Of a stretch of DNA of 64,000 nucleotides, positions 1-64,000 are shown one piece after another. Positions within the stretch are counted from its first letter, which is position 1; each line of letters opens with the position of its first letter. The notes beneath the pieces are model-generated. The model was not told where the DNA came from. It did not search any database and saw only the letters and a program-made list of their open reading frames with translations. Position numbers and translations under genes: made by a program. This stretch comes from Methyloterricola oryzae (lineage in GTDB: Bacteria; Pseudomonadota; Gammaproteobacteria; Methylococcales; Methylococcaceae): positions 62,001 to 126,000 of the forward strand of contig NZ_JYNS01000011.1 of the NCBI RefSeq assembly GCF_000934725.1, in the 5' to 3' direction.

Positions 1-620
1 TTGACGCTGATTCGCACCGTGTCCGCTGAACTGCGGCCGCCTTTATCGTCGGTCACGACCAGCGAGAAAACGTACTGCCCTGCCGAAAGGTTCAAGGTCG
101 GATTTACGACGTCGGCAGGGTCCGGGGTGCCGGTCCAGGTGTAGGTCGCAATGCTGCCATCCGGGTCGCTGGAGCCCGATCCATCCAGGCTCACCGAGAC
201 CGTTCCCATCTCGTTGGCCAGCATCAGCACCTGATCTGGACCCGCACTGGCTGTCGGTAACTGGTTGGCGGGCGCGCTATCACAATTGGACGGCGCATTG
301 GATACCCTGCTTTCGTCCGTATCGCCATTCGAAACAGCACGTACCCGGCAGGGAACCGTGGCCGGCTGATTGATGGTTACTCGCCAGTCGCCTCCGCTGC
401 TAGCAGTCACGTTGGCAATTTGCCGCCCGGTTGCCACGGAAAATAGCGTAACCGTGGCGCGATCATCTGCCTCACCGGAAATGGTCAAGCGCTTGTAGGT
501 GGCGCTCCAACTCGCGCTTTTGATATCCAGCCCGCCTGCCTGCGCCGAAGCGTCGAACAAAGCGAGGGCTGTTAACATCAGCAACAACCAAGGCCGCTTT
601 AGTTTTCGTTCCCGTATCAT
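1..620 (-). CDS. Secreted PKD-domain protein, 5' part only (runs off left edge)
   Basis: Reading leftward from an ATG at 618-620 there is an open frame of at least 206 codons that is still open at base 1. A GAGGAGA ribosome site lies six bases before the ATG. The first 27 residues form a signal peptide (basic start MIRERKLKR, hydrophobic core, end near DASAQAG). Residues about 30-95 look like a small beta-rich domain. Residues about 110-200 match a PKD/REJ fold: a DPDGS turn, a Y-T-W strand, and a closing stretch with VVTDDKGG. PKD domains are extracellular modules used in adhesion and polymer binding. The protein is probably exported and much longer than seen here; its actual activity lies outside the window. 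The frame and signal peptide are seen directly; the export role is inferred. Confidence 0.8.
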   Translation of the reverse strand, partial: MIRERKLKRPWLLLMLTALALFDASAQAGGLDIKSASWSATYKRLTISGEADDRATVTLFSVATGRQIANVTASSGGDWRVTINQPATVPCRVRAVSNGDTDESRVSNAPSNCDSAPANQLPTASAGPDQVLMLANEMGTVSVSLDGSGSSDPDGSIATYTWTGTPDPADVVNPTLNLSAGQYVFSLVVTDDKGGRSSADTVRISV

Positions 621-1413
621 TGGATTGTCTCCTCATGACTGGTTGAACTGCAATGCCCGAACGGCCATTGCCGGAGATCCGGCCCCGTCCTTGAATAACG
701 GAACCCTTTCCGGCCAAAAAGGCGCGTTGATCATCGATCTACAACTGCAGCAAGCCTCGGGGCCCACCGCGGCGGCACGACCTTGGAGTGATTCGAAACC
801 AATTGAAAATCCGGCCGCCCGATCATCCAAGCCTTTACGACGAATGGATGACGAACGCACCGAAGCTGCTGAGGCCGGCTTGCTTGCTTTCTTTCTGGTT
901 TTTCGTGAAAGCCAGTCGCGAGATATCTCGGTCCATTATTATTTTTCTTTATTGAACACTTTTACCGCGCGCGGCTGCAGCTAGCCGCGACGGTACTTGC
1001 ATCACCTTTCAGAACAACCCGGCGTCCGGGTAACCCCATAGGGAAAGACACCGCTTTCGCTATGAGTCAGTAAAATTAGCAGCAAACCTTGAATGGTCAA
1101 TCAGACTATGTCTCAGAACTGCTATTTTTCCGCACAAACTCGCAATTAATATGAAACTTTAGTATCAGATAATTTCAGTCTGGCAAATCCGTGCAGTCGG
1201 CCACTTGTGGCTTGATGAGAGCGGAATGCCAGGAAAGCATGGCTTCGAATTCAGGCGCGTCGAGAAGCCCTGCTGTTGAAGGCGGCAAGCACCGCATAAG
1301 GTGTTTGAGGGCGGTTCAGGGGGGGACGTGGATACAAAGCGCCCGCGGATGGAAATCAGGGAGACGTGCAGTAGAAATCAACTGCCTGAGTGAACGCGCA
1401 CACAAGGAGGTGT
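621..1413. other. Long intergenic stretch with palindromes, no convincing gene
   Basis: About 790 bases lie between the PKD protein start and the recG stop. The frames that are open here have no ribosome site and no recognisable protein character. The stretch from about 930 to 1190 is much richer in A and T than its surroundings. It holds a perfect 12-base palindrome at 919-930, a hairpin at 971-988 (arms GCGGCT and AGCCGC) and a hairpin at 1017-1031 (arms ACCCGG and CCGGGT). It is probably the promoter and leader of the PKD protein. No known riboswitch core was found. Confidence 0.5.
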
Positions 1414-3495
<2,082 letters not shown>

Positions 3496-3513
3496 GAAAA
3501 AACGGCGATCGGA

Positions 3514-3900
3514 CTAGCCCGCCAGAACCATCACACCGTCCATTTCGACGCCGGCGCCGCGTGGCAGCGACGCCACGCCGATAGCCGCCCGCGCCGGGTA
3601 AGGCTCGGCGAAATAGCCGGCCATGATCTCGTTGACCAGGGGGAAGTGCGCGAGATCCGTGAGAAAGATGTTGAGCTTGACGATGTCCTGCAAACTGCCG
3701 CCCGCCGCCTCCGCCACTGCGCTCAAGTTGTCGAAGACACGGCGGATCTGGACATCCATTCCGCCTTCGACCAGGGTCATGGTGGCAGGGTCCAGGGGAA
3801 TCTGGCCGGATAGATAGACGGTGTCGCCGACCTTGACCGCCTGGGAATAGGTGCCTATGGCTTTGGGTGCGCGGTCGGTGTGGATGATGCTCTTGCTCAT
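3514..3900 (-). CDS. ridA: 2-iminobutanoate/2-iminopropanoate deaminase RidA
   Basis: The 128-residue protein is a standard RidA/YjgF/UK114 family member. It hydrolyses the reactive imine and enamine intermediates released by PLP-dependent dehydratases and so protects other enzymes. The family signature around the active-site arginine is visible near the C-terminus ([13 protein letters not shown]), as is the [20 protein letters not shown] stretch near the N-terminus. Its ATG overlaps the spoT stop codon in an ATGA at 3897-3900, which points to translational coupling. A spoT-ridA-recG order is common in gammaproteobacteria. Confidence 0.97.
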
Positions 3901-6173
3901 AATCTGCTTTTTCGAAGTTCTGTCTTGAGTCGGGAAATCTTCAGCACCACCGACAGCCGGCGCAATTCCCGCATCACGTTGGCGAGGTGCACGCGGTCCT
4001 TGACCATCAAGGTGATGATGTCCGTGGAGACCTCGCTGTCCTGGTTGGTGATCTGCACGTTTTCGATGTTGGCGCGCATGCGGGAAATGGTCGAGGCGAC
4101 CTTGGCCAGGGTGCCCAGTTTATTGAGCAGCTCAAGGCGAACTTCAACCGGAAATTCGCCAGCCACCTGCTTGTGCCATTCCACTTCCAGCCAGTTCACC
4201 TGCTTTTTGCGCAGTTCGTTGACGTTCTTGCACTCGTTCAAATGAACCACGATGCCCTTGCCGGGATTGAAGAAGCCGACAATGGGATCGCCAGGAATGG
4301 GACGGCAGCATTTCGCCAAGCTCACCACCATGCCCTCGCTGCCCTTGATGATGAGAGGCGCGCGTGCCGGCTTCCTCTCGCCTTCAGCCGCCTTCGCTTC
4401 GGCCTGGATCTCCTCGTGCATCAACAGCCGCACCACGAGGAATGGCAGGCGGTTGCCGAGGCCGATGTCCTCCAGCAGAATCTCGAGGGATGGCGCGTCC
4501 AGCGAGTCCAACAACTCTCCCAGCCGTTCCGCCGGAATGTCCTCGAGGCGCATGCCGCGCTCGCTGAGTTCTTTCTCCAAGAGGCGCCGCCCCAGCGCGA
4601 TGGCCTCCTGCTTCTTGAAGTTGCGCAGGTAACTGCGAATCGCGGAGCGGGCTTTTGCGGTGACCACATAATTCAGCCACAGCGGATTGGGCCTGGCCCA
4701 GGGGGCAGTGATGATCTCCACCGTCTGGCCGTTTTCGAGCACCGTCTGCAAGGGCGCCAGCACACGGTCGATGCGTGCGGAGACGCAGGCGTTGCCGATG
4801 TCGGTGTGCACGGTGTAGGCGAAATCAACGATGGTGGCCCCGCGCGGTAGCTTGATGATCTTGCCCTTGGGGGTCAGCACGTAGACTTCGTGCTGGAACA
4901 GGTCGACCTTGAGGTTGTCCAGGAACTCCAGGGAATCGCCGGCGTTCTTTTGGATCTCCAGCAGATCGCGCAGCCACTCGTGGGCCCGCGTCTGCGAGCT
5001 GGATACCTGATCCGCCTCCGACTTGTACAGCCAGTGAGCGGCGATGCCGCATTCGGCCATGTGGTGCATGGCGCGGGTACGAATCTGGATTTCCAGCGGC
5101 AGTCCGTAAGGGCCTACCAGCGTGGTGTGCAGGGATTGGTAGCCGTTGGCCTTGGGTACCGCAATATAGTCCTTGAAGCGCCCCGGCACCGGCTTGTACA
5201 GATTGTGCGATGCCCCCAGGGAACGGTAACAGTCGTCCACGCCGTCGGTGACGATGCGAAACGCATACACGTCGAACACTTCCGAGAACGACAGGCGTTT
5301 CCCGCGCATCTTCTGGTAGATGCTGTACAAGTGCTTCTCCCGCCCCAGCACCTGGCACCCGGTCATGCCGCTTTCGACGAGTCGCTTGTTGATAGTACTC
5401 TCGATGGTGGCCACCACTTCCTTGCGGTTGCCACGCGCCTTCTTGACCGAATGCTCGAGCACCCGATACCGCATGGGGTAAAGCGCGTGAAAGCCCAGGT
5501 CCTCAAGGGCCAGCCGCATCTCATTCATACCCAGGCGGTTGGCGATGGGGGCGTAAATGTCCAGGGTCTCGCGGGCTATGCGGCGACGCCGCTCCGCGCT
5601 CATAACCCCCAGGGTGCGCATGTTATGGAGCCGGTCGGCGAGCTTTACCATGATCACCCGCAGGTCCTTTACCATCGCCATGACCATCTTGCGCACATTC
5701 TGCGCCTGGGCCTCCGCACGGGACTTGCAATCCAACTGGGTCAGCTTGCTGACGCCGTCCACGAGATTGGCCACTTCCTCGCCAAACTGCTTGGCAAGGT
5801 CTTCCTTCGATACGAAGGTGTCCTCGATCACGTCGTGCAACAGACCCGCCATCACGCCGCGGGCATCCATGTGCATATCGGCTAGGATCATGGCCACGGA
5901 GATGGGATGGCACACGTAGGGTTCGCCGCTGATGCGGAACTGCCCTTCATGCGCACGGTTGGCCAGTTCGTAGGCGCGGCGCACATCGCCCACCTGTGCC
6001 TCATCCAAATACTCGGACAAAGTGGCGCACAGCCGGCGGATGAGCTTCTCCTGAGGCTGCTCGGCGGTCTCAAGCGCGGGACTGTCCGAGGTCGGGGCGG
6101 AGCGATCGGGCGCATGGGGAACCAGTCCCGCTGCGCTTTCGGCCCTGATTCCTGCCCCCGTACTGACTGCCAC
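3897..6173 (-). CDS. spoT: Bifunctional (p)ppGpp synthetase/hydrolase SpoT
   Basis: The 758-residue product carries the RelA/SpoT homologue domains in order. The HD hydrolase has His89 and the HD pair at 113-114. The synthetase domain has an RFKD motif at 332-335, the form typical of bifunctional enzymes rather than RelA's acidic version. A TGS domain lies at about 427-490 and a C-terminal ACT domain at about 680-755. It makes and degrades the stringent-response alarmone. The start is GTG at 6171-6173 with GGAG six bases upstream. The first 40 or so residues, rich in Ala, Ser and Pro, extend beyond the usual SpoT N-terminus of about 700-residue homologues, so a later start cannot be excluded. 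The gap to rpoZ is 22 bases. Confidence 0.97.
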
Positions 6174-6195
6174 GGTACGCTCCGATCTCTGATTC

Positions 6196-6480
6196 TTAGA
6201 GGTCGTCGTCTTCCATGTCGGCGATGTCGTCGTGCATCCTGAAGGTGGGCCGTTCCACCTGATAACGCTCCTGACGCGGGGCCTCCTTCAGGTATTCGCG
6301 CGTAATCTCGCCCGCCGCGATCTCGCGCAATGCCAGCACCGTGGGCTTGTCATTGCTCCAGGGCAGCTTGGCGTCGTCAGGGTGGCGGCTCAACTGGCGC
6401 GCGCGCTTTGCACCCAACAGAACCAGTTGAAAGCGGTTATCCACCTTGTCCAGACAATCTTCGACGGTAACTCGTGCCAT
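6196..6480 (-). CDS. rpoZ: RNA polymerase omega subunit
   Basis: The 94-residue protein starts [20 protein letters not shown], the family's conserved opening, and helps assembly of RNA polymerase. An in-frame TTG and ATG lie six and five codons further upstream, but the ATG at 6478-6480 has AGGAA seven bases before it and fits the family length, so it was chosen. The C-terminal tail is acidic, ending DMEDDDL. It is the first gene of the leftward rpoZ-spoT-ridA-recG unit. The guanylate kinase gene gmk, often found just before rpoZ, is absent here; pgk lies upstream instead, beyond a terminator. Confidence 0.97.
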
Positions 6481-6590
6481 GCGGCGATTCCTCATCAAAT
6501 AAAGAAAAATGTAAAGCTGTTGTAAAAGACCAATATTAGTTGCTTTTTATCCCAATCCCCTCGCCGTGTACAGCTATGCCCAGGAAACTG

Positions 6591-6638
6591 AGAAAAAAAC
6601 AGGGCGCGAGGGGCGGCTCTCGCCATCCCTCGCGCCCC
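6591..6638 (-). terminator. Intrinsic terminator after pgk
   Basis: An 11-base perfect stem (6602-6612 with 6627-6637, arms GGGCGCGAGGG and CCCTCGCGCCC) is followed on the minus strand by a run of seven T residues (A run on the plus strand at about 6593-6599). It lies about 25 bases past the pgk stop codon and separates pgk from rpoZ. Confidence 0.92.
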
Positions 6639-6661
6639 TTTCCTAATTGCGACGAAACGGA

Positions 6662-7837
6662 CTAGGCGCGCTCTTCCAAAATCGCGACGGCCGGCAGCAC
6701 TTTGCCTTCCAGGTATTCCAGAAACGCACCGCCTGCTGTGGATATGTACGAAACCTTGTCGTAGATGCCGTACTTCTGGATGGCGGCAATGGTGTCGCCG
6801 CCGCCCGCCAGGGTAAAGGCCGAGGTCTTGGCGATGGCATTGGCTACTGTCTTGGTTCCCGCCCCGAACTGGTCGAACTCGAACACGCCCACAGGGCCGT
6901 TCCAGACCACGGTGCCGGCCTTCATGATCACATCCGCCAGTTCCTGCGCCGACTTAGGACCGATGTCGAAAATCATGTCGTCATCGTCCACGGCGCCCGC
7001 GTCTTTCAGCACCGCCGGTTCATTGGCGTCGAACTGCTTGCCCACGACCACATCCTGCGCGATCGGGATAGTGGCGCCGCGTGCCGACATTTTCTCCATC
7101 AGCGTTTTGGCGGTGGGAACCAGGTCATCTTCGCACAAGGACTTGCCCACGTTTTTTCCCACGGCTTTGAGGAAGGTATTGGCGATGCCGCCCCCAACCA
7201 CCAGTTGGTCGACCTTCTCGGAAAGCGACTCGAGCACCGTCAACTTGGTGGATACCTTGCTGCCGCCGACGATAGCCACCAAAGGCCGCGCCGGACTGGC
7301 CAGAGCCTTGCCCAGGGCTTCCAGTTCCTCGGTCAGCAAAATGCCGGCACAGGCAACCGGCGCGTACTTGGCGACGCCATGGGTGGAGGCCTCGGCCCGG
7401 TGCGCCGTGCCAAATGCATCCATGACGAAAACATCGCAAAGCGCGGCATATTTTTGCGCCGTCTCATCAATATTCTTCTTCTCACCCTTGTTGAAACGGC
7501 AGTTCTCCAACACCACCAACTCGCCCTCGGCGACATCGAATCCGCCATCCACCCAGTCCCGAATCAGCCGTACCGGCTTACCCAGGCGACCTGCAATGTT
7601 GTCGGCCACCGGTTTGAGGGAATTTTCCTCCGAGTATTCACCCTCGGTGGGACGCCCCAGGTGCGACGTAACCATGACCCTCGCGCCGGCCTTGAGGCAG
7701 TGCTCGATAGTCGCCATGGACGCCGTGATGCGGGCGTCAGAGGTCACCTTGCCCTCTTTCACCGGCACGTTCAGATCGGCGCGGATCAACACCCGCTTGC
7801 CTTTGAGTTCCTGATCGATCATGCGCTTGAAAGCCAT
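6662..7837 (-). CDS. pgk: Phosphoglycerate kinase
   Basis: The 391-residue protein interconverts 1,3-bisphosphoglycerate plus ADP and 3-phosphoglycerate plus ATP in glycolysis and gluconeogenesis. The N-terminal RADLNVPV substrate-binding motif, SHLGRP, the VGGSKVSTK stretch and the C-terminal GGGDT nucleotide-binding motif are all present. The frame is open for 17 more codons upstream, but the ATG at 7835-7837 has AAGGAG seven bases before it and gives the usual family start ([11 protein letters not shown]). It is followed by a strong terminator and is probably transcribed alone. Confidence 0.97.
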
Positions 7838-7906
7838 CGTGATTCTCCTTCCGTCGTTATTCTTGCTTATCGCTTGGTCTCCCGACATGGCGCTGGGCCA
7901 TGGGGA

Positions 7907-8464
7907 TCATTCTCCCCGCCATTTGATGGAACAGCCCATGCTCGGGATCTGCTCGGCGGGCCCCTGACCAGTCAGGGCCACTTGCTTCATGGCCTCGAAC
8001 AGATCGCGGCGAACGTCGGGCGGAGCCGTCTCCTTGCGGCTGGCATCCAGGCGCCCGCGGTACTGCAGTTCCAACTGCCCATTGAAGCCGAAGAAATCCG
8101 GAGTACAGACCGCGCCGTAAGCTTTGGCGATTTCCTGGGTCTCGTCGTAGAGATACGGGAAGGGGTAGGCATGGGTCTCGGATACCCGCTTCATGTTATC
8201 GAAGGAATCCTCAGGGTAATCCGTTGGGTCGTTGGACATGATGGCAACCGCCTTGATGCCGAAATCGGCAAGCTCGCGCACGTCGCGCACGATGCGGTCC
8301 TGAACGGCCTTGACGAAAGGACAGTGGTTGCAGATGAACATCACCAGTAGGCCGTTTTCGCCACGGCATTTCGCCAGGTTCCAGCGCTGACCGTCGACTC
8401 CTGGCAGGTCGAAATCGACCGCTGGCTTTCCGAATTCGCAAACCGGTGTTTCAGTACTGGCCAT
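7907..8464 (-). CDS. Thioredoxin-fold protein of the redoxin/AhpC-TSA type
   Basis: The 185-residue protein has a peroxiredoxin/TlpA-like thioredoxin fold with a CNHC motif at residues 45-48 in the conserved FICNHCPFVKAVQD context, a widespread family of small thioredoxin-like proteins of unsettled substrate. The later cis-proline region appears as AVCTPDFFGF. No signal peptide is seen, so it is probably cytoplasmic. The ATG at 8462-8464 was chosen because homologues start near here. It has no clear ribosome site, and the frame stays open 40 codons upstream, where it would cross the vWA gene promoter. It diverges from that vWA operon. Confidence 0.8.
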   Translation of the reverse strand: MASTETPVCEFGKPAVDFDLPGVDGQRWNLAKCRGENGLLVMFICNHCPFVKAVQDRIVRDVRELADFGIKAVAIMSNDPTDYPEDSFDNMKRVSETHAYPFPYLYDETQEIAKAYGAVCTPDFFGFNGQLELQYRGRLDASRKETAPPDVRRDLFEAMKQVALTGQGPAEQIPSMGCSIKWRGE

Positions 8465-8577
8465 GGCAAGATCCGTAGGACGATTATTACGCGATGATAC
8501 CAGACTCTCCAACACCCGTCTCGACGCCACACGATCTTGCACTATATTGATCGAGAGCATCTTATTGGAATGGAGAC

Positions 8578-10470
8578 ATGCCACTCAAGGCACTGCTGAT
8601 ATGTGCGGCGCTCCTGGGAATGGACCCGGTAGCGGCCAACGAGGAAGCCGCCCACGAGCAACCTGCAGCCACCGAGGGCCGGGCTGCCGACAGCGCTCCG
8701 GCCACCCACGAACATCCCCAAGCCGCTGAAAACCGGGCGCCTGACGGAGCCACGGCCGCCCCCGCGTCCGTCCCGCAACCAGCAGCTCATGAGGCCCCCG
8801 GATATGCGGTGCGCATCGTGATCGACACCTCGGGCAGCATGAAGCAGACGGACCCGAAGAATCTGCGGGTCCCGGCTCTCAAGTTGTTGGTCAATCTCCT
8901 GCCAGATGGAAGCGAAGCCGGCGTATGGCTGTTCGACAGCAAACCCGAGGAACTGGTGCCGGCAGGTCCCGTCAACCCTGAATGGAAAAAGCAGGCGACC
9001 CAGGCGGCCAACAGGATTCACTCCAAAGGTGCTTTCACCAACATCGAAGCTGCCCTGAGTGAGGCCGCCGCGGGCTGGCTGCCACCGGCCGAGCCGGGTC
9101 CGCGCCGCCGCCTCATCCTGCTGACGGATGGCATGGTCGACGTATCGAAGAACCCCGGAGAAAACGCCGCATCGCGTGAAGCCTTGCTGAACCGCCTGAC
9201 GCCCGCGCTGCAGCAGGCGGGTATCGAGGTCTATACCATCGCGCTTTCAAGTCAGGCGGACGAAGCCCTGTTGCAGCAATTGACCCTAGCCAGCGGTGGC
9301 TGGAATGTGGTGGCGATGGATGCCGAACAACTGCAGCGGTCATTCCTGCAGTTGTTCAACCAATCCGTTCCCCATGACAGCGTTCCCATTCACGACAATG
9401 GATTCACCCTCGACGCAGGCGTGCATGAATTTACCCTTCTGGTGCTGCTGCAGGAAGGAGCGGCGCCAACGCGGCTGATTGCCCCCGACGGACAGGTTTT
9501 GACCCAAGACAGCACGGACCCGCAGCTGCGCTGGCTGCACCAGGGCAGCTTCGATCTGGTGACCATCACCGATCCCAAACCCGGCTTGTGGAAACTCGAG
9601 GCGAAACAGGATCCCGCCAACCAGGTGATGGTGGTTTCCGACCTCGCCATGGAACCCATGCGCATCGAAAGCTACCTGCAAGCGGGCGACCAACCCAGGA
9701 TTGGCGTGGTCTTCAAGGATAAGGATCAACCCATCAGCCGGGAAGACTTTCTCGGCCTGCTGGTCGTCAAAGCCATTCTGCAAGGCCCCATGGGTCCCCA
9801 GGATCTCTCCCTGGCCCAGGTGCCGGACCAGCCAGGGGCTTTCGCCGCCCCGGAAGAACACCCGTTGCTGCCTGGTGATTACAACCTGACCATCCAAGCC
9901 GACGGCAAGACATTCCAGCGCGAGGCCCGGCAGAACTTTCGCGTCATGTCCGACCTACTTAAAGTGGAGGAGCACGCAGATGAGGGCGAAGAGCACGCCG
10001 GCACCACGATTTTGCTGACGCCAAATCCGCAAAGCCTTGCAAGCGACTCCCTCGCAATCCACGCCACAGTCACCGACCAAGCACAGCAGACCCGCGAACT
10101 GACCGCCGAGCACACGGACGACGCCTGGCAACTCAAGCTGCCGACGCCGGGCCCGGGTGACCAATGGATCGTCAATATCCAGGCCTCAGGCAAAACCCCC
10201 GAGGGAGCGCCGGTCACGGTGCCTCTCAAGCCCATCACCCTGACCGGCAGGCAGCCGGAACCTCCGGCAATGGCGCCGGAACCAATCCCACCGCCACCTC
10301 AGGCACCCGCCGCACCCGCTCCGGAGTGGGGGGTCGCCGCCGCCATCGCGGTTGCCGTCAACTTGGGCCTAATTCTGAGCGGGTACGGGATCGCGCGACT
10401 TCTGAAAAAGCGTCGGGACGCCGCCATCGCGCTCCTGCTGGATAAATTCTCCGCCGCACCCCCGCCATGA
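8578..10470 (+). CDS. vWA-domain membrane-anchored protein, first gene of a three-gene unit
   Basis: The 630-residue protein has an N-terminal signal peptide (about 1-20), an Ala/Pro/Glu-rich linker to about residue 75, then a von Willebrand factor A domain whose metal site is visible as DTSGS at 83-87, with a second conserved LTDGMVD stretch further on. Beta-rich Ig-like regions follow, then a Pro-rich segment and one transmembrane helix at about 586-605 with a short basic cytoplasmic tail. It is therefore a periplasmic protein anchored at its C-terminus. vWA domains bind proteins through a divalent ion, so it may be a sensor or assembly factor. Its stop overlaps the next start (ATGA, 10467-10470). 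The function is unknown. Confidence 0.85.
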   Translation: MPLKALLICAALLGMDPVAANEEAAHEQPAATEGRAADSAPATHEHPQAAENRAPDGATAAPASVPQPAAHEAPGYAVRIVIDTSGSMKQTDPKNLRVPALKLLVNLLPDGSEAGVWLFDSKPEELVPAGPVNPEWKKQATQAANRIHSKGAFTNIEAALSEAAAGWLPPAEPGPRRRLILLTDGMVDVSKNPGENAASREALLNRLTPALQQAGIEVYTIALSSQADEALLQQLTLASGGWNVVAMDAEQLQRSFLQLFNQSVPHDSVPIHDNGFTLDAGVHEFTLLVLLQEGAAPTRLIAPDGQVLTQDSTDPQLRWLHQGSFDLVTITDPKPGLWKLEAKQDPANQVMVVSDLAMEPMRIESYLQAGDQPRIGVVFKDKDQPISREDFLGLLVVKAILQGPMGPQDLSLAQVPDQPGAFAAPEEHPLLPGDYNLTIQADGKTFQREARQNFRVMSDLLKVEEHADEGEEHAGTTILLTPNPQSLASDSLAIHATVTDQAQQTRELTAEHTDDAWQLKLPTPGPGDQWIVNIQASGKTPEGAPVTVPLKPITLTGRQPEPPAMAPEPIPPPPQAPAAPAPEWGVAAAIAVAVNLGLILSGYGIARLLKKRRDAAIALLLDKFSAAPPP

Positions 10471-11198
10471 TAGAGATCTCCACCATCATCGCTCTACTGG
10501 CCGCCGAATCGCTGGCCGCCATGTTCGCCATCCTGGTCGTGCTTGCGCTACGAGCGCTGTTACGCAACCGCCGCGAGGACCAGCATGCCAGCGTTCTGGT
10601 CGAACGCCTCACGCACGACCGCGACCCGCATGCCGCGGGCCTTGCAAAGAACCAGGCGCCCTGCGCCAATTGGAGCGAAACCGAAGCGCAGGCCCTGGCT
10701 GAAGCGGTCGGGAAACGGGAGCAGGCGCTCTATCACTGTGTGATCGAAGCCTTCGTCAAGCGCGACGCGGAAATCCTGGATCAGCTCGATGAGCACGTCC
10801 ATGGACTTTCCGAGCCTTACTGCCAGGCGCTGAAAACCATGCTGGCACGCGCGAAAGAGGCCGGGCAGTCGGCCCTGGATCAGGCGCCGGCAGGGCCGAA
10901 CCATAACCTTTCCGGCGAAAACGAAACCTTGCGCCAGCAAGTCGAGAAACTCAGCCAGGAATGCGAACTGATGCGGGCACAACTTGGAGAGATGTCGGCG
11001 ACCAGCGAAAGGCTGCGGCAGGACCTGCAAGCGGCGCTGACCGAGTTGGAAGAAGTATCCGGCGAATATGCGCGCGTTTTCCATGAAAAGGGCGAAGGTG
11101 AATTGGAAGCGAGCCGGCAGCAAATGCTGGAACGTTTCCGGCTGGCCGCGGGACTCCTCGACGACTCGGCAGACGCCACCGAAAGCGACTCCACATGA
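10467..11198 (+). CDS. Membrane-anchored coiled-coil protein, second gene of the vWA unit
   Basis: The 243-residue protein begins with a hydrophobic helix at about 6-32 followed by basic residues (LRNRRED), which places most of the chain in the cytoplasm. Residues about 140-225 are rich in Glu, Gln, Leu and Ala with heptad-like spacing, consistent with a coiled coil. No named domain is recognised. It is coupled to both neighbours by ATGA overlaps (10467-10470 and 11195-11198), so equal or linked expression is likely. It could bridge the vWA protein and the third protein in one membrane complex; that is inference from gene order alone. Confidence 0.75.
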   Translation: MIEISTIIALLAAESLAAMFAILVVLALRALLRNRREDQHASVLVERLTHDRDPHAAGLAKNQAPCANWSETEAQALAEAVGKREQALYHCVIEAFVKRDAEILDQLDEHVHGLSEPYCQALKTMLARAKEAGQSALDQAPAGPNHNLSGENETLRQQVEKLSQECELMRAQLGEMSATSERLRQDLQAALTELEEVSGEYARVFHEKGEGELEASRQQMLERFRLAAGLLDDSADATESDST

Positions 11199-12976
11199 AC
11201 CTGCTGCACACCCCAAATCTGGCCTGGGCCCTGCTCGCGGAAATCGCAGCCATCGTCCTGATCTGGGCCATCGTCGCTTTTTGGCGGGCGAGAAGGCGCC
11301 ACAAGCAGCGCTATGCGGCCCTTGAGGCGTTGCTGAATCGCATGCAGCAGGAACAGGCTGCACGGGTGTCCCAAAAATCGGGATTGTTGCACACGGCACT
11401 AGGCGTTCCCCTCGCTGCCGCCCAAGCCGCTGCCGACCAGGTCGTCGCTGAAGAGCGCAGTTTCATGAAGTCCCTGCTGTTGCCACAATTGCAAGGCGCT
11501 GACGACTTTCCGGAACAACTGGACCAACTACTTTACCGCTATGCCGACGCGCAGTTCGAGGCCTGGTTGAATGCCGTGTCCTCCCATGCGCCAACGGCGC
11601 AATCGGCCCCTCATCTCGCCGGGCCCGACTCCGACCTGCTGAACCCGGACGTTGAAGATATCGATGCCGAGGGTTTCAGCTACGCGGACGAAGTATCGCA
11701 TTTCGATGAACCACACGGCTTGCTGGACGCGGGAGAGCCTAATTCCGATGAGGCGCCCCCCAGCCAGGACCTCGTTCCGGATTTGCCCTTTGCCGAATCC
11801 ACCCTGACCGATTCTCAGGAGGAGGACCTCGTTCAAGAAAGCCCAGAAGCTAATGATACGCCCCTGGATGTGTTCGAGGATGTTCTGCAGGCAAGCTTTG
11901 AGCGTGACCAAGCGGACACAGAGCAAGAGCCGGTTATGGAGAAACCGTCACCTAGGACCCAGGAGGAGATCGATGCGGATATCGCGGCCAGCCTGAGGGA
12001 ATTGGAAGCAGCGATGGGTGAGATTCCCCACACTACGTCGGTCGCCACTGAGGAAGAAGACAAGGCGTACGAGTTAGACCTGACAATGCCGACACCGCTC
12101 CTTGACGCTGTGGCTGACGATCTGGAGCAGGCGGAAGAAAGCGTGAACGATTCCGAAGCTGAGCTGCTCGACGACGCGCTGCCTGGCGAGGCAGATGATG
12201 AACCGACCACCACTCCCGACTACGAGGAAATCGTCGACCTGCAGGCAGAACCTGCAGCCCTGGAGCGCCAAGCCCTGCCATCCAGAGACCAGGAACTGGA
12301 TGCCCTGCTCAGCGAGCCTTGGGGACAGCCGGAGGCCGAGGTCGACCTTGCCTCTTACCTGTCCGAAACCGATCCTCAGCTTGAAACGCCCGAGTTCGCT
12401 GCCAGCGACGAGACCGAACCATTGCAATCGGACACCTTCGCTATGACGACGCCCACAGACGAGCCGGTCTATCTGGCTGAATCCGTTGATACCCTACTCG
12501 GCGATTTATGGGGCGAAGACGGCGAGGGCATCGCGAAGATCGCCAGTATCGATGATTCGGAATCGGCCGAAGATGCTGCGGGAACTTTCGCCGAAATCAC
12601 CGACAGTTGGAGCGAAGATCCGGACGGTCCGGGGAAAGCGCTGGAAGATGACATTTCTGACTTACTGGCTACGCCTGGCGATGCCATCGCCGCCGATGAA
12701 GCACTTTTCGAGGGCCTGAGAACCTCGGAGGCGACGCCACATGAGCCCGCCAACAGCTCCGCCGAAGCGCCCACTCCCGGCTTGCCCGTTGAAGAGAGCG
12801 AAATCGATCCGGAGCCGCTCTTGGGGATCGACGCGGAGCTGAGGCCTGCCCAACAGATCCCGGACCCTGCGGAAAGCGCAGTGCCTGAAAAAAAACGCGC
12901 TACCCGCAAGTCAAAGCCACGAGGCAAGAAGAAGAAAAGCCCCGAGCCCGCCGACAGTGCCGGCAGCAAAGACTAG
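11195..12976 (+). CDS. Membrane protein with a long acidic domain, third gene of the vWA unit
   Basis: The 593-residue protein starts with one transmembrane helix (about 9-31) followed by a basic patch ([10 protein letters not shown]). A helical region reaches to about residue 130. From about 140 to 560 the chain is extremely rich in Asp, Glu, Ser, Pro and Thr and looks disordered. The last 35 residues swing to strongly basic (several KKK runs). No named domain is recognised. The layout recalls FimV/TonB-like scaffolds in charge pattern only; no motif of those families was seen. Its last 66 bases overlap the end of convergent ubiB. Confidence 0.72.
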
Positions 12977-14557
12977 TGCATGCGCATCGCCCAGCAACTG
13001 CCCGCCATTGACCAGCACCAGCGCCGAACTCAGCACCAAGGCAGCCCCGCCTATGCCGCCCACCGTTCGCCGCTGATTGCGCCGCATTTCCTCACGCATG
13101 CGGTCGAACTCCCGTGAGTCCACGCGCATCTCCAACCGTCCATCCGCCGCACGCTGCAACACGTCATGAATCATGGCGGGCACCTCGGGCCACTGCTGGG
13201 CCCATTCGGGCAGTTGCTCGCGCACCTTGCGCAGGACCGCCTGCGGCCCGACCCGGTTCTTGTACCAGGTTTCCAGGAAAGGCTTGGCCGTCTTCCACAA
13301 ATCCAATTCCGGATACAGGTCGCGTCCCAGTCCCTCGATGTTGAGCAGGGTCTTTTGCAGCAAGACCAGTTGCGGCTGCACCTCCATGTCGAAACGGCGC
13401 GCCACTTGGAACAGGCGCAGCAGCAGATGGCCGTAGGAAATGTCCTTGAGCGGCTTTTCGAAGATCGGTTCGCAAACGCTGCGTATGGCCGACTCGAATT
13501 CCTCCGCCCGGGTCGTTGCGGGAACCCACCCGGATTCGATGTGCATTTCCGCCACGCGGCGGTAGTCCCGGCGAAAAAACGCCAGGAAGTTTTCCGCCAC
13601 GTAGTGCTGGTCGGCCTTCGAGATGCTGCCGACGATGCCGAAATCCACCGCGATGTAGCGCGCTCCCGGCGCCACGAAGATGTTGCCGGGGTGCATGTCG
13701 GCGTGGAAGAAATTGTCGCGGAAAACTTGGGTGAAAAAAATCTCGACGCCCCGTTCGGCCAGCAATTTGAGATCGATGCCTTCGCGCTTCAGGCGCGCCA
13801 CATCACCCACGGGAATGCCGTTGATGCGCTCCATCACCATGACTTCGGTGCGCGTGTAGTCCCAGTACACCTTCGGGATGTAGATTATCGGCGAATCCTC
13901 GAAGCGCCGGCGGATCTCAGAGGCATTGGCGGCTTCGCGTACAAGATCCAGTTCATCTAGGATGGTCTTTTCAAATTCGGCCACCACCTCCACCGGCCGA
14001 AGACGCCGCGCCTCGGGCCAGAAGCGCTGGGCTAGACGCGCGAGTTCGAACAGCAGCCCCAAGTCCGAACGGATTCGCTTCTCCACGCCCGGCCTCAGCA
14101 CCTTGACCACCACCGATTCTCCGCTGAACAGAACCGCGCAGTGCACCTGAGCAATGGAAGCGGAAGCCAAAGGGCTTTCTTCGAATTCCCGAAAGATCTC
14201 GCCGATGGGGCGTCCCAGGCTCTTCTCGACGATTTTTCGCGCTTCCACCCCGGAAAACGCTGGAACCCGGTCCTGGAGCTTGACCAACTCCTCGGCTACA
14301 TCCTCTGGCAGCAGGTCGCGCCGTGTGGAAAGGGTCTGGCCGAACTTGACGAAGATGGGGCCCAGATCTTCCAGGGCCTGCCGGATACGCACGCCACGCG
14401 GTTCGTGTCTTACGCGTCTCCAGGAACCCGGAGTGAGGGAGTGAAGAAAACGAACCGGACGAAAAAGGTGGGTCGCGAGGATAAGATCGTCCAGCCCGTG
14501 ATGAAGCAGCACCCATTGGATATGCAACAGGCGACGGATACTATCCGGACGGATCAC
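12911..14557 (-). CDS. ubiB: Ubiquinone biosynthesis regulatory kinase-like protein UbiB
   Basis: The 548-residue protein belongs to the ADCK/UbiB atypical kinase family, needed for ubiquinone synthesis at the inner membrane. The family KxGQ motif is at 71-74 in [11 protein letters not shown]. The catalytic region shows FHADMHPGN and VDFGIVG, and a hydrophobic C-terminal hairpin (about 500-548) anchors it. Translation starts with GTG at 14555-14557, overlapping the ubiJ stop in a GTGA, so it is coupled to ubiJ. The 3' end overlaps the convergent acidic-protein gene by 66 bases, which is unusual. Confidence 0.95.
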
Positions 14558-15192
14558 GACGAAGGGTGCCCCGCCGATAGCAGGCTCAAGCGCTCAATAC
14601 GAGCCGCGAGGCGATCGCTGTCGGCACGCAGAGTGTCCACATCGCGAAGGAATCCCTCCACCTCTGCGGCCGCTGGCAATGAGCGAGCCTCTTCCTGCAG
14701 GTACTCCGTGACATCCATGCGCAGGGTTGCCGCCGACGCCAGGGCCCAGCGGTGCCACGTCTGCAGGCCGGTGACGAGTCGATCGCCGAGGTCATGACCC
14801 AAGCCACGAACCAAGAAGCCCTCCCAATCGATCCGCAACGCTTCGAGCACGCCAGCAAATCGGCGCGCCGTATCGAGATCGCCATCGATGCGCACATGCC
14901 CGCCGAATATCGCGGCGTCCTTCGATTCCTCAAGTCCGGCCAGGGCGAAACCCCAGGGCGAGCCAGACAGCGTGACGTCCGCCTCGCGCTCGCTGCGCTC
15001 ATGAATTTGCACACCGCTTTCGGAGTGGTAGAAATAGAGGCTTTCGGTGAGCGGCGACACGCGCACAGCAACCAGTTTGCCGCACAGGGGCTGCAGCAAA
15101 CGCCCTGAATCGGCGTCCAAGGCGAGAAAGCGCTGAAGGGCCGCCTCCAGCCGCTCCCGCAGCAACGCCAAGCCCAGGCTGGAACCCGCCAT
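14554..15192 (-). CDS. ubiJ: Ubiquinone biosynthesis accessory factor UbiJ
   Basis: The 212-residue protein has an SCP2-like lipid-binding domain in the first half (conserved HIDGD-like stretch [10 protein letters not shown] and the preceding ADVTLSG strand) and a helical, probably coiled C-terminal part. UbiJ binds the hydrophobic ubiquinone precursors in the soluble Ubi complex. It sits between ubiE and ubiB, the classic order, two bases after ubiE and coupled to ubiB. Sequence similarity is moderate, but the gene context makes the call firm. Confidence 0.92.
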
Positions 15193-15194
15193 GG

Positions 15195-15941
15195 CTAGAA
15201 CTTGTAGCCGCGGTGAACCGCCACCACGCCGTGGGTCAGGTTGAAGTATTCGCAGCGTTCAAGCCCCGCGTCCTGCATCATCGACTTCAGTTTTTCCTGA
15301 TCGGGGTGCATGCGGATCGACTCGGCGAGGTAGCGGTAGCTTTCGGCATCGTTGGCGATGAGCTTGCCCAGGAGCGGCAAGACCTTGAAGGAATAGATGT
15401 CATAGGTCTTCTTCATGAGCTCGCCCTGAACTTGGGAGAACTCAAGGATGATGGCCCGTCCACCGGGCTTGAGCACCCTGTGGATAGAGCGCAAGGCCTG
15501 CTCCTTCTGTGTGACGTTGCGAAGCCCGAACGCAATGCAGACGCAGTCGAACTGATTGTCACGGAATGGCAGTTTCTCCGCATCGATCTGCGCATAGACC
15601 ACATTGCCTGCGACGCCTTCGTCGATCAGGCGGTCGCGCCCGCGCTGCAACATCGCCGCGTTGATGTCGGACAGCACCACGCGGCCCTCCGGACCGACCC
15701 GCTTCTGGAACAGCGCGGTCATATCACCCGTGCCGCCCGCGAGGTCGAGCACCTTCTCGCCCCGGCGGACATGGCTCAACTGGATGGCAATACGCTTCCA
15801 GATACGATGAATTCCCAGAGACATTAGGTCATTCATCAGGTCGTACTTGTTGGCGACAGAGTCGAAAACCTCCCTCACCAACTTGGACTTCTCGCCCACG
15901 GGAACCTGTCTGAAGCCGAAATGGGTTCTATCTTCCGTCAT
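15195..15941 (-). CDS. ubiE: Demethylubiquinol/demethylmenaquinol methyltransferase UbiE
   Basis: The 248-residue enzyme is a class I SAM-dependent C-methyltransferase acting on the quinone ring in ubiquinone (and menaquinone where present) synthesis. The SAM-binding motif DLAGGTGD is at 66-73, and the UbiE signatures [17 protein letters not shown] near the start and the C-terminal [14 protein letters not shown] end are present. It is the first gene of ubiE-ubiJ-ubiB. The ATG at 15939-15941 has only a weak upstream purine stretch. Confidence 0.97.
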
Positions 15942-15976
15942 CTCGATTTTATGGGTCTTAGATACTTCGATTATTG

Positions 15977-16065
15977 CCTGCTCAGGGAAACCGATATGTA
16001 ACGGCTACGCCCTGGCGATCCCGAAAAAGCAACCCCATGCGCCAGCCCGAAAACGCCTGAGCAGG
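15977..16065. repeat. Pair of 10-base inverted repeats between the DUF971 gene and ubiE
   Basis: CCTGCTCAGG at 15977-15986 is the exact reverse complement of CCTGAGCAGG at 16056-16065, with 69 bases between them. They occupy most of the 133-base gap between ubiE and the DUF971 gene. There is no following T run, so a terminator is not obvious. They may be a long-range stem or a pair of binding sites. Confidence 0.45.
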
Positions 16066-16074
16066 GGCACCCGC

Positions 16075-16443
16075 TTATGGCTTACGTTCGTAACCGGACT
16101 CCCGCAGGCGTCGGAGGTACTCCCCCCACAACTCCTTTTGATGGGTGCCCAGATTGTACAGCAACTCCCAGGTAAAGATGCCGCTGGCATGGCCATCGCT
16201 GAAGCTCGGGCAAATGGCATAATTTCCGACGGGCCGGATATCTGTGATGCTCACCTCTTCCTTGCCGACCTGCAGGGTCTCCTGCCCCGGCCCGTGGCCG
16301 CGGACTTCTGCCGATGGCGAATAGACCCGCAAGAATTCGCATGGCAATTCGAAGCGCGCCCCATCCTCGAAGCACACTTCCAATACCCGCGACACCTGAT
16401 GAAGCGTAATTTCGGTGGGCAAAGGCCCTGAATTCTCGCTCAT
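16075..16443 (-). CDS. DUF971 (gamma-butyrobetaine hydroxylase N-terminal-like) protein
   Basis: The 122-residue protein belongs to the DUF971/GBBH-like N-terminal family, a small fold found alone in many proteobacteria and fused to other proteins elsewhere, with links to iron-sulfur cluster factors in the literature. Conserved stretches include [19 protein letters not shown] and [12 protein letters not shown], and the C-terminal [15 protein letters not shown]. Its ATG overlaps the hslU stop (ATGA, 16440-16443). Following hslVU directly is the usual position in beta- and gammaproteobacteria. Confidence 0.9.
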
Positions 16444-17765
16444 AGTATGTACCGGCTCAGGTCTTCATCCTGGGCCAACTCGCCCAGTTGTTGGTCGACG
16501 AAGCCGGCATCGACAGTCACGGTCTGCCCGTCGAAGTCGGCAGCAGAATAGGACACGTTTTCCAGAAGCCGCTCCAGCACCGTGTGAAGGCGGCGCGCGC
16601 CGATGTTTTCAGTTCGCTCGTTGACTTCAAAGCTGATCTGAGCGACGCGGGCAATCCCCTCATCCGTGAACTTCACATCGACCCCTTCCGTGCCCAACAA
16701 GGCCGCATACTGCTCGGTCAGCGACGCATCAGGTTCAGTCAGGATGCGGACAAAATCCTCGGCTGCCAAGGCATCAAGCTCCACACGGATGGGAAACCGT
16801 CCCTGCATCTCCGGTATCAGGTCTGAGGGCTTGGACAAGTGAAAAGCCCCCGACGCGATGAACAGGATGTGATCGGTGCGAATCATCCCGTATTTCGTGC
16901 TCACCGTACTGCCTTCCACCAAGGGCAGCAGATCGCGCTGCACGCCCTCGCGGGAAACATCGGGACCGCCGTAATCGGAGCGCTTGCAGATCTTGTCGAT
17001 CTCGTCGATGAAAACAATGCCATTTTGCTCCACCGCTTCCACGGCACGCAGTTTGACATCCTCCTCATTGACCATCTTTGCCGCCTCTTCCTCCCTCAGC
17101 ACCTTAAGAGCATCTTTTACCCGCAACTTGCGCATGCGGCGGCGGTTTGACCCTATGTTCTGGAACAGGCTCTGCAACTGGCTGCTCATTTCCTCCATGC
17201 CGGGCGGCGCCATGATCTCGACGCCCATGGGCGAAGCCTGGACTTCGATCTCGATTTCCTTGTCGTCCAGTTCGCCACTGCGCAGCTTCTGGCGGAACTT
17301 CTGCCGGGTGGGCGATTCGCCTGAAGCATCTGCGGCGGACCAGGTTTCGGCGCCCGGTAGCAAGACATCGAGCACCGCCTCTTCCGCTGCCTTTTCTGCG
17401 CGTGCTTGCACCTTTCCCATTTCCGCCTGGCGTGTCATCTTCACCGCGGCATCCACCAGGTCACGGATGATGGATTCCACGTCGCGTCCGACGTAGCCCA
17501 CTTCGGTGAACTTCGTCGCTTCCACCTTGATGAAGGGAGCCTGCGCCAGGCGCGCCAGCCGTCTCGCAATCTCCGTCTTGCCCACACCGGTGGGCCCGAT
17601 CATGAGTATGTTCTTGGGTGTGATCTCGTCACGCAAGGACTGATCCACGCGGGCGCGCCGCCAACGGTTGCGTAAGGCGATGGCCACCGCGCGCTTGGCT
17701 GCTGCTTGACCGACTATGTGCTTGTCAAGCTCGTGGACGATTTCTCTGGGCGTCATTTGGGTCAT
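16440..17765 (-). CDS. hslU: ATP-dependent protease ATPase subunit HslU
   Basis: The 441-residue AAA+ unfoldase feeds proteins into the HslV peptidase. Walker A GPTGVGKT is at 57-64, Walker B lies in VFIDEIDK, and the C-terminal tail SRYIL, which docks into HslV, is intact. The frame also has a TTG two codons upstream, but the ATG at 17763-17765 gives the usual [14 protein letters not shown] start and lies two bases after the hslV stop. Expression is therefore coupled to hslV. Confidence 0.97.
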
Positions 17766-17767
17766 GT

Positions 17768-18328
17768 TCAAGCAACGTCTTCGCTCGTGGAACCTAATTC
17801 TTCGATGGTCAGATTGTGATTGGTATAAATGCAGATGTCAGCGGCGATGTGAAGAGCCTTTTCCACGATCTCGCGCGCGCCCAGCTCCGTGTTTTCCCAC
17901 AGCGCTCGGGCGGCGGACTGCGCGAATGGGCCACCGGAGCCGATTGCGATGAGGCCGTTTTCAGGCTCGATCACGTCGCCCGTGCCGGAAATGATCAGGG
18001 AGGCCTTTGCATCGGCCACGGCTAGCAATGCCTCCAGGCGGCGCAAAGCGCGGTCGGTGCGCCAATCCTTCACCAGTTCCACCGCCGCCTTGGTCAGGTT
18101 GCCTCGCTGCTTTTCCAGTTGGCCCTCAAAGCGCTCGAACAGGGTAAAGGCATCCGCGGTAGCGCCGGCAAAGCCTGCAAGGACTCGTCCGTGGTAAAGC
18201 CGCCGAACCTTGCGGGCGTTGCCTTTCATGACGGTGTTTCCCAGAGTGACCTGGCCGTCACCACCCAAGACCACAGAGTCGCCCCGGCGTACGGAAACGA
18301 TTGTTGTACCGTGAAAGGATTCCACCAT
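17768..18328 (-). CDS. hslV: ATP-dependent protease peptidase subunit HslV
   Basis: The 186-residue protein is the proteasome-like peptidase of the HslVU heat-shock protease. The catalytic threonine follows a short propeptide (MVESFHG, then [10 protein letters not shown]), and GGDGQVTLG and the [11 protein letters not shown] stretch are conserved. A TTG four codons upstream also opens the frame; the ATG at 18326-18328 fits the family better. The first gene of hslV-hslU-DUF971. No clear heat-shock promoter could be picked out in the 155 bases upstream, but two hairpins lie there. Confidence 0.96.
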
Positions 18329-18380
18329 GGGTTTATCCAAGTTAAAGGATCAAGATTTTACACAATTTGGCCGGACCCAG

Positions 18381-18430
18381 CTTCAGTTTCCGGACTGAAG
18401 CGGGCGTTTGGTTAGCCTTTGCGCAAACGC
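18381..18430. other. Two adjacent hairpins between divergent hslV and ypjD
   Basis: Hairpin one pairs CTTCAGT (18381-18387) with ACTGAAG (18394-18400). Hairpin two pairs GCGTTTG (18404-18410) with CAAACGC (18424-18430). They lie in the middle of the gap between two genes read in opposite directions, so they could be operator sites or leader structures; no T run follows. Confidence 0.4.
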
Positions 18431-18483
18431 ATATTCACGCCAACCGAGGATTATGACAGACTAAGACGCTGAGGAGACGACCC

Positions 18484-19305
18484 ATGAACCCTACCCTGCC
18501 GGGTATTGCAGCGATTCTCGCCTATGCCGCGGCCACCGCCGCACTGGTCAAATCGTTCAACTCCGACTATATCCTGTCGCCCGTTTCCAAGCGTGAGAAG
18601 CTGACCACACTCGTACTCGGTTGGCTGGCCGCCCTTTTTCACGCGGTGAGTCTGAACGGCATGTGCGACCGCGCCGGGCACGTAAATTTCAGTTTCCTCA
18701 GCACCTCGTCCCTGGCGGCGCTCAGCATTGTCATCATCCTGCTGGTGACCGCTGTCACCAAACCGATCGATAAGCTGGGGGTCGTCATTTTCCCTCTGGC
18801 TGCAATGATCGTCCTGGCACGCGTCGTATTTCCCGAAGAAGCGCATGTGCTCAAGACACATTCATGGCAAATGAATGTGCATATCCTGGTTTCCATGCTT
18901 TCCTACAGTTTCTTGAATATCGCTGCCTTGCAGGCTTTGCTGGTCGCATTTCAAGATCGGCACCTGAGGCGGCACCAGAGTAGCGGTCTGGTAAGGTCCC
19001 TGCCACCGTTGCAGACCATGGAAAAGCTCTTGTTTCAGCTGATCGGAGCGGGGTTTGTACTGTTAAGTATCTCTCTGATTAGCGGGTTCTTTTTCATCGA
19101 GAACCTGTTCGCGCAGCACCTGGCCCACAAGACGATCCTGTCGATTCTGGCCTGGTTCGTTTTTGCCGTGTTATTGGGAGCCCGAGCGACCCGTGGCTGG
19201 CGCGGGCAGATTGCGATCCGCTGGACCCTGGGTGGCTTCCTGGCGCTAATGCTTGCCTACTTCGGAAGCAAGATGGTTTTGGAGTGGATATTGAAGAAGG
19301 GCTGA
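18484..19305 (+). CDS. ypjD: YpjD/CcsA-like cytochrome c assembly-type membrane protein
   Basis: The 273-residue protein is almost entirely hydrophobic with about eight transmembrane helices and belongs to the CcmC/CcsA-like heme-handling family in its YpjD (HemX-like) branch. Conserved polar positions appear at LGWLAALFHAVSL, KTHSWQMNVHILVSMLSYS and the AHKTILSILAW helix; the His residues are candidate heme ligands. The ATG has GAGGAG eight bases upstream. In many gammaproteobacteria this gene sits beside ffh; that gene is not seen here. It diverges from hslV. The exact substrate is unproven for the family. Confidence 0.85.
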   Translation: MNPTLPGIAAILAYAAATAALVKSFNSDYILSPVSKREKLTTLVLGWLAALFHAVSLNGMCDRAGHVNFSFLSTSSLAALSIVIILLVTAVTKPIDKLGVVIFPLAAMIVLARVVFPEEAHVLKTHSWQMNVHILVSMLSYSFLNIAALQALLVAFQDRHLRRHQSSGLVRSLPPLQTMEKLLFQLIGAGFVLLSISLISGFFFIENLFAQHLAHKTILSILAWFVFAVLLGARATRGWRGQIAIRWTLGGFLALMLAYFGSKMVLEWILKKG

Positions 19306-19371
19306 CCCGATGGCCTTCTCGACGGGGGCGACTTTCGCGCTTAGGGGACGCGACTGACGCAGTACCTGCGT

Positions 19372-19704
19372 TTAGATCGTGTCCTCGTAAATCTTTGAGT
19401 AGTTGGACTCCGCTTTGCGCATCCGTCTGAGATTAGCGAGTTCGTGACCCGCCTTATCGCGGGCCTGTTGCGCCAGTTCAACTAATTCTCGGTTCAATAC
19501 CTGAACCTTCCGAACCAGTTCAAGCCAACGTCCTTCTGAAAAATCCGCGTCGTCGAGATCCGAAAACAAAGCTTTCAAAATGACGACTCGCTTGCTTTGC
19601 AGGGACTCTAACGCATCAGGCTCGCCGGATTCGATGGCGTGCCTCAGATGCAGGGTCGTTTCAATCAGGGCCTCGGCCAGAGCATCGCGCTCGATGGTGG
19701 TCAT
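19372..19704 (-). CDS. FliT-like flagellar chaperone candidate
   Basis: The 110-residue, all-helical, charged protein has no strong motif, but its size and its place right after fliS match FliT, the chaperone of the filament cap FliD. The frame can start at TTG 19710, yet the ATG at 19702-19704 has GAGG seven bases before it, inside the fliS end, and is preferred. A short hairpin (19357-19371) sits right after the stop codon without a T run. The call rests on position and helical composition, so it is provisional. Confidence 0.65.
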   Translation of the reverse strand: MTTIERDALAEALIETTLHLRHAIESGEPDALESLQSKRVVILKALFSDLDDADFSEGRWLELVRKVQVLNRELVELAQQARDKAGHELANLRRMRKAESNYSKIYEDTI

Positions 19705-19706
19705 GA

Positions 19707-20141
19707 TCAAACCTCACCAACAGAGGCAGCAGCCTCTCCTTCGACCTGCTTATTAGCCGCAACCCGGATTGCCGACCAGGCGCTACCAACTTCCTGCAGC
19801 AGCGAACTGACCTCGTCCAGAAGTTCCGGCTTGTTTGCACTGCTGGCATCGAGCAGGCGGCGAATCATATAGTCGTAGAGGGAATCCAGGTTAGAGGCGA
19901 GGTCCCCACCTTTTTCTTTATCCAGGCAAGACTGAAGGTAAGCGATGATATCCATGGCCTTGCTGATCGCCTTACCTTTGGTCGCAAAGTCCTTACGCTC
20001 CATGGCACCTTTGGCGATGGAAATCCGCTCTTGCACTCCATCGAACAGCATCGTAATCAGCGTGTGCGGATCGGCATAGGCCGCGCCTGCATCAATGTTC
20101 GTCTGTTTATATTCGTTTAATGCGCGCCGCGCCGGGGTCAT
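19707..20141 (-). CDS. fliS: Flagellar export chaperone FliS
   Basis: The 144-residue helical protein binds newly made flagellin and keeps it from polymerising before export. Conserved family stretches are seen: NEYKQTNIDAGAAYADPHTLITMLFDG near the start, KAMDIIAYLQSCLD, and SLYDYMIRRLLDA. Two ATGs compete: one at 20147 lies only a base after the GGAGA site, while the one at 20139-20141 is six bases from it and is chosen. It overlaps nothing but ends 2 bases before the FliT-like start. Confidence 0.95.
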   Translation of the reverse strand: MTPARRALNEYKQTNIDAGAAYADPHTLITMLFDGVQERISIAKGAMERKDFATKGKAISKAMDIIAYLQSCLDKEKGGDLASNLDSLYDYMIRRLLDASSANKPELLDEVSSLLQEVGSAWSAIRVAANKQVEGEAAASVGEV

Positions 20142-20190
20142 GGCCATTCTCCAAAGTTGTGTGGGCTGAATTCCGCTAAACCGGATTCAC

Positions 20191-22218
20191 CTAATTCGAG
20201 TTGCCGCTGTACGGCAAATTCTTCAATTGCTGGCTCAAATAGCTACCCGTGGACTGAAGCTGTCCTACCAGCGAGTCCATGGCGGTAAACTGTTTCAAAA
20301 GTCGCGCTTGAAACTTTTCCATGCGGTCAGCGAGTTTCGTGCGATCTTCGGTAATCTGGTCAAGGTCCTTCTGCATACCGGCGCTGCGCGCCGCAACCGA
20401 ACCTGTCGAACCCAGAATGCTGCCCAGCGCCTTGTTGAGCCGCTCCATCAACCCCCTGGAGAACACGACCGACCCTCGGAGACCTACGCTGTTGTCCTCG
20501 ATCAGTACCTTCAGACCGGTAGCCGCGCCACCGATAGCACTCAATTGCTGGCCCTTGCCCTCGGCCGCAAGACCGCCAATGGTTCCCGCAATGTCGGTTC
20601 CATCCGTAGCCATGGCAGACGAATCGAGCCCTAGCGTGGCATTGGAACTACCCATGCTGACTTTCGACGCAGAGCCAAAGCTCTTGGATGTGATCAGTAA
20701 GTGGTTGCCTTCGTCCAAGGACGCGGTCACGGACAAGCCCACTTTGCGCAGCGATTCGTCCCCGTTGATGCGGGACTGGATCTCAGTCAGAAGCGACTGA
20801 CTGTCGGTGTAATTTCCGGCGGTAAGCTTGATCGTCCCGGATACTGCACCGTCAACGTTAATACTGAAGCTGTCATTAACACCCGCAGAAATTACTAGCG
20901 GGGTGCCGACGCTCAGTGAAAGCGCCCCCCCCCCCTTCAAAGTCCCCTGCGTTGCTGCACGCGTCACCTCGACACCATAGCTTCCAGGCTGGGTCTCGGG
21001 GTTTGCGTCCACGTACTGCACGCCAGAATCACTCGCCCGCCCAATAACCGAAAACAACGCAGCGACTTCATCCCTATTGCTTTCCAAGGCTTTGCTCAGT
21101 TTGCTGCTGTCCAGGCTTACCGTGCCATCGGCACTGGTTTTAAGACCGATGTCGACCAAGCTTCTGACCGATCCCGTCAAACCGGGAATTGGCTGGGTCA
21201 GAAGGCTTCGCACCATTGACATTGCCCCCTGAACCGCAGGGTCTCCAAGCAGAGGTCCGGCTTTCTTGGCCTCCGCGTCGTAACTCGCCACTTCCTTGAT
21301 GGTCGACAACAAGTCATTGTAAGCTTTCGTAAAAGCCTCTAGCGCCTTGCTCGTATCGTCGCTGCTACCCTTGGTGATTCCGACATCGATCAATGTTTTT
21401 GAATTTGGATCCTCAGCCTTGAGCAACTTGAACGTCACCCCTTTCAGGACATTGCTCACCGTGTTGCTTGCGCTGGATACCGGTAGTCCATTGATATTGA
21501 GTAGTGCATCCTCCGCAGTTTGGGTCTGTATTGCAGCGTCACCCGCAACAGTCCCGCCGGTGTACTGGAGAGCATCAATACCTGTTATTTGCATGGCATT
21601 CTTGGCGCCGCTGTCCGCCGAATTCAGTACCAACTGATAGCCCGTGCCATTGAAAAGTATGGCGGCGGACACACCCGCATTAGCTTTGTTGATGGCGTCG
21701 CGAATCCCAGCCAGCGTATTGTTGGTGCCATCAATATTCAGGGTCAAACTACCTTTTTCCGCATTTTGGGTGAAGGTCGTTGTGGTGCCGGATGCACCCG
21801 AAGCGGTCGTGTAGGTTCCGAACTTGATGGTCAGCGTACCGGTGCCGACTGGGTCATTGGCTGTCTTGTACGTTCCCGAACTCGCCAACGCATGAGACTG
21901 CGCCAGTTGCTTGACCTCGACCTTGTAGTTTCCGAGGTCGGCATTACTGGCAGCAGAAACCGTCAGCATGTCTTCGTTGCTGGACGTCGCGCTGACCTGC
22001 TTGAATTGGTTGAGACTGGTCAGCCCGGAAAGGCTGCTTCTGAAGTCGGCAAGCGCTGATTTGAACGTGCCAAACGCAGTCACCTTTGCCTGGATGCCCG
22101 CTTCCTTTTTATCTAGGCGGGCTGTGACGGGCTTTTGCTCGGCTTCCACCAACTGGGTAACCAGGCCGTTGATGTCAATGCCTGATCCCAATCCGGTCGA
22201 AGATACAATGCTGGCCAT
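20191..22218 (-). CDS. fliD: Flagellar filament cap protein FliD
   Basis: The 675-residue product is FliD/HAP2, which caps the filament and helps flagellin fold at the tip. The N-terminal signature GLGSGIDINGLVTQLVEAE and a C-terminal helical region with conserved spacing are present. It is longer than the usual 450-480 residues because of extra domains in the exposed middle part (about 300-560), including flagellin-hook-IN-like repeats. Codons 428-432 contain an unbroken run of 11 G on the coding strand (plus-strand C run 20925-20935), read as Lys-Gly-Gly-Gly-Ala. The start ATG follows GGAGG. In this copy the frame is intact. Confidence 0.96.
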   Translation of the reverse strand: MASIVSSTGLGSGIDINGLVTQLVEAEQKPVTARLDKKEAGIQAKVTAFGTFKSALADFRSSLSGLTSLNQFKQVSATSSNEDMLTVSAASNADLGNYKVEVKQLAQSHALASSGTYKTANDPVGTGTLTIKFGTYTTASGASGTTTTFTQNAEKGSLTLNIDGTNNTLAGIRDAINKANAGVSAAILFNGTGYQLVLNSADSGAKNAMQITGIDALQYTGGTVAGDAAIQTQTAEDALLNINGLPVSSASNTVSNVLKGVTFKLLKAEDPNSKTLIDVGITKGSSDDTSKALEAFTKAYNDLLSTIKEVASYDAEAKKAGPLLGDPAVQGAMSMVRSLLTQPIPGLTGSVRSLVDIGLKTSADGTVSLDSSKLSKALESNRDEVAALFSVIGRASDSGVQYVDANPETQPGSYGVEVTRAATQGTLKGGGALSLSVGTPLVISAGVNDSFSINVDGAVSGTIKLTAGNYTDSQSLLTEIQSRINGDESLRKVGLSVTASLDEGNHLLITSKSFGSASKVSMGSSNATLGLDSSAMATDGTDIAGTIGGLAAEGKGQQLSAIGGAATGLKVLIEDNSVGLRGSVVFSRGLMERLNKALGSILGSTGSVAARSAGMQKDLDQITEDRTKLADRMEKFQARLLKQFTAMDSLVGQLQSTGSYLSQQLKNLPYSGNSN
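20925..20935 (-). repeat. G11 homopolymer tract inside fliD
   Basis: Eleven C residues in a row on the plus strand (11 G in the fliD coding strand). Tracts this long are prone to slipped-strand changes in length. A change of one base would shift the frame near residue 430 and remove the last 245 residues of the cap protein. Confidence 0.9.
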
Positions 22219-22258
22219 TTTACGCCTCCCGCCACATGCCTATTTGACATTCAGCCCG

Positions 22259-22693
22259 TCAGACCTTGCCCTCGAACAACAGTCCCTTCAAGCGATCCAG
22301 CTCTTTCGCGATCTTGACTACCTCCTCCCGAGGGATCTGCCTGATCACTTCGCCTGTTTCCTCATCCTTGATCTGCACAATCATGTGACCGGTATCGTCA
22401 TCCAATTTGAACTGCAATGAGCGTCTTACCACTTGAAGAAAATCGTTGACGTTCTTTACGGCTTCTTCTACCTGCTGCTTCCCCGACGGCGCTTCCCGAC
22501 CCGGTAGCGTAGCATCCTCAGTTTTGGTTGCTGGAGCAACCACTTGGCCTTGTGAAGCTAAGCGAACCACACCTTCTGAAGAAGGATCACTCGCCGATCT
22601 GGCTGCTTCCTCACTTCCCTGCCCCCCCTGTCCCCGTTGCCAGGCAGGAAGTGGAACGGCTTTCATGCCTTGGATTGGGTTTATGGTGTCCAT
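22259..22693 (-). CDS. flaG: FlaG family flagellar protein
   Basis: The 144-residue protein has a disordered, Gly/Ser/Glu-rich N-terminal half and a conserved FlaG domain from about residue 75: VNDFLQVVRRSLQFKLDD, then MIVQIKDEETGEVIRQIPREE. FlaG affects filament length in polar-flagellated bacteria. It lies between the flagellin and fliD genes, the usual order, with an AGGAGA ribosome site seven or so bases before the ATG at 22691-22693. Confidence 0.93.
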   Translation of the reverse strand: MDTINPIQGMKAVPLPAWQRGQGGQGSEEAARSASDPSSEGVVRLASQGQVVAPATKTEDATLPGREAPSGKQQVEEAVKNVNDFLQVVRRSLQFKLDDDTGHMIVQIKDEETGEVIRQIPREEVVKIAKELDRLKGLLFEGKV

Positions 22694-22720
22694 TTGCGTC
22701 TCCTAACTTTCAGCGAAACA

Positions 22721-22743
22721 GCGGCGGCGCTCTGCGCCGCCGC
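22721..22743 (-). terminator. GC-rich hairpin between flagellin and flaG
   Basis: A perfect 10-base stem (22721-22730 with 22734-22743, arms GCGGCGGCGC and GCGCCGCCGC) with a three-base loop sits 14 bases past the flagellin stop. On the minus strand only TGTTT follows, so it may partly terminate transcription or protect the abundant flagellin message end. Confidence 0.6.
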
Positions 22744-22757
22744 CAACCTCTAGACAA

Positions 22758-24371
22758 CTAGCGTAGGAGGGACAGTACGTTCTGGCTCGAGGCGTTGGCT
22801 TGCGAGAGCATCGCCGTACCGGCCTGTTGCAGAATCTGCGTCCGGCTCAGTTCCGCCGTTTCCGATGCAAAGTCCGCATCTTGAACCCGGCTACGTGCTG
22901 CACTCACATTCTCGACCGACACCTGCATGCTGCTAATTGCGGAGCTGAAGCGGTTCTGGATCGCGCCCAAGGTAGCTCTCAAGTCATCAACGAACGAAAG
23001 TGCACCATCGATACGCTTTATTGCGTCATTGGCCTGCTTCTGAGTCGCGACCGTCGCATTACCGACATTGTCTAACTGACTGGCAACCGTCGTCTGGCCA
23101 AACAGCGTTCCAGATGTACTCGTGGTTATTGAATAGCCTTGTGACGAACTGAAAGCAACGGTTCCCACAACCACCGCTGAACCGGAAGCAGCGCCTGCGG
23201 CAACGGAAGTAAGGGTGGTCTTCGCACCGATCAAGAAACCACCGGAGCCGGCCACTGCGGCTGTCTGAGTAGAGCTTGCATTGACGGTCTGAAGATTCAG
23301 CTGGCCGGCGGATGAGCCCGTCGCGCCGTTGGCATTCTTGAAGTTTTGAATCCCAATGTTGTAGCCTTGCGACTGCGTCATCGTAATTGATGCTTTATCT
23401 GCGCTTAGTTCAGCCGTGATACCAGTTGCAGATGCAACATTGTTGATTGCGTTGGCTAAGTCGCTTAGATCATTTGCATTCGTAATATTAGTTGTGATCA
23501 GAACCCCTGTATCCGCCGCCTTGGTCGCTTCGTTTGATCCAAACAACTCCATCTGGAATGTACCGCTAGCAGTCAATCCAGACAAATATGCCTTGGTAAC
23601 AGCGGTCGCGTTAACATTCGTCGTAGCGGCAGCACCGTTGACTGCGTCAGCAACGTACTTGGCACTGATGTTATGTGTCGCTGAACCCGAGACGCCCACT
23701 GCTGTTGGCGTACCAGTGGAACCCGTGATTGTCAACGTTTGAGCTTGAATGAACCCACCCGAGGCCGCGGTACCTGCGGCGAAAACGCTGGTACCTGTGA
23801 CTGCGTTGGCGGCAGTTCCGGATACACCAGTGGCAGAACCATTGGAGACAAGACTGTTTGCCCCAATATCAGTAGCACGCGCACTTCCAATCGAGAAACT
23901 GATTGTCTGCTCGGAGTAGGCGCCAATCTGAAATTTCTGTGCGGTGAAATCGCCGTTCAGAACATTTTTTCCATTGAATTGGGTCTGAGTCGCAATGCGG
24001 GTAATTTCCTGCTGCAGTTGCGACACTTCCTTCTGAATAGACAACCGGTCGGACGCCGTGTTCGTATCGTTAGCTGCCTGTACTGCCAGTTCGCGCATAC
24101 GTTGCAGAACACCGGTCACCTCGCCCAGCGCACCTTCGGCAACTTGTGCGACCGAAATGCCATCATTGGCGTTGCGCTGCGCCTGATTCAAACCCCTGAT
24201 TTGCGATGACATGCGGTCGGCGATGGCGAGACCTGCCGCATCGTCTTTCGCGCTGTTAATACGCAGACCTGAAGACAGTCGTTCCATCGCCGTGTTCATG
24301 GCTATTCCCGACTTGTACAGATTTCTCTGCGCGTTAATTGAAGCAATGTTTGTGTTGATGACTTGTGCCAT
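22758..24371 (-). CDS. fliC: Flagellin, copy 1
   Basis: The 537-residue filament subunit has the conserved flagellin ends: [20 protein letters not shown] at the start with the [20 protein letters not shown] stretch of D0/D1, and [17 protein letters not shown] ... NVLSLLR at the end. The middle (about 180-440), rich in Thr, Ser, Ala and Gly, is the variable surface part and the likely site of O-glycosylation. An AGGAGA ribosome site precedes the ATG and a sigma-28 promoter lies about 78 bases upstream. It is paralogous to the flagellin at 24629-26233. Confidence 0.97.
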
Positions 24372-24448
24372 GACACGTCTCCTGGATTCTATGAACTTGA
24401 GATTCTTGAATGTTCGGATGCAATTTCATCCGTTTGCTCTCGCTCCAT

Positions 24449-24475
24449 GTATCGGAGCAGTCTTCAAAATCTTTA
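24449..24475 (-). promoter_or_regulatory. Sigma-28 (FliA) promoter of flagellin copy 1
   Basis: On the minus strand TAAAGATT is followed by exactly 11 bases and TCCGATAC. The known flagellar consensus is TAAAGTTT, 11 bases, GCCGATAA, so only three of the sixteen positions differ. It lies 78 bases before the start codon and past the terminator of the other flagellin gene. Confidence 0.88.
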
Positions 24476-24543
24476 TGTTGCTGGACCTCCGAAGAAATCC
24501 TCTGGAATAGAGGCAGGAGCTAGCATAGGTTCTGTCCGTGTAC

Positions 24544-24578
24544 TAAAAGCCCCGCCCTTCAAGGGGCGGGGCTTTTTA
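24544..24578. terminator. Bidirectional terminator between the two flagellin genes
   Basis: A 9-base GC stem (GCCCCGCCC with GGGCGGGGC) is flanked by AAAA on the left and TTTTT on the right. Read in either direction it gives a GC-rich hairpin followed by T residues. It lies about 50 bases past the stop of flagellin copy 2 and so ends that transcript. Confidence 0.9.
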
Positions 24579-24628
24579 AGGATGGCGAGATCACCACGCC
24601 CGCCGAATATTCCGATGGTCTTGTCAGG

Positions 24629-26233
24629 CTAGCCCTGCAGGAGTTGCAGAACGTTCTGCGTAGACGCATTCGCCTGGGAAAGCATCGCAGTACCCGCTTG
24701 CTGTAGAATCTGCGTCCGGCTCAATTCGGCAGTCTCGGCCGCGAAATCGGCGTCCTGGATTCGGCTCCGGGCCGCACTCACATTCTCCGCACTGGACTGC
24801 ATGCTGCTGATGGCAGAAGTAAACCGGTTCTGCAACGCACCCAAGGTTGCCCTCATGTCATCGATGAATGCCAGAGCGCCGTCTATTCGCTTTATGGCAT
24901 CGTTGGCCTGGACTTGAGTCGCCACCGTCGCTTCGCCGACGTTCGACAAAGTACTTGCCTGGGTTGCCGATGCAAACAAGGTGTTAGCGGGGAACCCTGA
25001 ATCAGCAGTACTCGTGATGGAATATCCGGCCGAAGAGCTGAATTCAACGGTACCTATCACAACACCCGCACCCGAAGACCCAGCTGCGAGAGTGGCTTGA
25101 CTACCTACCAGAAATCCCGCAGGAGCCGTCGCTGTAGAACTGGCATCTACAGTTTGCAGCTTGAAGGTGCCGCCACCTGCACCTGTTACGGCGTTCGCGT
25201 TCTTAAACCCTTCGATTCCTATGTTGTAACCTTCCTGCTGAGTCAAGGTAAGACTGGCTTTGTCTGCACTCAACTCCGCGGTAATTCCAGTCGCGGAACT
25301 CACATTGTTGATCGCCTGCTCCAGTGCGGAAAGATCATTGGTGTCCGTTATGGTCGCTGTTACCTGTATGCCACTGGAAGTAGCGGTAGCTTCGTTCGCT
25401 CCATACAGGCTCATCTGGAACGTGCCTGCCACGGTAAAGTTGCTGACATAGGCTTTAGTCACAGCTGACGCATTAACAGCGGTAGTAGCGGCCGCGGCAT
25501 TGACTTTTTCCGCCACGTCCCGGGCACTCAACTGTTTGGCCCCCGTCCCGGTGCCACTTGCCAGCGTCACCGTTGTCGGCGTTCCAGTTGAGCCCGTGAT
25601 TGTTAGTGTTTGATTAGATATTCTGCCGCCCGAGGCCGTACTAGCGGCAAACGCGCTCGTCCCAGTCACGGCGCTTGCGGCGGAACCAGAAACTGCGGCG
25701 GCTGTACTAACCAAAGAGTTTGCGCCAATATCGATCGCCCGGGCACTCCCTATGGAAAAGCTGATGGTTTGGTCAGCGTAAGCGCCGATCTGGAATTTCT
25801 GTGCCACGAAATCGCCATTTAGAATACTTTTGCCGTTGAATTGTGTCTGGGTAGCGATGCGAGTGACTTCCTGCTGTAGCTGCTGGACTTCTTTCTGGAT
25901 AGAAAGCCGATCGGAAGCGGTGTTGGTATCGTTCGCCGCCTGCACCGCCAACTCGCGCATACGCTGCAGAACACCCGTGATTTCTCCCAAAGCTCCTTCA
26001 GCAACCTGCGACACTGAAATGCCGTCGTTGGCGTTGCGTGCCGCTTGATTGAGGCCTCGAATTTGCGAGGTCATGCGATCGGAAATCGCAAGACCCGCCG
26101 CATCGTCGCGGGCGCTATTGATGCGTAGTCCTGAGGAAAGGCGCTCCATGGCCGTATTCATGGCAACGCCGGATTTGGACAGGTTTCGCTGGGCGTTGAG
26201 GGACGCGATGTTGGTATTGATGACTTGTGCCAT
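24629..26233 (-). CDS. fliC: Flagellin, copy 2
   Basis: The 534-residue flagellin shares the N-terminal [11 protein letters not shown](L)NAQRNL and [20 protein letters not shown] stretches and the C-terminal [17 protein letters not shown] end with copy 1, while the middle part has diverged in sequence though it keeps the same overall length and motif order. The ATG at 26231-26233 has TTAGGAGA upstream. No sigma-28 promoter is seen upstream; a sigma-54-like element lies about 128 bases before the start. It ends at its own terminator, so the two flagellins are separate transcripts. Confidence 0.97.
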
Positions 26234-26554
26234 GACACATCTCCTAACAATTTGTTGAGATATCTAGTTGGCCGGAGATACGTACACCATCGAGGTCACT
26301 TCGTCTCAAAACCGTGATGATGGGAAATGCTTCCAAACCCGGCATTTTCGGGACTAGTCAATCAACTACCGTGCCAAAAGCCTGAGAGCCTTTAATTGCA
26401 GGGCTTCAACGGAATCCTGAACAGATTTCGGGGAGATGAAGATAGGCGGCAGCGGCAAATTTTCGCCGCATCTGAAGCCTGATTACGATGGAATTTTGAC
26501 GGGCCTTGCCGGCCGGCAAGCGCCAGAAATGCTGAGAATGGAGGAAAAAGCGAC
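26234..26554. other. Regulatory gap upstream of flagellin copy 2
   Basis: These 321 bases contain no convincing gene. They hold the leader and likely promoter of flagellin copy 2 and, at 26505-26520, a perfect 16-base palindrome (CTTGCCGGCCGGCAAG) about 35 bases past the stop of the TMEM165-family gene. The palindrome has no T run after it in either direction, so it is at most a weak terminator. Confidence 0.55.
26361..26377 (-). promoter_or_regulatory. Sigma-54-like promoter of flagellin copy 2
   Basis: On the minus strand TTGGCACGGTAGTTGAT matches the known sigma-54 form TTGGCACG, four bases, TTGCA, with the GG-to-G spacing correct and one change (GA for GC at -12). It lies about 128 bases before the start codon. 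The match is by eye. Confidence 0.55.
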
Positions 26555-27238
26555 TTAGCGCTGGAAGATCGACAGGATACGGCCGACCAAGGTGTCCATA
26601 TGCTCGGGCACCCACTCCCAAGCGGCGAAGGCCGCAAAACCAAGGAAAAATAGGCCGCTGAGCCGATGCAGCCAGTGTACCGGCAGATGGCGCAGGAACG
26701 CCTTTCCTGCCCACACACCGGCCGCCGAAGTACCCACGAGGGCCAAAGTCGCGCCAACCCAGATGGGCAGCGGCGGTAAGGTGGCCCCCAAACCCGCGAC
26801 CGCAAGCTGCGTCTTGTCACCGAACTCGGCGGCAAAAATCAGCAGAAACGTCGTCACGAAAATGCCGTGGCCACTCTTCTCCACGCCATCGCCTTCGTCC
26901 TCATCGTCACTGGCAAGCAGCGCCTTGAGTCCGAAAGCGGTGAACAGAATGATGACCGAGAGGCCCAGGACATCCGCAGGAATCCAGCGCGCGAGCGCCG
27001 CGCCAAACAGAACCGCCAATAGATTTAGAAGCGCAAACGCGGCCGATGCGCCGGCCACGATGGGCGTCGCTCGGTAGCGCCCTGCCAGAGTCATGCAGAC
27101 CAACTGGCTCTTGTCACCGATCTCGGCAGCGGCGATAAGGGCAAAGGAACTGCCCGAAACGCTCAACCAACGCAGTGCGTCTTCCCCGGCAGCGCCCGAG
27201 ACCCACTCCTGCCAGTGGGACGGCAGCAGACAACTCAT
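26555..27238 (-). CDS. TMEM165/GDT1 family (UPF0016) Mn2+ transporter
   Basis: The 227-residue membrane protein has two halves, each with the family signature ExGDK(S/T): EIGDKS at 39-44 and EFGDKT at 138-143. An acidic loop (DDEDEGDG) separates them. About six or seven transmembrane helices are predicted by hydrophobicity. Bacterial members, such as MneA of Vibrio, export manganese. It starts 11 bases after the ZIP transporter gene and probably shares its transcript, which would pair a Mn2+ exporter with a divalent metal importer. Confidence 0.9.
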   Translation of the reverse strand: MSCLLPSHWQEWVSGAAGEDALRWLSVSGSSFALIAAAEIGDKSQLVCMTLAGRYRATPIVAGASAAFALLNLLAVLFGAALARWIPADVLGLSVIILFTAFGLKALLASDDEDEGDGVEKSGHGIFVTTFLLIFAAEFGDKTQLAVAGLGATLPPLPIWVGATLALVGTSAAGVWAGKAFLRHLPVHWLHRLSGLFFLGFAAFAAWEWVPEHMDTLVGRILSIFQR

Positions 27239-27249
27239 GGAGGCTTAGA

Positions 27250-28182
27250 TCAACTCAGCATGTTGTCCAGTATCATCATAATGACGAAACCCACCATCAC
27301 GGCGAAAGTAGCCATACGCTCCTTACCCTTGGACTGGGTCTCCGGAATGATGTCGTCACTGATCACGAAAAGCATGGCGCCGGCGGCGAAGGCCATGCCA
27401 AAGGGCAACAGGGACGAGAACACCGTCACCGCGGCAACCCCTAGGAATCCGCCGATGGGCTCAACCAAACCGCTGAGCGTGCCTATCAGCACCGCCTGCT
27501 TGCGGCTGTATCCTAGGCCGACAAGGGGCAACGCGACGGCCAAGCCTTCAGGGATGTTCTGCAGTGCGATGGCTATGGCTAAGGAAGCCCCATTATGCCA
27601 GTCGCCAGAGCCGAAGCTGACGCCCACCGCCATGCCTTCCGGAAAGTTATGCACGGTGATCGCGATGATGAAGAGCCAGATCTTGCGCAGCGACCCGATC
27701 AATTCCGAACGGTCCTCAAAGGGGCCGTGATGCGGCAGCATGCGGTCCGCCACTTCTAGAAAAACGGCACCGATCAGCATGCCCAAAGCCACTATGTAGA
27801 TACCTTTCCCCGGCCAGATGGCATTTCCATACTGAATGCCCGGCACTACCAGGGAAAAGGCCGTAGCCGCCAGCATGACGCCGGCGGCGCCGCCCAGCAT
27901 GATGTAGAGCGTCCGTTGCTTGACCTCATTGAAGAAGAGCGCAGGCAGGGATCCCAGACCGGTGGCCAAACCCGCCAGGATGCTGGCAAGGGAACCGTAG
28001 GCGACTATGGGATTGACGAAGTAGTAGAGGAAGCCCAGGATGACCGTGGTGTACATCGCCAGCGACGCCACCACGATCAAGCGTTGCATCAAAGGGCTTT
28101 GATTCTCGAACTTGTGATAGAAGGGCCAGGCCAGCACCTTCTTCGCCATGAGTTCCAGAGTGTCCAGCGCATTCACGTGCAT
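27250..28182 (-). CDS. ZIP family divalent metal transporter
   Basis: The 310-residue protein has about eight transmembrane helices and the ZIP metal-site motifs HNFPEG at 178-183 and QNIPEG at 208-213, which are on helices four and five. ZIP proteins move zinc, iron or manganese into the cytoplasm; the first 30 residues are a cytoplasmic extension. The ATG at 28180-28182 has GGAGA six bases before it and is preferred to the TTG one codon upstream. It probably forms an operon with the TMEM165-type gene. Confidence 0.9.
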   Translation of the reverse strand: MHVNALDTLELMAKKVLAWPFYHKFENQSPLMQRLIVVASLAMYTTVILGFLYYFVNPIVAYGSLASILAGLATGLGSLPALFFNEVKQRTLYIMLGGAAGVMLAATAFSLVVPGIQYGNAIWPGKGIYIVALGMLIGAVFLEVADRMLPHHGPFEDRSELIGSLRKIWLFIIAITVHNFPEGMAVGVSFGSGDWHNGASLAIAIALQNIPEGLAVALPLVGLGYSRKQAVLIGTLSGLVEPIGGFLGVAAVTVFSSLLPFGMAFAAGAMLFVISDDIIPETQSKGKERMATFAVMVGFVIMMILDNMLS

Positions 28183-28273
28183 CAACGATCTCCGTCTTAT
28201 TGTTTTAAGGCTTGGCCAGATCCGTCTGTGGACATGACACGGCGAATCGGATCAGATTTTCAGGTTGTTTGTC

Positions 28274-28819
28274 TTATCCTCGGAGGACCGGATGATCGGT
28301 CTCGCCTCGACCTTCCGGCGAAGCCACCGGCTTCTCGCGTAGCATGAAAAATGCGGAGCCCCCAAGGATGAGCAACGCCGGAAGCAGATTATATGTCAGC
28401 AGCCAGAGCCCGTTCGGAACCCGGGTGACATAGCCCCAAAATCTTTCCTCGTTTCCGGGAGAGTAGTCATTGGGCAGGAAGCAGGAAGTGTACGTGTGGA
28501 AGTTGCCGTCAAAGACAAAGCATTTCGCCCCTTCCTTGGTAAAAAAGCTGCTGTGCCTCGGGTTGATCGAGCCGTCGTCATAAACGGTCTGCAAAACATG
28601 CACTGCGGCCTTCAATTTGTCGTCCTGGTTCCCCGGGTTCTTTTGAAACTCAAAGGTGTGGTTTTCACCGGTCACATTCAAGCTATAGGAGTAGAGTTCC
28701 TGCCCATCACTGTAGCGGTGCAAGCTGCCTGTCGACCAGTCGGCCTGGGCAACGGTGGACAACGCAAGTAGAAGGGATAGCCGCAACGCGGCCTTGATTG
28801 CAAAACCCCAAGTAGTCAT
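28274..28819 (-). CDS. Hypothetical exported protein with C-terminal membrane helix
   Basis: The 181-residue product was not recognised. It begins with a signal-like helix (about 6-26, ending STVAQA) and has one hydrophobic helix near residues 137-158 (LLTYNLLPALLILGGSAFF) followed by a short basic/acidic tail, so it is probably periplasmic and anchored. Two Cys residues in the middle (in KCFVFD and TSCFLP) could form a disulfide. The frame extends 55 codons further upstream, but the ATG at 28817-28819 has AGGTGA before it and a proper signal peptide, so it is chosen. It lies 91 bases upstream of the ZIP gene and may be its operon leader. Confidence 0.65.
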   Translation of the reverse strand: MTTWGFAIKAALRLSLLLALSTVAQADWSTGSLHRYSDGQELYSYSLNVTGENHTFEFQKNPGNQDDKLKAAVHVLQTVYDDGSINPRHSSFFTKEGAKCFVFDGNFHTYTSCFLPNDYSPGNEERFWGYVTRVPNGLWLLTYNLLPALLILGGSAFFMLREKPVASPEGRGETDHPVLRG

Positions 28820-29102
28820 GGCTTTCACCTGCTTTTTTGATTGACTCGAGGCTATCCTTCGCATCCCGATACGCGCAACCAAATCGGCCACAGCATCAAG
28901 ACCGCAGGTCGACGATGGGGAATCCGACTTCATTGTGACACATTGACGCAGGCGTACAAATTTCCCACCCGAAGAATTATGCAATTACCGAAGAAGCCTC
29001 GCAAAAAGTCCGAAAGCGCCACTTGACTGTTGCATTGGGACGGCCTCTTTTCGGGGTGCAGAAATGCTAGAATGTCGGCCACAGACTGATTTTCAGGCGA
29101 AC

Positions 29103-29858
29103 ATGCACATACTCCTGAGCAACGATGACGGTTATTCCGCCCCGGGATTAATCGCCCTGGCTAATGCGCTCAAAGGTCTGGCTGACATCACCGTGGTGGC
29201 ACCGGAGCGCAATCGCAGCGGAGCCAGCAACTCCCTCACCCTTGACCGGCCACTTCGCGCCACGACCACGGAATCCGGATTCATCAAGGTGGACGGAACC
29301 CCGACGGACTGTGTACACCTCGCGATAACCGGCCTGCTGGACCGGGAGCCCGACATGGTCTTCGCCGGAATCAACCACGGCGCCAACATGGGTGACGATG
29401 TCATCTATTCGGGCACCGTGGCTGCGGCCACCGAAGGGCGCTTTCTGGGCCTTCCCGCCATCGCAATATCCCTCGCCGGCGTGGTGCCCTGCCATTTCGA
29501 CACGGCCGCCCAGGTGGCTGTCACGCTATTCGGGCAGATTCGGCGCCATCCCCTGCCGGCGGATACAATCCTCAACGTCAACGTGCCGGATGTACCAATG
29601 GCGGAAATCAAGGGTTTTCAGGCGACCCGGCTTGGGCAACGGCACAAGGCGGAGCCCGTCATCCGCTCCTCGGACCCGCGCGGCCGCGAAATCTTCTGGG
29701 TGGGTTTAGCCGGCCCGGAGCAGGATGCCGGCCCCGGCACAGATTTTCACGCCCTGCGGCACAATTTTGTCTCGGTCACACCGCTGCAGATCGATCTGAC
29801 CCGCTACGAAACCCTGGAGCGCCTGGCCGACTGGCTGCCTGACGGAATCGCCGCATGA
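29103..29858 (+). CDS. surE: 5'/3'-nucleotidase SurE
   Basis: The 251-residue stationary-phase survival phosphatase hydrolyses nucleoside monophosphates. The metal-site motif NDDGYSAPG is at 7-15 and the conserved [19 protein letters not shown] stretch follows at about 91. The frame opens 13 codons earlier, but the ATG at 29103 gives the family start [10 protein letters not shown]. The stop overlaps the pcm start (ATGA, 29855-29858). The 283 bases upstream, shared with the divergent hypothetical gene, hold no other gene. Confidence 0.97.
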
Positions 29859-30514
29859 ATCAGCGCATCCAAGGAATCGGCATGACCTCCCGGCGAACCC
29901 GGGAGCGCATGGTGGCCCGCATTCGCGAACAGGGCGTGCGCAATGAGTTGGTGTTGGACACCATGTTGGAAACGCCACGGCATATTTTCGTGGAGGAAGC
30001 CTTCGCCAGCCGCGCCTATGACGACACCCCCCTGCCCATCGGCTTCAACCAGACCATTTCCCAGCCATACATTGTCGCCCGCATGACGGAACTGCTGCTG
30101 GAGCATGGGTCCCCGCAGAAGGTCCTCGAGGTGGGCACCGGTTCCGGCTACCAGACCGCCGTCCTCGCCCAACTGGTCAAGCTGGTCTACTCCGTGGAAC
30201 GCATCTATCCCCTGCAGCAACGAGCACGCCGCTGCCTGCAGGACCTGCACCTGCGCAACGTACGCATGAAGCACACCGATGGCACATGGGGCTGGGAGGA
30301 ATACGGGCCATTTGACGGCATTATCGTCACTGCGGCTCCGGAAGAACCGCCCAAGGCGCTGCTGGAACAGTTGAAACCCGGCGGCGTGCTGGTGCTCCCG
30401 GTCGGTGACGCGCGCGCTCAAGTGCTGCAGCGCATCACCCGCAGCGAGAACGACTACGAGGTGGAAACCCTGGAGCCTGTCATCTTCGTCCCACTGCTGG
30501 ATGGCGTGGCCTGA
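29855..30514 (+). CDS. pcm: Protein-L-isoaspartate O-methyltransferase
   Basis: The 219-residue enzyme repairs isoaspartyl residues in aged proteins using SAM. The [15 protein letters not shown] and [15 protein letters not shown] motifs and the late VTAAPEEPP stretch are the PCMT signatures. It is coupled to surE by an ATGA overlap, the standard pair. In many relatives nlpD and rpoS follow; here a DedA gene follows after 131 bases that show no gene. Confidence 0.97.
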
Positions 30515-30645
30515 AGGAGCCGCGGGCCTATTCGCGGTTCTCACGGTGCAGGCACGCTCCGCCAAAATCACTGCCTTTGCCGAAGCAACCCAGGATGAAT
30601 TTATTCCGCGTTTTCTGAACTGACACAAGACTCCCGGAGACTACT

Positions 30646-31266
30646 GTGCTGCATGAACTCATCAACTGGCTCGTGAACACCATAGGCGCCATGGGCTACC
30701 TGGGCGTGTTCCTGCTCATGGCCATGGAAAGCTCGGTCATCCCCGTACCCAGCGAGGTGGTGATCCCGCCGGCGGGCTATCTGGCCCAGCAAGGCAAGAT
30801 GCACATGGGGCTGGTGATAATGTCCGGCACCCTGGGCAGCCTGGTGGGAGCCTACGCCAACTATTTTGCCGCCCGCTATCTGGGCCGACCGCTCTTACTC
30901 AAATACGGTCGCTACGTCTGGATCACCGAGGAGCACTTCGAACAGGTGGAGACATATTTCCGACGCCACGGCGAAATCTCCACCTTCATCGGCAGACTTT
31001 TGCCGGTGGTGCGGCACCTCATCTCACTGCCCGCCGGTCTGGCCGGCATGAATCACCTGCGCTTCTCACTATACACCCTGCTGGGGTCTGCCATCTGGGT
31101 CACCGTGTTGGCCTGGATCGGCTACTTCATCGGTGAGAACGAGGAACTGATCCTGAAATACTCTCATCAGGCGGTTCTGGATGTGATTGCCTTCAGCGCA
31201 CTCCTGGTTGCCGGTTACATTTGGTGGCATCGGCGCAAGGCTGCACGTTCGGAGGTATCCGGCTAA
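30646..31266 (+). CDS. DedA family membrane protein
   Basis: The 206-residue protein is a DedA/SNARE-associated (VTT) family member with about five transmembrane helices. The conserved ESSVIPVPSEVVIPPAGYLA acidic motif and the FIGRLLPVVRHLISLPAG arginine motif, both required in the family, are present. DedA proteins act as lipid carrier flippases or support membrane homeostasis. The start is GTG at 30646 with GGAG seven bases upstream; no in-frame ATG lies near. The dehydrogenase gene starts 13 bases later. Confidence 0.92.
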   Translation: MLHELINWLVNTIGAMGYLGVFLLMAMESSVIPVPSEVVIPPAGYLAQQGKMHMGLVIMSGTLGSLVGAYANYFAARYLGRPLLLKYGRYVWITEEHFEQVETYFRRHGEISTFIGRLLPVVRHLISLPAGLAGMNHLRFSLYTLLGSAIWVTVLAWIGYFIGENEELILKYSHQAVLDVIAFSALLVAGYIWWHRRKAARSEVSG

Positions 31267-31279
31267 CCCGGATTCCTGC

Positions 31280-32476
31280 ATGACCCTTTCGCCTTTTGCC
31301 ATCGGCCGTCTGCCTCGCATCCTGTTCGGGGCGGGCCAGTTGCAAGCCCTGCCCTCCCTGGTCCGGCAGTTTGGTGTCCGAACCCTCCTGATCACGGGCG
31401 CGCGCTCCTTCCGTGATTCAACCCACTGGGTCTGGCTGCAAGACCAATTGACCGGATTCGGCGTCGCGACGGTAGACATGCGGATAAGCGGCGAACCGTC
31501 CCCAGACCTGGTAGACGAGGCTGTAGCGCGCTGGCATGGCACGGGCGTCTCCTCGGTGGTGGCCATTGGCGGCGGTAGCGTGCTGGATGCTGGCAAGGCC
31601 ATCGCGGGACTTTTGCCTTTCGGAAACTCGGTGATGGATCACCTGGAAGGTGTCGGCCGCGATATTCCCTACCAGGGCCCCGCCCTGCCCTTCATCGCCG
31701 TGCCTACCACCGCGGGAACGGGCAGCGAAGCCACTAAGAACGCGGTCCTGAGCCGCCACGGTGAGACCGGTTTCAAGAAATCCTTCCGCCACGACACCCT
31801 AGTGCCGGAATATGCCATCGTCGACCCGGATTTGCTGGCCACCTGCCCGCCGGACCTCATTGCGGCCGATGGCATGGACGCCTTCACCCAGTTACTGGAA
31901 TCCTATGTCTCCGCCAAGGCCAACCCATTCACCGATGCGCTCGCCCTGAGCGGTATGGAGTGGTTCCGGCGCGGCTTCTTCGACGCCCTGGCGGGCGGTG
32001 ACGGCGATGCGGCTCGCTTAGGCAGGGCCGCCATCGCCTATGCGTCGCTGCTTTCCGGCATTACCCTGGCGCAAGCTGGGCTCGGCAGCGTGCACGGCCT
32101 CGCCGCACCGCTGGGCGCCTTTTTTCCCATTCTCCACGGCATTGCTTGCGGGACATTGCTGGCGGAAGCGACGGCGGTCAATGTGCGCGCCTTGTGCGAG
32201 CGCGGCGAGGACAGCCCGGCATTGGCGAAGTATGCGCAGGTCAGCGCGCTACTGAACAGCCAGGCCTATACTGATGATCATCACGCGGCAATGGCGCTGG
32301 TCGAACTGCTCAGGGAATGGACCCGCCGTCTCGGTCTCAAGCGATTGGGCGAGTTCGGTATCCATGCAGGCGACATCGACCGCATTGTTGCCAACGCAAG
32401 GGGAAGCAGCATGCAGACCAATCCACTCCTACTGACCGACGCGGAATTGGCCGAGATTCTGACTGCCCGGCTCTAG
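31280..32476 (+). CDS. Iron-type (group III) alcohol dehydrogenase, altered metal site
   Basis: The 398-residue protein has the iron-dependent ADH fold: NAD(P) loop GGGS at 97-100, TTAGTGSEATKNAVLS at 143-158, and C-terminal metal ligands His272 and His286 in SVHGLAAPLGAFFPILHG. The first ligand pair, normally Asp-x3-His, reads Asp200-Ala-Phe-Thr-Gln204, so the first histidine is a glutamine. The enzyme probably oxidises or reduces a small alcohol or aldehyde. The frame opens 31 codons earlier inside the DedA gene; the ATG at 31280 fits homologues, with a weak ribosome site. Confidence 0.88.
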   Translation: MTLSPFAIGRLPRILFGAGQLQALPSLVRQFGVRTLLITGARSFRDSTHWVWLQDQLTGFGVATVDMRISGEPSPDLVDEAVARWHGTGVSSVVAIGGGSVLDAGKAIAGLLPFGNSVMDHLEGVGRDIPYQGPALPFIAVPTTAGTGSEATKNAVLSRHGETGFKKSFRHDTLVPEYAIVDPDLLATCPPDLIAADGMDAFTQLLESYVSAKANPFTDALALSGMEWFRRGFFDALAGGDGDAARLGRAAIAYASLLSGITLAQAGLGSVHGLAAPLGAFFPILHGIACGTLLAEATAVNVRALCERGEDSPALAKYAQVSALLNSQAYTDDHHAAMALVELLREWTRRLGLKRLGEFGIHAGDIDRIVANARGSSMQTNPLLLTDAELAEILTARL

Positions 32477-32536
32477 CCCCCAACCTCGATACTTGAAGCT
32501 CGCCTTCACATACGAATTCGCCCAGGGAGACCCACA

Positions 32537-35215
32537 ATGGGTAGGCATTATCTGGAACACCTGTTCAACCCGAGGTCCATCGCCGTGTTCGGCGCCAGCG
32601 AACTGCCCGAATCGGTGGGTGGACGCGTCTACCACAATCTGATCGCTTCCGGCTTCAAAGGGCCAGTCTATCCGGTCAACCCCAAATACCAGCAGATCGG
32701 CGACAAACCTTGTTATCACTCGATCCATGAAATCGGCGAGACCGTGGACCTGGCGGTCGTCGCAACACCTGCGGCCACGGTTCCGGGGCTCATCAATGCC
32801 TGCGGCGAGCACCACGTGCAAGCCGCCATCATCCTTTCCGCCGGATTCGGAGAGCAGGCGGGGGCGGGGAAGGCACTGGAGCGTTCGCTACTGGACGAGG
32901 CACGTCGGGCCAACATACGAATTCTTGGCCCCAACTGTTTGGGGCTGATGCGGCCCGCCATCGGACTCAATGCCACCTTCAGCAACAACGTGGCTCAGAG
33001 CGGTTCCCTGGCGCTCATCTCACAGTCCGGCGCCCTGTGCACCGCCATCTTGGACTGGGCCAGCGGCCATCAGGTGGGCTTTTCCGCCATGGTCTCGGTA
33101 GGCGACACCGCGGACGTGGGCTTTGGCGACATCCTCGATTATCTGTCGATGGACCCCCAAACCCGCAGCATCCTCATGTATGTGGAGGGGGTGCGGGACG
33201 CACGAAACTTCATGAGCGGCCTCAGGGCCGCGGCGCGACTCAAGCCGGTGATCGTGATCAAGGCAGGCCGGCACGCGGAAGGCTCCCGCGCCGCCATGTC
33301 CCACACCGGCTCCCTGGTAGGTTCGGACGATGTCTTCGACGCCGCGTTGGAGCGCGCCGGCGTGGTGCGCGCCAACACCATCGAGCAGTTGTTCGCCGCC
33401 GCGCAATTGCTCTCGACACCACAACGGGTGTCGGGAAACCGCCTGGCCATCATCACCAATGCGGGTGGACCCGGCGTGATGGCCACAGACCGGGCCGTGG
33501 AACAGGGCATCCGGCTCGCAGAGTTAAGCGAAAGCACCATTGGCCGCCTGAACCAGGCATTGCCCAAAAGCTGGTCGCACAACAATCCCGTGGACATTTT
33601 GGGCGACGCCACGCCCGAGCGCTATCGCGCGGCGACGGAGATCTGCCTGGCCGACGAGCAGGTGGATGGGGTCCTGGTGATGTTGACGCCGCAGGCCATG
33701 ACCGAACCTACCGATGCCGCTCATGCCGTGATCAAGGCGGCCAATCCGCAGCGCAAGCCGATCCTCAGCTGCTGGCTGGGAGAAAAACAGGTACGCAAAG
33801 GCCGTGAAGCCTTCGCGCGCAAACGCATCCCCACCTTCATCAATCCCGAGAGCGCACTGGAGGCTTTCGGCTATCTGTCGGAATTCCGTCGCAACCAGGA
33901 ACTGTTGATGCAAGCGCCAGGGCCTCTGGCGGAACTCGATGCGCCGGATGTGGAAGGCGCTCAACTCATCATCGAAGGCGCCCTGGCGGAAGACCGCACT
34001 CTGCTCAGTTCGCTGGAAACCAAGGCCTTGCTGCGGGCTTTCAACGTGCCCATGTTGCCGGCCATGACCGCACGCACACCCAACGAAGCGCTGGCCGCGG
34101 CGGAATACCTCGGTTTCCCAGTGGCCATGAAGATTCTCTCGCCCGACATCACCCATAAGTCCGACGTGGGCGGCGTCTGGCTCAACATCAACCGCGCCCA
34201 GGCGGTGCGGCATATTTTTGCCGAGATGCTGGACCACGTACGCGAGGCCAAGCCCGACGCGCGGGTCGAGGGCGTCAGCATCGAAAAGATGTATCGCCGT
34301 CCCCACGGGCGCGAAGTACTGGTGGGGGTGATCGACGACCCGGCCTTTGGCCCCGTCATCACCTTCGGCGCCGGCGGCACCGCCGTGGAGATACTCAAGG
34401 ACCGCGCGGTAGCTCTCCCGCCCCTGAACGACCACATCGCCCGTTCCATGATCCGGCAGACCCATGTCTCAAGGATGCTGCAGCGCTTCCGCAACCTGCC
34501 TCCGGCCAACCTGGATGCCGTCACCCACGTGCTGTTGCGCGTTTCGGAAATGGTATGCGAACTGCCCCAGATCAAGGAGATGGACATCAATCCGCTGATG
34601 GTGGACGAAGATGGCGCCTGGGCCCTCGATGCGCGCATCGTGGTCCATTACAAACCACCCGGCCAGCGCCCTTACGATCACATGGCCATCCACCCCTACC
34701 CCAGCCATCTGGTCAGTTCCTTTCAACTCTTCGACGGCACCGACATCACCATCCGACCGATCCGCCCGGAGGACGCTGAGATGGAAAAGGACTTCGTGCG
34801 CAACCTGTCGCCGGAGGCGCGCTATTTCCGCTTCATGGAATCCCTGCAGGAACTCAGCCAGGAGATGCTGATCCGGTTCACCCAGTTGGACTACAGCCGG
34901 GAACTCGCCTTCATCGCCACCATCAAGCGCGACTCCTCAGAAGTCGAACTTGGCGTGGCGCGTTATTTCTCCAACCCGGACGGGGAAAGTGGCGAAATAG
35001 CCCTGGTAGTGTTGGACGAGTGGCAGAACAAAGGCATCGGCACCCGCCTCATGAGTTGCGTCATCGACGCGGCGCGGGAGAAGGGTTTCAACTCGCTGCA
35101 CGGCGAAGTATTGGCCAACAACGTAAAGATGCTGTACCTGATGACCAAATTAGGCTTTACCCACCGCTCCAAACCCGACGAACCGGGCGTCGTGCTGGTG
35201 ACCAAACATTTATGA
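32537..35215 (+). CDS. pat: Pat-type acyl-CoA synthetase (NDP-forming)/GNAT acetyltransferase
   Basis: The 892-residue protein fuses an NDP-forming acyl-CoA synthetase-like region (about 1-715: CoA-binding Rossmann fold, succinyl-CoA ligase-like fold, ATP-grasp) to a C-terminal GNAT acetyltransferase (about 730-892, with the CoA loop EWQNKGIGTRLM). This is the layout of the protein lysine acetyltransferase Pat/PatZ/YfiQ, which acetylates and inactivates acetyl-CoA synthetase. The active-site histidine of the synthetase is present as His256 in SHTGSLVG. A 60-base gap follows the dehydrogenase gene. Confidence 0.93.
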   Translation: MGRHYLEHLFNPRSIAVFGASELPESVGGRVYHNLIASGFKGPVYPVNPKYQQIGDKPCYHSIHEIGETVDLAVVATPAATVPGLINACGEHHVQAAIILSAGFGEQAGAGKALERSLLDEARRANIRILGPNCLGLMRPAIGLNATFSNNVAQSGSLALISQSGALCTAILDWASGHQVGFSAMVSVGDTADVGFGDILDYLSMDPQTRSILMYVEGVRDARNFMSGLRAAARLKPVIVIKAGRHAEGSRAAMSHTGSLVGSDDVFDAALERAGVVRANTIEQLFAAAQLLSTPQRVSGNRLAIITNAGGPGVMATDRAVEQGIRLAELSESTIGRLNQALPKSWSHNNPVDILGDATPERYRAATEICLADEQVDGVLVMLTPQAMTEPTDAAHAVIKAANPQRKPILSCWLGEKQVRKGREAFARKRIPTFINPESALEAFGYLSEFRRNQELLMQAPGPLAELDAPDVEGAQLIIEGALAEDRTLLSSLETKALLRAFNVPMLPAMTARTPNEALAAAEYLGFPVAMKILSPDITHKSDVGGVWLNINRAQAVRHIFAEMLDHVREAKPDARVEGVSIEKMYRRPHGREVLVGVIDDPAFGPVITFGAGGTAVEILKDRAVALPPLNDHIARSMIRQTHVSRMLQRFRNLPPANLDAVTHVLLRVSEMVCELPQIKEMDINPLMVDEDGAWALDARIVVHYKPPGQRPYDHMAIHPYPSHLVSSFQLFDGTDITIRPIRPEDAEMEKDFVRNLSPEARYFRFMESLQELSQEMLIRFTQLDYSRELAFIATIKRDSSEVELGVARYFSNPDGESGEIALVVLDEWQNKGIGTRLMSCVIDAAREKGFNSLHGEVLANNVKMLYLMTKLGFTHRSKPDEPGVVLVTKHL

Positions 35216-37793
<2,578 letters not shown>

Positions 37794-37797
<4 letters not shown>

Positions 37798-38495
37798 GGC
37801 TTGCCGTGATTCCCGCACGTGGCGGCAGCGCACGCATTCCGCGGAAGAATATCCGACTTTTCGCCGGCCGCCCCATCATCGCACATTCGATTGAGGCCGC
37901 CTTGAGCGCCGGCCTTTTCGATCGGGTCATGGTATCCACCGAGGATACGGAAATCGCGCAAGTGGCCCAGCACTGGGGGGCTGAGATACCGTTCATGAGG
38001 CCGCCCAGTCTTGCCGATGCGCATACCGGTACCCACGCGGTGGTGAGACAGGCCGTCCAATGGCATTTGGAGCACAGTCAGCCGGTCGAGCATGCCTGCT
38101 GCATCTACGCTACCGCGCCGTTCGTCCGCGCGCAGGACCTTTCCGAAGCCTACAGAAAGCTCGTGGAATCTGGAAAGTCGTTCGTTTTTTCGGTAACCCA
38201 GTTCGAATTCCCGATCCAGCGGGCGCTATCCCTCAGCCGGGACGGGGCCGTCCATGCCCTTTACCCTCAGTTCCGGGAGACCCGCTCCCAGGACCTGGAG
38301 CCCGCTTGGCACGACGCCGGCCAATTCTACTGGGGGACCGCCGGAGCGTGGCTCGATAATACCGCGCTGTTTTCCCCGGCTTCGCTGGGATTCGCGTTAC
38401 CTTCGCACCGGGTCCAGGATATCGACACTGAGGAGGACTGGCAGCGCGCCGAAGTGCTATTCGAAATACTAGCCAGGGGCCTTGGGCAGAAATGA
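37794..38495 (+). CDS. pseF: Pseudaminic acid cytidylyltransferase PseF
   Basis: The 233-residue protein activates pseudaminic acid with CTP to CMP-Pse. The CMP-sugar synthase motif AVIPARGGSARIPRKNI opens the protein, and STEDTEIAQVA, ATAPFVRAQD and DIDTEEDW are in place. The enzyme normally acts last in the pathway, although the gene comes third. It is coupled to both neighbours by ATGA overlaps. Confidence 0.94.
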
Positions 38496-39520
38496 GAGTT
38501 CTATTCCGCGCCGATGCTTCGACATCCATAGGCAGCGGCCATGTGATGCGTTGCCTGGCGCTCGCCGCGGAACTGCACCGCCAGGGCGCGAGCCACACGG
38601 CATTTATTTGCCGCGACTTGCCCGGCAGTCTCGCTAAGGCGATCCGCGCCGGCGGACATCGTCTGTATCTGTTACCAAACAATGCGGATTGGACGGCAGC
38701 GGCTGATGCGCGCACCTGTCTGGCGGCACTGGAAACTACCAATTGGGATTGGCTGGTGGTGGACCATTACGAACTAGACCCAGCCTGGGAAGACTGTCTG
38801 AGGCGACATGCCAAACGGGTTCTCGCCATTGACGATCTGGGCGGACGACACTTATGCGATTTGTTGCTCGACCAGAATCTCAAATCCGGAATTCACGACC
38901 TTTACGCCCAGCACACACCGGCCACCTGCCGGAAACTGCTTGGACCGCGGTACGCCTTAATGCGGCGACAGTTCGTGGACGCCCGCAATATCCGGTCAGA
39001 CGACTCTCGGGTACGTCGGATCTTGGTTTGCTTCGGCGGAGGTGATACCACCTTGCCACTGCAGAAGACGCTGGCGGCGCTGCATTATCCCGGGAAAGCG
39101 GGGGTCGCCATCGATGTCGTGCTGGCGCGATCCGACCGCTCGCTTCTCGAACAGGAATGTCTGGGCCTGCCCTCCGTCATTTTGCACGACGGCGTGGAAG
39201 ACATGGCGCATCTGATGGCGCAGGCAGATCTGGCCATTGGCGCGGGGGGCAGCAGCACCTGGGAACGCTGCTGCATGGGACTGCCCGCCCTGACGGTAAG
39301 CCTGGCCGACAATCAGGACGCCATCGCCGAACAAGCGGATCGGATCGGTGTGGCCCGACACCTAGGGCGCCTTGAGACCCTCACCGTGCAAGGGCTCAGT
39401 CGCGCCGTTCACGACCTGATCGACGATTCCGCCGGAAGAACCGCAATGTCGCGGGCCGGCATGGCGCTGGTCGACGGCCTCGGGGCAAAACGAGTTGTAC
39501 AAGCCATGGGGGAAATCTGA
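38492..39520 (+). CDS. pseG: UDP-sugar hydrolase PseG
   Basis: The 342-residue GT-B fold protein removes UDP from UDP-2,4-diacylamido-2,4,6-trideoxy-L-altropyranose. The catalytic histidine is His17 in the GSGHVMRC loop. The later GAGGSSTWERCCMGLPAL stretch is the UDP-binding region of the family. Its stop codon abuts the next start, TGA-ATG, so the two genes are tightly coupled. Confidence 0.94.
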   Translation: MRVLFRADASTSIGSGHVMRCLALAAELHRQGASHTAFICRDLPGSLAKAIRAGGHRLYLLPNNADWTAAADARTCLAALETTNWDWLVVDHYELDPAWEDCLRRHAKRVLAIDDLGGRHLCDLLLDQNLKSGIHDLYAQHTPATCRKLLGPRYALMRRQFVDARNIRSDDSRVRRILVCFGGGDTTLPLQKTLAALHYPGKAGVAIDVVLARSDRSLLEQECLGLPSVILHDGVEDMAHLMAQADLAIGAGGSSTWERCCMGLPALTVSLADNQDAIAEQADRIGVARHLGRLETLTVQGLSRAVHDLIDDSAGRTAMSRAGMALVDGLGAKRVVQAMGEI

Positions 39521-40117
39521 ATGCGTATTCTGCTCTTGGGCCCTGAGCGTCTAAGCCTCCTGGGTTTTTTGAAAACCTTCGGCGACGAAGTTAGCCGGAC
39601 CGAGGAGCGCTTGCCGACGCTCACCCGGTCCAGGCCTGATTACGATTTTATCGTCAGTTATGGCTACCGCCATCTGATCCGACCGGACTGGATCGCGGCC
39701 TTCCCGCAACAAGTTGTCAATCTGCACATTTCCTATTTGCCATGGAATCGGGGATCGGACCCGAATCTCTGGTCGTTTCTGGACGATACCCCCAAGGGTG
39801 TCAGCCTTCACTTCGTCGATGCGGGGCTCGACACTGGCCCGCTTATCGCCCAGCGCGAGGTCGCCATGCAGGAAGCTCAGGAGACCCTGGCAAGCAGTTA
39901 TGTGTGCCTCAACGAGGCGATGGAAGAATTGTTTCGTGAGCATTGGCCCGTCATCCGCGCAGGCAAGTCCGTTCCCGTGAAGCAAATCGGCGCAGGCAGC
40001 AGCCACCGGCTCAAGGACCGAGAAGCGGTGGCCCACCTGCTGACACAGGGATGGAAAACGCCCGTGTCGGAATTGGTAGCCGCCTATCGCGCCATGAAGG
40101 AGGCTGGAATTGCATAG
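39521..40117 (+). CDS. Formyltransferase-family protein in the pse cluster
   Basis: The 198-residue protein matches the N-terminal catalytic domain of methionyl-tRNA formyltransferase. It lacks the tRNA-binding C-terminal domain, so it probably formylates a sugar. The catalytic triad is present: Asn67 and His69 in VNLHISYLPWNRG, and Asp104 in DAGLDTGPL. The cofactor would be 10-formyltetrahydrofolate. It lies between pseG and pseI, exactly where a pseH acetyltransferase gene would be expected, and no other GNAT gene is in the cluster. Its likely job is to formylate the 4-amino group of the PseC product. The substrate is inferred from context. Confidence 0.85.
   Translation: MRILLLGPERLSLLGFLKTFGDEVSRTEERLPTLTRSRPDYDFIVSYGYRHLIRPDWIAAFPQQVVNLHISYLPWNRGSDPNLWSFLDDTPKGVSLHFVDAGLDTGPLIAQREVAMQEAQETLASSYVCLNEAMEELFREHWPVIRAGKSVPVKQIGAGSSHRLKDREAVAHLLTQGWKTPVSELVAAYRAMKEAGIA
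40097..40103 (+). promoter_or_regulatory. Ribosome site that decides the TTG start of pseI
   Basis: AAGGAGG lies six bases before TTG at 40110 and inside the end of the formyltransferase gene. No in-frame ATG is near enough, so this near-perfect site supports the unusual TTG start of pseI. Confidence 0.8.
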
Positions 40118-41159
40118 ACCGTCGATTTCATTGTCCGGTCGCGAGCTTGGGTACGCGAATCCGCCCCTGGTGATTGCGGAAATGTCCGGCAATCACAACC
40201 AGTCCTTGGAAAGGGCTTTGGCCATCGTCGACGCAGCCAGCCGGGCGGGTGCCCATGCCCTTAAAATTCAGACCTATACCGCCGACACGATGACCCTGGA
40301 CTTAGATGTAGGCGAGTTCCACATCGAGCATCCCCTATGGGGCGGCCAATCCCTGCATAAGCTTTACCGCCAAGCCTACACTCCCTGGGAGTGGCACGCG
40401 CCGATCTTTGCCCGGGCACGGTCGCTGGGACTCATTCCATTTTCCACGCCATTCGACGAGAGCGCCGTCGATTTCCTGGAATCTCTCGGCGCACCGGCTT
40501 ACAAGATTGCCTCGTTCGAGAATACTGACCTGCCGCTTATCCGCAAGGCGGCGGCTACCGGGAAACCCCTCATCCTGTCCACCGGCATGGCCAACCTGGC
40601 GGAGCTTGATGAGACCGTGAGGGCCGCTCGCGCCGCAGGATGCCGGGAACTCATCCTACTCAAATGCACCAGCACCTACCCTGCCAGCCCGGAAAACTCT
40701 CATCTGCGCACCATTGCGCATATGCGCGACATGTTCAATTGCGAAGTAGGGTTGTCCGACCACACGATGGGCATCGGTGCCGCCGTGGCCGCTGTGGCTC
40801 TCGGGGCCACGGTGATTGAAAAGCACTTTACGCTGTCGCGCGCCGACGGTGGCGTGGACGCCGCGTTTTCGCTGGAGCCAGGCGAATTGGCCAGTCTGGT
40901 GATCGAAAGCGAACGGGCGTGGAAAGCTCTAGGCGAAGTCAATTACGGCCCACACGATGCCGAACGCCAATCCATGGTTTTCCGCCGCTCCCTCTACATC
41001 ATCCGCGATTTGGTTGCTGGCGAGCGTTTGTCTGCCGAGAATGTCCGCGCGATACGGCCAGGATTCGGGTTGCCAACCAAGTACCTCGACGTGATCATCG
41101 GGAGGCCGGTCCGGAGCGATGTCGCAAAGGGTACCCCCGTAAGCTGGGATTTAATTTAG
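40110..41159 (+). CDS. pseI: Pseudaminic acid synthase PseI
   Basis: The 349-residue NeuB-family enzyme condenses 6-deoxy-AltdiNAc (or a formyl variant) with phosphoenolpyruvate to make pseudaminic acid. The TIM-barrel motifs VIAEMSGNHNQ, KIQTYTADT, STPFD, LSDHTMG and EKHFTLSR are present, and a C-terminal SAF (antifreeze-like) domain covers about 290-349. The start is TTG at 40110, supported by an AAGGAGG site, and overlaps the formyltransferase stop by eight bases. Confidence 0.94.
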   Translation: MHRPSISLSGRELGYANPPLVIAEMSGNHNQSLERALAIVDAASRAGAHALKIQTYTADTMTLDLDVGEFHIEHPLWGGQSLHKLYRQAYTPWEWHAPIFARARSLGLIPFSTPFDESAVDFLESLGAPAYKIASFENTDLPLIRKAAATGKPLILSTGMANLAELDETVRAARAAGCRELILLKCTSTYPASPENSHLRTIAHMRDMFNCEVGLSDHTMGIGAAVAAVALGATVIEKHFTLSRADGGVDAAFSLEPGELASLVIESERAWKALGEVNYGPHDAERQSMVFRRSLYIIRDLVAGERLSAENVRAIRPGFGLPTKYLDVIIGRPVRSDVAKGTPVSWDLI

Positions 41160-41178
41160 TTTCCAACGAGGCAGTCAC

Positions 41179-42432
41179 ATGCAAGTGAATGAATTGATCC
41201 AGTGGAAAACGCAGGCCTGGAAGGACCCGCAGATGGTCGCCTGGTACGACCAGCGCATGCGCGACGAATCAGGGATCAACCGGCTGAAGAACCATATCGA
41301 AATCCGGTTGTGCTCTGCCTTGGCGGCGGGGGAAGAATTGCTGGATGTAGGAACCGGAACTGGGCGGGCATCAATTCCCCTCGCCAGGCAGGGCTTCAAG
41401 GTCAGTGCCGTTGACAGTTCTCAGGCCATGCTGAAGCAATGCGCCTTGTTGGCTGGAGACCTCAAGATGGAATTCAAAGTGGCGGATGTGGCCACGCTAC
41501 CTTTTCGCGCTGGGCGTTTCAATACGGTCATGGGACTGAACGTACTGGTCCATTTCCCGCACGTGGACTCAGTCCTTCGCGAGTGGCAGCGCGTCTGCAA
41601 ACCCGGTGGGCGACTTTTTTTCGATCTCCTCTCCAAGGACCACTATTGCGCGGCACATGGCATCTCCGAACCGGAAGCAGACAGGCAGCTGAACAACGTC
41701 CAGTTCGACCGCTACAACATGGCCCTCTCTAGCCGTGACGTCGTCAACCTGGCCGATTCCCTGGGCTTGTCCATCGTCAGCGTCATCCCTTACGGTTTCT
41801 TCATCATGGGCTATCCAAACTACTGGCTGGAGAAAACCTTGGAGAGGACCCATAGCTGGAAGCGCTTCCTCGGCCTGCTCAAATCGGATGACTCGCTCTT
41901 TAACTTCGCCGCGTTCATCGACGCCAACCTGGTCAACCTGCTGCCCCCACTGGCAGCCCCGCGTATTATGATCGCCTTCGACAACAAACCAGACAGGGAT
42001 GGCAACCAAGCGTGGTTTGAGCGATGGTCCAACTTTCAACGCGAAGCCGCCACCCGTGAAATAGATCTGGCCTTTCTGCGTAGCCGCATCCCGACCCTAG
42101 ACGAAAACTGGCGGCGTGAGCTGAACGGCCACCTCCGTCACCCACGGAACCTCGTTTTCCTATATCAGACGTTCGAGACCTTGCGGCTAGTATTGCCGTC
42201 GCTGAACCTGGAGGGCCTGATTGACGGGGAATGGCTGAGCACTCTGGAGAGTTGGCGTAGGCAGGACGCGGCGGATCGTCAGCTCATGGATTTCTGCCGT
42301 AACTGGCCGGCAGGGACAGGGGCCGCAACGGCGCTCGATTTCGCGGGCATCCCGCTGGCGCCCGGCTTCGAATACGCGTTGATGAACCGCTTGGTCGCTT
42401 GCTACAACGTCCGAAAGGCTGACGCCTTATGA
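41179..42432 (+). CDS. SAM-dependent methyltransferase with a long C-terminal region
   Basis: The 417-residue protein has a class I methyltransferase domain in the first half: motif I LLDVGTGTGR at 54-63, an acidic motif II AVDSSQ, and a post-motif VLVHFPHVDSV. The second half (about 220-417) is helical and was not matched to a known domain. The gene follows pseI by 19 bases and overlaps the giant transferase gene by ATGA (42429-42432). It may O- or N-methylate the pseudaminic-type sugar or a flagellin residue; this is inferred from position alone. Confidence 0.78.
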   Translation: MQVNELIQWKTQAWKDPQMVAWYDQRMRDESGINRLKNHIEIRLCSALAAGEELLDVGTGTGRASIPLARQGFKVSAVDSSQAMLKQCALLAGDLKMEFKVADVATLPFRAGRFNTVMGLNVLVHFPHVDSVLREWQRVCKPGGRLFFDLLSKDHYCAAHGISEPEADRQLNNVQFDRYNMALSSRDVVNLADSLGLSIVSVIPYGFFIMGYPNYWLEKTLERTHSWKRFLGLLKSDDSLFNFAAFIDANLVNLLPPLAAPRIMIAFDNKPDRDGNQAWFERWSNFQREAATREIDLAFLRSRIPTLDENWRRELNGHLRHPRNLVFLYQTFETLRLVLPSLNLEGLIDGEWLSTLESWRRQDAADRQLMDFCRNWPAGTGAATALDFAGIPLAPGFEYALMNRLVACYNVRKADAL

Positions 42433-45400
42433 AGCCTGCCGCCATTCTTTATTTCCTGTGGGATAAAAACCTGTCCGTGCTGGACAGTTACCTTTCCCGT
42501 TGCAGCCGCGTCGTGATAACCGGCCACGGCTTTTGTACCCCCGAATTGATGTCCGTGGTCGATCGCCACGGTTCCGCGCTGGTTCGGGTGGAGGACCTGC
42601 TCACGTCAGAGGATCACGGCTGTCTTGCCAGCGAATTTGAACAACGCTATCAGAAGTGCCGGGAATCCTTGCAGCCGTCGGCGGTTACGGACCCGCTCAA
42701 TGGGCTGGCAGCCAGGGAGAAGGTCCTGGAAACCCTGGAGGAGCAGTTGCCCGCCGCCTTGCAATGGATCAAGGCTCTTGAACAGGCATCTTCCTGCTAC
42801 GCAATCGACCTGCTGGCCGTAAACGAAGAGTACATGCTGTTCGCTAGAAGCGCCGTGGCGTGGGCACGCGCGCGCGGCATTCCGTCGCTGCACCTGATCC
42901 ACGGACTGGCCCTAAGCACACCATACACGGTACACCGTCACGCCGACGCCGACATCACGGCCGTGTTCGGCGAACGCGGTGTGGAGCCATACCAGGACAT
43001 GGGAATACCGGATGAGCGCCTGCGCGTCACCGGCAACCCTGCCTGGGACGGCTACCCCCAATTAGCCGCCGCGCGCGAGGACGTCCGCAAGGAACTTCTG
43101 GCCTCGGCGGAATTGTCTCCGGATCGACCCGTGGTGGTATTTGCGACGACATGGACCGCCGACCTGACGGTGATTCACGACACGAGCATCCCAGCGGAGT
43201 TGATGCGGCAGGTTTTCCGCGCGGTGAAGGTTCTTCTTGATACAGAGGGGCTGGCCCTGCAGCTTGTCGTCAAGGATCGGCCGGGTGCCGACTATGTCCA
43301 GGTCGGTCGGGAGCAGGCCTTGGCGCTTGCCCGCCGCGAAGGTCTGGAGGAGGAGGATTTCTGGTATCAAACCACGGATACCGCAAGATGGGTGGTCGCA
43401 GCCGATGTTCTGATTGCCTGCGACTCCAACATTAGCGTCGAGGCCATGATGGCCGGCGTGCCGGCCATCAACTTGCTGAACCTTAATGGTCTGCGCTTGG
43501 GCCCTTCGTTCGATGCCGACTCCGGCATCCTGGAGGTCGAACCCGCGCAACTGGCCGCTGCCCTGCGGCGTTTGCTCACCGACGCGGCGTTTCGCGAGCA
43601 CCAACTGCAGCAGGCCCATGCGCGGGTCGGCTACTACAATCTCGGGTTCGACGGTTCCGCGAGCGAGCGGGTGGCTAGCCTGATGCTAGAAATGGCCAGG
43701 CCCTGCCGTCAAGGCCCCGACGCGATGCCGCCCGCCCCTCGTCACTTTGTCTGGCAGTCGCTGGATGCGCACAGCTCAGCGGTCGAAGACATTCAAGCTG
43801 AATATCACCACCACGTCCGCCACGAGCTCATCGCCCTGTTTCAGCGCGCGCCCAACCGGATTCTTGACGTCGGCTGCGCGGCCGGGGTGACTGGGGAAGC
43901 GATCAAGCGCCAATTTCCAGAGGCCACCGTCATTGGAATCGAATTGAACGAGTCCATCCTGGGCTTGGCACGTAAGCGTCTGGACCGGGTCATCGCGGGG
44001 CGGATCGAAGAGCTCAATCTGCTCGATCACGACATACACCCAGGTTCCATCGACACCGTGATCCTCGCCGATGTGCTCGAGCATACTTATAACCCTTGGG
44101 GTGTCTTGGAGCGACTGAAGCCATACCTGACTGTCGATGCGCAGGTGATCGCCAGCATTCCCAACAGCCGGCATCTGAGCCTGCTCGCAGACCTGGCCCA
44201 TGGCAACTGGACTTATCGGGAAGAAGGCCTGCTCGACATCACGCACATCCGCTTTTTTACGCTCGCCGAAATCGAGAAGTTGTTTAGGGAGACCGGATAC
44301 GTTATCGAGCAAGTGGATGCTACACGTACATTGGATTTTCCCAAAGTAAAGCCTGGGGGCAGCCTCACCGTCGGCAAGCTGGTCCTTAAGGATCTGAGCG
44401 AGCAGGACATTTTCGAACTGCAGGCGTTTCAGTTCTTGGTCCGCGCTAGGCCGACCGATTCTCGCACCGGCCTGTCCGTGGCCCCACCCGTCAAAATCGC
44501 CGTGGTCCTTCATCTGTATTACGAGGACCTATGGCCGGAGTTTCGGAATGCCATCAAACAAATAGATCAGCCATTTACCCTATTCGTTACGTGTCCTACG
44601 GAAAAGTTTTCAGGTACCAGTGCATTGGTCTCATTCGACTTCCCGGATGCGCAGATCTTTCCACACGAAAACCGTGGACGTGACATCCTGCCCTTTCTTT
44701 CCCTGTTGCCAAGCCTTATTTCTGACGGGTTCGAAATCGTCTGCAAGCTGCACTCAAAAAGGTCTGGTCACGTCGAGCAATTGAATGCCCCCGGTGTCAA
44801 ACAGGAGTGCTCCGAACTCGGCATAGACCCGTCGATCTTTCTGGAGAGAGACAAGTGGCGCCACGACGAATTGAACTGTCTGCTCGGTAATCCGGTTCTG
44901 ATCAATAACATTATTGCGGGGCTCAACGCTTCAAGTGGGCACGGATTTGTCGTTGGGGAGGCATTCGACTGCCCGCTGGCCTTCCGGATGGCCAAAAACA
45001 TCGACCTGGTGAGCAAGCTTGCATCAAGGCTAGGAATACCCCTGTATGACTTCACTAATCAGCGCTTCCCGGCCGGTTCGATGTTCTGGGCAAGAACCGA
45101 CGCATTGAAACCCCTCCTCGATCTGAATCTCCAATCATCAGATTTTCCTGATGAGAAAGGGCAGTTCGACGGCACCGCGGCACACGCAATCGAGCGCATT
45201 TTCTACCTAGCCGCCACACTGACAACGAATTCGAATGTGCTGCTGAGCGATGGGGGCAAGGTCTTCGAACGTGATGGGGAAAGCAGAGCTGTTGAGCGCT
45301 CGCCTTACCAACTATGGCGCACGCGCCACGATAACGCAGCCCTGAATAGTGCTAGCGCCGACAACGACCTGGACAGCTGCAGATTCATGCTTTTCGGGGG

Positions 45401-47978
45401 CGAGATGCCACCGGCATTACTGATCAACACGCTGGATTCTCTTGCAACATTCTTTGTGCCCGATTGGAGCCTGAGCATCTTCAGCACCAGCGCTGCACCC
45501 GATGCCATGTTCGATGAATTGGAGAACCTGGAGTGGGTAAAGGTGGATGACCCTGCCGAGCTTCACGCCGCGATCACGGCCCGGGCCGACCGCGCCGATG
45601 AAACATGGCTGATCATTGCCCCTTGCGGAGTCGCGTTCGAAATGCGCCTTCCCTGGATGCTGGCACAGTACGGCCGGCTGAATAAAAATTCGCACCTATA
45701 TTACACCGATTCGGATGTAACATTTCCCGGTCGCAGCGTGGCGGAAGGCTTTCTGCGTCCGGATTTTAACTTGGACCTGCTGCGCTCTTGCGACTATCTT
45801 GGCGAACTTCTGGCTATTCGCCGCACATCTTTCTTGGAGGTCGGCGGGCTCGCGGTTTCGAACGCCGCCATGCTTTACGACCTTGCTTTGCGCGTTCTCG
45901 ACCGTTTCGGAGAAAGTGCGCTGGGGCACATCGATGACGTACTTTACCATGTGCCCGAAAACTGCCTTCGCGTACCCGAAGCGGGAGCGCACCGACAAGC
46001 ACTGCTCCAACATCTGGAACGTAATCAAATAAGGAGCTTCATCTCTGACGGCATGATTCCGGGTACTTGGCGGGTGACATACCTACCTGAGGGCCACCCT
46101 AAAGTATCCATCCTTATTCCCACAAAAGATCAAGTCGATCTGCTGCGTGCCTGTGTCGACAGCATTCTGGCAATGACCAAGTATCCCGACTACGAGATCA
46201 TAATTGTCGACAATCAAAGCACGCAGGCGGAGACCCGCAAGTATTTCGAGTCATTGAAGGTCCATGCCGGTGAGGTCCGGGTATTGACATACGCCAAGCC
46301 GTTCAACTTTTCTGCCATTTGCAATCTCGCGGCCAGGGAGGCCACCGGCGAGTACTTTTTGCTCCTGAACAACGATACTGAAGTCCTACAAGACGCCTGG
46401 CTGGACTTGATGATGTATCACGCCCAGCGCCCGGAGATTGGAATCGTCGGGGCCAAGCTCCTGTTTCCAGGGAGCAAGCAGGTCCAGCATGCCGGCGTAT
46501 TGCTCGGCTTGGGCGGCATTGCGGAGCATCCCTTTCTGGGTCTGCTCGGACCAAATGACCCAGGTTACATGGCACGAGCGGTGGTTGACCAGGACTTGTC
46601 AGCAGTCACGGCTGCCTGTCTGCTAATCCGCCGCAGTGTCTACGAGCAGGTGGGAGGGCTCGACGAAAACCGATTCAAGGTCTGCTATAATGACATTGAT
46701 CTTTGCCTGAAAGTTGGCCAGGCGGGTTACAAAGTGCTTTGGACGCCGCACGTGATGCTGATACATCATGGCAGCGCCAGCCAGCAGGCCGAGGCCCGTC
46801 AGCCCCACAAGGCGCTCAAGGCCCAAGAGCGGTTTGAACGCGAGCGCGAGGCGATGGTTGAAAAGTGGCTGCCCAACCTGGCCCGAGACCCCGCCTATAA
46901 CCGACACCTCAGCCTCATTCACCGAGACTTTCGGGTCGAATCTGACTTCGTCGTCAACTGGGATCCACGCATCCCACCCCAAAAAACCCGCATTCTCGCT
47001 TGGACCCTTGACGGCGCACCCTGCGAATACCGGGTCAAAATTCCCCTGCAAGCCCTGAATCAGGCCCAGGCGACGGAGTCTAGCCTGGTTTACCCACCAG
47101 GCATGGGCATGATCCGCAGCCTCTTGGTGCCGGAGATCGTTCGAGCCGCGCCACACATCTTCACGACCTCGGTTTTCCTGGGGCTGGAAGATCATCTCGA
47201 TATGCTGCGGCAGTTGAAGAAATACACCGAAATCCCTCTGGTTATGCACTTGGACGACTTCGTAACAGCGGTACCGAAAGGCAGCGGGGTATACGAGAAG
47301 CGACACACACCGGGCAACCTGAAGAAGATTTTGGCTCAGGCCGACCGTATAGTGACCTCGACGCAGCCCATTTATCAGTCGGCAAAGGACCTGTGTGCCG
47401 ATATCATGCTGTTACCGAACTATCTTCCGCGCTTCCTATGGGAAGGTTTGGCCTCCCGTCCGCGCCAGGGACAAAGGCCGCGTGTGGGTTGGGCCGGAGC
47501 TATGCAACATGGAGGAGACCTGGCGCTGATCACCGAAGTGGTGAAAGCGACCGCGACCGAAGTCGACTGGGTTTTTTTCGGGATGTGTCCTGACGAACTG
47601 CTGGGTTCAGTCTGCGAATTCCATCCCTTCGGTGCCTTCAATGCTTATCCGCCCAAACTGGCCAGTCTAAATCTCGACTTAGCCATCGCGCCTCTCGAAA
47701 ACAACAAGTTCAACGAAGGCAAGTCCAACCTGCGCCTGCTTGAATACGGCTTTCTGGGGTGGCCGGTGGTCTGCTCAGATGTTCTGCCCTACCGCGATGC
47801 ACCGGTGAAGCGTGTCAGCAACAAGCCGTCTGCCTGGATCGAAGCGATTCGAGAGCGCGTGAACGACCTTGATGCCGCCGAGCGGGAAGGCCAGGAGTTA
47901 CAGCACTGGGTTCTTGACGGTTGGATGCTTGAAGACCATTTGGAGGAATGGGCCAAGGCCTATAGCTTCGGGGTCTAG
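42429..47978 (+). CDS. Giant multi-domain glycosyltransferase/methyltransferase fusion
   Basis: The 1849-residue protein carries, in order: a GT-B-like domain (about 1-425; motifs HLIHG and TGNPAWDGYP resemble 2-epimerase/CDP-glycerol transferase folds); a class I methyltransferase (about 445-650, ILDVGCAAG near 477); a rhamnan synthesis F-like domain (about 688-920, NRGRDILPFL and KLHSKRSGH); a degenerate GT2-like segment (about 985-1190, with LYYTDSDV and a late LRPDFNLDLLRSCDYLG); an intact GT2 domain (about 1226-1480, ILIPTKDQVDLL and LLNNDTEV); and a C-terminal GT-B domain (about 1519-1849). It probably builds or extends a sugar chain, perhaps on flagellin. The exact acceptors are unknown. 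Confidence 0.85.
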   Translation: MKPAAILYFLWDKNLSVLDSYLSRCSRVVITGHGFCTPELMSVVDRHGSALVRVEDLLTSEDHGCLASEFEQRYQKCRESLQPSAVTDPLNGLAAREKVLETLEEQLPAALQWIKALEQASSCYAIDLLAVNEEYMLFARSAVAWARARGIPSLHLIHGLALSTPYTVHRHADADITAVFGERGVEPYQDMGIPDERLRVTGNPAWDGYPQLAAAREDVRKELLASAELSPDRPVVVFATTWTADLTVIHDTSIPAELMRQVFRAVKVLLDTEGLALQLVVKDRPGADYVQVGREQALALARREGLEEEDFWYQTTDTARWVVAADVLIACDSNISVEAMMAGVPAINLLNLNGLRLGPSFDADSGILEVEPAQLAAALRRLLTDAAFREHQLQQAHARVGYYNLGFDGSASERVASLMLEMARPCRQGPDAMPPAPRHFVWQSLDAHSSAVEDIQAEYHHHVRHELIALFQRAPNRILDVGCAAGVTGEAIKRQFPEATVIGIELNESILGLARKRLDRVIAGRIEELNLLDHDIHPGSIDTVILADVLEHTYNPWGVLERLKPYLTVDAQVIASIPNSRHLSLLADLAHGNWTYREEGLLDITHIRFFTLAEIEKLFRETGYVIEQVDATRTLDFPKVKPGGSLTVGKLVLKDLSEQDIFELQAFQFLVRARPTDSRTGLSVAPPVKIAVVLHLYYEDLWPEFRNAIKQIDQPFTLFVTCPTEKFSGTSALVSFDFPDAQIFPHENRGRDILPFLSLLPSLISDGFEIVCKLHSKRSGHVEQLNAPGVKQECSELGIDPSIFLERDKWRHDELNCLLGNPVLINNIIAGLNASSGHGFVVGEAFDCPLAFRMAKNIDLVSKLASRLGIPLYDFTNQRFPAGSMFWARTDALKPLLDLNLQSSDFPDEKGQFDGTAAHAIERIFYLAATLTTNSNVLLSDGGKVFERDGESRAVERSPYQLWRTRHDNAALNSASADNDLDSCRFMLFGGEMPPALLINTLDSLATFFVPDWSLSIFSTSAAPDAMFDELENLEWVKVDDPAELHAAITARADRADETWLIIAPCGVAFEMRLPWMLAQYGRLNKNSHLYYTDSDVTFPGRSVAEGFLRPDFNLDLLRSCDYLGELLAIRRTSFLEVGGLAVSNAAMLYDLALRVLDRFGESALGHIDDVLYHVPENCLRVPEAGAHRQALLQHLERNQIRSFISDGMIPGTWRVTYLPEGHPKVSILIPTKDQVDLLRACVDSILAMTKYPDYEIIIVDNQSTQAETRKYFESLKVHAGEVRVLTYAKPFNFSAICNLAAREATGEYFLLLNNDTEVLQDAWLDLMMYHAQRPEIGIVGAKLLFPGSKQVQHAGVLLGLGGIAEHPFLGLLGPNDPGYMARAVVDQDLSAVTAACLLIRRSVYEQVGGLDENRFKVCYNDIDLCLKVGQAGYKVLWTPHVMLIHHGSASQQAEARQPHKALKAQERFEREREAMVEKWLPNLARDPAYNRHLSLIHRDFRVESDFVVNWDPRIPPQKTRILAWTLDGAPCEYRVKIPLQALNQAQATESSLVYPPGMGMIRSLLVPEIVRAAPHIFTTSVFLGLEDHLDMLRQLKKYTEIPLVMHLDDFVTAVPKGSGVYEKRHTPGNLKKILAQADRIVTSTQPIYQSAKDLCADIMLLPNYLPRFLWEGLASRPRQGQRPRVGWAGAMQHGGDLALITEVVKATATEVDWVFFGMCPDELLGSVCEFHPFGAFNAYPPKLASLNLDLAIAPLENNKFNEGKSNLRLLEYGFLGWPVVCSDVLPYRDAPVKRVSNKPSAWIEAIRERVNDLDAAEREGQELQHWVLDGWMLEDHLEEWAKAYSFGV

Positions 47979-48090
47979 CAGCGCTCCCAATCCTACGCCC
48001 ACGAGACGCCCCCCGTGGAAATTACGAAAGGCGGCATCCGGTCTATGCTGGATGAGACGAATCGCTGCATCCGCAACGGACAGGAACGCC

Positions 48091-51000
48091 ATGAAAAGAG
48101 CTAAATCTGGTAAGAAGCCCAAAGCCCCTGCCGTGGTCTTGGACCATTACATGGAAATGCAGCAGGCAATCCATTATGCGGAGTCTGCGAACTGGCGCGC
48201 CGCCGAAGCTATCTGCAAGCAGATCGTGGCGAAGAACGCCACCCATATCGATGCCATCAACATGCTGGGCGTCGTCGCCATCAAACTGGGACGATGGACC
48301 GAAGCCGTGCAGTTCATGGAGAAGCTCATACGAATCAAGCCGGATTACCTCAATGCCTACATCAATCTGGGGATGGTCCTCAGAGAGATGGGCAATTTTG
48401 AGGGGGCTGCCCGCTATTCCCGTCAGGCACTGAAGATTGATCCCAATAGTGCGTCCGCCTACAGCAATCTGGGCAACGCCCTGCTCAGTCTTGGACGTCC
48501 GCAGGAAGCGGTAGAGGCTTATGAAGCCGCGCTGAAAATTCAGCCAAACTTCTGGGACGCCTTGAACAACCTGAACGTGGCGCGCCGCTCTGTGATGCTC
48601 AGCGGTCAGTTTCAAAGCCCACCGAGTCGACCCTCCCCCGCTCCTCAGCCAAACGCAGGGAAGTTAGAAAGCCAAAGGAACGAGGTTCCGAGCTTGTCCT
48701 TGAAGGAAGTTCCGGCTCGCGACACTATGGCGACGCATAGCCACGCCCAGCCTGCGGTTTCCAATGACCTTGGCGCAGCACTGCAGCGACTCAGAGAGCA
48801 ACTATCGGCTGATGCCAAGCCGCGCCAGCGGACTTTTTTGACTCCTCCGGACCACTCAAATGCGGCTTCGGATGTCAATGCCGAATGGGATGAACTTCGC
48901 GCAACGGCAGAGCGATTGATCAACGAGCGGCGTCATGGAGAGGCAGAACCCATTCTGCGTCAGCTGATCGCCAAATACCCGGAAGATGGTTCGCTGCACT
49001 GCAATCTTGCGTCCGAGCTGATGCAATTGAAACGGCATGAAGACGCCCTGCCCTATTGCCGCCGCGCCGTTCAATTGGCATCCGACCTGCCCGAGGCACA
49101 CAACAATCTGGGCCTTGCGCTCTGCGCGACCGGCGAGCCTGAGCAGGCTCTTTCAAGCTATGACCATGCCCTTCAACTTCGCCCAGGTTTCGTGCCCGCC
49201 ATGGAAAACCGGGCCATTGCCCTGCGGGAACTCGGGCGATTTGAAGAAGCTGCCGCGCTACTGGAAGACGTCTTGCGCATTGAACCTGAGAGAGCCACTG
49301 CTCACTATGAACTCGGTCTGATGTTCCTGCACTTAGGGCACTTCTCCGAAGGTTTCCGGGAATACGAATGGCGACGGCGGATGCCAGAGAATGGCCTGCT
49401 GCCGCTTCCACAGCCGGAATGGGATGGTCAGTCGTTTCGAGGGCGGCGGCTTCTCGTCCATCCCGAACAGGGCTTGGGCGATGCCATCCACTTTGCGCGG
49501 TATCTGCCCAAAGTCAAAGCGTTGGGCGGGACAGTACTGCTACGCTGCCATCCTCCTCTCTTTAAGTTGTTCGAGACACTGCCCGGGGTTGACCAACTCA
49601 TTGGCTCGGACCAACCCCTGCCACATGCCGATCTCCATGTCTCCCTTCTCAGTCTGGCGCGGTACTTCACAGACGATGAATCCACTATCCCGTCTCAGAC
49701 TCCTTACGTCTCCGCACAGTCTTCGCACCAAAGTGCTTGGACTCAACGCCTGGACCAACTCACTGGCCTCAAAGTCGGACTGGTCTGGTCTGGCAACCCC
49801 GAGTTCAAGAACGATAGAAACCGTTCTCTGAGATTGGATGCCTTAGGCCCGCTCACTACCGTTCCCGGCGTCAACTTCGTCAGTCTGCAAAAAGGGCCTG
49901 CAGCCGAACAAGCTGTGACTCCACCTCCAGGCATGGAACTGCTTGATTTGAGCGACCAACTGGACGATTTCGCCGACACGGCAGCCCTCATTTCCTGCCT
50001 TGACCTGGTGATCAGCGTGGATACCGCTGTGGCTCATCTTGCCGGCGCACTGGGCGTGCCGGTCTGGACGTTACTGCCGCTTCCAGCGGACTGGCGATGG
50101 CTCACCGAACGCGAAGATACGCCCTGGTATCCGAGCATGCGCTTGTTTCGTCAAACCCAGTCCGGTGACTGGGAACCCGTTATCGACAACGTGGCTCGCG
50201 AATTACAAGGCCTTGCAAGCGCGCACAACGCAACAAGTGGAAAAAATGAAAATCCTGCGACGGGCTGGCTTGAACGGGCGGCACGCTACTTCCCGGCGGG
50301 CGCCACCATTGCCGTGTTCGGCGACGGTCAAGGACTTGCAGCATGGCTTCCCCCTCAGTGCAGCTTTATCTCCTTTGAAGAGGAAAGTTTCGCGACAGGT
50401 GCCGAGTCACTCAAGGTGGCCTCTCATGTCCTGGTAATCGATGACTCACCATCGCATCTGGGTCTCATCGCGCTTCTGGAGCGCTTGCGTGAAATCAGGC
50501 GACCGCTGATCTTGGTAACCGGCCTCGCGTCCTCGGAGTTGAACGAAACCCTGACAGAGACGGGCTGGCACTGCCGCTCCACCGAAACGGTCGGTTCACG
50601 TACCATTGCCTTGCTGTCCACGGACCGCCAAATCGCGCCGCCGTGCAAGCGCATCGCACTCATCGCGACGGAGGGTTCCAGTCATTTCTCCGCTGCACTG
50701 CGCCTGCGCCTGGTCAACTCCATCTTGCCGCCGGGCGCGGAACTCAACGTCATTGATATCGGGAAGATCGAACAAGCGGACCCGAATTTCGACCTTGCCA
50801 TTGTCGGAACCGGGGGCGATTTGGACAGCGCACAGATCTCCGAGGGACTTCTTAACTTCTTGGATCATGTGCCTCGGGCGATCGGCCTGTTCGGAATCGG
50901 CGATCGCGACAGTCAAAACGACAAAATTGCATGCCTGCTTGACAGGCTTTTCCTGTGGGGCGCGCGGCACGAGCAAGATGTGTTGCTTTATGGGCGCGGG

Positions 51001-51402
51001 CGCGGCAATGTGCTGCACTTCGGCGACTGGCTGGTTGACGCATTCCCGATGGCATCCGGTACCGGCGGCAACTCCCTGCAGTTGGACAATTCAGCGTTAC
51101 TTGATGCAGCGGAGAACATACTCGCGCAGCTACGGAGACATCATCGCGCGGCCGTTGGACATCCCGACCTGCTACTCGCTGCCCTCTGTTACTGCGATGA
51201 ACTCTCGTTTCACGACGAGCATAACCAGGCGGCGGGCCGCTTTCGGGCTTTGCTGATCGACGTGCTCGGGCGAAGCTATGCGGAAAACGAAGCCATTGCG
51301 GTCGATCGGGTGGCGGTAATGGCCTACAAAGCCCGTACCCGACTCATGATCGATGAACTTCGCAAAGTCTTGGCGATCGCGCTGGGAATTCAAGCACCTT
51401 GA
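48091..51402 (+). CDS. TPR-glycosyltransferase with unrecognised C-terminal region
   Basis: The 1103-residue protein has TPR repeats at about 20-170 and 285-440, separated by a disordered linker. Next, at about 450-705, is a GT-B-like transferase region of the GT9/GT41-like type seen in flagellin glycosylation proteins (RRLLVHPEQGLGDAIHFARYL, VGLVWSGNPEFKNDRNRS, ISVDTAVAHLAGALGVPVW). From about 735 to 1103 a further domain with a Rossmann-like start and a GTGGD stretch was not recognised. The frame opens 74 codons earlier inside the giant gene; the ATG at 48091 has AGGAA before it and a natural N-terminus. It follows the giant gene by 112 bases. Confidence 0.87.
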   Translation: MKRAKSGKKPKAPAVVLDHYMEMQQAIHYAESANWRAAEAICKQIVAKNATHIDAINMLGVVAIKLGRWTEAVQFMEKLIRIKPDYLNAYINLGMVLREMGNFEGAARYSRQALKIDPNSASAYSNLGNALLSLGRPQEAVEAYEAALKIQPNFWDALNNLNVARRSVMLSGQFQSPPSRPSPAPQPNAGKLESQRNEVPSLSLKEVPARDTMATHSHAQPAVSNDLGAALQRLREQLSADAKPRQRTFLTPPDHSNAASDVNAEWDELRATAERLINERRHGEAEPILRQLIAKYPEDGSLHCNLASELMQLKRHEDALPYCRRAVQLASDLPEAHNNLGLALCATGEPEQALSSYDHALQLRPGFVPAMENRAIALRELGRFEEAAALLEDVLRIEPERATAHYELGLMFLHLGHFSEGFREYEWRRRMPENGLLPLPQPEWDGQSFRGRRLLVHPEQGLGDAIHFARYLPKVKALGGTVLLRCHPPLFKLFETLPGVDQLIGSDQPLPHADLHVSLLSLARYFTDDESTIPSQTPYVSAQSSHQSAWTQRLDQLTGLKVGLVWSGNPEFKNDRNRSLRLDALGPLTTVPGVNFVSLQKGPAAEQAVTPPPGMELLDLSDQLDDFADTAALISCLDLVISVDTAVAHLAGALGVPVWTLLPLPADWRWLTEREDTPWYPSMRLFRQTQSGDWEPVIDNVARELQGLASAHNATSGKNENPATGWLERAARYFPAGATIAVFGDGQGLAAWLPPQCSFISFEEESFATGAESLKVASHVLVIDDSPSHLGLIALLERLREIRRPLILVTGLASSELNETLTETGWHCRSTETVGSRTIALLSTDRQIAPPCKRIALIATEGSSHFSAALRLRLVNSILPPGAELNVIDIGKIEQADPNFDLAIVGTGGDLDSAQISEGLLNFLDHVPRAIGLFGIGDRDSQNDKIACLLDRLFLWGARHEQDVLLYGRGRGNVLHFGDWLVDAFPMASGTGGNSLQLDNSALLDAAENILAQLRRHHRAAVGHPDLLLAALCYCDELSFHDEHNQAAGRFRALLIDVLGRSYAENEAIAVDRVAVMAYKARTRLMIDELRKVLAIALGIQAP

Positions 51403-51463
51403 TGCACCATCCACGCGCGCCTCAATTCGCCGCAAGACCAAGGACAGTGGCGGGACGTTGGCG

Positions 51464-51721
51464 TCAACGCCAACCGCGGTGCCAGCCGCCACCATAGCGC
51501 CAGCCGCCGTAGGGCCTGAAATAAGGTCGCGGCCACGGGCGATAATAGGGACGGTAGCGCGGGTACGGCCCCCAGGCATACGGATAAGGGCTGTAATAGG
51601 GGTACGCGCGATACCCGTAGGGATAACTGTAACTGACACCCCCGTAGTAGTGCGAACCGGCGCAGCCGGCCAAAATCGCAGCTAGCGCCAGGATAAACGC
51701 GATCTGTCTGTACTTCGTCAT
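51464..51721 (-). CDS. Small Tyr/Pro-rich lipoprotein
   Basis: The 85-residue protein has a lipoprotein signal (ILAGC with the lipidated Cys at residue 20) and then a very unusual composition: Tyr, Pro, Gly, Arg and Trp make up most of the mature part (YPYxxYRPYYRPWPRPYFRPY-like pattern). The ATG at 51719-51721 has GGAG seven bases upstream. It is transcribed against the glycosylation cluster. No function is known; such proteins are found widely in proteobacteria as small envelope lipoproteins. Confidence 0.8.
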   Translation of the reverse strand: MTKYRQIAFILALAAILAGCAGSHYYGGVSYSYPYGYRAYPYYSPYPYAWGPYPRYRPYYRPWPRPYFRPYGGWRYGGGWHRGWR

Positions 51722-51987
51722 GGCACGGCTCCGGCCAATCACGAGCAAGGGTTCGGTTATACGCATATTTCCCGGATCGGCGTGGTGCCTGGAAGCATGC
51801 CGCGCTAAACTGGGCCTGGAATCGCGACACCAGCTTGGACCGGTTGGATGGCCGGGCGTTCAAACTGGCTCGGGTTCCCGTGACGGACCCTCACAAACCT
51901 CCGTCCAAGGCAGCTCCGGCCCTTGACCCCGGACACTTAAGATCTTCCGATTCGACGCTCGATCATAACAGTAAAAAGGAGAACACA

Positions 51988-52641
51988 ATGGATCTCGGCA
52001 CCCCGAAATTTGCACGACGGACCGTCGCAGCCCTCATCGCAACCCTGCTCTTAGCCGGATGCGCGAAGGACAAAGCCAAGGAGGAAGCGCCAGCGCCTGC
52101 GGCCAGTCCGGCAGAAGCGCCAGCGATGCCCGCCGCGTTGGAGGAAAAGCCTGGCGCCGCAGAAGCCGAACTGCTAGTGCTGAATGCCAAGGTGACGCAT
52201 ATCGACAAGAAGAAACGGATCGTCACCCTGAAATACGAGGACGGCCGCACAGCAAAGGTGAAGTGTGGACCGGAAGTGCGCAACTTCCCGCAGATCCATG
52301 TCGGAGACGACGTGACCGCCGAGTTTCTCGAGTCTATGGAACTGTTTGTAACCGGACCCGGGGTAGCCCCCGATGCGGAGACCACCACCGTCGCCGAGCG
52401 CGCGCCGAAAGGGGCCAAGCCCGGCATTACCGCGGCAAAATCCACGGAGTTGGTCGCTACGGTGGAAGACATCAATTACGACACCCGAGAAGTCACCCTG
52501 AAAGGTCCACAGGGCAAGCTATTCAAAGTAAAGGCGGGCTCCGAGGTTAAGCGCCTGAACGAAGTGCACAAGGGCGACAGCGTGGTGGCACGCTACACGG
52601 AAGCCATGTCCATCAAGGTCACTGCGCCGAAGAAGAAATAA
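51988..52641 (+). CDS. Lipoprotein with two tandem copies of one domain
   Basis: The 217-residue product has a lipoprotein signal (LLLAGC, Cys25) and a Pro/Ala/Glu-rich spacer. Two repeats of about 60 residues then follow at 63-121 and 153-211, exactly 90 residues apart. Both share the pattern V-x2-I-x3-R-x-V-T-L-K, a KVK stretch, E-V, H-x-G-D-x-V and E-x-M. The repeats are beta-rich. The frame opens earlier, but the ATG at 51988 has AAGGAG before it and a proper signal peptide. It is likely anchored to the outer or inner membrane; the function is unknown. Confidence 0.8.
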   Translation: MDLGTPKFARRTVAALIATLLLAGCAKDKAKEEAPAPAASPAEAPAMPAALEEKPGAAEAELLVLNAKVTHIDKKKRIVTLKYEDGRTAKVKCGPEVRNFPQIHVGDDVTAEFLESMELFVTGPGVAPDAETTTVAERAPKGAKPGITAAKSTELVATVEDINYDTREVTLKGPQGKLFKVKAGSEVKRLNEVHKGDSVVARYTEAMSIKVTAPKKK

Positions 52642-52644
52642 TTC

Positions 52645-52679
52645 GTGGACGGAAGCGGGGCGTCCACCAGGACGTCCTG
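52645..52679. terminator. Paired hairpins between convergent genes, possible terminator
   Basis: GTGGACG (52645-52651) pairs with CGTCCAC (52661-52667), and a perfect 12-base palindrome CAGGACGTCCTG follows at 52668-52679. They lie between the ends of two genes that meet head-on, so they may end both transcripts. No T run follows. Confidence 0.4.
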
Positions 52680-52687
52680 CTCCCGGC

Positions 52688-53542
52688 TCAGGCCTCCAAG
52701 TCCGTTCCCGGAGCCAGAATTTCCCTCATATTGGCCGCTATGGTGGCGGCAATCTCATTGGTGGGCAGATCGTTGGCGTCACGGCCAAACGGGTTCTCCA
52801 CCTCTTCCGCGATGACTTCGAGGCTCACCAGCACATAAAACTCGAAAGTGGTCAGGGCTACGACCCAATAGCCGAAATCATGCACCAGGCACAGCGGCAT
52901 GGTGACGATATAGGCAAAGATGAACTTCTTGATGAAAAGACTGTAGCCGTAGGGAATCGGCGTCTTGCGTATCCGTTCGCACGCACCGCAGATGTCGGAA
53001 AAGGCGGTCAGCTCCGGATTCATCGTAAGCGCCTGCAGCGCGGACACATCGCCACTGTGCGTCAGCCGGTCGAACTCCCGAAACAACGCGGCTGCCACCG
53101 CGTTGGGCGCGTGGCTGATATGAGGGTCGCGCCGCTTGATGGGAATGTCCCGCAGATGCTCGCACAGAACCGCCGCATAATCACTGATAAGGCCCGCAAA
53201 CACCTTGCGAGAGGCATGTTCAGCGGGAAGCGCCGCGTCGAGCTTGAGCGCCAGGTTGCGCGAGGCATTCACTAGGGCGCCCCAGTGACGTCGCCCCTCC
53301 CACCAACGCTCATAAGCGGTGTTGGTCCGGAAAACCAGCAGCAGGGAAATGACGAAGCCCAGCAGAGAGTGCACCAGGGTCGTCCCTTGGAAAGCGGGCA
53401 CTAGCCTGGCTTCATAGGCATAGGCGACAAGCCCGGTGTACAGGGCCACCGTCAGCATGGCCGGCGCAAGCACACGAAAGGTATCGCTGCGGTGGAACTT
53501 GAATATGAGTCCCCACCAGGACTTGGGATTGTACTGAATCAC
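52688..53542 (-). CDS. Bestrophin-like (YneE/UPF0187) membrane channel
   Basis: The 284-residue protein belongs to the bestrophin/RFP-TM family of anion or cation channels. Conserved stretches are SLLLVFRTNTAYERWWEGRRHWG near residue 75 and the C-terminal EEVENPFGRDANDLP, with hydrophobic helices around 25-75 and 205-245. Translation begins with GTG at 53540-53542 with a weak ribosome site. It is next to an HDOD gene in the same direction but with a 62-base gap. Confidence 0.9.
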   Translation of the reverse strand: MIQYNPKSWWGLIFKFHRSDTFRVLAPAMLTVALYTGLVAYAYEARLVPAFQGTTLVHSLLGFVISLLLVFRTNTAYERWWEGRRHWGALVNASRNLALKLDAALPAEHASRKVFAGLISDYAAVLCEHLRDIPIKRRDPHISHAPNAVAAALFREFDRLTHSGDVSALQALTMNPELTAFSDICGACERIRKTPIPYGYSLFIKKFIFAYIVTMPLCLVHDFGYWVVALTTFEFYVLVSLEVIAEEVENPFGRDANDLPTNEIAATIAANMREILAPGTDLEA

Positions 53543-53604
53543 CTTGCAGGACCTGATCCGGCGGCGCGCGCCGGGCCGCTAAAAACTTATCGAGGCGAGC
53601 CGAT

Positions 53605-54480
53605 TCAGAACACCTTGGCCATATTCGGTCGAATCGTCTCCATCACCTCGAAAGTTTGCACCCAGGCCTCGGCCAAAAGCAACTGCAGTGAGTCGGCCGA
53701 AACATCCAGTAGCTCGAGGGCCGCCGGGTCGATTTCGATGGAGGATAGTTCCGGATCTTCCGGCAAGCTGCGGCCGGGCTCGATGGTCAGGGCTAGGGCG
53801 CTGGCCACACGCACGATGGCCAGTTCCTTGGGAAAGCTGGCTGCCTCCAGCGACATGCCCTGCTCCTCCACCAGCTTGTACAGGGTTTCAGGCAATTGCC
53901 AGAGCTTCATCAGCGCCGCGCCAAGCGCGAAATGGTCGAAGCCGAAGATGTGTCTCTCTTGCGCGATGACGGCTTCCTCACCCAGATCGGAGATCTGCAA
54001 GACTTCCAGGTACTGGCGCGGCCGTGCGCCATAGAACACTAGCCGGCCGAGCTTCAGCAGCAGCCCCGCCAGAAACAGCAGTTCGGTGTCGAACATGCGG
54101 CAACGGTAGCCCAGTGCCCGGGCCACCACCCCGCTCGCGACACTGTTCAGCCAGTAATGATCCATGTCCACGACATCTTCCGGCAGGCCGTCGAAGGCCT
54201 GGGCCATGAAGGTGGTCATCACCAGGCCGCGGATGCGCTCCAGCCCCAGCAGGCTTACGGCCCGCGAAACGGTGTCCACCTTGCCGTGACCGCCGTACAG
54301 GGCACAGTTGGCCAGTTTCAGCACCCGCGCACTGATGGCGGGATCGGACATCAGCAATTCGCCGATCATGGGCTGGGTCACATCCGGGCGCCCCAACAAT
54401 TGATTCAGGCGCAGAACCACGTCCGGCAGGGACAGAATGTTCTGAGTGGTTACCTCGTTGGCGAGCGCGATGGGCGTCAT
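53605..54480 (-). CDS. HDOD domain protein
   Basis: The 291-residue protein is an HDOD-type signal-output domain protein (a relative of the HD phosphohydrolases, usually lacking catalytic metal ligands). The signature LPDVVLRLNQLLGRPDVT and DPAISARVLKLANCALYG stretches are present, and the core runs to about residue 200. Such proteins bind signalling partners in stress or chemotaxis regulation. No output domain is fused. It is a stand-alone gene. Confidence 0.9.
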   Translation of the reverse strand: MTPIALANEVTTQNILSLPDVVLRLNQLLGRPDVTQPMIGELLMSDPAISARVLKLANCALYGGHGKVDTVSRAVSLLGLERIRGLVMTTFMAQAFDGLPEDVVDMDHYWLNSVASGVVARALGYRCRMFDTELLFLAGLLLKLGRLVFYGARPRQYLEVLQISDLGEEAVIAQERHIFGFDHFALGAALMKLWQLPETLYKLVEEQGMSLEAASFPKELAIVRVASALALTIEPGRSLPEDPELSSIEIDPAALELLDVSADSLQLLLAEAWVQTFEVMETIRPNMAKVF

Positions 54481-54569
54481 GGGTGTCCCTGTGTAATTCC
54501 GCCCCCGCAGGCGGCGTTGGATAAAGTCATTCAGGCAAGTTTAGACCGCCTTGGCGCAAGCGGTGCGCC

Positions 54570-55880
54570 CTAACCGGTATTTGCGTCGTCTGCGGCATCG
54601 TCGATCCGCGATACCAGCACTTTGTCGACGCGGTTCTTGTCCATGTCCACCACCTCGACGCGCAGACCGCCGAATATGAAGTGATCCGCCGCGGAAGGCA
54701 CGCGCCCCAGTCGCGCCAGAACAAGTCCGGCCACCGTGTGAAAGTCTTCCCGTTCGGTCGCTTCCCGCTCCGGCAGTTCGAACAGCTTGCGGAATTTCTC
54801 GACGGGCAACATGCCATCCACCAGCCAGGAGCCGTCCTCACGCTGCACGTACTGGGGCTCCTCCTGCAATTCGGAACCGGGGATATCGCCCACGATCGCG
54901 CCCATCACATCCTGCAGCGTGACCAACCCTTCCACCTCGCCATACTCGTCGATGACCAGCGCGAAGTGCGCCCGCATCTTCTTGAACTCTTCCATCAGGT
55001 GCATCAGGTCGATGGAAGGCAGCACATACAGGGGCTTGCGGCTCATGGCCGGCAGATCCAGCGCCTCGCCGCGCAATTGCGCATTGAGTAGGTCCTTCGC
55101 CTGCACCACGCCGATGATGTTCTCGAAACGGCCTTGGCACAGGGGGAAGCGCGAGTAGGTGGTCTGCAGGAGCTTCTCGCGGGTGACCTCGGGCGGATCG
55201 TCCACGTCGATGAAAAAGATGTCCTTGCGCGGCGTCATCACCGAGGCCACCGTGTGCACATCCAGGCGGAACACATTGGACACCAGTTCGTGTTCCCCTG
55301 GCGCGAACACCCCTTCCTCGGTTCCCTGACGCAGCAGCAGCTTGATCTCGTCCTCGCTGACCGAAGGTCCAGCTTTCGTCCGGCGCCCGAACAGGAGCAG
55401 GATCAGTTCGGTGGATAGGCTCAACAGCTTGACCAAGGGATAGGCGACCAGGGACAGCCAGCGCATGGGACGCGCCGCCAGCAACGCAATGCGCTCGGGC
55501 GTCGCCAGAGCGAGACGCTTGGGCACCAGTTCGCCGATCACCAGGGAGACATAGGTGACTCCCACCACCATGACCGCCAACCCGATGCTGCGACTGTAGG
55601 GCGCGAGTTCCGGACAGCCTTGGAGCAGAGAGCTGACCCGGTCGGCAATGGCGCTCTCGCCCAAGGCGCCGCTCAGCACCCCGATCAGGGTGATGCCCAC
55701 CTGCACCGTGGAAAGGAAGGATGTGGGCTCCTCGGCCAGCCGCAAGGCCGTCACCGCAGCCTGGCTGCCTTTGTCCGCCCAGGATTGCAGGCGGCTCTTG
55801 CGGGAAAACACCACGGCGATTTCCGACATGGAAAATACGCCGTTCATGACAATCAGAACAAAGATTAGAAATATATCCAT
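54570..55880 (-). CDS. CNNM/CorC (HlyC) family membrane protein
   Basis: The 436-residue protein has the full hemolysin-C/CorC layout: an N-terminal DUF21 domain with three or four membrane helices (about 1-195), a CBS pair (about 210-335, MTPRKDIFFIDVDD and VIDEYGEVEGLVT) and a C-terminal CorC_HlyC domain (about 355-436). The family takes part in magnesium or cobalt efflux. The frame opens 19 codons earlier; the ATG at 55878-55880 gives the usual MDIFLIFVLI start but has no clear ribosome site. Confidence 0.9.
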   Translation of the reverse strand: MDIFLIFVLIVMNGVFSMSEIAVVFSRKSRLQSWADKGSQAAVTALRLAEEPTSFLSTVQVGITLIGVLSGALGESAIADRVSSLLQGCPELAPYSRSIGLAVMVVGVTYVSLVIGELVPKRLALATPERIALLAARPMRWLSLVAYPLVKLLSLSTELILLLFGRRTKAGPSVSEDEIKLLLRQGTEEGVFAPGEHELVSNVFRLDVHTVASVMTPRKDIFFIDVDDPPEVTREKLLQTTYSRFPLCQGRFENIIGVVQAKDLLNAQLRGEALDLPAMSRKPLYVLPSIDLMHLMEEFKKMRAHFALVIDEYGEVEGLVTLQDVMGAIVGDIPGSELQEEPQYVQREDGSWLVDGMLPVEKFRKLFELPEREATEREDFHTVAGLVLARLGRVPSAADHFIFGGLRVEVVDMDKNRVDKVLVSRIDDAADDANTG

Positions 55881-56007
55881 AGAAATTGGATTGATTCGGC
55901 CGCTCGGCCAGTCCCCCTCCTTAGATTGCCGCGCCACGGGTGGCCCCCCGGCGCATGTGGCGGTATGGTACGGGATTACGTTGGCGCTGACGACTGCCGC
56001 GACCGCC

Positions 56008-57357
56008 CTACAGTCGCACCGCCACCTCCGCGCCGCCCAGCGGGCTGGTGCGAACGGCGAGCGTGCCTTGATAGGTGCCGACTATGGACGCGACGATGGC
56101 CAGCCCCAGGCCCTGGCCAGGCACATCAGGGTCGGCGCGCTCACCGCGCTGGAGCAGGCGCTCTACCGTGGCGGGCGGCATGCCTGGGCCATCGTCATGA
56201 ACGCGAATATCCAGCACCGCCGTATCGCCGGTGATCCGGCGCGCCGAAACACGTATTCGGCCTCGGCACCATTTGAAGGCGTTGTCCAAGAGATTTCCCA
56301 GGACTTCCAGCAGGTCCCCCTCGTCGCCGGCAAAATCGAGGGCCGGGTCCACGTCCATGCTGCACTCCACGCGCTTGTCCGCATACACCTTGAGCAGCGC
56401 CGCCTTTACCTCTGTCACCTTGGCCAGGACGTTGACCGGCTTCGCCAGACGCGTCCGGCCGGCAGTCGCAGCGCGCTGAAGCTGATAGTCGATGATCTGG
56501 TGCATGCGCAGGATCTGCTCCTGCGCCAAGGGCAGGCCGGACTCGGCGCGGGCGGGGTTTTCCAGCACGCCGCGCACCACGGCCAGCGGGGTCTTCAGGC
56601 TATGGGCAAGATCGCCCAGGGCATCGCGGTAGCGCGCAAGACTGCTGCGCGAGCTGTCCAGCAAAGCATTGAGGTTGTCGGTCAACCCGCTCAGCTCCAC
56701 CGGATAGCCGCCGCGCAGCCGGTCGGTGCGGCCCTGCTCAATGTCCGCCAGGTCGCTAGCCACCCGACGCAAAGGGGCCAGCCCCCAGCGCAGGATGCCG
56801 CCCTGCACCACCAGCAGCAACAGCGCTGCGCCCCCCAGCCAGCCCCACAGGCTGCGCCGGAACTGACCCACCTGATCCTCGTAGGCATCGGCCGTTTCTG
56901 CCACACGGAAGGTGTAGGCGCGCGGCTTGCGCAGCCCCTCTTCCCACAGGACGCGGAAACTGAGCACGAACAAGGGCTCCCCGTTCTCCGTCAGCACCCG
57001 TTCCAGGGCACTGTGCCCCAGGGGAGGCAGGCGCGTCGGCGGGATCTCCACGCCCAGGGCCGAAGGCGAGCGCCAGCCGGGATCATGGTCACGGCGGCTG
57101 ATTTCCGCGTAAAGGCCTGATGCGGGATAGCGCAGGCGCGGCTCTTGCAGCTCGGCTGGGCCGAGCAGGTCCCCATGATTGTTGGTTTCCGCCCCGGCCA
57201 GAAGGGCATAGACATAGCCTTGCAGGCGATCACGCAGGGCGGCCTTGGCGCTGTCCCGGAAGGCCTCGTCCAGCACCAGACCGGTCATGCCAAGAAAGGC
57301 GGCGAGCACCACGCTGGACGCAATCTGCACGCGGACATGCAGGGAAATCGGCTTCAC
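56008..57357 (-). CDS. Two-component sensor histidine kinase
   Basis: The 449-residue kinase has two membrane helices (about 9-28 and 173-190) around a periplasmic sensor region, a HAMP-like linker, the HisKA box with His252 in DLAHSLKTPLAVV, and an HATPase domain (LGNLLDNAFKWC, DDGPGMP, GQGLGLAI). The overall form is close to PhoQ-like kinases, with sensor input at the outer face of the inner membrane. It starts three bases after the response-regulator stop and is the last gene of the operon. Confidence 0.93.
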   Translation of the reverse strand: MKPISLHVRVQIASSVVLAAFLGMTGLVLDEAFRDSAKAALRDRLQGYVYALLAGAETNNHGDLLGPAELQEPRLRYPASGLYAEISRRDHDPGWRSPSALGVEIPPTRLPPLGHSALERVLTENGEPLFVLSFRVLWEEGLRKPRAYTFRVAETADAYEDQVGQFRRSLWGWLGGAALLLLVVQGGILRWGLAPLRRVASDLADIEQGRTDRLRGGYPVELSGLTDNLNALLDSSRSSLARYRDALGDLAHSLKTPLAVVRGVLENPARAESGLPLAQEQILRMHQIIDYQLQRAATAGRTRLAKPVNVLAKVTEVKAALLKVYADKRVECSMDVDPALDFAGDEGDLLEVLGNLLDNAFKWCRGRIRVSARRITGDTAVLDIRVHDDGPGMPPATVERLLQRGERADPDVPGQGLGLAIVASIVGTYQGTLAVRTSPLGGAEVAVRL

Positions 57358-57360
57358 CGC

Positions 57361-58041
57361 TCAGGCATCCTTGGCGAGGATGAAACGGTATCCGCGTCCG
57401 CGCAGGGTTTCGATAGGTGAAAGGCTGCCCTCCGGGTCCAGCTTCTTGCGCAAGCGGGCGATGAACACCTCGATGACATTGCTGTCGCAGTCGAAATCCT
57501 GGTCGTAGATGTGCTCGGCGAGATCGGTCTTGGAAATGACCTCGCCGGCATGCAGGGCAAGATACTCCAGCACCTTGTATTCGTGCGCGGTCAGTTCCAC
57601 CGCCTGGCCGTTCAGGCTCACGCTCTGAGCCGCCGTGTCCAGTTCCACCGGCCCGAATTGCAGACGCGGCCGCGCGCGACCGGCGGCGCGCCGCAGCAAG
57701 GCCTTGATGCGCGCCAGCAGCTCCTCCATGTGGAAAGGCTTGACCAGATAATCGTCGGCCCCCAGGCCCAGGCCTTCCACCTTGTCCTGCCAGCGGCCAC
57801 GGGCGGTCAGTATCAACACAGGGAACGCGACTCCGGCTTCGCGCCACCCCCCAATGATCTCAAGACCCGACATGCCGGGCAGCCCGAGATCCACCACGGC
57901 CAGGTCGAAGGGCACCTCGCTGCCCAAGAAAAACCCTTCCTTGCCCTCGGCCGCGGCATCCACCGCATAACCGGCGCCACGCAGGGCGGCCAGCAACTGG
58001 GCCCTCAATTCGTCTTCGTCTTCAACCAGCAGGATACGCAT
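57361..58041 (-). CDS. OmpR/PhoB family response regulator
   Basis: The 226-residue regulator has a receiver domain with Asp51 as phosphoacceptor in VVDLGLPGMSG, and acidic residues at 8-10. The winged-helix DNA-binding domain covers about 125-224 (LTAHEYKVLEYLALHAGEV and ETLRGRGYRFIL). It pairs with the kinase gene that follows and is preceded by a PepSY gene at 22 bases. Confidence 0.95.
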   Translation of the reverse strand: MRILLVEDEDELRAQLLAALRGAGYAVDAAAEGKEGFFLGSEVPFDLAVVDLGLPGMSGLEIIGGWREAGVAFPVLILTARGRWQDKVEGLGLGADDYLVKPFHMEELLARIKALLRRAAGRARPRLQFGPVELDTAAQSVSLNGQAVELTAHEYKVLEYLALHAGEVISKTDLAEHIYDQDFDCDSNVIEVFIARLRKKLDPEGSLSPIETLRGRGYRFILAKDA

Positions 58042-58063
58042 GCAGCTAAGGGATATCGGGGAA

Positions 58064-58327
58064 TCAGCGCCGGGCGTCCACCTGGATCACCTTTACGCGT
58101 CCGGAGGGCAGAAGCACCTTGATGCGGTAGACCGGACCACCGGCCGACAGCACCGCGTCGGCCGCCAGGATGCGTCCGCCGGTCTCGCGTTGCACCTTTC
58201 GCACCGCTTGATCGAGGGTCAAACCAGGCTGGTTCTGCACATCGGCGGCCGGCGTCAGCAAGCCGGTTGCGGGAAGTTGAAATGGAAACGACAGGGCGAG
58301 GCCAAGAAAGAGCAAACCTCTCTTCAT
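58064..58327 (-). CDS. Small periplasmic PepSY-domain protein
   Basis: The 87-residue protein has a signal peptide (about 1-21) and a PepSY-like domain: LTLDQAVRKVQRETGG, GGPVYRIKVLLPSG and a closing VIQVDA strand. PepSY proteins often lie with PhoPQ-type pairs and may modulate the kinase sensor or proteolysis. The ATG at 58325-58327 has GAGGAG before it. It is the first gene of PepSY-regulator-kinase. Confidence 0.87.
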   Translation of the reverse strand: MKRGLLFLGLALSFPFQLPATGLLTPAADVQNQPGLTLDQAVRKVQRETGGRILAADAVLSAGGPVYRIKVLLPSGRVKVIQVDARR

Positions 58328-58467
58328 CGGGCTCCTCGGGCCATGCAGGTTGCAGGGGCGGGCCTCAGGACGGGGCCTTTGGCGGGGTGAGGCGGCAGAG
58401 TACCATCGCCCCGCGCACGGAAGCAAGATCAGGGACTAGGCGCGGCGACGGGCGCTCCGCGAGCCCC

Positions 58468-58490
58468 GTCCCGGCCCAAGGAGCCGGGAC
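58468..58490. other. GC-rich hairpin after the glycine-zipper gene
   Basis: GTCCCGGC (58468-58475) pairs with GCCGGGAC (58483-58490) with a seven-base loop. It lies 36 bases past the stop of the leftward gene at 58526. There is no T run, so terminator activity is uncertain. Confidence 0.4.
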
Positions 58491-58525
58491 TTGAGAGGGT
58501 CAACTCACAACACGCGGCGCGATTC

Positions 58526-58969
58526 TCATCGCGCGATCTCGTTACCGATCACCGAGCCCAGCACAGAACCGCCGATAATGGCGGCGTGATCACCCCGGCC
58601 CAGTTGCTCACCGACAACGCCCCCAAGGACGCCACCGGCGATGATGGGCAAAGGGCCGCCGTATCCTCCCCCGTAGCCGTAAACCTGCGGCCTCGGGTAC
58701 GCCGGGGCCGGCGCATATTCGTAATAGTGATGCACGACCGGCGGAGGCGGCGGGGGATAATAGATGGGCCGCTCGCGGATCACCACATAGTCACGGTACG
58801 GGCCGTCATGATGAGGATAGTGGTGCCTATGGTGGTGGTGCCCCCAATCGTCGTGGTGCCCCCAGCCGCCATGATGTTCCCAATGGCCGTGGCCGTCGGC
58901 ACGCGCCGCGGGAGACAAGGCGATCCCCCATAGAAAGCTGGCCAGCAGGATGGTCTTCAAGGTGTTCAT
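58526..58969 (-). CDS. His-rich glycine-zipper outer envelope protein
   Basis: The 147-residue protein has a signal peptide (about 1-24), a strongly His-rich segment (about 25-58, with a WGHHHHRHHYPHH stretch), a Tyr/Pro-rich segment, and a C-terminal glycine-zipper 2TM-like domain (IIAGGVLGGVVGEQLG and IIGGSVLGSVIGNE). The His-rich part may bind divalent metals; glycine-zipper proteins sit in the outer membrane. A GGAGA ribosome site precedes the ATG. Confidence 0.85.
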   Translation of the reverse strand: MNTLKTILLASFLWGIALSPAARADGHGHWEHHGGWGHHDDWGHHHHRHHYPHHDGPYRDYVVIRERPIYYPPPPPPVVHHYYEYAPAPAYPRPQVYGYGGGYGGPLPIIAGGVLGGVVGEQLGRGDHAAIIGGSVLGSVIGNEIAR

Positions 58970-59100
58970 GACAATCTCCCAGTGGAGGTGTGTTGTTCGT
59001 CTATGCGGTCCGGCTTGGGGTAACCCATTTGCGCCGACCGCGTGTATAGACTAGGGCCGATTGCCTGAACCGAAGCTGAACGCCGGACACGAGGGTCGGA

Positions 59101-59607
59101 TCATTTCGGATTGATCCGATGTTCCTTGTCCTTGAGCCAGAACCGCTGTTCCGCGTCCTTGTTAGGGTCGTAAACGGGAATGGTGCGGGCAGGCTGACGC
59201 CCGCCCGAGCAGATGAAGCCCACCGCCGTCTGCAAGGGCGACTGGGGCGGGATCGCGGTCAATTCCGGCTCGGTCTTGCGCGATTGCGAGACGGTTTCCT
59301 TGTAGGCGGAATACAGGGCCCGGTTCTCGATCCCCGCCAGTTCCTTGCCGCAGTCGATCCGCAAGCGGAGCTTCTCGCTGCGATAGGCAGCCCCCTCGGA
59401 AACCTGGTCGTCGTGATACACCGTCAGCATCCAGGCGGTCATGGCACTGCTGCGGCTTACGCGCTCGATGCTGGATTTGTCCACATAGACGATATACTCG
59501 GCCGCCGCCTCGCCGACATCGGCAATGAACCACCAATCGCTCGCCTGGGCCAAGGCCGGCGCGCTGCTCAGCGCCAGGGCAAGCCACCCGCCGCACAGTC
59601 TCTTCAT
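59101..59607 (-). CDS. Surface-adhesin E-like exported protein
   Basis: The 168-residue product has a signal peptide (about 1-21) and matches the surface-adhesin protein E-like pattern: WWFIADV at the start of the mature chain, Y-V-D-K-S-S-I, W near a Y-H-D-D stretch, a DC in the middle (RIDCGKEL) and a late FIC, the two Cys being a likely disulfide. The ATG at 59605-59607 has GAGGAAAAG before it and is preferred to a GTG six codons upstream. A C-terminal charged tail follows. Confidence 0.78.
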   Translation of the reverse strand: MKRLCGGWLALALSSAPALAQASDWWFIADVGEAAAEYIVYVDKSSIERVSRSSAMTAWMLTVYHDDQVSEGAAYRSEKLRLRIDCGKELAGIENRALYSAYKETVSQSRKTEPELTAIPPQSPLQTAVGFICSGGRQPARTIPVYDPNKDAEQRFWLKDKEHRINPK

Positions 59608-59651
59608 CTTTTCCTCTGCGTTCACCGGACGCCGTCAGCGACCATCAAGAC

Positions 59652-60293
59652 TCAGCCAGTATATCCCAGGCCCGGAAACAACGAACCGATACCTTTCGCC
59701 ATGAATTCCACCGCCACCGAGGCGATGATGAGCCCTACCACCCGCGTCACCACATTCAGGCCAGTGGTGCCCAGGGCTCCGGCGATACTGCCGGCCATCC
59801 GCAAGGCGGCGAACACGGTCGCCGCGAGACTGGCGATCACCGCCGCCAGCACCACTTGGTAGGCCAGGCTGCTATCTGCGTGGGCGAACACGATCACCGT
59901 GCTGATGGCCCCGGGACCGCTCAGGAGCGGAATCGCCATGGGCACCACGGCGATGGACTCTTTATGGCTCGACTCAGCCTGTTCCTCGGGCGTCTGCCGC
60001 GAGCGGTCACCGGACACCCGTAGCATGGCGATGCCCATCAGCAGGAGCAATATCCCGCCCGCCACCTGGAAGGACGGAATACCGATCCCGAATAGACGTA
60101 ACAGCGCTTCGCCACCCAACAGCGCGATCATCAGCACCACGGCCACCGCCAGCGCGCACATCATGGCACTCTGGGCCCGTTCCGCGGCCGAGCGGTTCTG
60201 CGTCAGGCTGATGAAAAATGGGATGGCGCCGAGCGGATCGACCACGGAAAACAAGCCGGCAAACAGCTTAAGGAATTCGTTCCATTCAGGCAT
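59652..60293 (-). CDS. MarC family integral membrane protein
   Basis: The 213-residue protein has about six transmembrane helices and the MarC/UPF0056 signatures: FSVVDPLGAIPFFISLT at the start, LRVSGDRSRQTPEEQ loop, and VPMAIPLLSGPGAISTVIV. Its role is not settled; it was once linked to multiple antibiotic resistance. It diverges from the GST gene across 187 bases. Confidence 0.93.
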   Translation of the reverse strand: MPEWNEFLKLFAGLFSVVDPLGAIPFFISLTQNRSAAERAQSAMMCALAVAVVLMIALLGGEALLRLFGIGIPSFQVAGGILLLLMGIAMLRVSGDRSRQTPEEQAESSHKESIAVVPMAIPLLSGPGAISTVIVFAHADSSLAYQVVLAAVIASLAATVFAALRMAGSIAGALGTTGLNVVTRVVGLIIASVAVEFMAKGIGSLFPGLGYTG

Positions 60294-60480
60294 GCGCTAC
60301 CCTCCTTTGCTTCTGATCTTTCCGGCGAATTCGCCACTTTTCGCCCTTTACACACGGAGCCTTGGCAGTTCCACCCTGTTTCATGGCGGAGGTCAGCGTG
60401 CTAACGTAACTGCGGCCATCCCGTCTGGTAGCAATGGCCTTATCCGGCGCGCTTTCCCCCATCACACCAGGAGGTGACCC

Positions 60481-61089
60481 ATGAAGCTCTACTATACCCC
60501 CGGCGCCTGCTCACTGGCGGTGCATATTGCCCTGCGTGAGGCAGGCCTGGAATTTGATCTGGAAAAGGTCGACCTGGCGAGCAAGAAAACCGAAACCGGC
60601 GACGATTTCGTGACCATCAACTCCAAGGGCTACGTCCCCGCCCTGCAGATGGATAGCGGCGAAGTGCTGACGGAAGACCAGGTGATCCTGCAATTCGTCG
60701 CCGATCTGAACCCCACCGCCTGTCTGGCCCCGCCCGCCGGCTCCCTGGCGCGCTACCGCCTGATGGAATGGCTGGCTTTCATCGCCACGGAAGTGCACAA
60801 GGGCTTCAGCCCCCTTTGGAACCCCGCTTCGCCAGAGGCCGCTCGACAACAGGCGATAACGCAACTGGGCCGCCGCTTCGACTTCCTTTCGGCAACCCTG
60901 GCCAAGCAGCCCTGGCTCCTGGGCGACAGCTACAGCGTGGCGGATGCCTATCTGTTTACCGTCCTCGGCTGGGCCGATTATCACAAGCTGGACCTTTCGC
61001 CCTGGCCGGCGCTGGTGGATTTCAGGGGCCGGGGGGCCGCGCGGCCTGCGGTGCAGCAAGCCCTCAAGGCGGAAGGGCTGATCGCCTGA
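60481..61089 (+). CDS. Glutathione S-transferase (beta-class-like)
   Basis: The 202-residue enzyme has a thioredoxin-like N-terminal domain with Cys10 in the MKLYYTPGACS opening of beta-class GSTs, the YVPALQMDSGEVLTED glutathione-binding stretch, and an all-helical C-terminal domain with the SVADAYLF motif. An AGGAGG site lies seven bases before the ATG. It conjugates or reduces electrophiles with glutathione in the cytoplasm. Only six bases separate its end from that of the M20 gene. Confidence 0.95.
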   Translation: MKLYYTPGACSLAVHIALREAGLEFDLEKVDLASKKTETGDDFVTINSKGYVPALQMDSGEVLTEDQVILQFVADLNPTACLAPPAGSLARYRLMEWLAFIATEVHKGFSPLWNPASPEAARQQAITQLGRRFDFLSATLAKQPWLLGDSYSVADAYLFTVLGWADYHKLDLSPWPALVDFRGRGAARPAVQQALKAEGLIA

Positions 61090-61095
61090 AACGCC

Positions 61096-62496
61096 TTAGT
61101 GCCGGGACGCGATCACCCGGGCGATGCAGCAGGTCAGGCGCTTGGCGGTAGGAATGTGCAGGAATTCGTTGGGCCCGTGGGCATTGGAATGCGGACCCAG
61201 CACGCCGGTGATGAGGAACTGCGCGGCGGGGAACTGCCGCCCGAGCATACCCATGAAGGGAATGGAGCCACCCTCCCCCATGCACACCGCCGGCTTGCCG
61301 AAGTAAGCCATGGACGCCTCGTCGATCACCTGCCACAAAGCGGGGTCCATGGCCGGCGCGTTCCAGCCGCCCGCGGCCTGCTCGGGTTCGAACCGCACTT
61401 CGGCGCCGTAAGGCGGGTCCGCTTCCAGCAAGGCCTTGAGCGCCAGTGTCGCCCTCTCGGCATCGGCGGTCGGTGGCAGTCGCAGTGACAGCTTCAAGCG
61501 CGTGTAAGGGCGGAGCACATTGCCTGCCTGTTCGGTCGCGGGCAATCCCGAGGCCCCGGTCACTTCCAGGGCGGGCCGCCATGTGCGGTTCAACACCAGT
61601 TCCGCATCCGGCGCCTCAACCGGGCGCGCGCCGGCAACGAAGGGAAACTTGTCGTGCACGGCCTCCCGCAGCACCTCGGCGGCCTGCGTGGCCTGCTCGC
61701 GCCGCTCAGCCGGTATCGCCACCTGAAAGTCCTTGCCCCGCACCGCCCCACTCATCTCATCTTCCAGGCGCGAGATCAAATGTCGGGCAATGCGGAAACT
61801 GGACGGCACGATGCCGCTGGCATCGCCGGAATGCACACCCTCTGTGAGTATGCGCACCGTCAGATTGCCACTCACCAGCCCGCGCAGTGACGTGGTGCAC
61901 CACAACTGCTCGTAATTGCCGCAACCGGAATCCAGGCAGACCACCAAATCGGGCTGGCCGATCCTCGCCGCCAGGGCCTCGATGTAATGAGGCAGATCGA
62001 AACTGCCGCTCTCCTCGCAACACTCGATGAGGATGACGCAGCGCGGATGGGCGATGCCCTGTGCCTGCAGCGCCTTGATGGCCGCCACCGAGGCGAAGAA
62101 GGCATAGCCGTCGTCGGCGCCGCCGCGCCCATACAGCCGGTCGCCTTCCAACACCGGCTCCCAAGGTCCGAGGCCCTCGCGCCAGCCCTCCATTTCCGGC
62201 TGCTTGTCCAGATGCCCATAAAGCAGCAAGTTACCCGGCACCGTGCCCTGCACCTCCACCAGTAAAACCGGCGTACGGCCAGGCAAGCGCACGATCTCCA
62301 GGCTGCTGCCGGCCAGCGGGTGCTCGCGGTACCAGGCCTCGGCCAGATGGATGGCGCGGTCCATGTGGCCATGAGCCTGCCAGTCGACCTCGAACAAGGG
62401 CGATTTATTGGGTATGCGGATGTATTCCACCAGGGCCGGCGTGATTGACCGGTCCCAGAGGGATTCGACGAAGTCAGTCAGTTGATCGGAATCCAT
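61096..62496 (-). CDS. M20 family metallopeptidase
   Basis: The 466-residue enzyme is an M20 dipeptidase/carboxypeptidase-like hydrolase using two zinc ions. The metal ligands lie in YGHLDKQPE, GRGGADDGYAFF, ECCEESGS and HSNAHGPNEFLHI. A dimerisation domain is inserted in the middle, as usual. The exact peptide substrate is not clear. The frame opens 21 codons earlier at a GTG next to the DCC gene; the ATG at 62494-62496 has no strong ribosome site, so the start is less certain. Confidence 0.9.
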   Translation of the reverse strand: MDSDQLTDFVESLWDRSITPALVEYIRIPNKSPLFEVDWQAHGHMDRAIHLAEAWYREHPLAGSSLEIVRLPGRTPVLLVEVQGTVPGNLLLYGHLDKQPEMEGWREGLGPWEPVLEGDRLYGRGGADDGYAFFASVAAIKALQAQGIAHPRCVILIECCEESGSFDLPHYIEALAARIGQPDLVVCLDSGCGNYEQLWCTTSLRGLVSGNLTVRILTEGVHSGDASGIVPSSFRIARHLISRLEDEMSGAVRGKDFQVAIPAERREQATQAAEVLREAVHDKFPFVAGARPVEAPDAELVLNRTWRPALEVTGASGLPATEQAGNVLRPYTRLKLSLRLPPTADAERATLALKALLEADPPYGAEVRFEPEQAAGGWNAPAMDPALWQVIDEASMAYFGKPAVCMGEGGSIPFMGMLGRQFPAAQFLITGVLGPHSNAHGPNEFLHIPTAKRLTCCIARVIASRH

Positions 62497-62576
62497 GGCA
62501 GGCGCGGGAACAGTGAGAAAAGGAAGTTCATCATGCCGCGCCGCTTGCCGGCTTGTCACGCGCTATCGGCGGAAAT

Positions 62577-62951
62577 TCAGATGACGCCGCAGGCTCCCTG
62601 CGCGCAGCGGCGGCGAAAATGCCAGGCGGCGAAACGCCCGTAGCCCCAGCGCATGATCGGCTGCACGCGCAAGGCGCGGCACACCGCGGCCAGATGGCGG
62701 TAGTAGGGCAAGCCGCTCCACAGCAGGAGGAAGGCGTCCGCGCCCTTGTGACAACGGCCCTCGCCGTCGAACACGTGGAATTCGGCCATCGTCGCCGCCA
62801 GATCCACCTCAAAGGCGGCGAGGCGCTCGGGCGCCTGGGTGACGTCTATCCACTCGATGGGCACCCGCGCCGGCAAGCGCCGGTAATGGGCGATCTCGCG
62901 CCCGCACAAACCGCAGCCGCCATCGTACAGCACCGTGAGTGATTGATTCAT
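62577..62951 (-). CDS. DCC family thiol-disulfide oxidoreductase
   Basis: The 124-residue protein is a DUF393/DCC family member: the family opens with LTVLYDGGCGLC, in which the CGLC pair is the redox site, and the following EWIDV stretch is conserved. Extra Cys residues lie in the C-terminal part (RRRCAQGACG). It may reduce disulfides in the cytoplasm. The ATG at 62949-62951 has AGGAGG six bases before it. Confidence 0.9.
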   Translation of the reverse strand: MNQSLTVLYDGGCGLCGREIAHYRRLPARVPIEWIDVTQAPERLAAFEVDLAATMAEFHVFDGEGRCHKGADAFLLLWSGLPYYRHLAAVCRALRVQPIMRWGYGRFAAWHFRRRCAQGACGVI

Positions 62952-63352
62952 GCCGCCCTCCTGAATTCAGATCGCCCATTTCCGATCCAGCGGCCGCCGC
63001 AAAGTTCCCCGGAAACCGACACCCAAACTGGCTGGCAAGGGCGCGAACGCAAGCCTTGTTACCCCGACCCTGGGCGCGGAGCGCCAACCCACCTATCCAT
63101 CTCTGGTTCCCACGCAGAGCATGGGAACGAAAAGCTGCATTTGAGCGAGGATGAACTTCTATGCCCTGGTGCCCCTGGTTCCTACGCAGTCTATGTTCTT
63201 ATGCCCTGGTTCCCACGCTCCGCGTGGGAACCAACACCGAACGCTCTGCGTCCACACACTGGCGCGGAGCACCAAGCTCACGGTCCCCGCACAGTGCGTG
63301 AGAATAGGAAGGAACGACCGAGCAAGAACGAAACCGCAAGCTTTGGTCCCCG
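62952..63352. other. Intergenic stretch with palindromic repeats
   Basis: About 400 bases between the DCC gene and the LuxR-type gene hold no convincing gene. The central part is made of REP-like palindromes. The rest is divergent repeat-like sequence with a GTTCC-type motif in several degenerate forms. Confidence 0.5.
63105..63233. repeat. REP-like palindromic repeats
   Basis: A perfect hairpin at 63207-63233 has 12-base arms (TGGTTCCCACGC and GCGTGGGAACCA) around a three-base loop. A second, imperfect copy with GGTTCCCACGC and a mismatched return arm lies at 63105-63129, and a further half copy (CTGGTTCCTACGC) at about 63175. These forms are typical of REP elements spread by RAYT-type transposases. 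Confidence 0.8.
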
Positions 63353-64000
63353 CTACCCAAACGAAAGAATCAAAGCGACCAAATCACTCTGCCTGTGCAC
63401 GCCCACTTTCGCGAATACATTAAGCAAGTGGGTCCGACCCGTGTTATGTCGTATACCCAGCGCCTCACAAGCCGCCGCCAAATCCTTGCCTTCAGCAAGC
63501 GCACAGCATAATTGGAGTTCTCTGGCAGTCAGGGAATAGTAACGACCGAATAGCTCGCTATTCTTGACGCGCTTTAGCCCGGAATCATTCAGAATCAAGA
63601 GCACTCGGTGACGCGAGTGACCGCGGAACGTCTCGTGGCTATACGGTACTGGAAAGATCGAAACTACGAGCGGATGTGGCGAGTCAGCCTGACGAATGGG
63701 CATGGTCCCCGATGAAGGAATTTTGCCGTTCAATGCCGCCGCTCGCCGAATCAACTCTTGTAGACGCTGCGAATCTTGTGCACTACTCGTACTCACATGT
63801 CCATTGACGATTCTAAGACCTTGGCGACGCTTTAAAACTTCAGTCGCGCTGGTGGTTGCGTGAATAAGGCGGGACTGCTCGTCCACCAAGAGTATTCCGC
63901 TTCCGACATACTCCAGAATTGTCTCACTGGTCGCCGCTCTCAATTGTGCCTGTTTGAGCGTGGCCGAAAGCAACAAGGCGCGTCTCAAGTGGTCTGCAAT
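63353..64000 (-). CDS. LuxR-type transcription regulator, 5' part missing
   Basis: The frame is open across the right edge, so at least 215 codons of the C-terminal part are seen. The beginning reads like a PAS-type sensor domain (GILLVDEQSRLIHAT), and the C-terminal 60 residues form a LuxR helix-turn-helix (SLTARELQLCCALAEGK, GIRHNTGRTHLLNVFAKVGV). It probably binds DNA as a dimer. The first residues in the window (about HLRRALLLS) match the family's usual middle part, so the true start lies beyond base 64000. Confidence 0.88.
   Translation of the reverse strand: MADHLRRALLLSATLKQAQLRAATSETILEYVGSGILLVDEQSRLIHATTSATEVLKRRQGLRIVNGHVSTSSAQDSQRLQELIRRAAALNGKIPSSGTMPIRQADSPHPLVVSIFPVPYSHETFRGHSRHRVLLILNDSGLKRVKNSELFGRYYSLTARELQLCCALAEGKDLAAACEALGIRHNTGRTHLLNVFAKVGVHRQSDLVALILSFG

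Follow-up and report, generated by a model that had tools for sequence, protein, structure and literature searches.

In our view, the 1849-residue fusion protein encoded in the analysed DNA of Methyloterricola oryzae (a stretch of 64,000 nucleotides, hereafter the window) quite probably acts in the cytoplasm as an assembly line for the flagellin glycan, of the same kind as FgtA (PA1091) of Pseudomonas aeruginosa. The C-terminal core would attach the first sugar by means of its last domain (GTB2), the front modules would extend and finish the chain, and the N-terminal domain (GTB1) would add pseudaminic acid (Pse). The initial annotation had put the protein forward as a new flagellin glycan assembly factor. 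A role in flagellin glycosylation is indeed likely, judging from the homology of the core to the protein found at the FgtA position and from the flagellar context of the relatives, with the qualification that the fusion is a variant of the FgtA kind and not new in kind.

Domain anatomy and genomic surroundings

The frame of the fusion runs from ATG to stop over 1849 codons, has no internal stop and lies within one contig (Table 1). The genome contains no other full-length match to it, five further matches being to single domains. The presence of six glycan-processing domains in this frame, as read initially, was confirmed by the open reading frame, by Pfam, by profiles built from relatives and by structure models; the bounds of all six domains (e.g. 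residues 1-427 for GTB1 and 689-929 for the RgpF-like domain) were set with those profiles. The Pfam models Methyltransf_23 (residues 459-628), RgpF (683-929) and Glycos_transf_2 (1227-1408) scored above their curated cut-offs. The RgpF match (PF05045, 126.9 bits versus a cut-off of 25) spans model positions 267-498 of 503, i.e. the C-terminal half of the model, and the methyltransferase domain (MT) aligned end to end with PDB entry 3cc8 (E 5.7e-39). Both GT-B domains, like the degenerate GT2 domain, remained under the Pfam cut-offs, yet the mapping by structure that had been proposed as a check revealed GT-B folds at both ends as well as the tandem GT2 pair.

The model of the core (residues 946-1849; 77 of 80 relatives passed the alignment filter and 51 of these were used) had a pLDDT of 92.5 and a pTM of 0.91. 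The model of the N-terminal half, for which 11 of 19 front-module homologues were taken into the alignment, was weaker and only fair (pLDDT 74.4, pTM 0.48). GTB2 (residues ~1519-1849) has a GT4-type GT-B fold (6kih, Z 26.2, 2.9 A, 312 residues aligned) and GT2b matched the polypeptide GalNAc transferases (6nqt, Z 24.1, 3.2 A, 255 aligned). The best Foldseek match of the GT2a-GT2b pair was the tandem-GT2 chondroitin polymerase K4CP (2z87, E 2.8e-18); as the TM-score was only 0.20-0.30, the likeness is one of single domains and not of domain arrangement. No TPR was present among the 15 families listed for the fusion, which thus does not have the TPR plus GT-B layout of FlmG.

Table 1. Coordinates of the fusion, its domains and its neighbours in the window
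Feature	Position	Strand	Basis and remarks
FliD	20191..22218	-	named from sequence
Flagellin 1	22758..24371	-	sequence match
Flagellin 2	24629..26233	-	sequence match
PseB	35615..36658	+	TIGR03589, 538 bits (cut-off 407.75)
PseC	36610..37797	+	TIGR03588, 533 bits (cut-off 423.5); longest frame, TTG start; true start may be ~36655
PseF, CMP-pseudaminate synthetase	37794..38495	+	TIGR03584, 321 bits (cut-off 205.7)
PseG	38492..39520	+	TIGR03590, 272.5 bits (cut-off 153.55)
Formyltransferase-like gene, pseG/pseI interval	39521..40117	+	PF00551, 54.7 bits (cut-off 26.1)
PseI	40110..41159	+	TIGR03586, 488.6 bits (cut-off 340.25)
MT417, 417-aa methyltransferase	41179..42432	+	stop overlaps fusion start codon in ATGA
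Fusion GTB1-MT-RgpF-GT2a-GT2b-GTB2, 1849 aa	42429..47978	+	ORF list, translation, Pfam, relatives' profiles
GTB1, residues 1-428	42429..43712	+	GT-B fold (model); candidate CMP-nonulosonate transferase
MT, residues 442-676	43752..44456	+	class I SAM methyltransferase; Pfam, PDB match, relatives' profiles
RgpF-like domain, residues 683-929	44475..45215	+	Pfam
GT2a, residues 994-1201	45408..46031	+	GT-A fold without DxD, probably inactive; profiles, motif, model
GT2b, residues 1208-1513	46050..46967	+	GT2, NND motif intact; Pfam, motif, model
GTB2, residues 1522-1845	46992..47963	+	GT4-type GT-B; profiles, model; candidate flagellin O-glycosyltransferase
TPR-GT, TPR protein with glycosyltransferase-9-like part	48091..51402	+	start uncertain, frame open from 47869; GT9 25.3 bits (cut-off 22)

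The genomic context bears out the reading of the locus as a pse cluster. The fusion is preceded by pseB, pseC, pseF, pseG, the formyltransferase-like gene, pseI and MT417, in this order, and followed by TPR-GT. All five Pse enzymes exceeded their NCBIfam equivalog cut-offs, and the proposed coupling to a second methyltransferase is evident from the overlap of MT417 with the start codon of the fusion. With a formyltransferase-like gene between pseG and pseI, and no gene of the cluster named PseH in the NCBIfam profile search, the product may be N-formyl pseudaminic acid. Upstream of pseB, an 892-aa frame (32537-35215) resembles, by eye, an ADP-forming acyl-CoA synthetase with a C-terminal GNAT domain. 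The C-terminal ~390 residues of TPR-GT were left without assignment and its layout is like that of FlmG. A search for the Maf flagellin transferase (PF01973), which had four archaea as positive controls and an unproven sensitivity for bacterial Maf proteins, gave no match in the M. oryzae genome or in G231, another genome, whose GTB1-MT-core fusion is discussed below.

The two flagellins and FliD are encoded in the same window, 16-22 kb from the fusion and on the opposite strand. The FliD is similar to the protein annotated as FliD in P. aeruginosa loci and is flanked by FlaG/FliS-like frames. No further flagellin was found in the genome: another Flagellin_N match (442 aa, 76.6 bits) was set aside as FlgL-like.

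A core shared with the FgtA-type protein

Relatives were collected by scanning named genomes with the core, and the best 80 of 364 were kept; the counts given here therefore describe the closest relatives. The core-bearing frames among these 80 range from 773 aa (cut by a contig end) to 2974 aa, and their front parts vary among genomes. The largest are themselves fusions of a like kind, with 2974 aa in Azospira sp. I13 (L053) and 2593 aa at L048.

The C-terminal ~860 residues of the fusion (GT2a-GT2b-GTB2) are homologous to those of a 1694-aa P. aeruginosa protein (38% identity over 879 columns, E 4e-126), which falls inside the tree of the best 80 of 364, beside Pseudomonas relatives and on a long branch. 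The record compared is NZ_CP131792.1 and not PAO1 itself; we take its protein for the counterpart of PA1091 because of where it lies and of how the domains are described in PMC11833859. Like the fusion, this protein of the b-type flagellin glycosylation island is a multi-domain protein with donor-making genes and a methyltransferase just upstream. More specifically, flgL, a methyltransferase, a phosphatase and a nucleotidyltransferase lie on one side and fliC-flaG-fliD-fliS follows just downstream. The two proteins differ at the N-terminus, where the FgtA-type protein has a PF04464 phosphotransferase-like module (49.2 bits) and the fusion, which has no match to PF04464, has GTB1-MT-RgpF. The same record, of 847 kb and labelled as a P. 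aeruginosa plasmid, holds flgJ-flgK-flgL, the b-type flagellin glycosylation genes, fliC and fleQSR.

A function for the core is suggested by work on PAO1. In the accessible text of PMC11833859 the flagellin of a pa1091 insertion mutant is described as nonglycosylated, the glycan of mutants in three genes upstream of pa1091 as stopping at the deoxyhexose, and FgtA as a GT2 enzyme. The available part of PMC10714395 maps its transferase activity, by predicted structure, to a CD0240-like domain. A comparison of the catalytic motifs suggests a different assignment. The expected pair of a degenerate and an intact GT2 domain was borne out, and the proposed check of metal-binding residues divides accordingly: GT2b kept its NND motif, which was seen in 80 of 81 rows (DDD in the remaining one), whereas the DxD place of GT2a reads P-C-G in the window and the second Asp is lost. 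In fact, this position can be read in 80 rows (the window and 79 relatives, one row being cut), and not one of them has the Asp; Gly (77), Pro (2) or Glu (1) is found instead. Among the tandem-GT2 relatives without GTB2, 15 distinct places after merging of 21 printed rows (six places had been fetched twice), DxD was kept in 10 and lost in five, four of which are much alike. Thus, the loss of the GT2a motif is general in the FgtA class, but not confined to it. QAGD replaces the DxD of GT2a in tandem-GT2 proteins without GTB2 from four genomes that belong to the same family as the window (L017-L020).

In the P. aeruginosa protein it is GT2b that has decayed. This domain has lost NND and departs from 24 of the 65 columns that are conserved in at least 90% of the rows (two of the 24 being gaps), in line with a one-sugar glycan, whereas its GTB2 departs from only 3 of 73 such columns. 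Since a single deoxyhexose was reported for this flagellin, the intact GTB2 is the likeliest linker transferase, and by these sequence comparisons GTB2 is probably the domain that attaches the sugar to flagellin. This disagrees with the published label of FgtA as a GT2 enzyme (PMC11833859); a GT-B domain is proposed in neither PMC10714395 nor PMC11833859, as far as the accessible text of the two papers goes.

The core often lies among flagellar genes. In 47 of the best 80 of 364 relatives a filament gene (FliC, FlaG, FliD or FliS) was found in the flank examined. A flagellin shared the strand of the core in 43 of these 47 and was no more than 1500 bp away in 35. Six further relatives had only FlgJ, FlgK or FlgL, which brings the filament or hook-associated total to 53. 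Many flanks end at contig ends; a flank of 3 kb or more was available on each side at 53 loci, and 41 of these are flagellar. In Methylotuvimicrobium buryatense 5G (L044) the core gene, a frame of 1489 aa, directly precedes fliC. G231 has the contiguous order flgL-pseBCFGI-MT417-[GTB1-MT-core, 1609 aa]-fliC-flaG-fliD-fliS, in which FlgL was named by a weak flagellin match and FlaG by position only. The initial annotation would have been undermined by relatives in which the domains are split and lack any link to flagella. In Chromobacterium haemolyticum (L084) they are indeed split into neighbouring genes, one for GTB1-MT (667 aa) and one for the core, yet the pair lies between pse genes and fliC.

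Exchangeable front modules and the nature of GTB1

A census of the front parts covered 68 relatives and the window, leaving out eight relatives with an open N-terminus and four with almost no N-terminal part. The 69 front parts matched Glycos_transf_2 (32), Methyltransf_11 (24), Glyco_trans_1_4 (13), RgpF (10), TPR_19 (7), FkbM (5) and GT9 (4), several matches per part being possible. The fusions of RgpF with the core lie beside flagellar genes at 8 of 10 loci. GTB1 was found in 10 cases, i.e. the window, G231 and eight of the best 80 of 364 relatives, and GTB1-MT was joined with RgpF at no locus among these 80, nor in G231. A wider survey found GTB1 in two of 369 genomes of the class (M. oryzae included) and, within the order of G231, in one of 31 genomes (G231 itself).

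MT417 accompanies GTB1 at all 10 loci, and among the relatives was found with 8 of 8 that have GTB1 versus none of the 72 that do not (p 3.4e-11). For PseI the corresponding numbers are 5 of 8 versus 2 of 72 (p 4.6e-5), and a PseI-like gene is present at 7 of the 10 loci when the window and G231 are included; the rows are partly related, which makes both p-values optimistic. No association was seen with TPR-GT (1 of 8 versus 7 of 72, p 0.59). In the core tree, where the group without GTB1 did not include the eight relatives whose N-terminus is open, the 10 GTB1 rows stand at six separate places, requiring six changes that are all forced by well-supported branches. The closest company of the window's own core in this tree consists of three cores from Tepidiphilus and one from Rhodocyclales, all without GTB1. 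A single GTB1 clade was rejected (p-AU 1.7e-90, quick tree); the GTB1-MT cassette has thus been exchanged, or lost, repeatedly. We found no published description of such a module-swapping family in the open-access literature searched. At one GTB1 locus (L102) no pse gene was found upstream of MT417-GTB1, the frames there resembling, by eye, an aldolase, a cyclase and an AAC(3)-like enzyme; this locus may make another donor sugar.

The family to which GTB1 belongs is less easily named. The best fold match of residues 1-426 was a UDP-GlcNAc 2-epimerase, itself of GT-B fold (7vz6, Z 25.0, 3.8 A, 334 aligned), with GT-B transferases close behind, such as BshA (Z 22.5, 4.9 A, 338 aligned) or TarL (Z 21.5, 3.9 A, 319 aligned). 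NeuC and TagF were also among the next matches. The epimerase family PF02350 stayed below its cut-off, with matches in two of the 10 members at E values down to 0.0014 (16.7 bits for the copy of C. haemolyticum versus a cut-off of 30.6) and none in the window. PF04464 matched one of 10 (E 1.9e-4), so that a resemblance to PF04464/TagF-like enzymes is a lead only. No safe family emerged from Pfam, from a PDB profile search (best E 0.26) or from hhalign with the N-terminal module of the P. aeruginosa protein (probability 6.6%).

In NCBIfam, all 10 GTB1 sequences matched NF046086, the 'BFO_1060 family glycosyltransferase', at E 0.1 or better (best E 1.2e-9), although far below its cut-off of 200 bits (20.5 bits for GTB1 of the window); TIGR04396 matched nine of 10 and a Kdo transferase model two of 10. 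BFO_1060 may be the counterpart of GtfS in another strain of Tannerella forsythia. Its link to the Tannerella nonulosonate transferase is unconfirmed, the name BFO_1060 being absent from the open-access literature searched. In 398 genomes of the phylum the model hit 19 places, spread over 16 genomes, of which a single one exceeded the cut-off. Among 17 neighbourhoods, 10 had a PseI/NeuB-like frame (>170 bits), two more had only a PseF-like frame (>160 bits) and five had neither; these are mostly remote members, viewed without a matched background, and the weaker PseF matches may be Kdo enzymes. Together with the pse neighbourhood, the NF046086 matches make GTB1 a fair candidate for a CMP-Pse transferase, and more broadly a lead towards a CMP-nonulosonate transferase. 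The D/E-D/E-G and HP motifs of sialyltransferases, as defined in the consulted part of PMC6388019, were not conserved in GTB1 (alignment of 10 rows, by eye).

Proposed assembly of the glycan and its alternatives

For the location, the acceptor, the order of steps and the donor of each domain we infer the following. The C-terminal core would dock on flagellin in the cytoplasm, where GTB2 would attach the first sugar, for which a deoxyhexose is plausible because the genome contains an RmlD gene above cut-off. The dead GT2a would serve as a scaffold and the live GT2b would add the second sugar. The front modules would be exchangeable, with the RgpF-like domain adding a further sugar and MT and MT417 methylating the chain. 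Finally, GTB1 would add the terminal sugar, most likely pseudaminic acid, from the CMP-Pse made by the genes just upstream.

Several known systems offer parallels. In Pseudomonas syringae (Fgt1/VioT/VioM), fgt1 and fgt2 lie upstream of fliC, rhamnose is bound to Ser and the terminal amino sugar is methylated, according to the part of PMC3927599 consulted, but the proteins are separate; this likeness is one of description. The polar flagellin of Aeromonas has a heteroglycan in which a linking Pse derivative carries Hex and HexNAc, variably methylated or phosphorylated; the rest of its chain needs Fgi-1, which, unlike the fusion, is a lone 327-aa GT2 protein (PMC7874193, accessible text). FlmG of Caulobacter, a 596-aa TPR/GT-B protein, transfers Pse to flagellin in the cytoplasm and is reported to be sufficient for this glycosylation (PMC7591256, in part). 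Its likeness to the TPR-GT of the window is one of layout, TPR plus glycosyltransferase. GtfS, the Pse transferase of T. forsythia, is a 445-aa GT-B enzyme encoded beside pseI, the knock-out of which loses the Pse residue (PMC6388019 and PMC6120980, in part); here too the likeness to GTB1 is one of description.

Some observations run counter to a role in flagellin glycosylation. The flagellins of the window are 16 kb away on the other strand, whereas 35 of the 80 relatives have one within 1500 bp, and the flank examined lacks flagellar genes in 6 of the 8 relatives with GTB1 (a FleQ-like match of 230 bits near locus L111 was not scored as flagellar). The fusion might then build a Pse-containing surface polysaccharide (O-antigen or capsule) in M. 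oryzae, with no part in flagellin glycosylation. RgpF is a rhamnan synthesis family, and the neighbours of three of the four listed tandem-GT2 relatives without GTB2 (L025-L027) resemble, by eye, ABC polysaccharide exporters. In addition, 12 of the 53 well-flanked core relatives are non-flagellar, six of them with GTB1. A Flagellin_N match, possibly to FlgL, was found elsewhere in ten of these 12 genomes but not in the other two; all six with GTB1 have such a match, weak in five (31-57 bits) and again perhaps including FlgL. We nevertheless regard a surface polysaccharide as improbable. Filament or hook-associated genes accompany cores with GTB2 in 53 of the 80 relatives, the FgtA-type protein is a homologue of the core, DxD is retained in GT2a only where GTB2 is missing, and no gene between 35.6 and 51.4 kb was recognised as coding for an exporter or polymerase. 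An assembly error or a decaying pseudogene is scarcely credible as the origin of the fusion. Among the loci compared, only the window has the six-domain combination, and no plasmid record covers 80% of it. However, the frame is open within a single contig, GTB1-MT-core and MT-RgpF-core sub-fusions occur in identical order in other genomes, MT is complete along its template and GT2b and GTB2 have kept their conserved motifs.

A division of labour deserves more weight, although we still consider it unlikely: TPR-GT could itself attach Pse to flagellin in the manner of FlmG, while the fusion would only extend this Pse or build an unrelated second glycan on flagellin, GTB1 being a hexosyltransferase or epimerase-like and no nonulosonate transferase. 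The sufficiency of FlmG and the linking Pse of Aeromonas are precedents, the best fold matches of GTB1 are epimerases, and in L051 and L038 the core is separated from fliC by a TPR-GT gene, such a gene being a neighbour of the core at other loci too. Yet G231, with its pse genes, MT417 and fusion, has no match to the glycosyltransferase part of TPR-GT (E 1e-5) and none to PF01973, and GTB1 goes with PseI and not with TPR-GT.

Returning to the assembly of the flagellin glycan by the fusion, the observations can be joined in a wider reading, which we put forward tentatively and hold to be somewhat short of an even chance. GTB1 would represent a new family of CMP-nonulosonate transferases, a plug-in cassette with MT417 and MT that was joined several times to FgtA-class cores, and the FgtA class would be a general flagellin 'assembly arm' in which attachment is due to the GT-B domain and not to GT2. 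The GT2a scaffold and GT-B linker would then be constant, and the front modules would be swapped to match the donor cassette just upstream, i.e. CDP-dimethylthreonine, as proposed for P. aeruginosa, or CMP-Pse in the window. The flagellin-attaching activity of FgtA would move from its GT2 domain to the C-terminal GT-B domain, which names the domain expected to make the protein-sugar bond. As a rule, flagellin glycans would diversify by exchange of modules before a fixed, flagellin-directed core. Moreover, where bacteria with pse genes and flagella have no recognised Maf, GTB1 would be a candidate for the missing Pse transferase. In Azospira (L053), the core has TPR-GT matches of the size of FlmG, with 585 and 610 aa, as neighbours.
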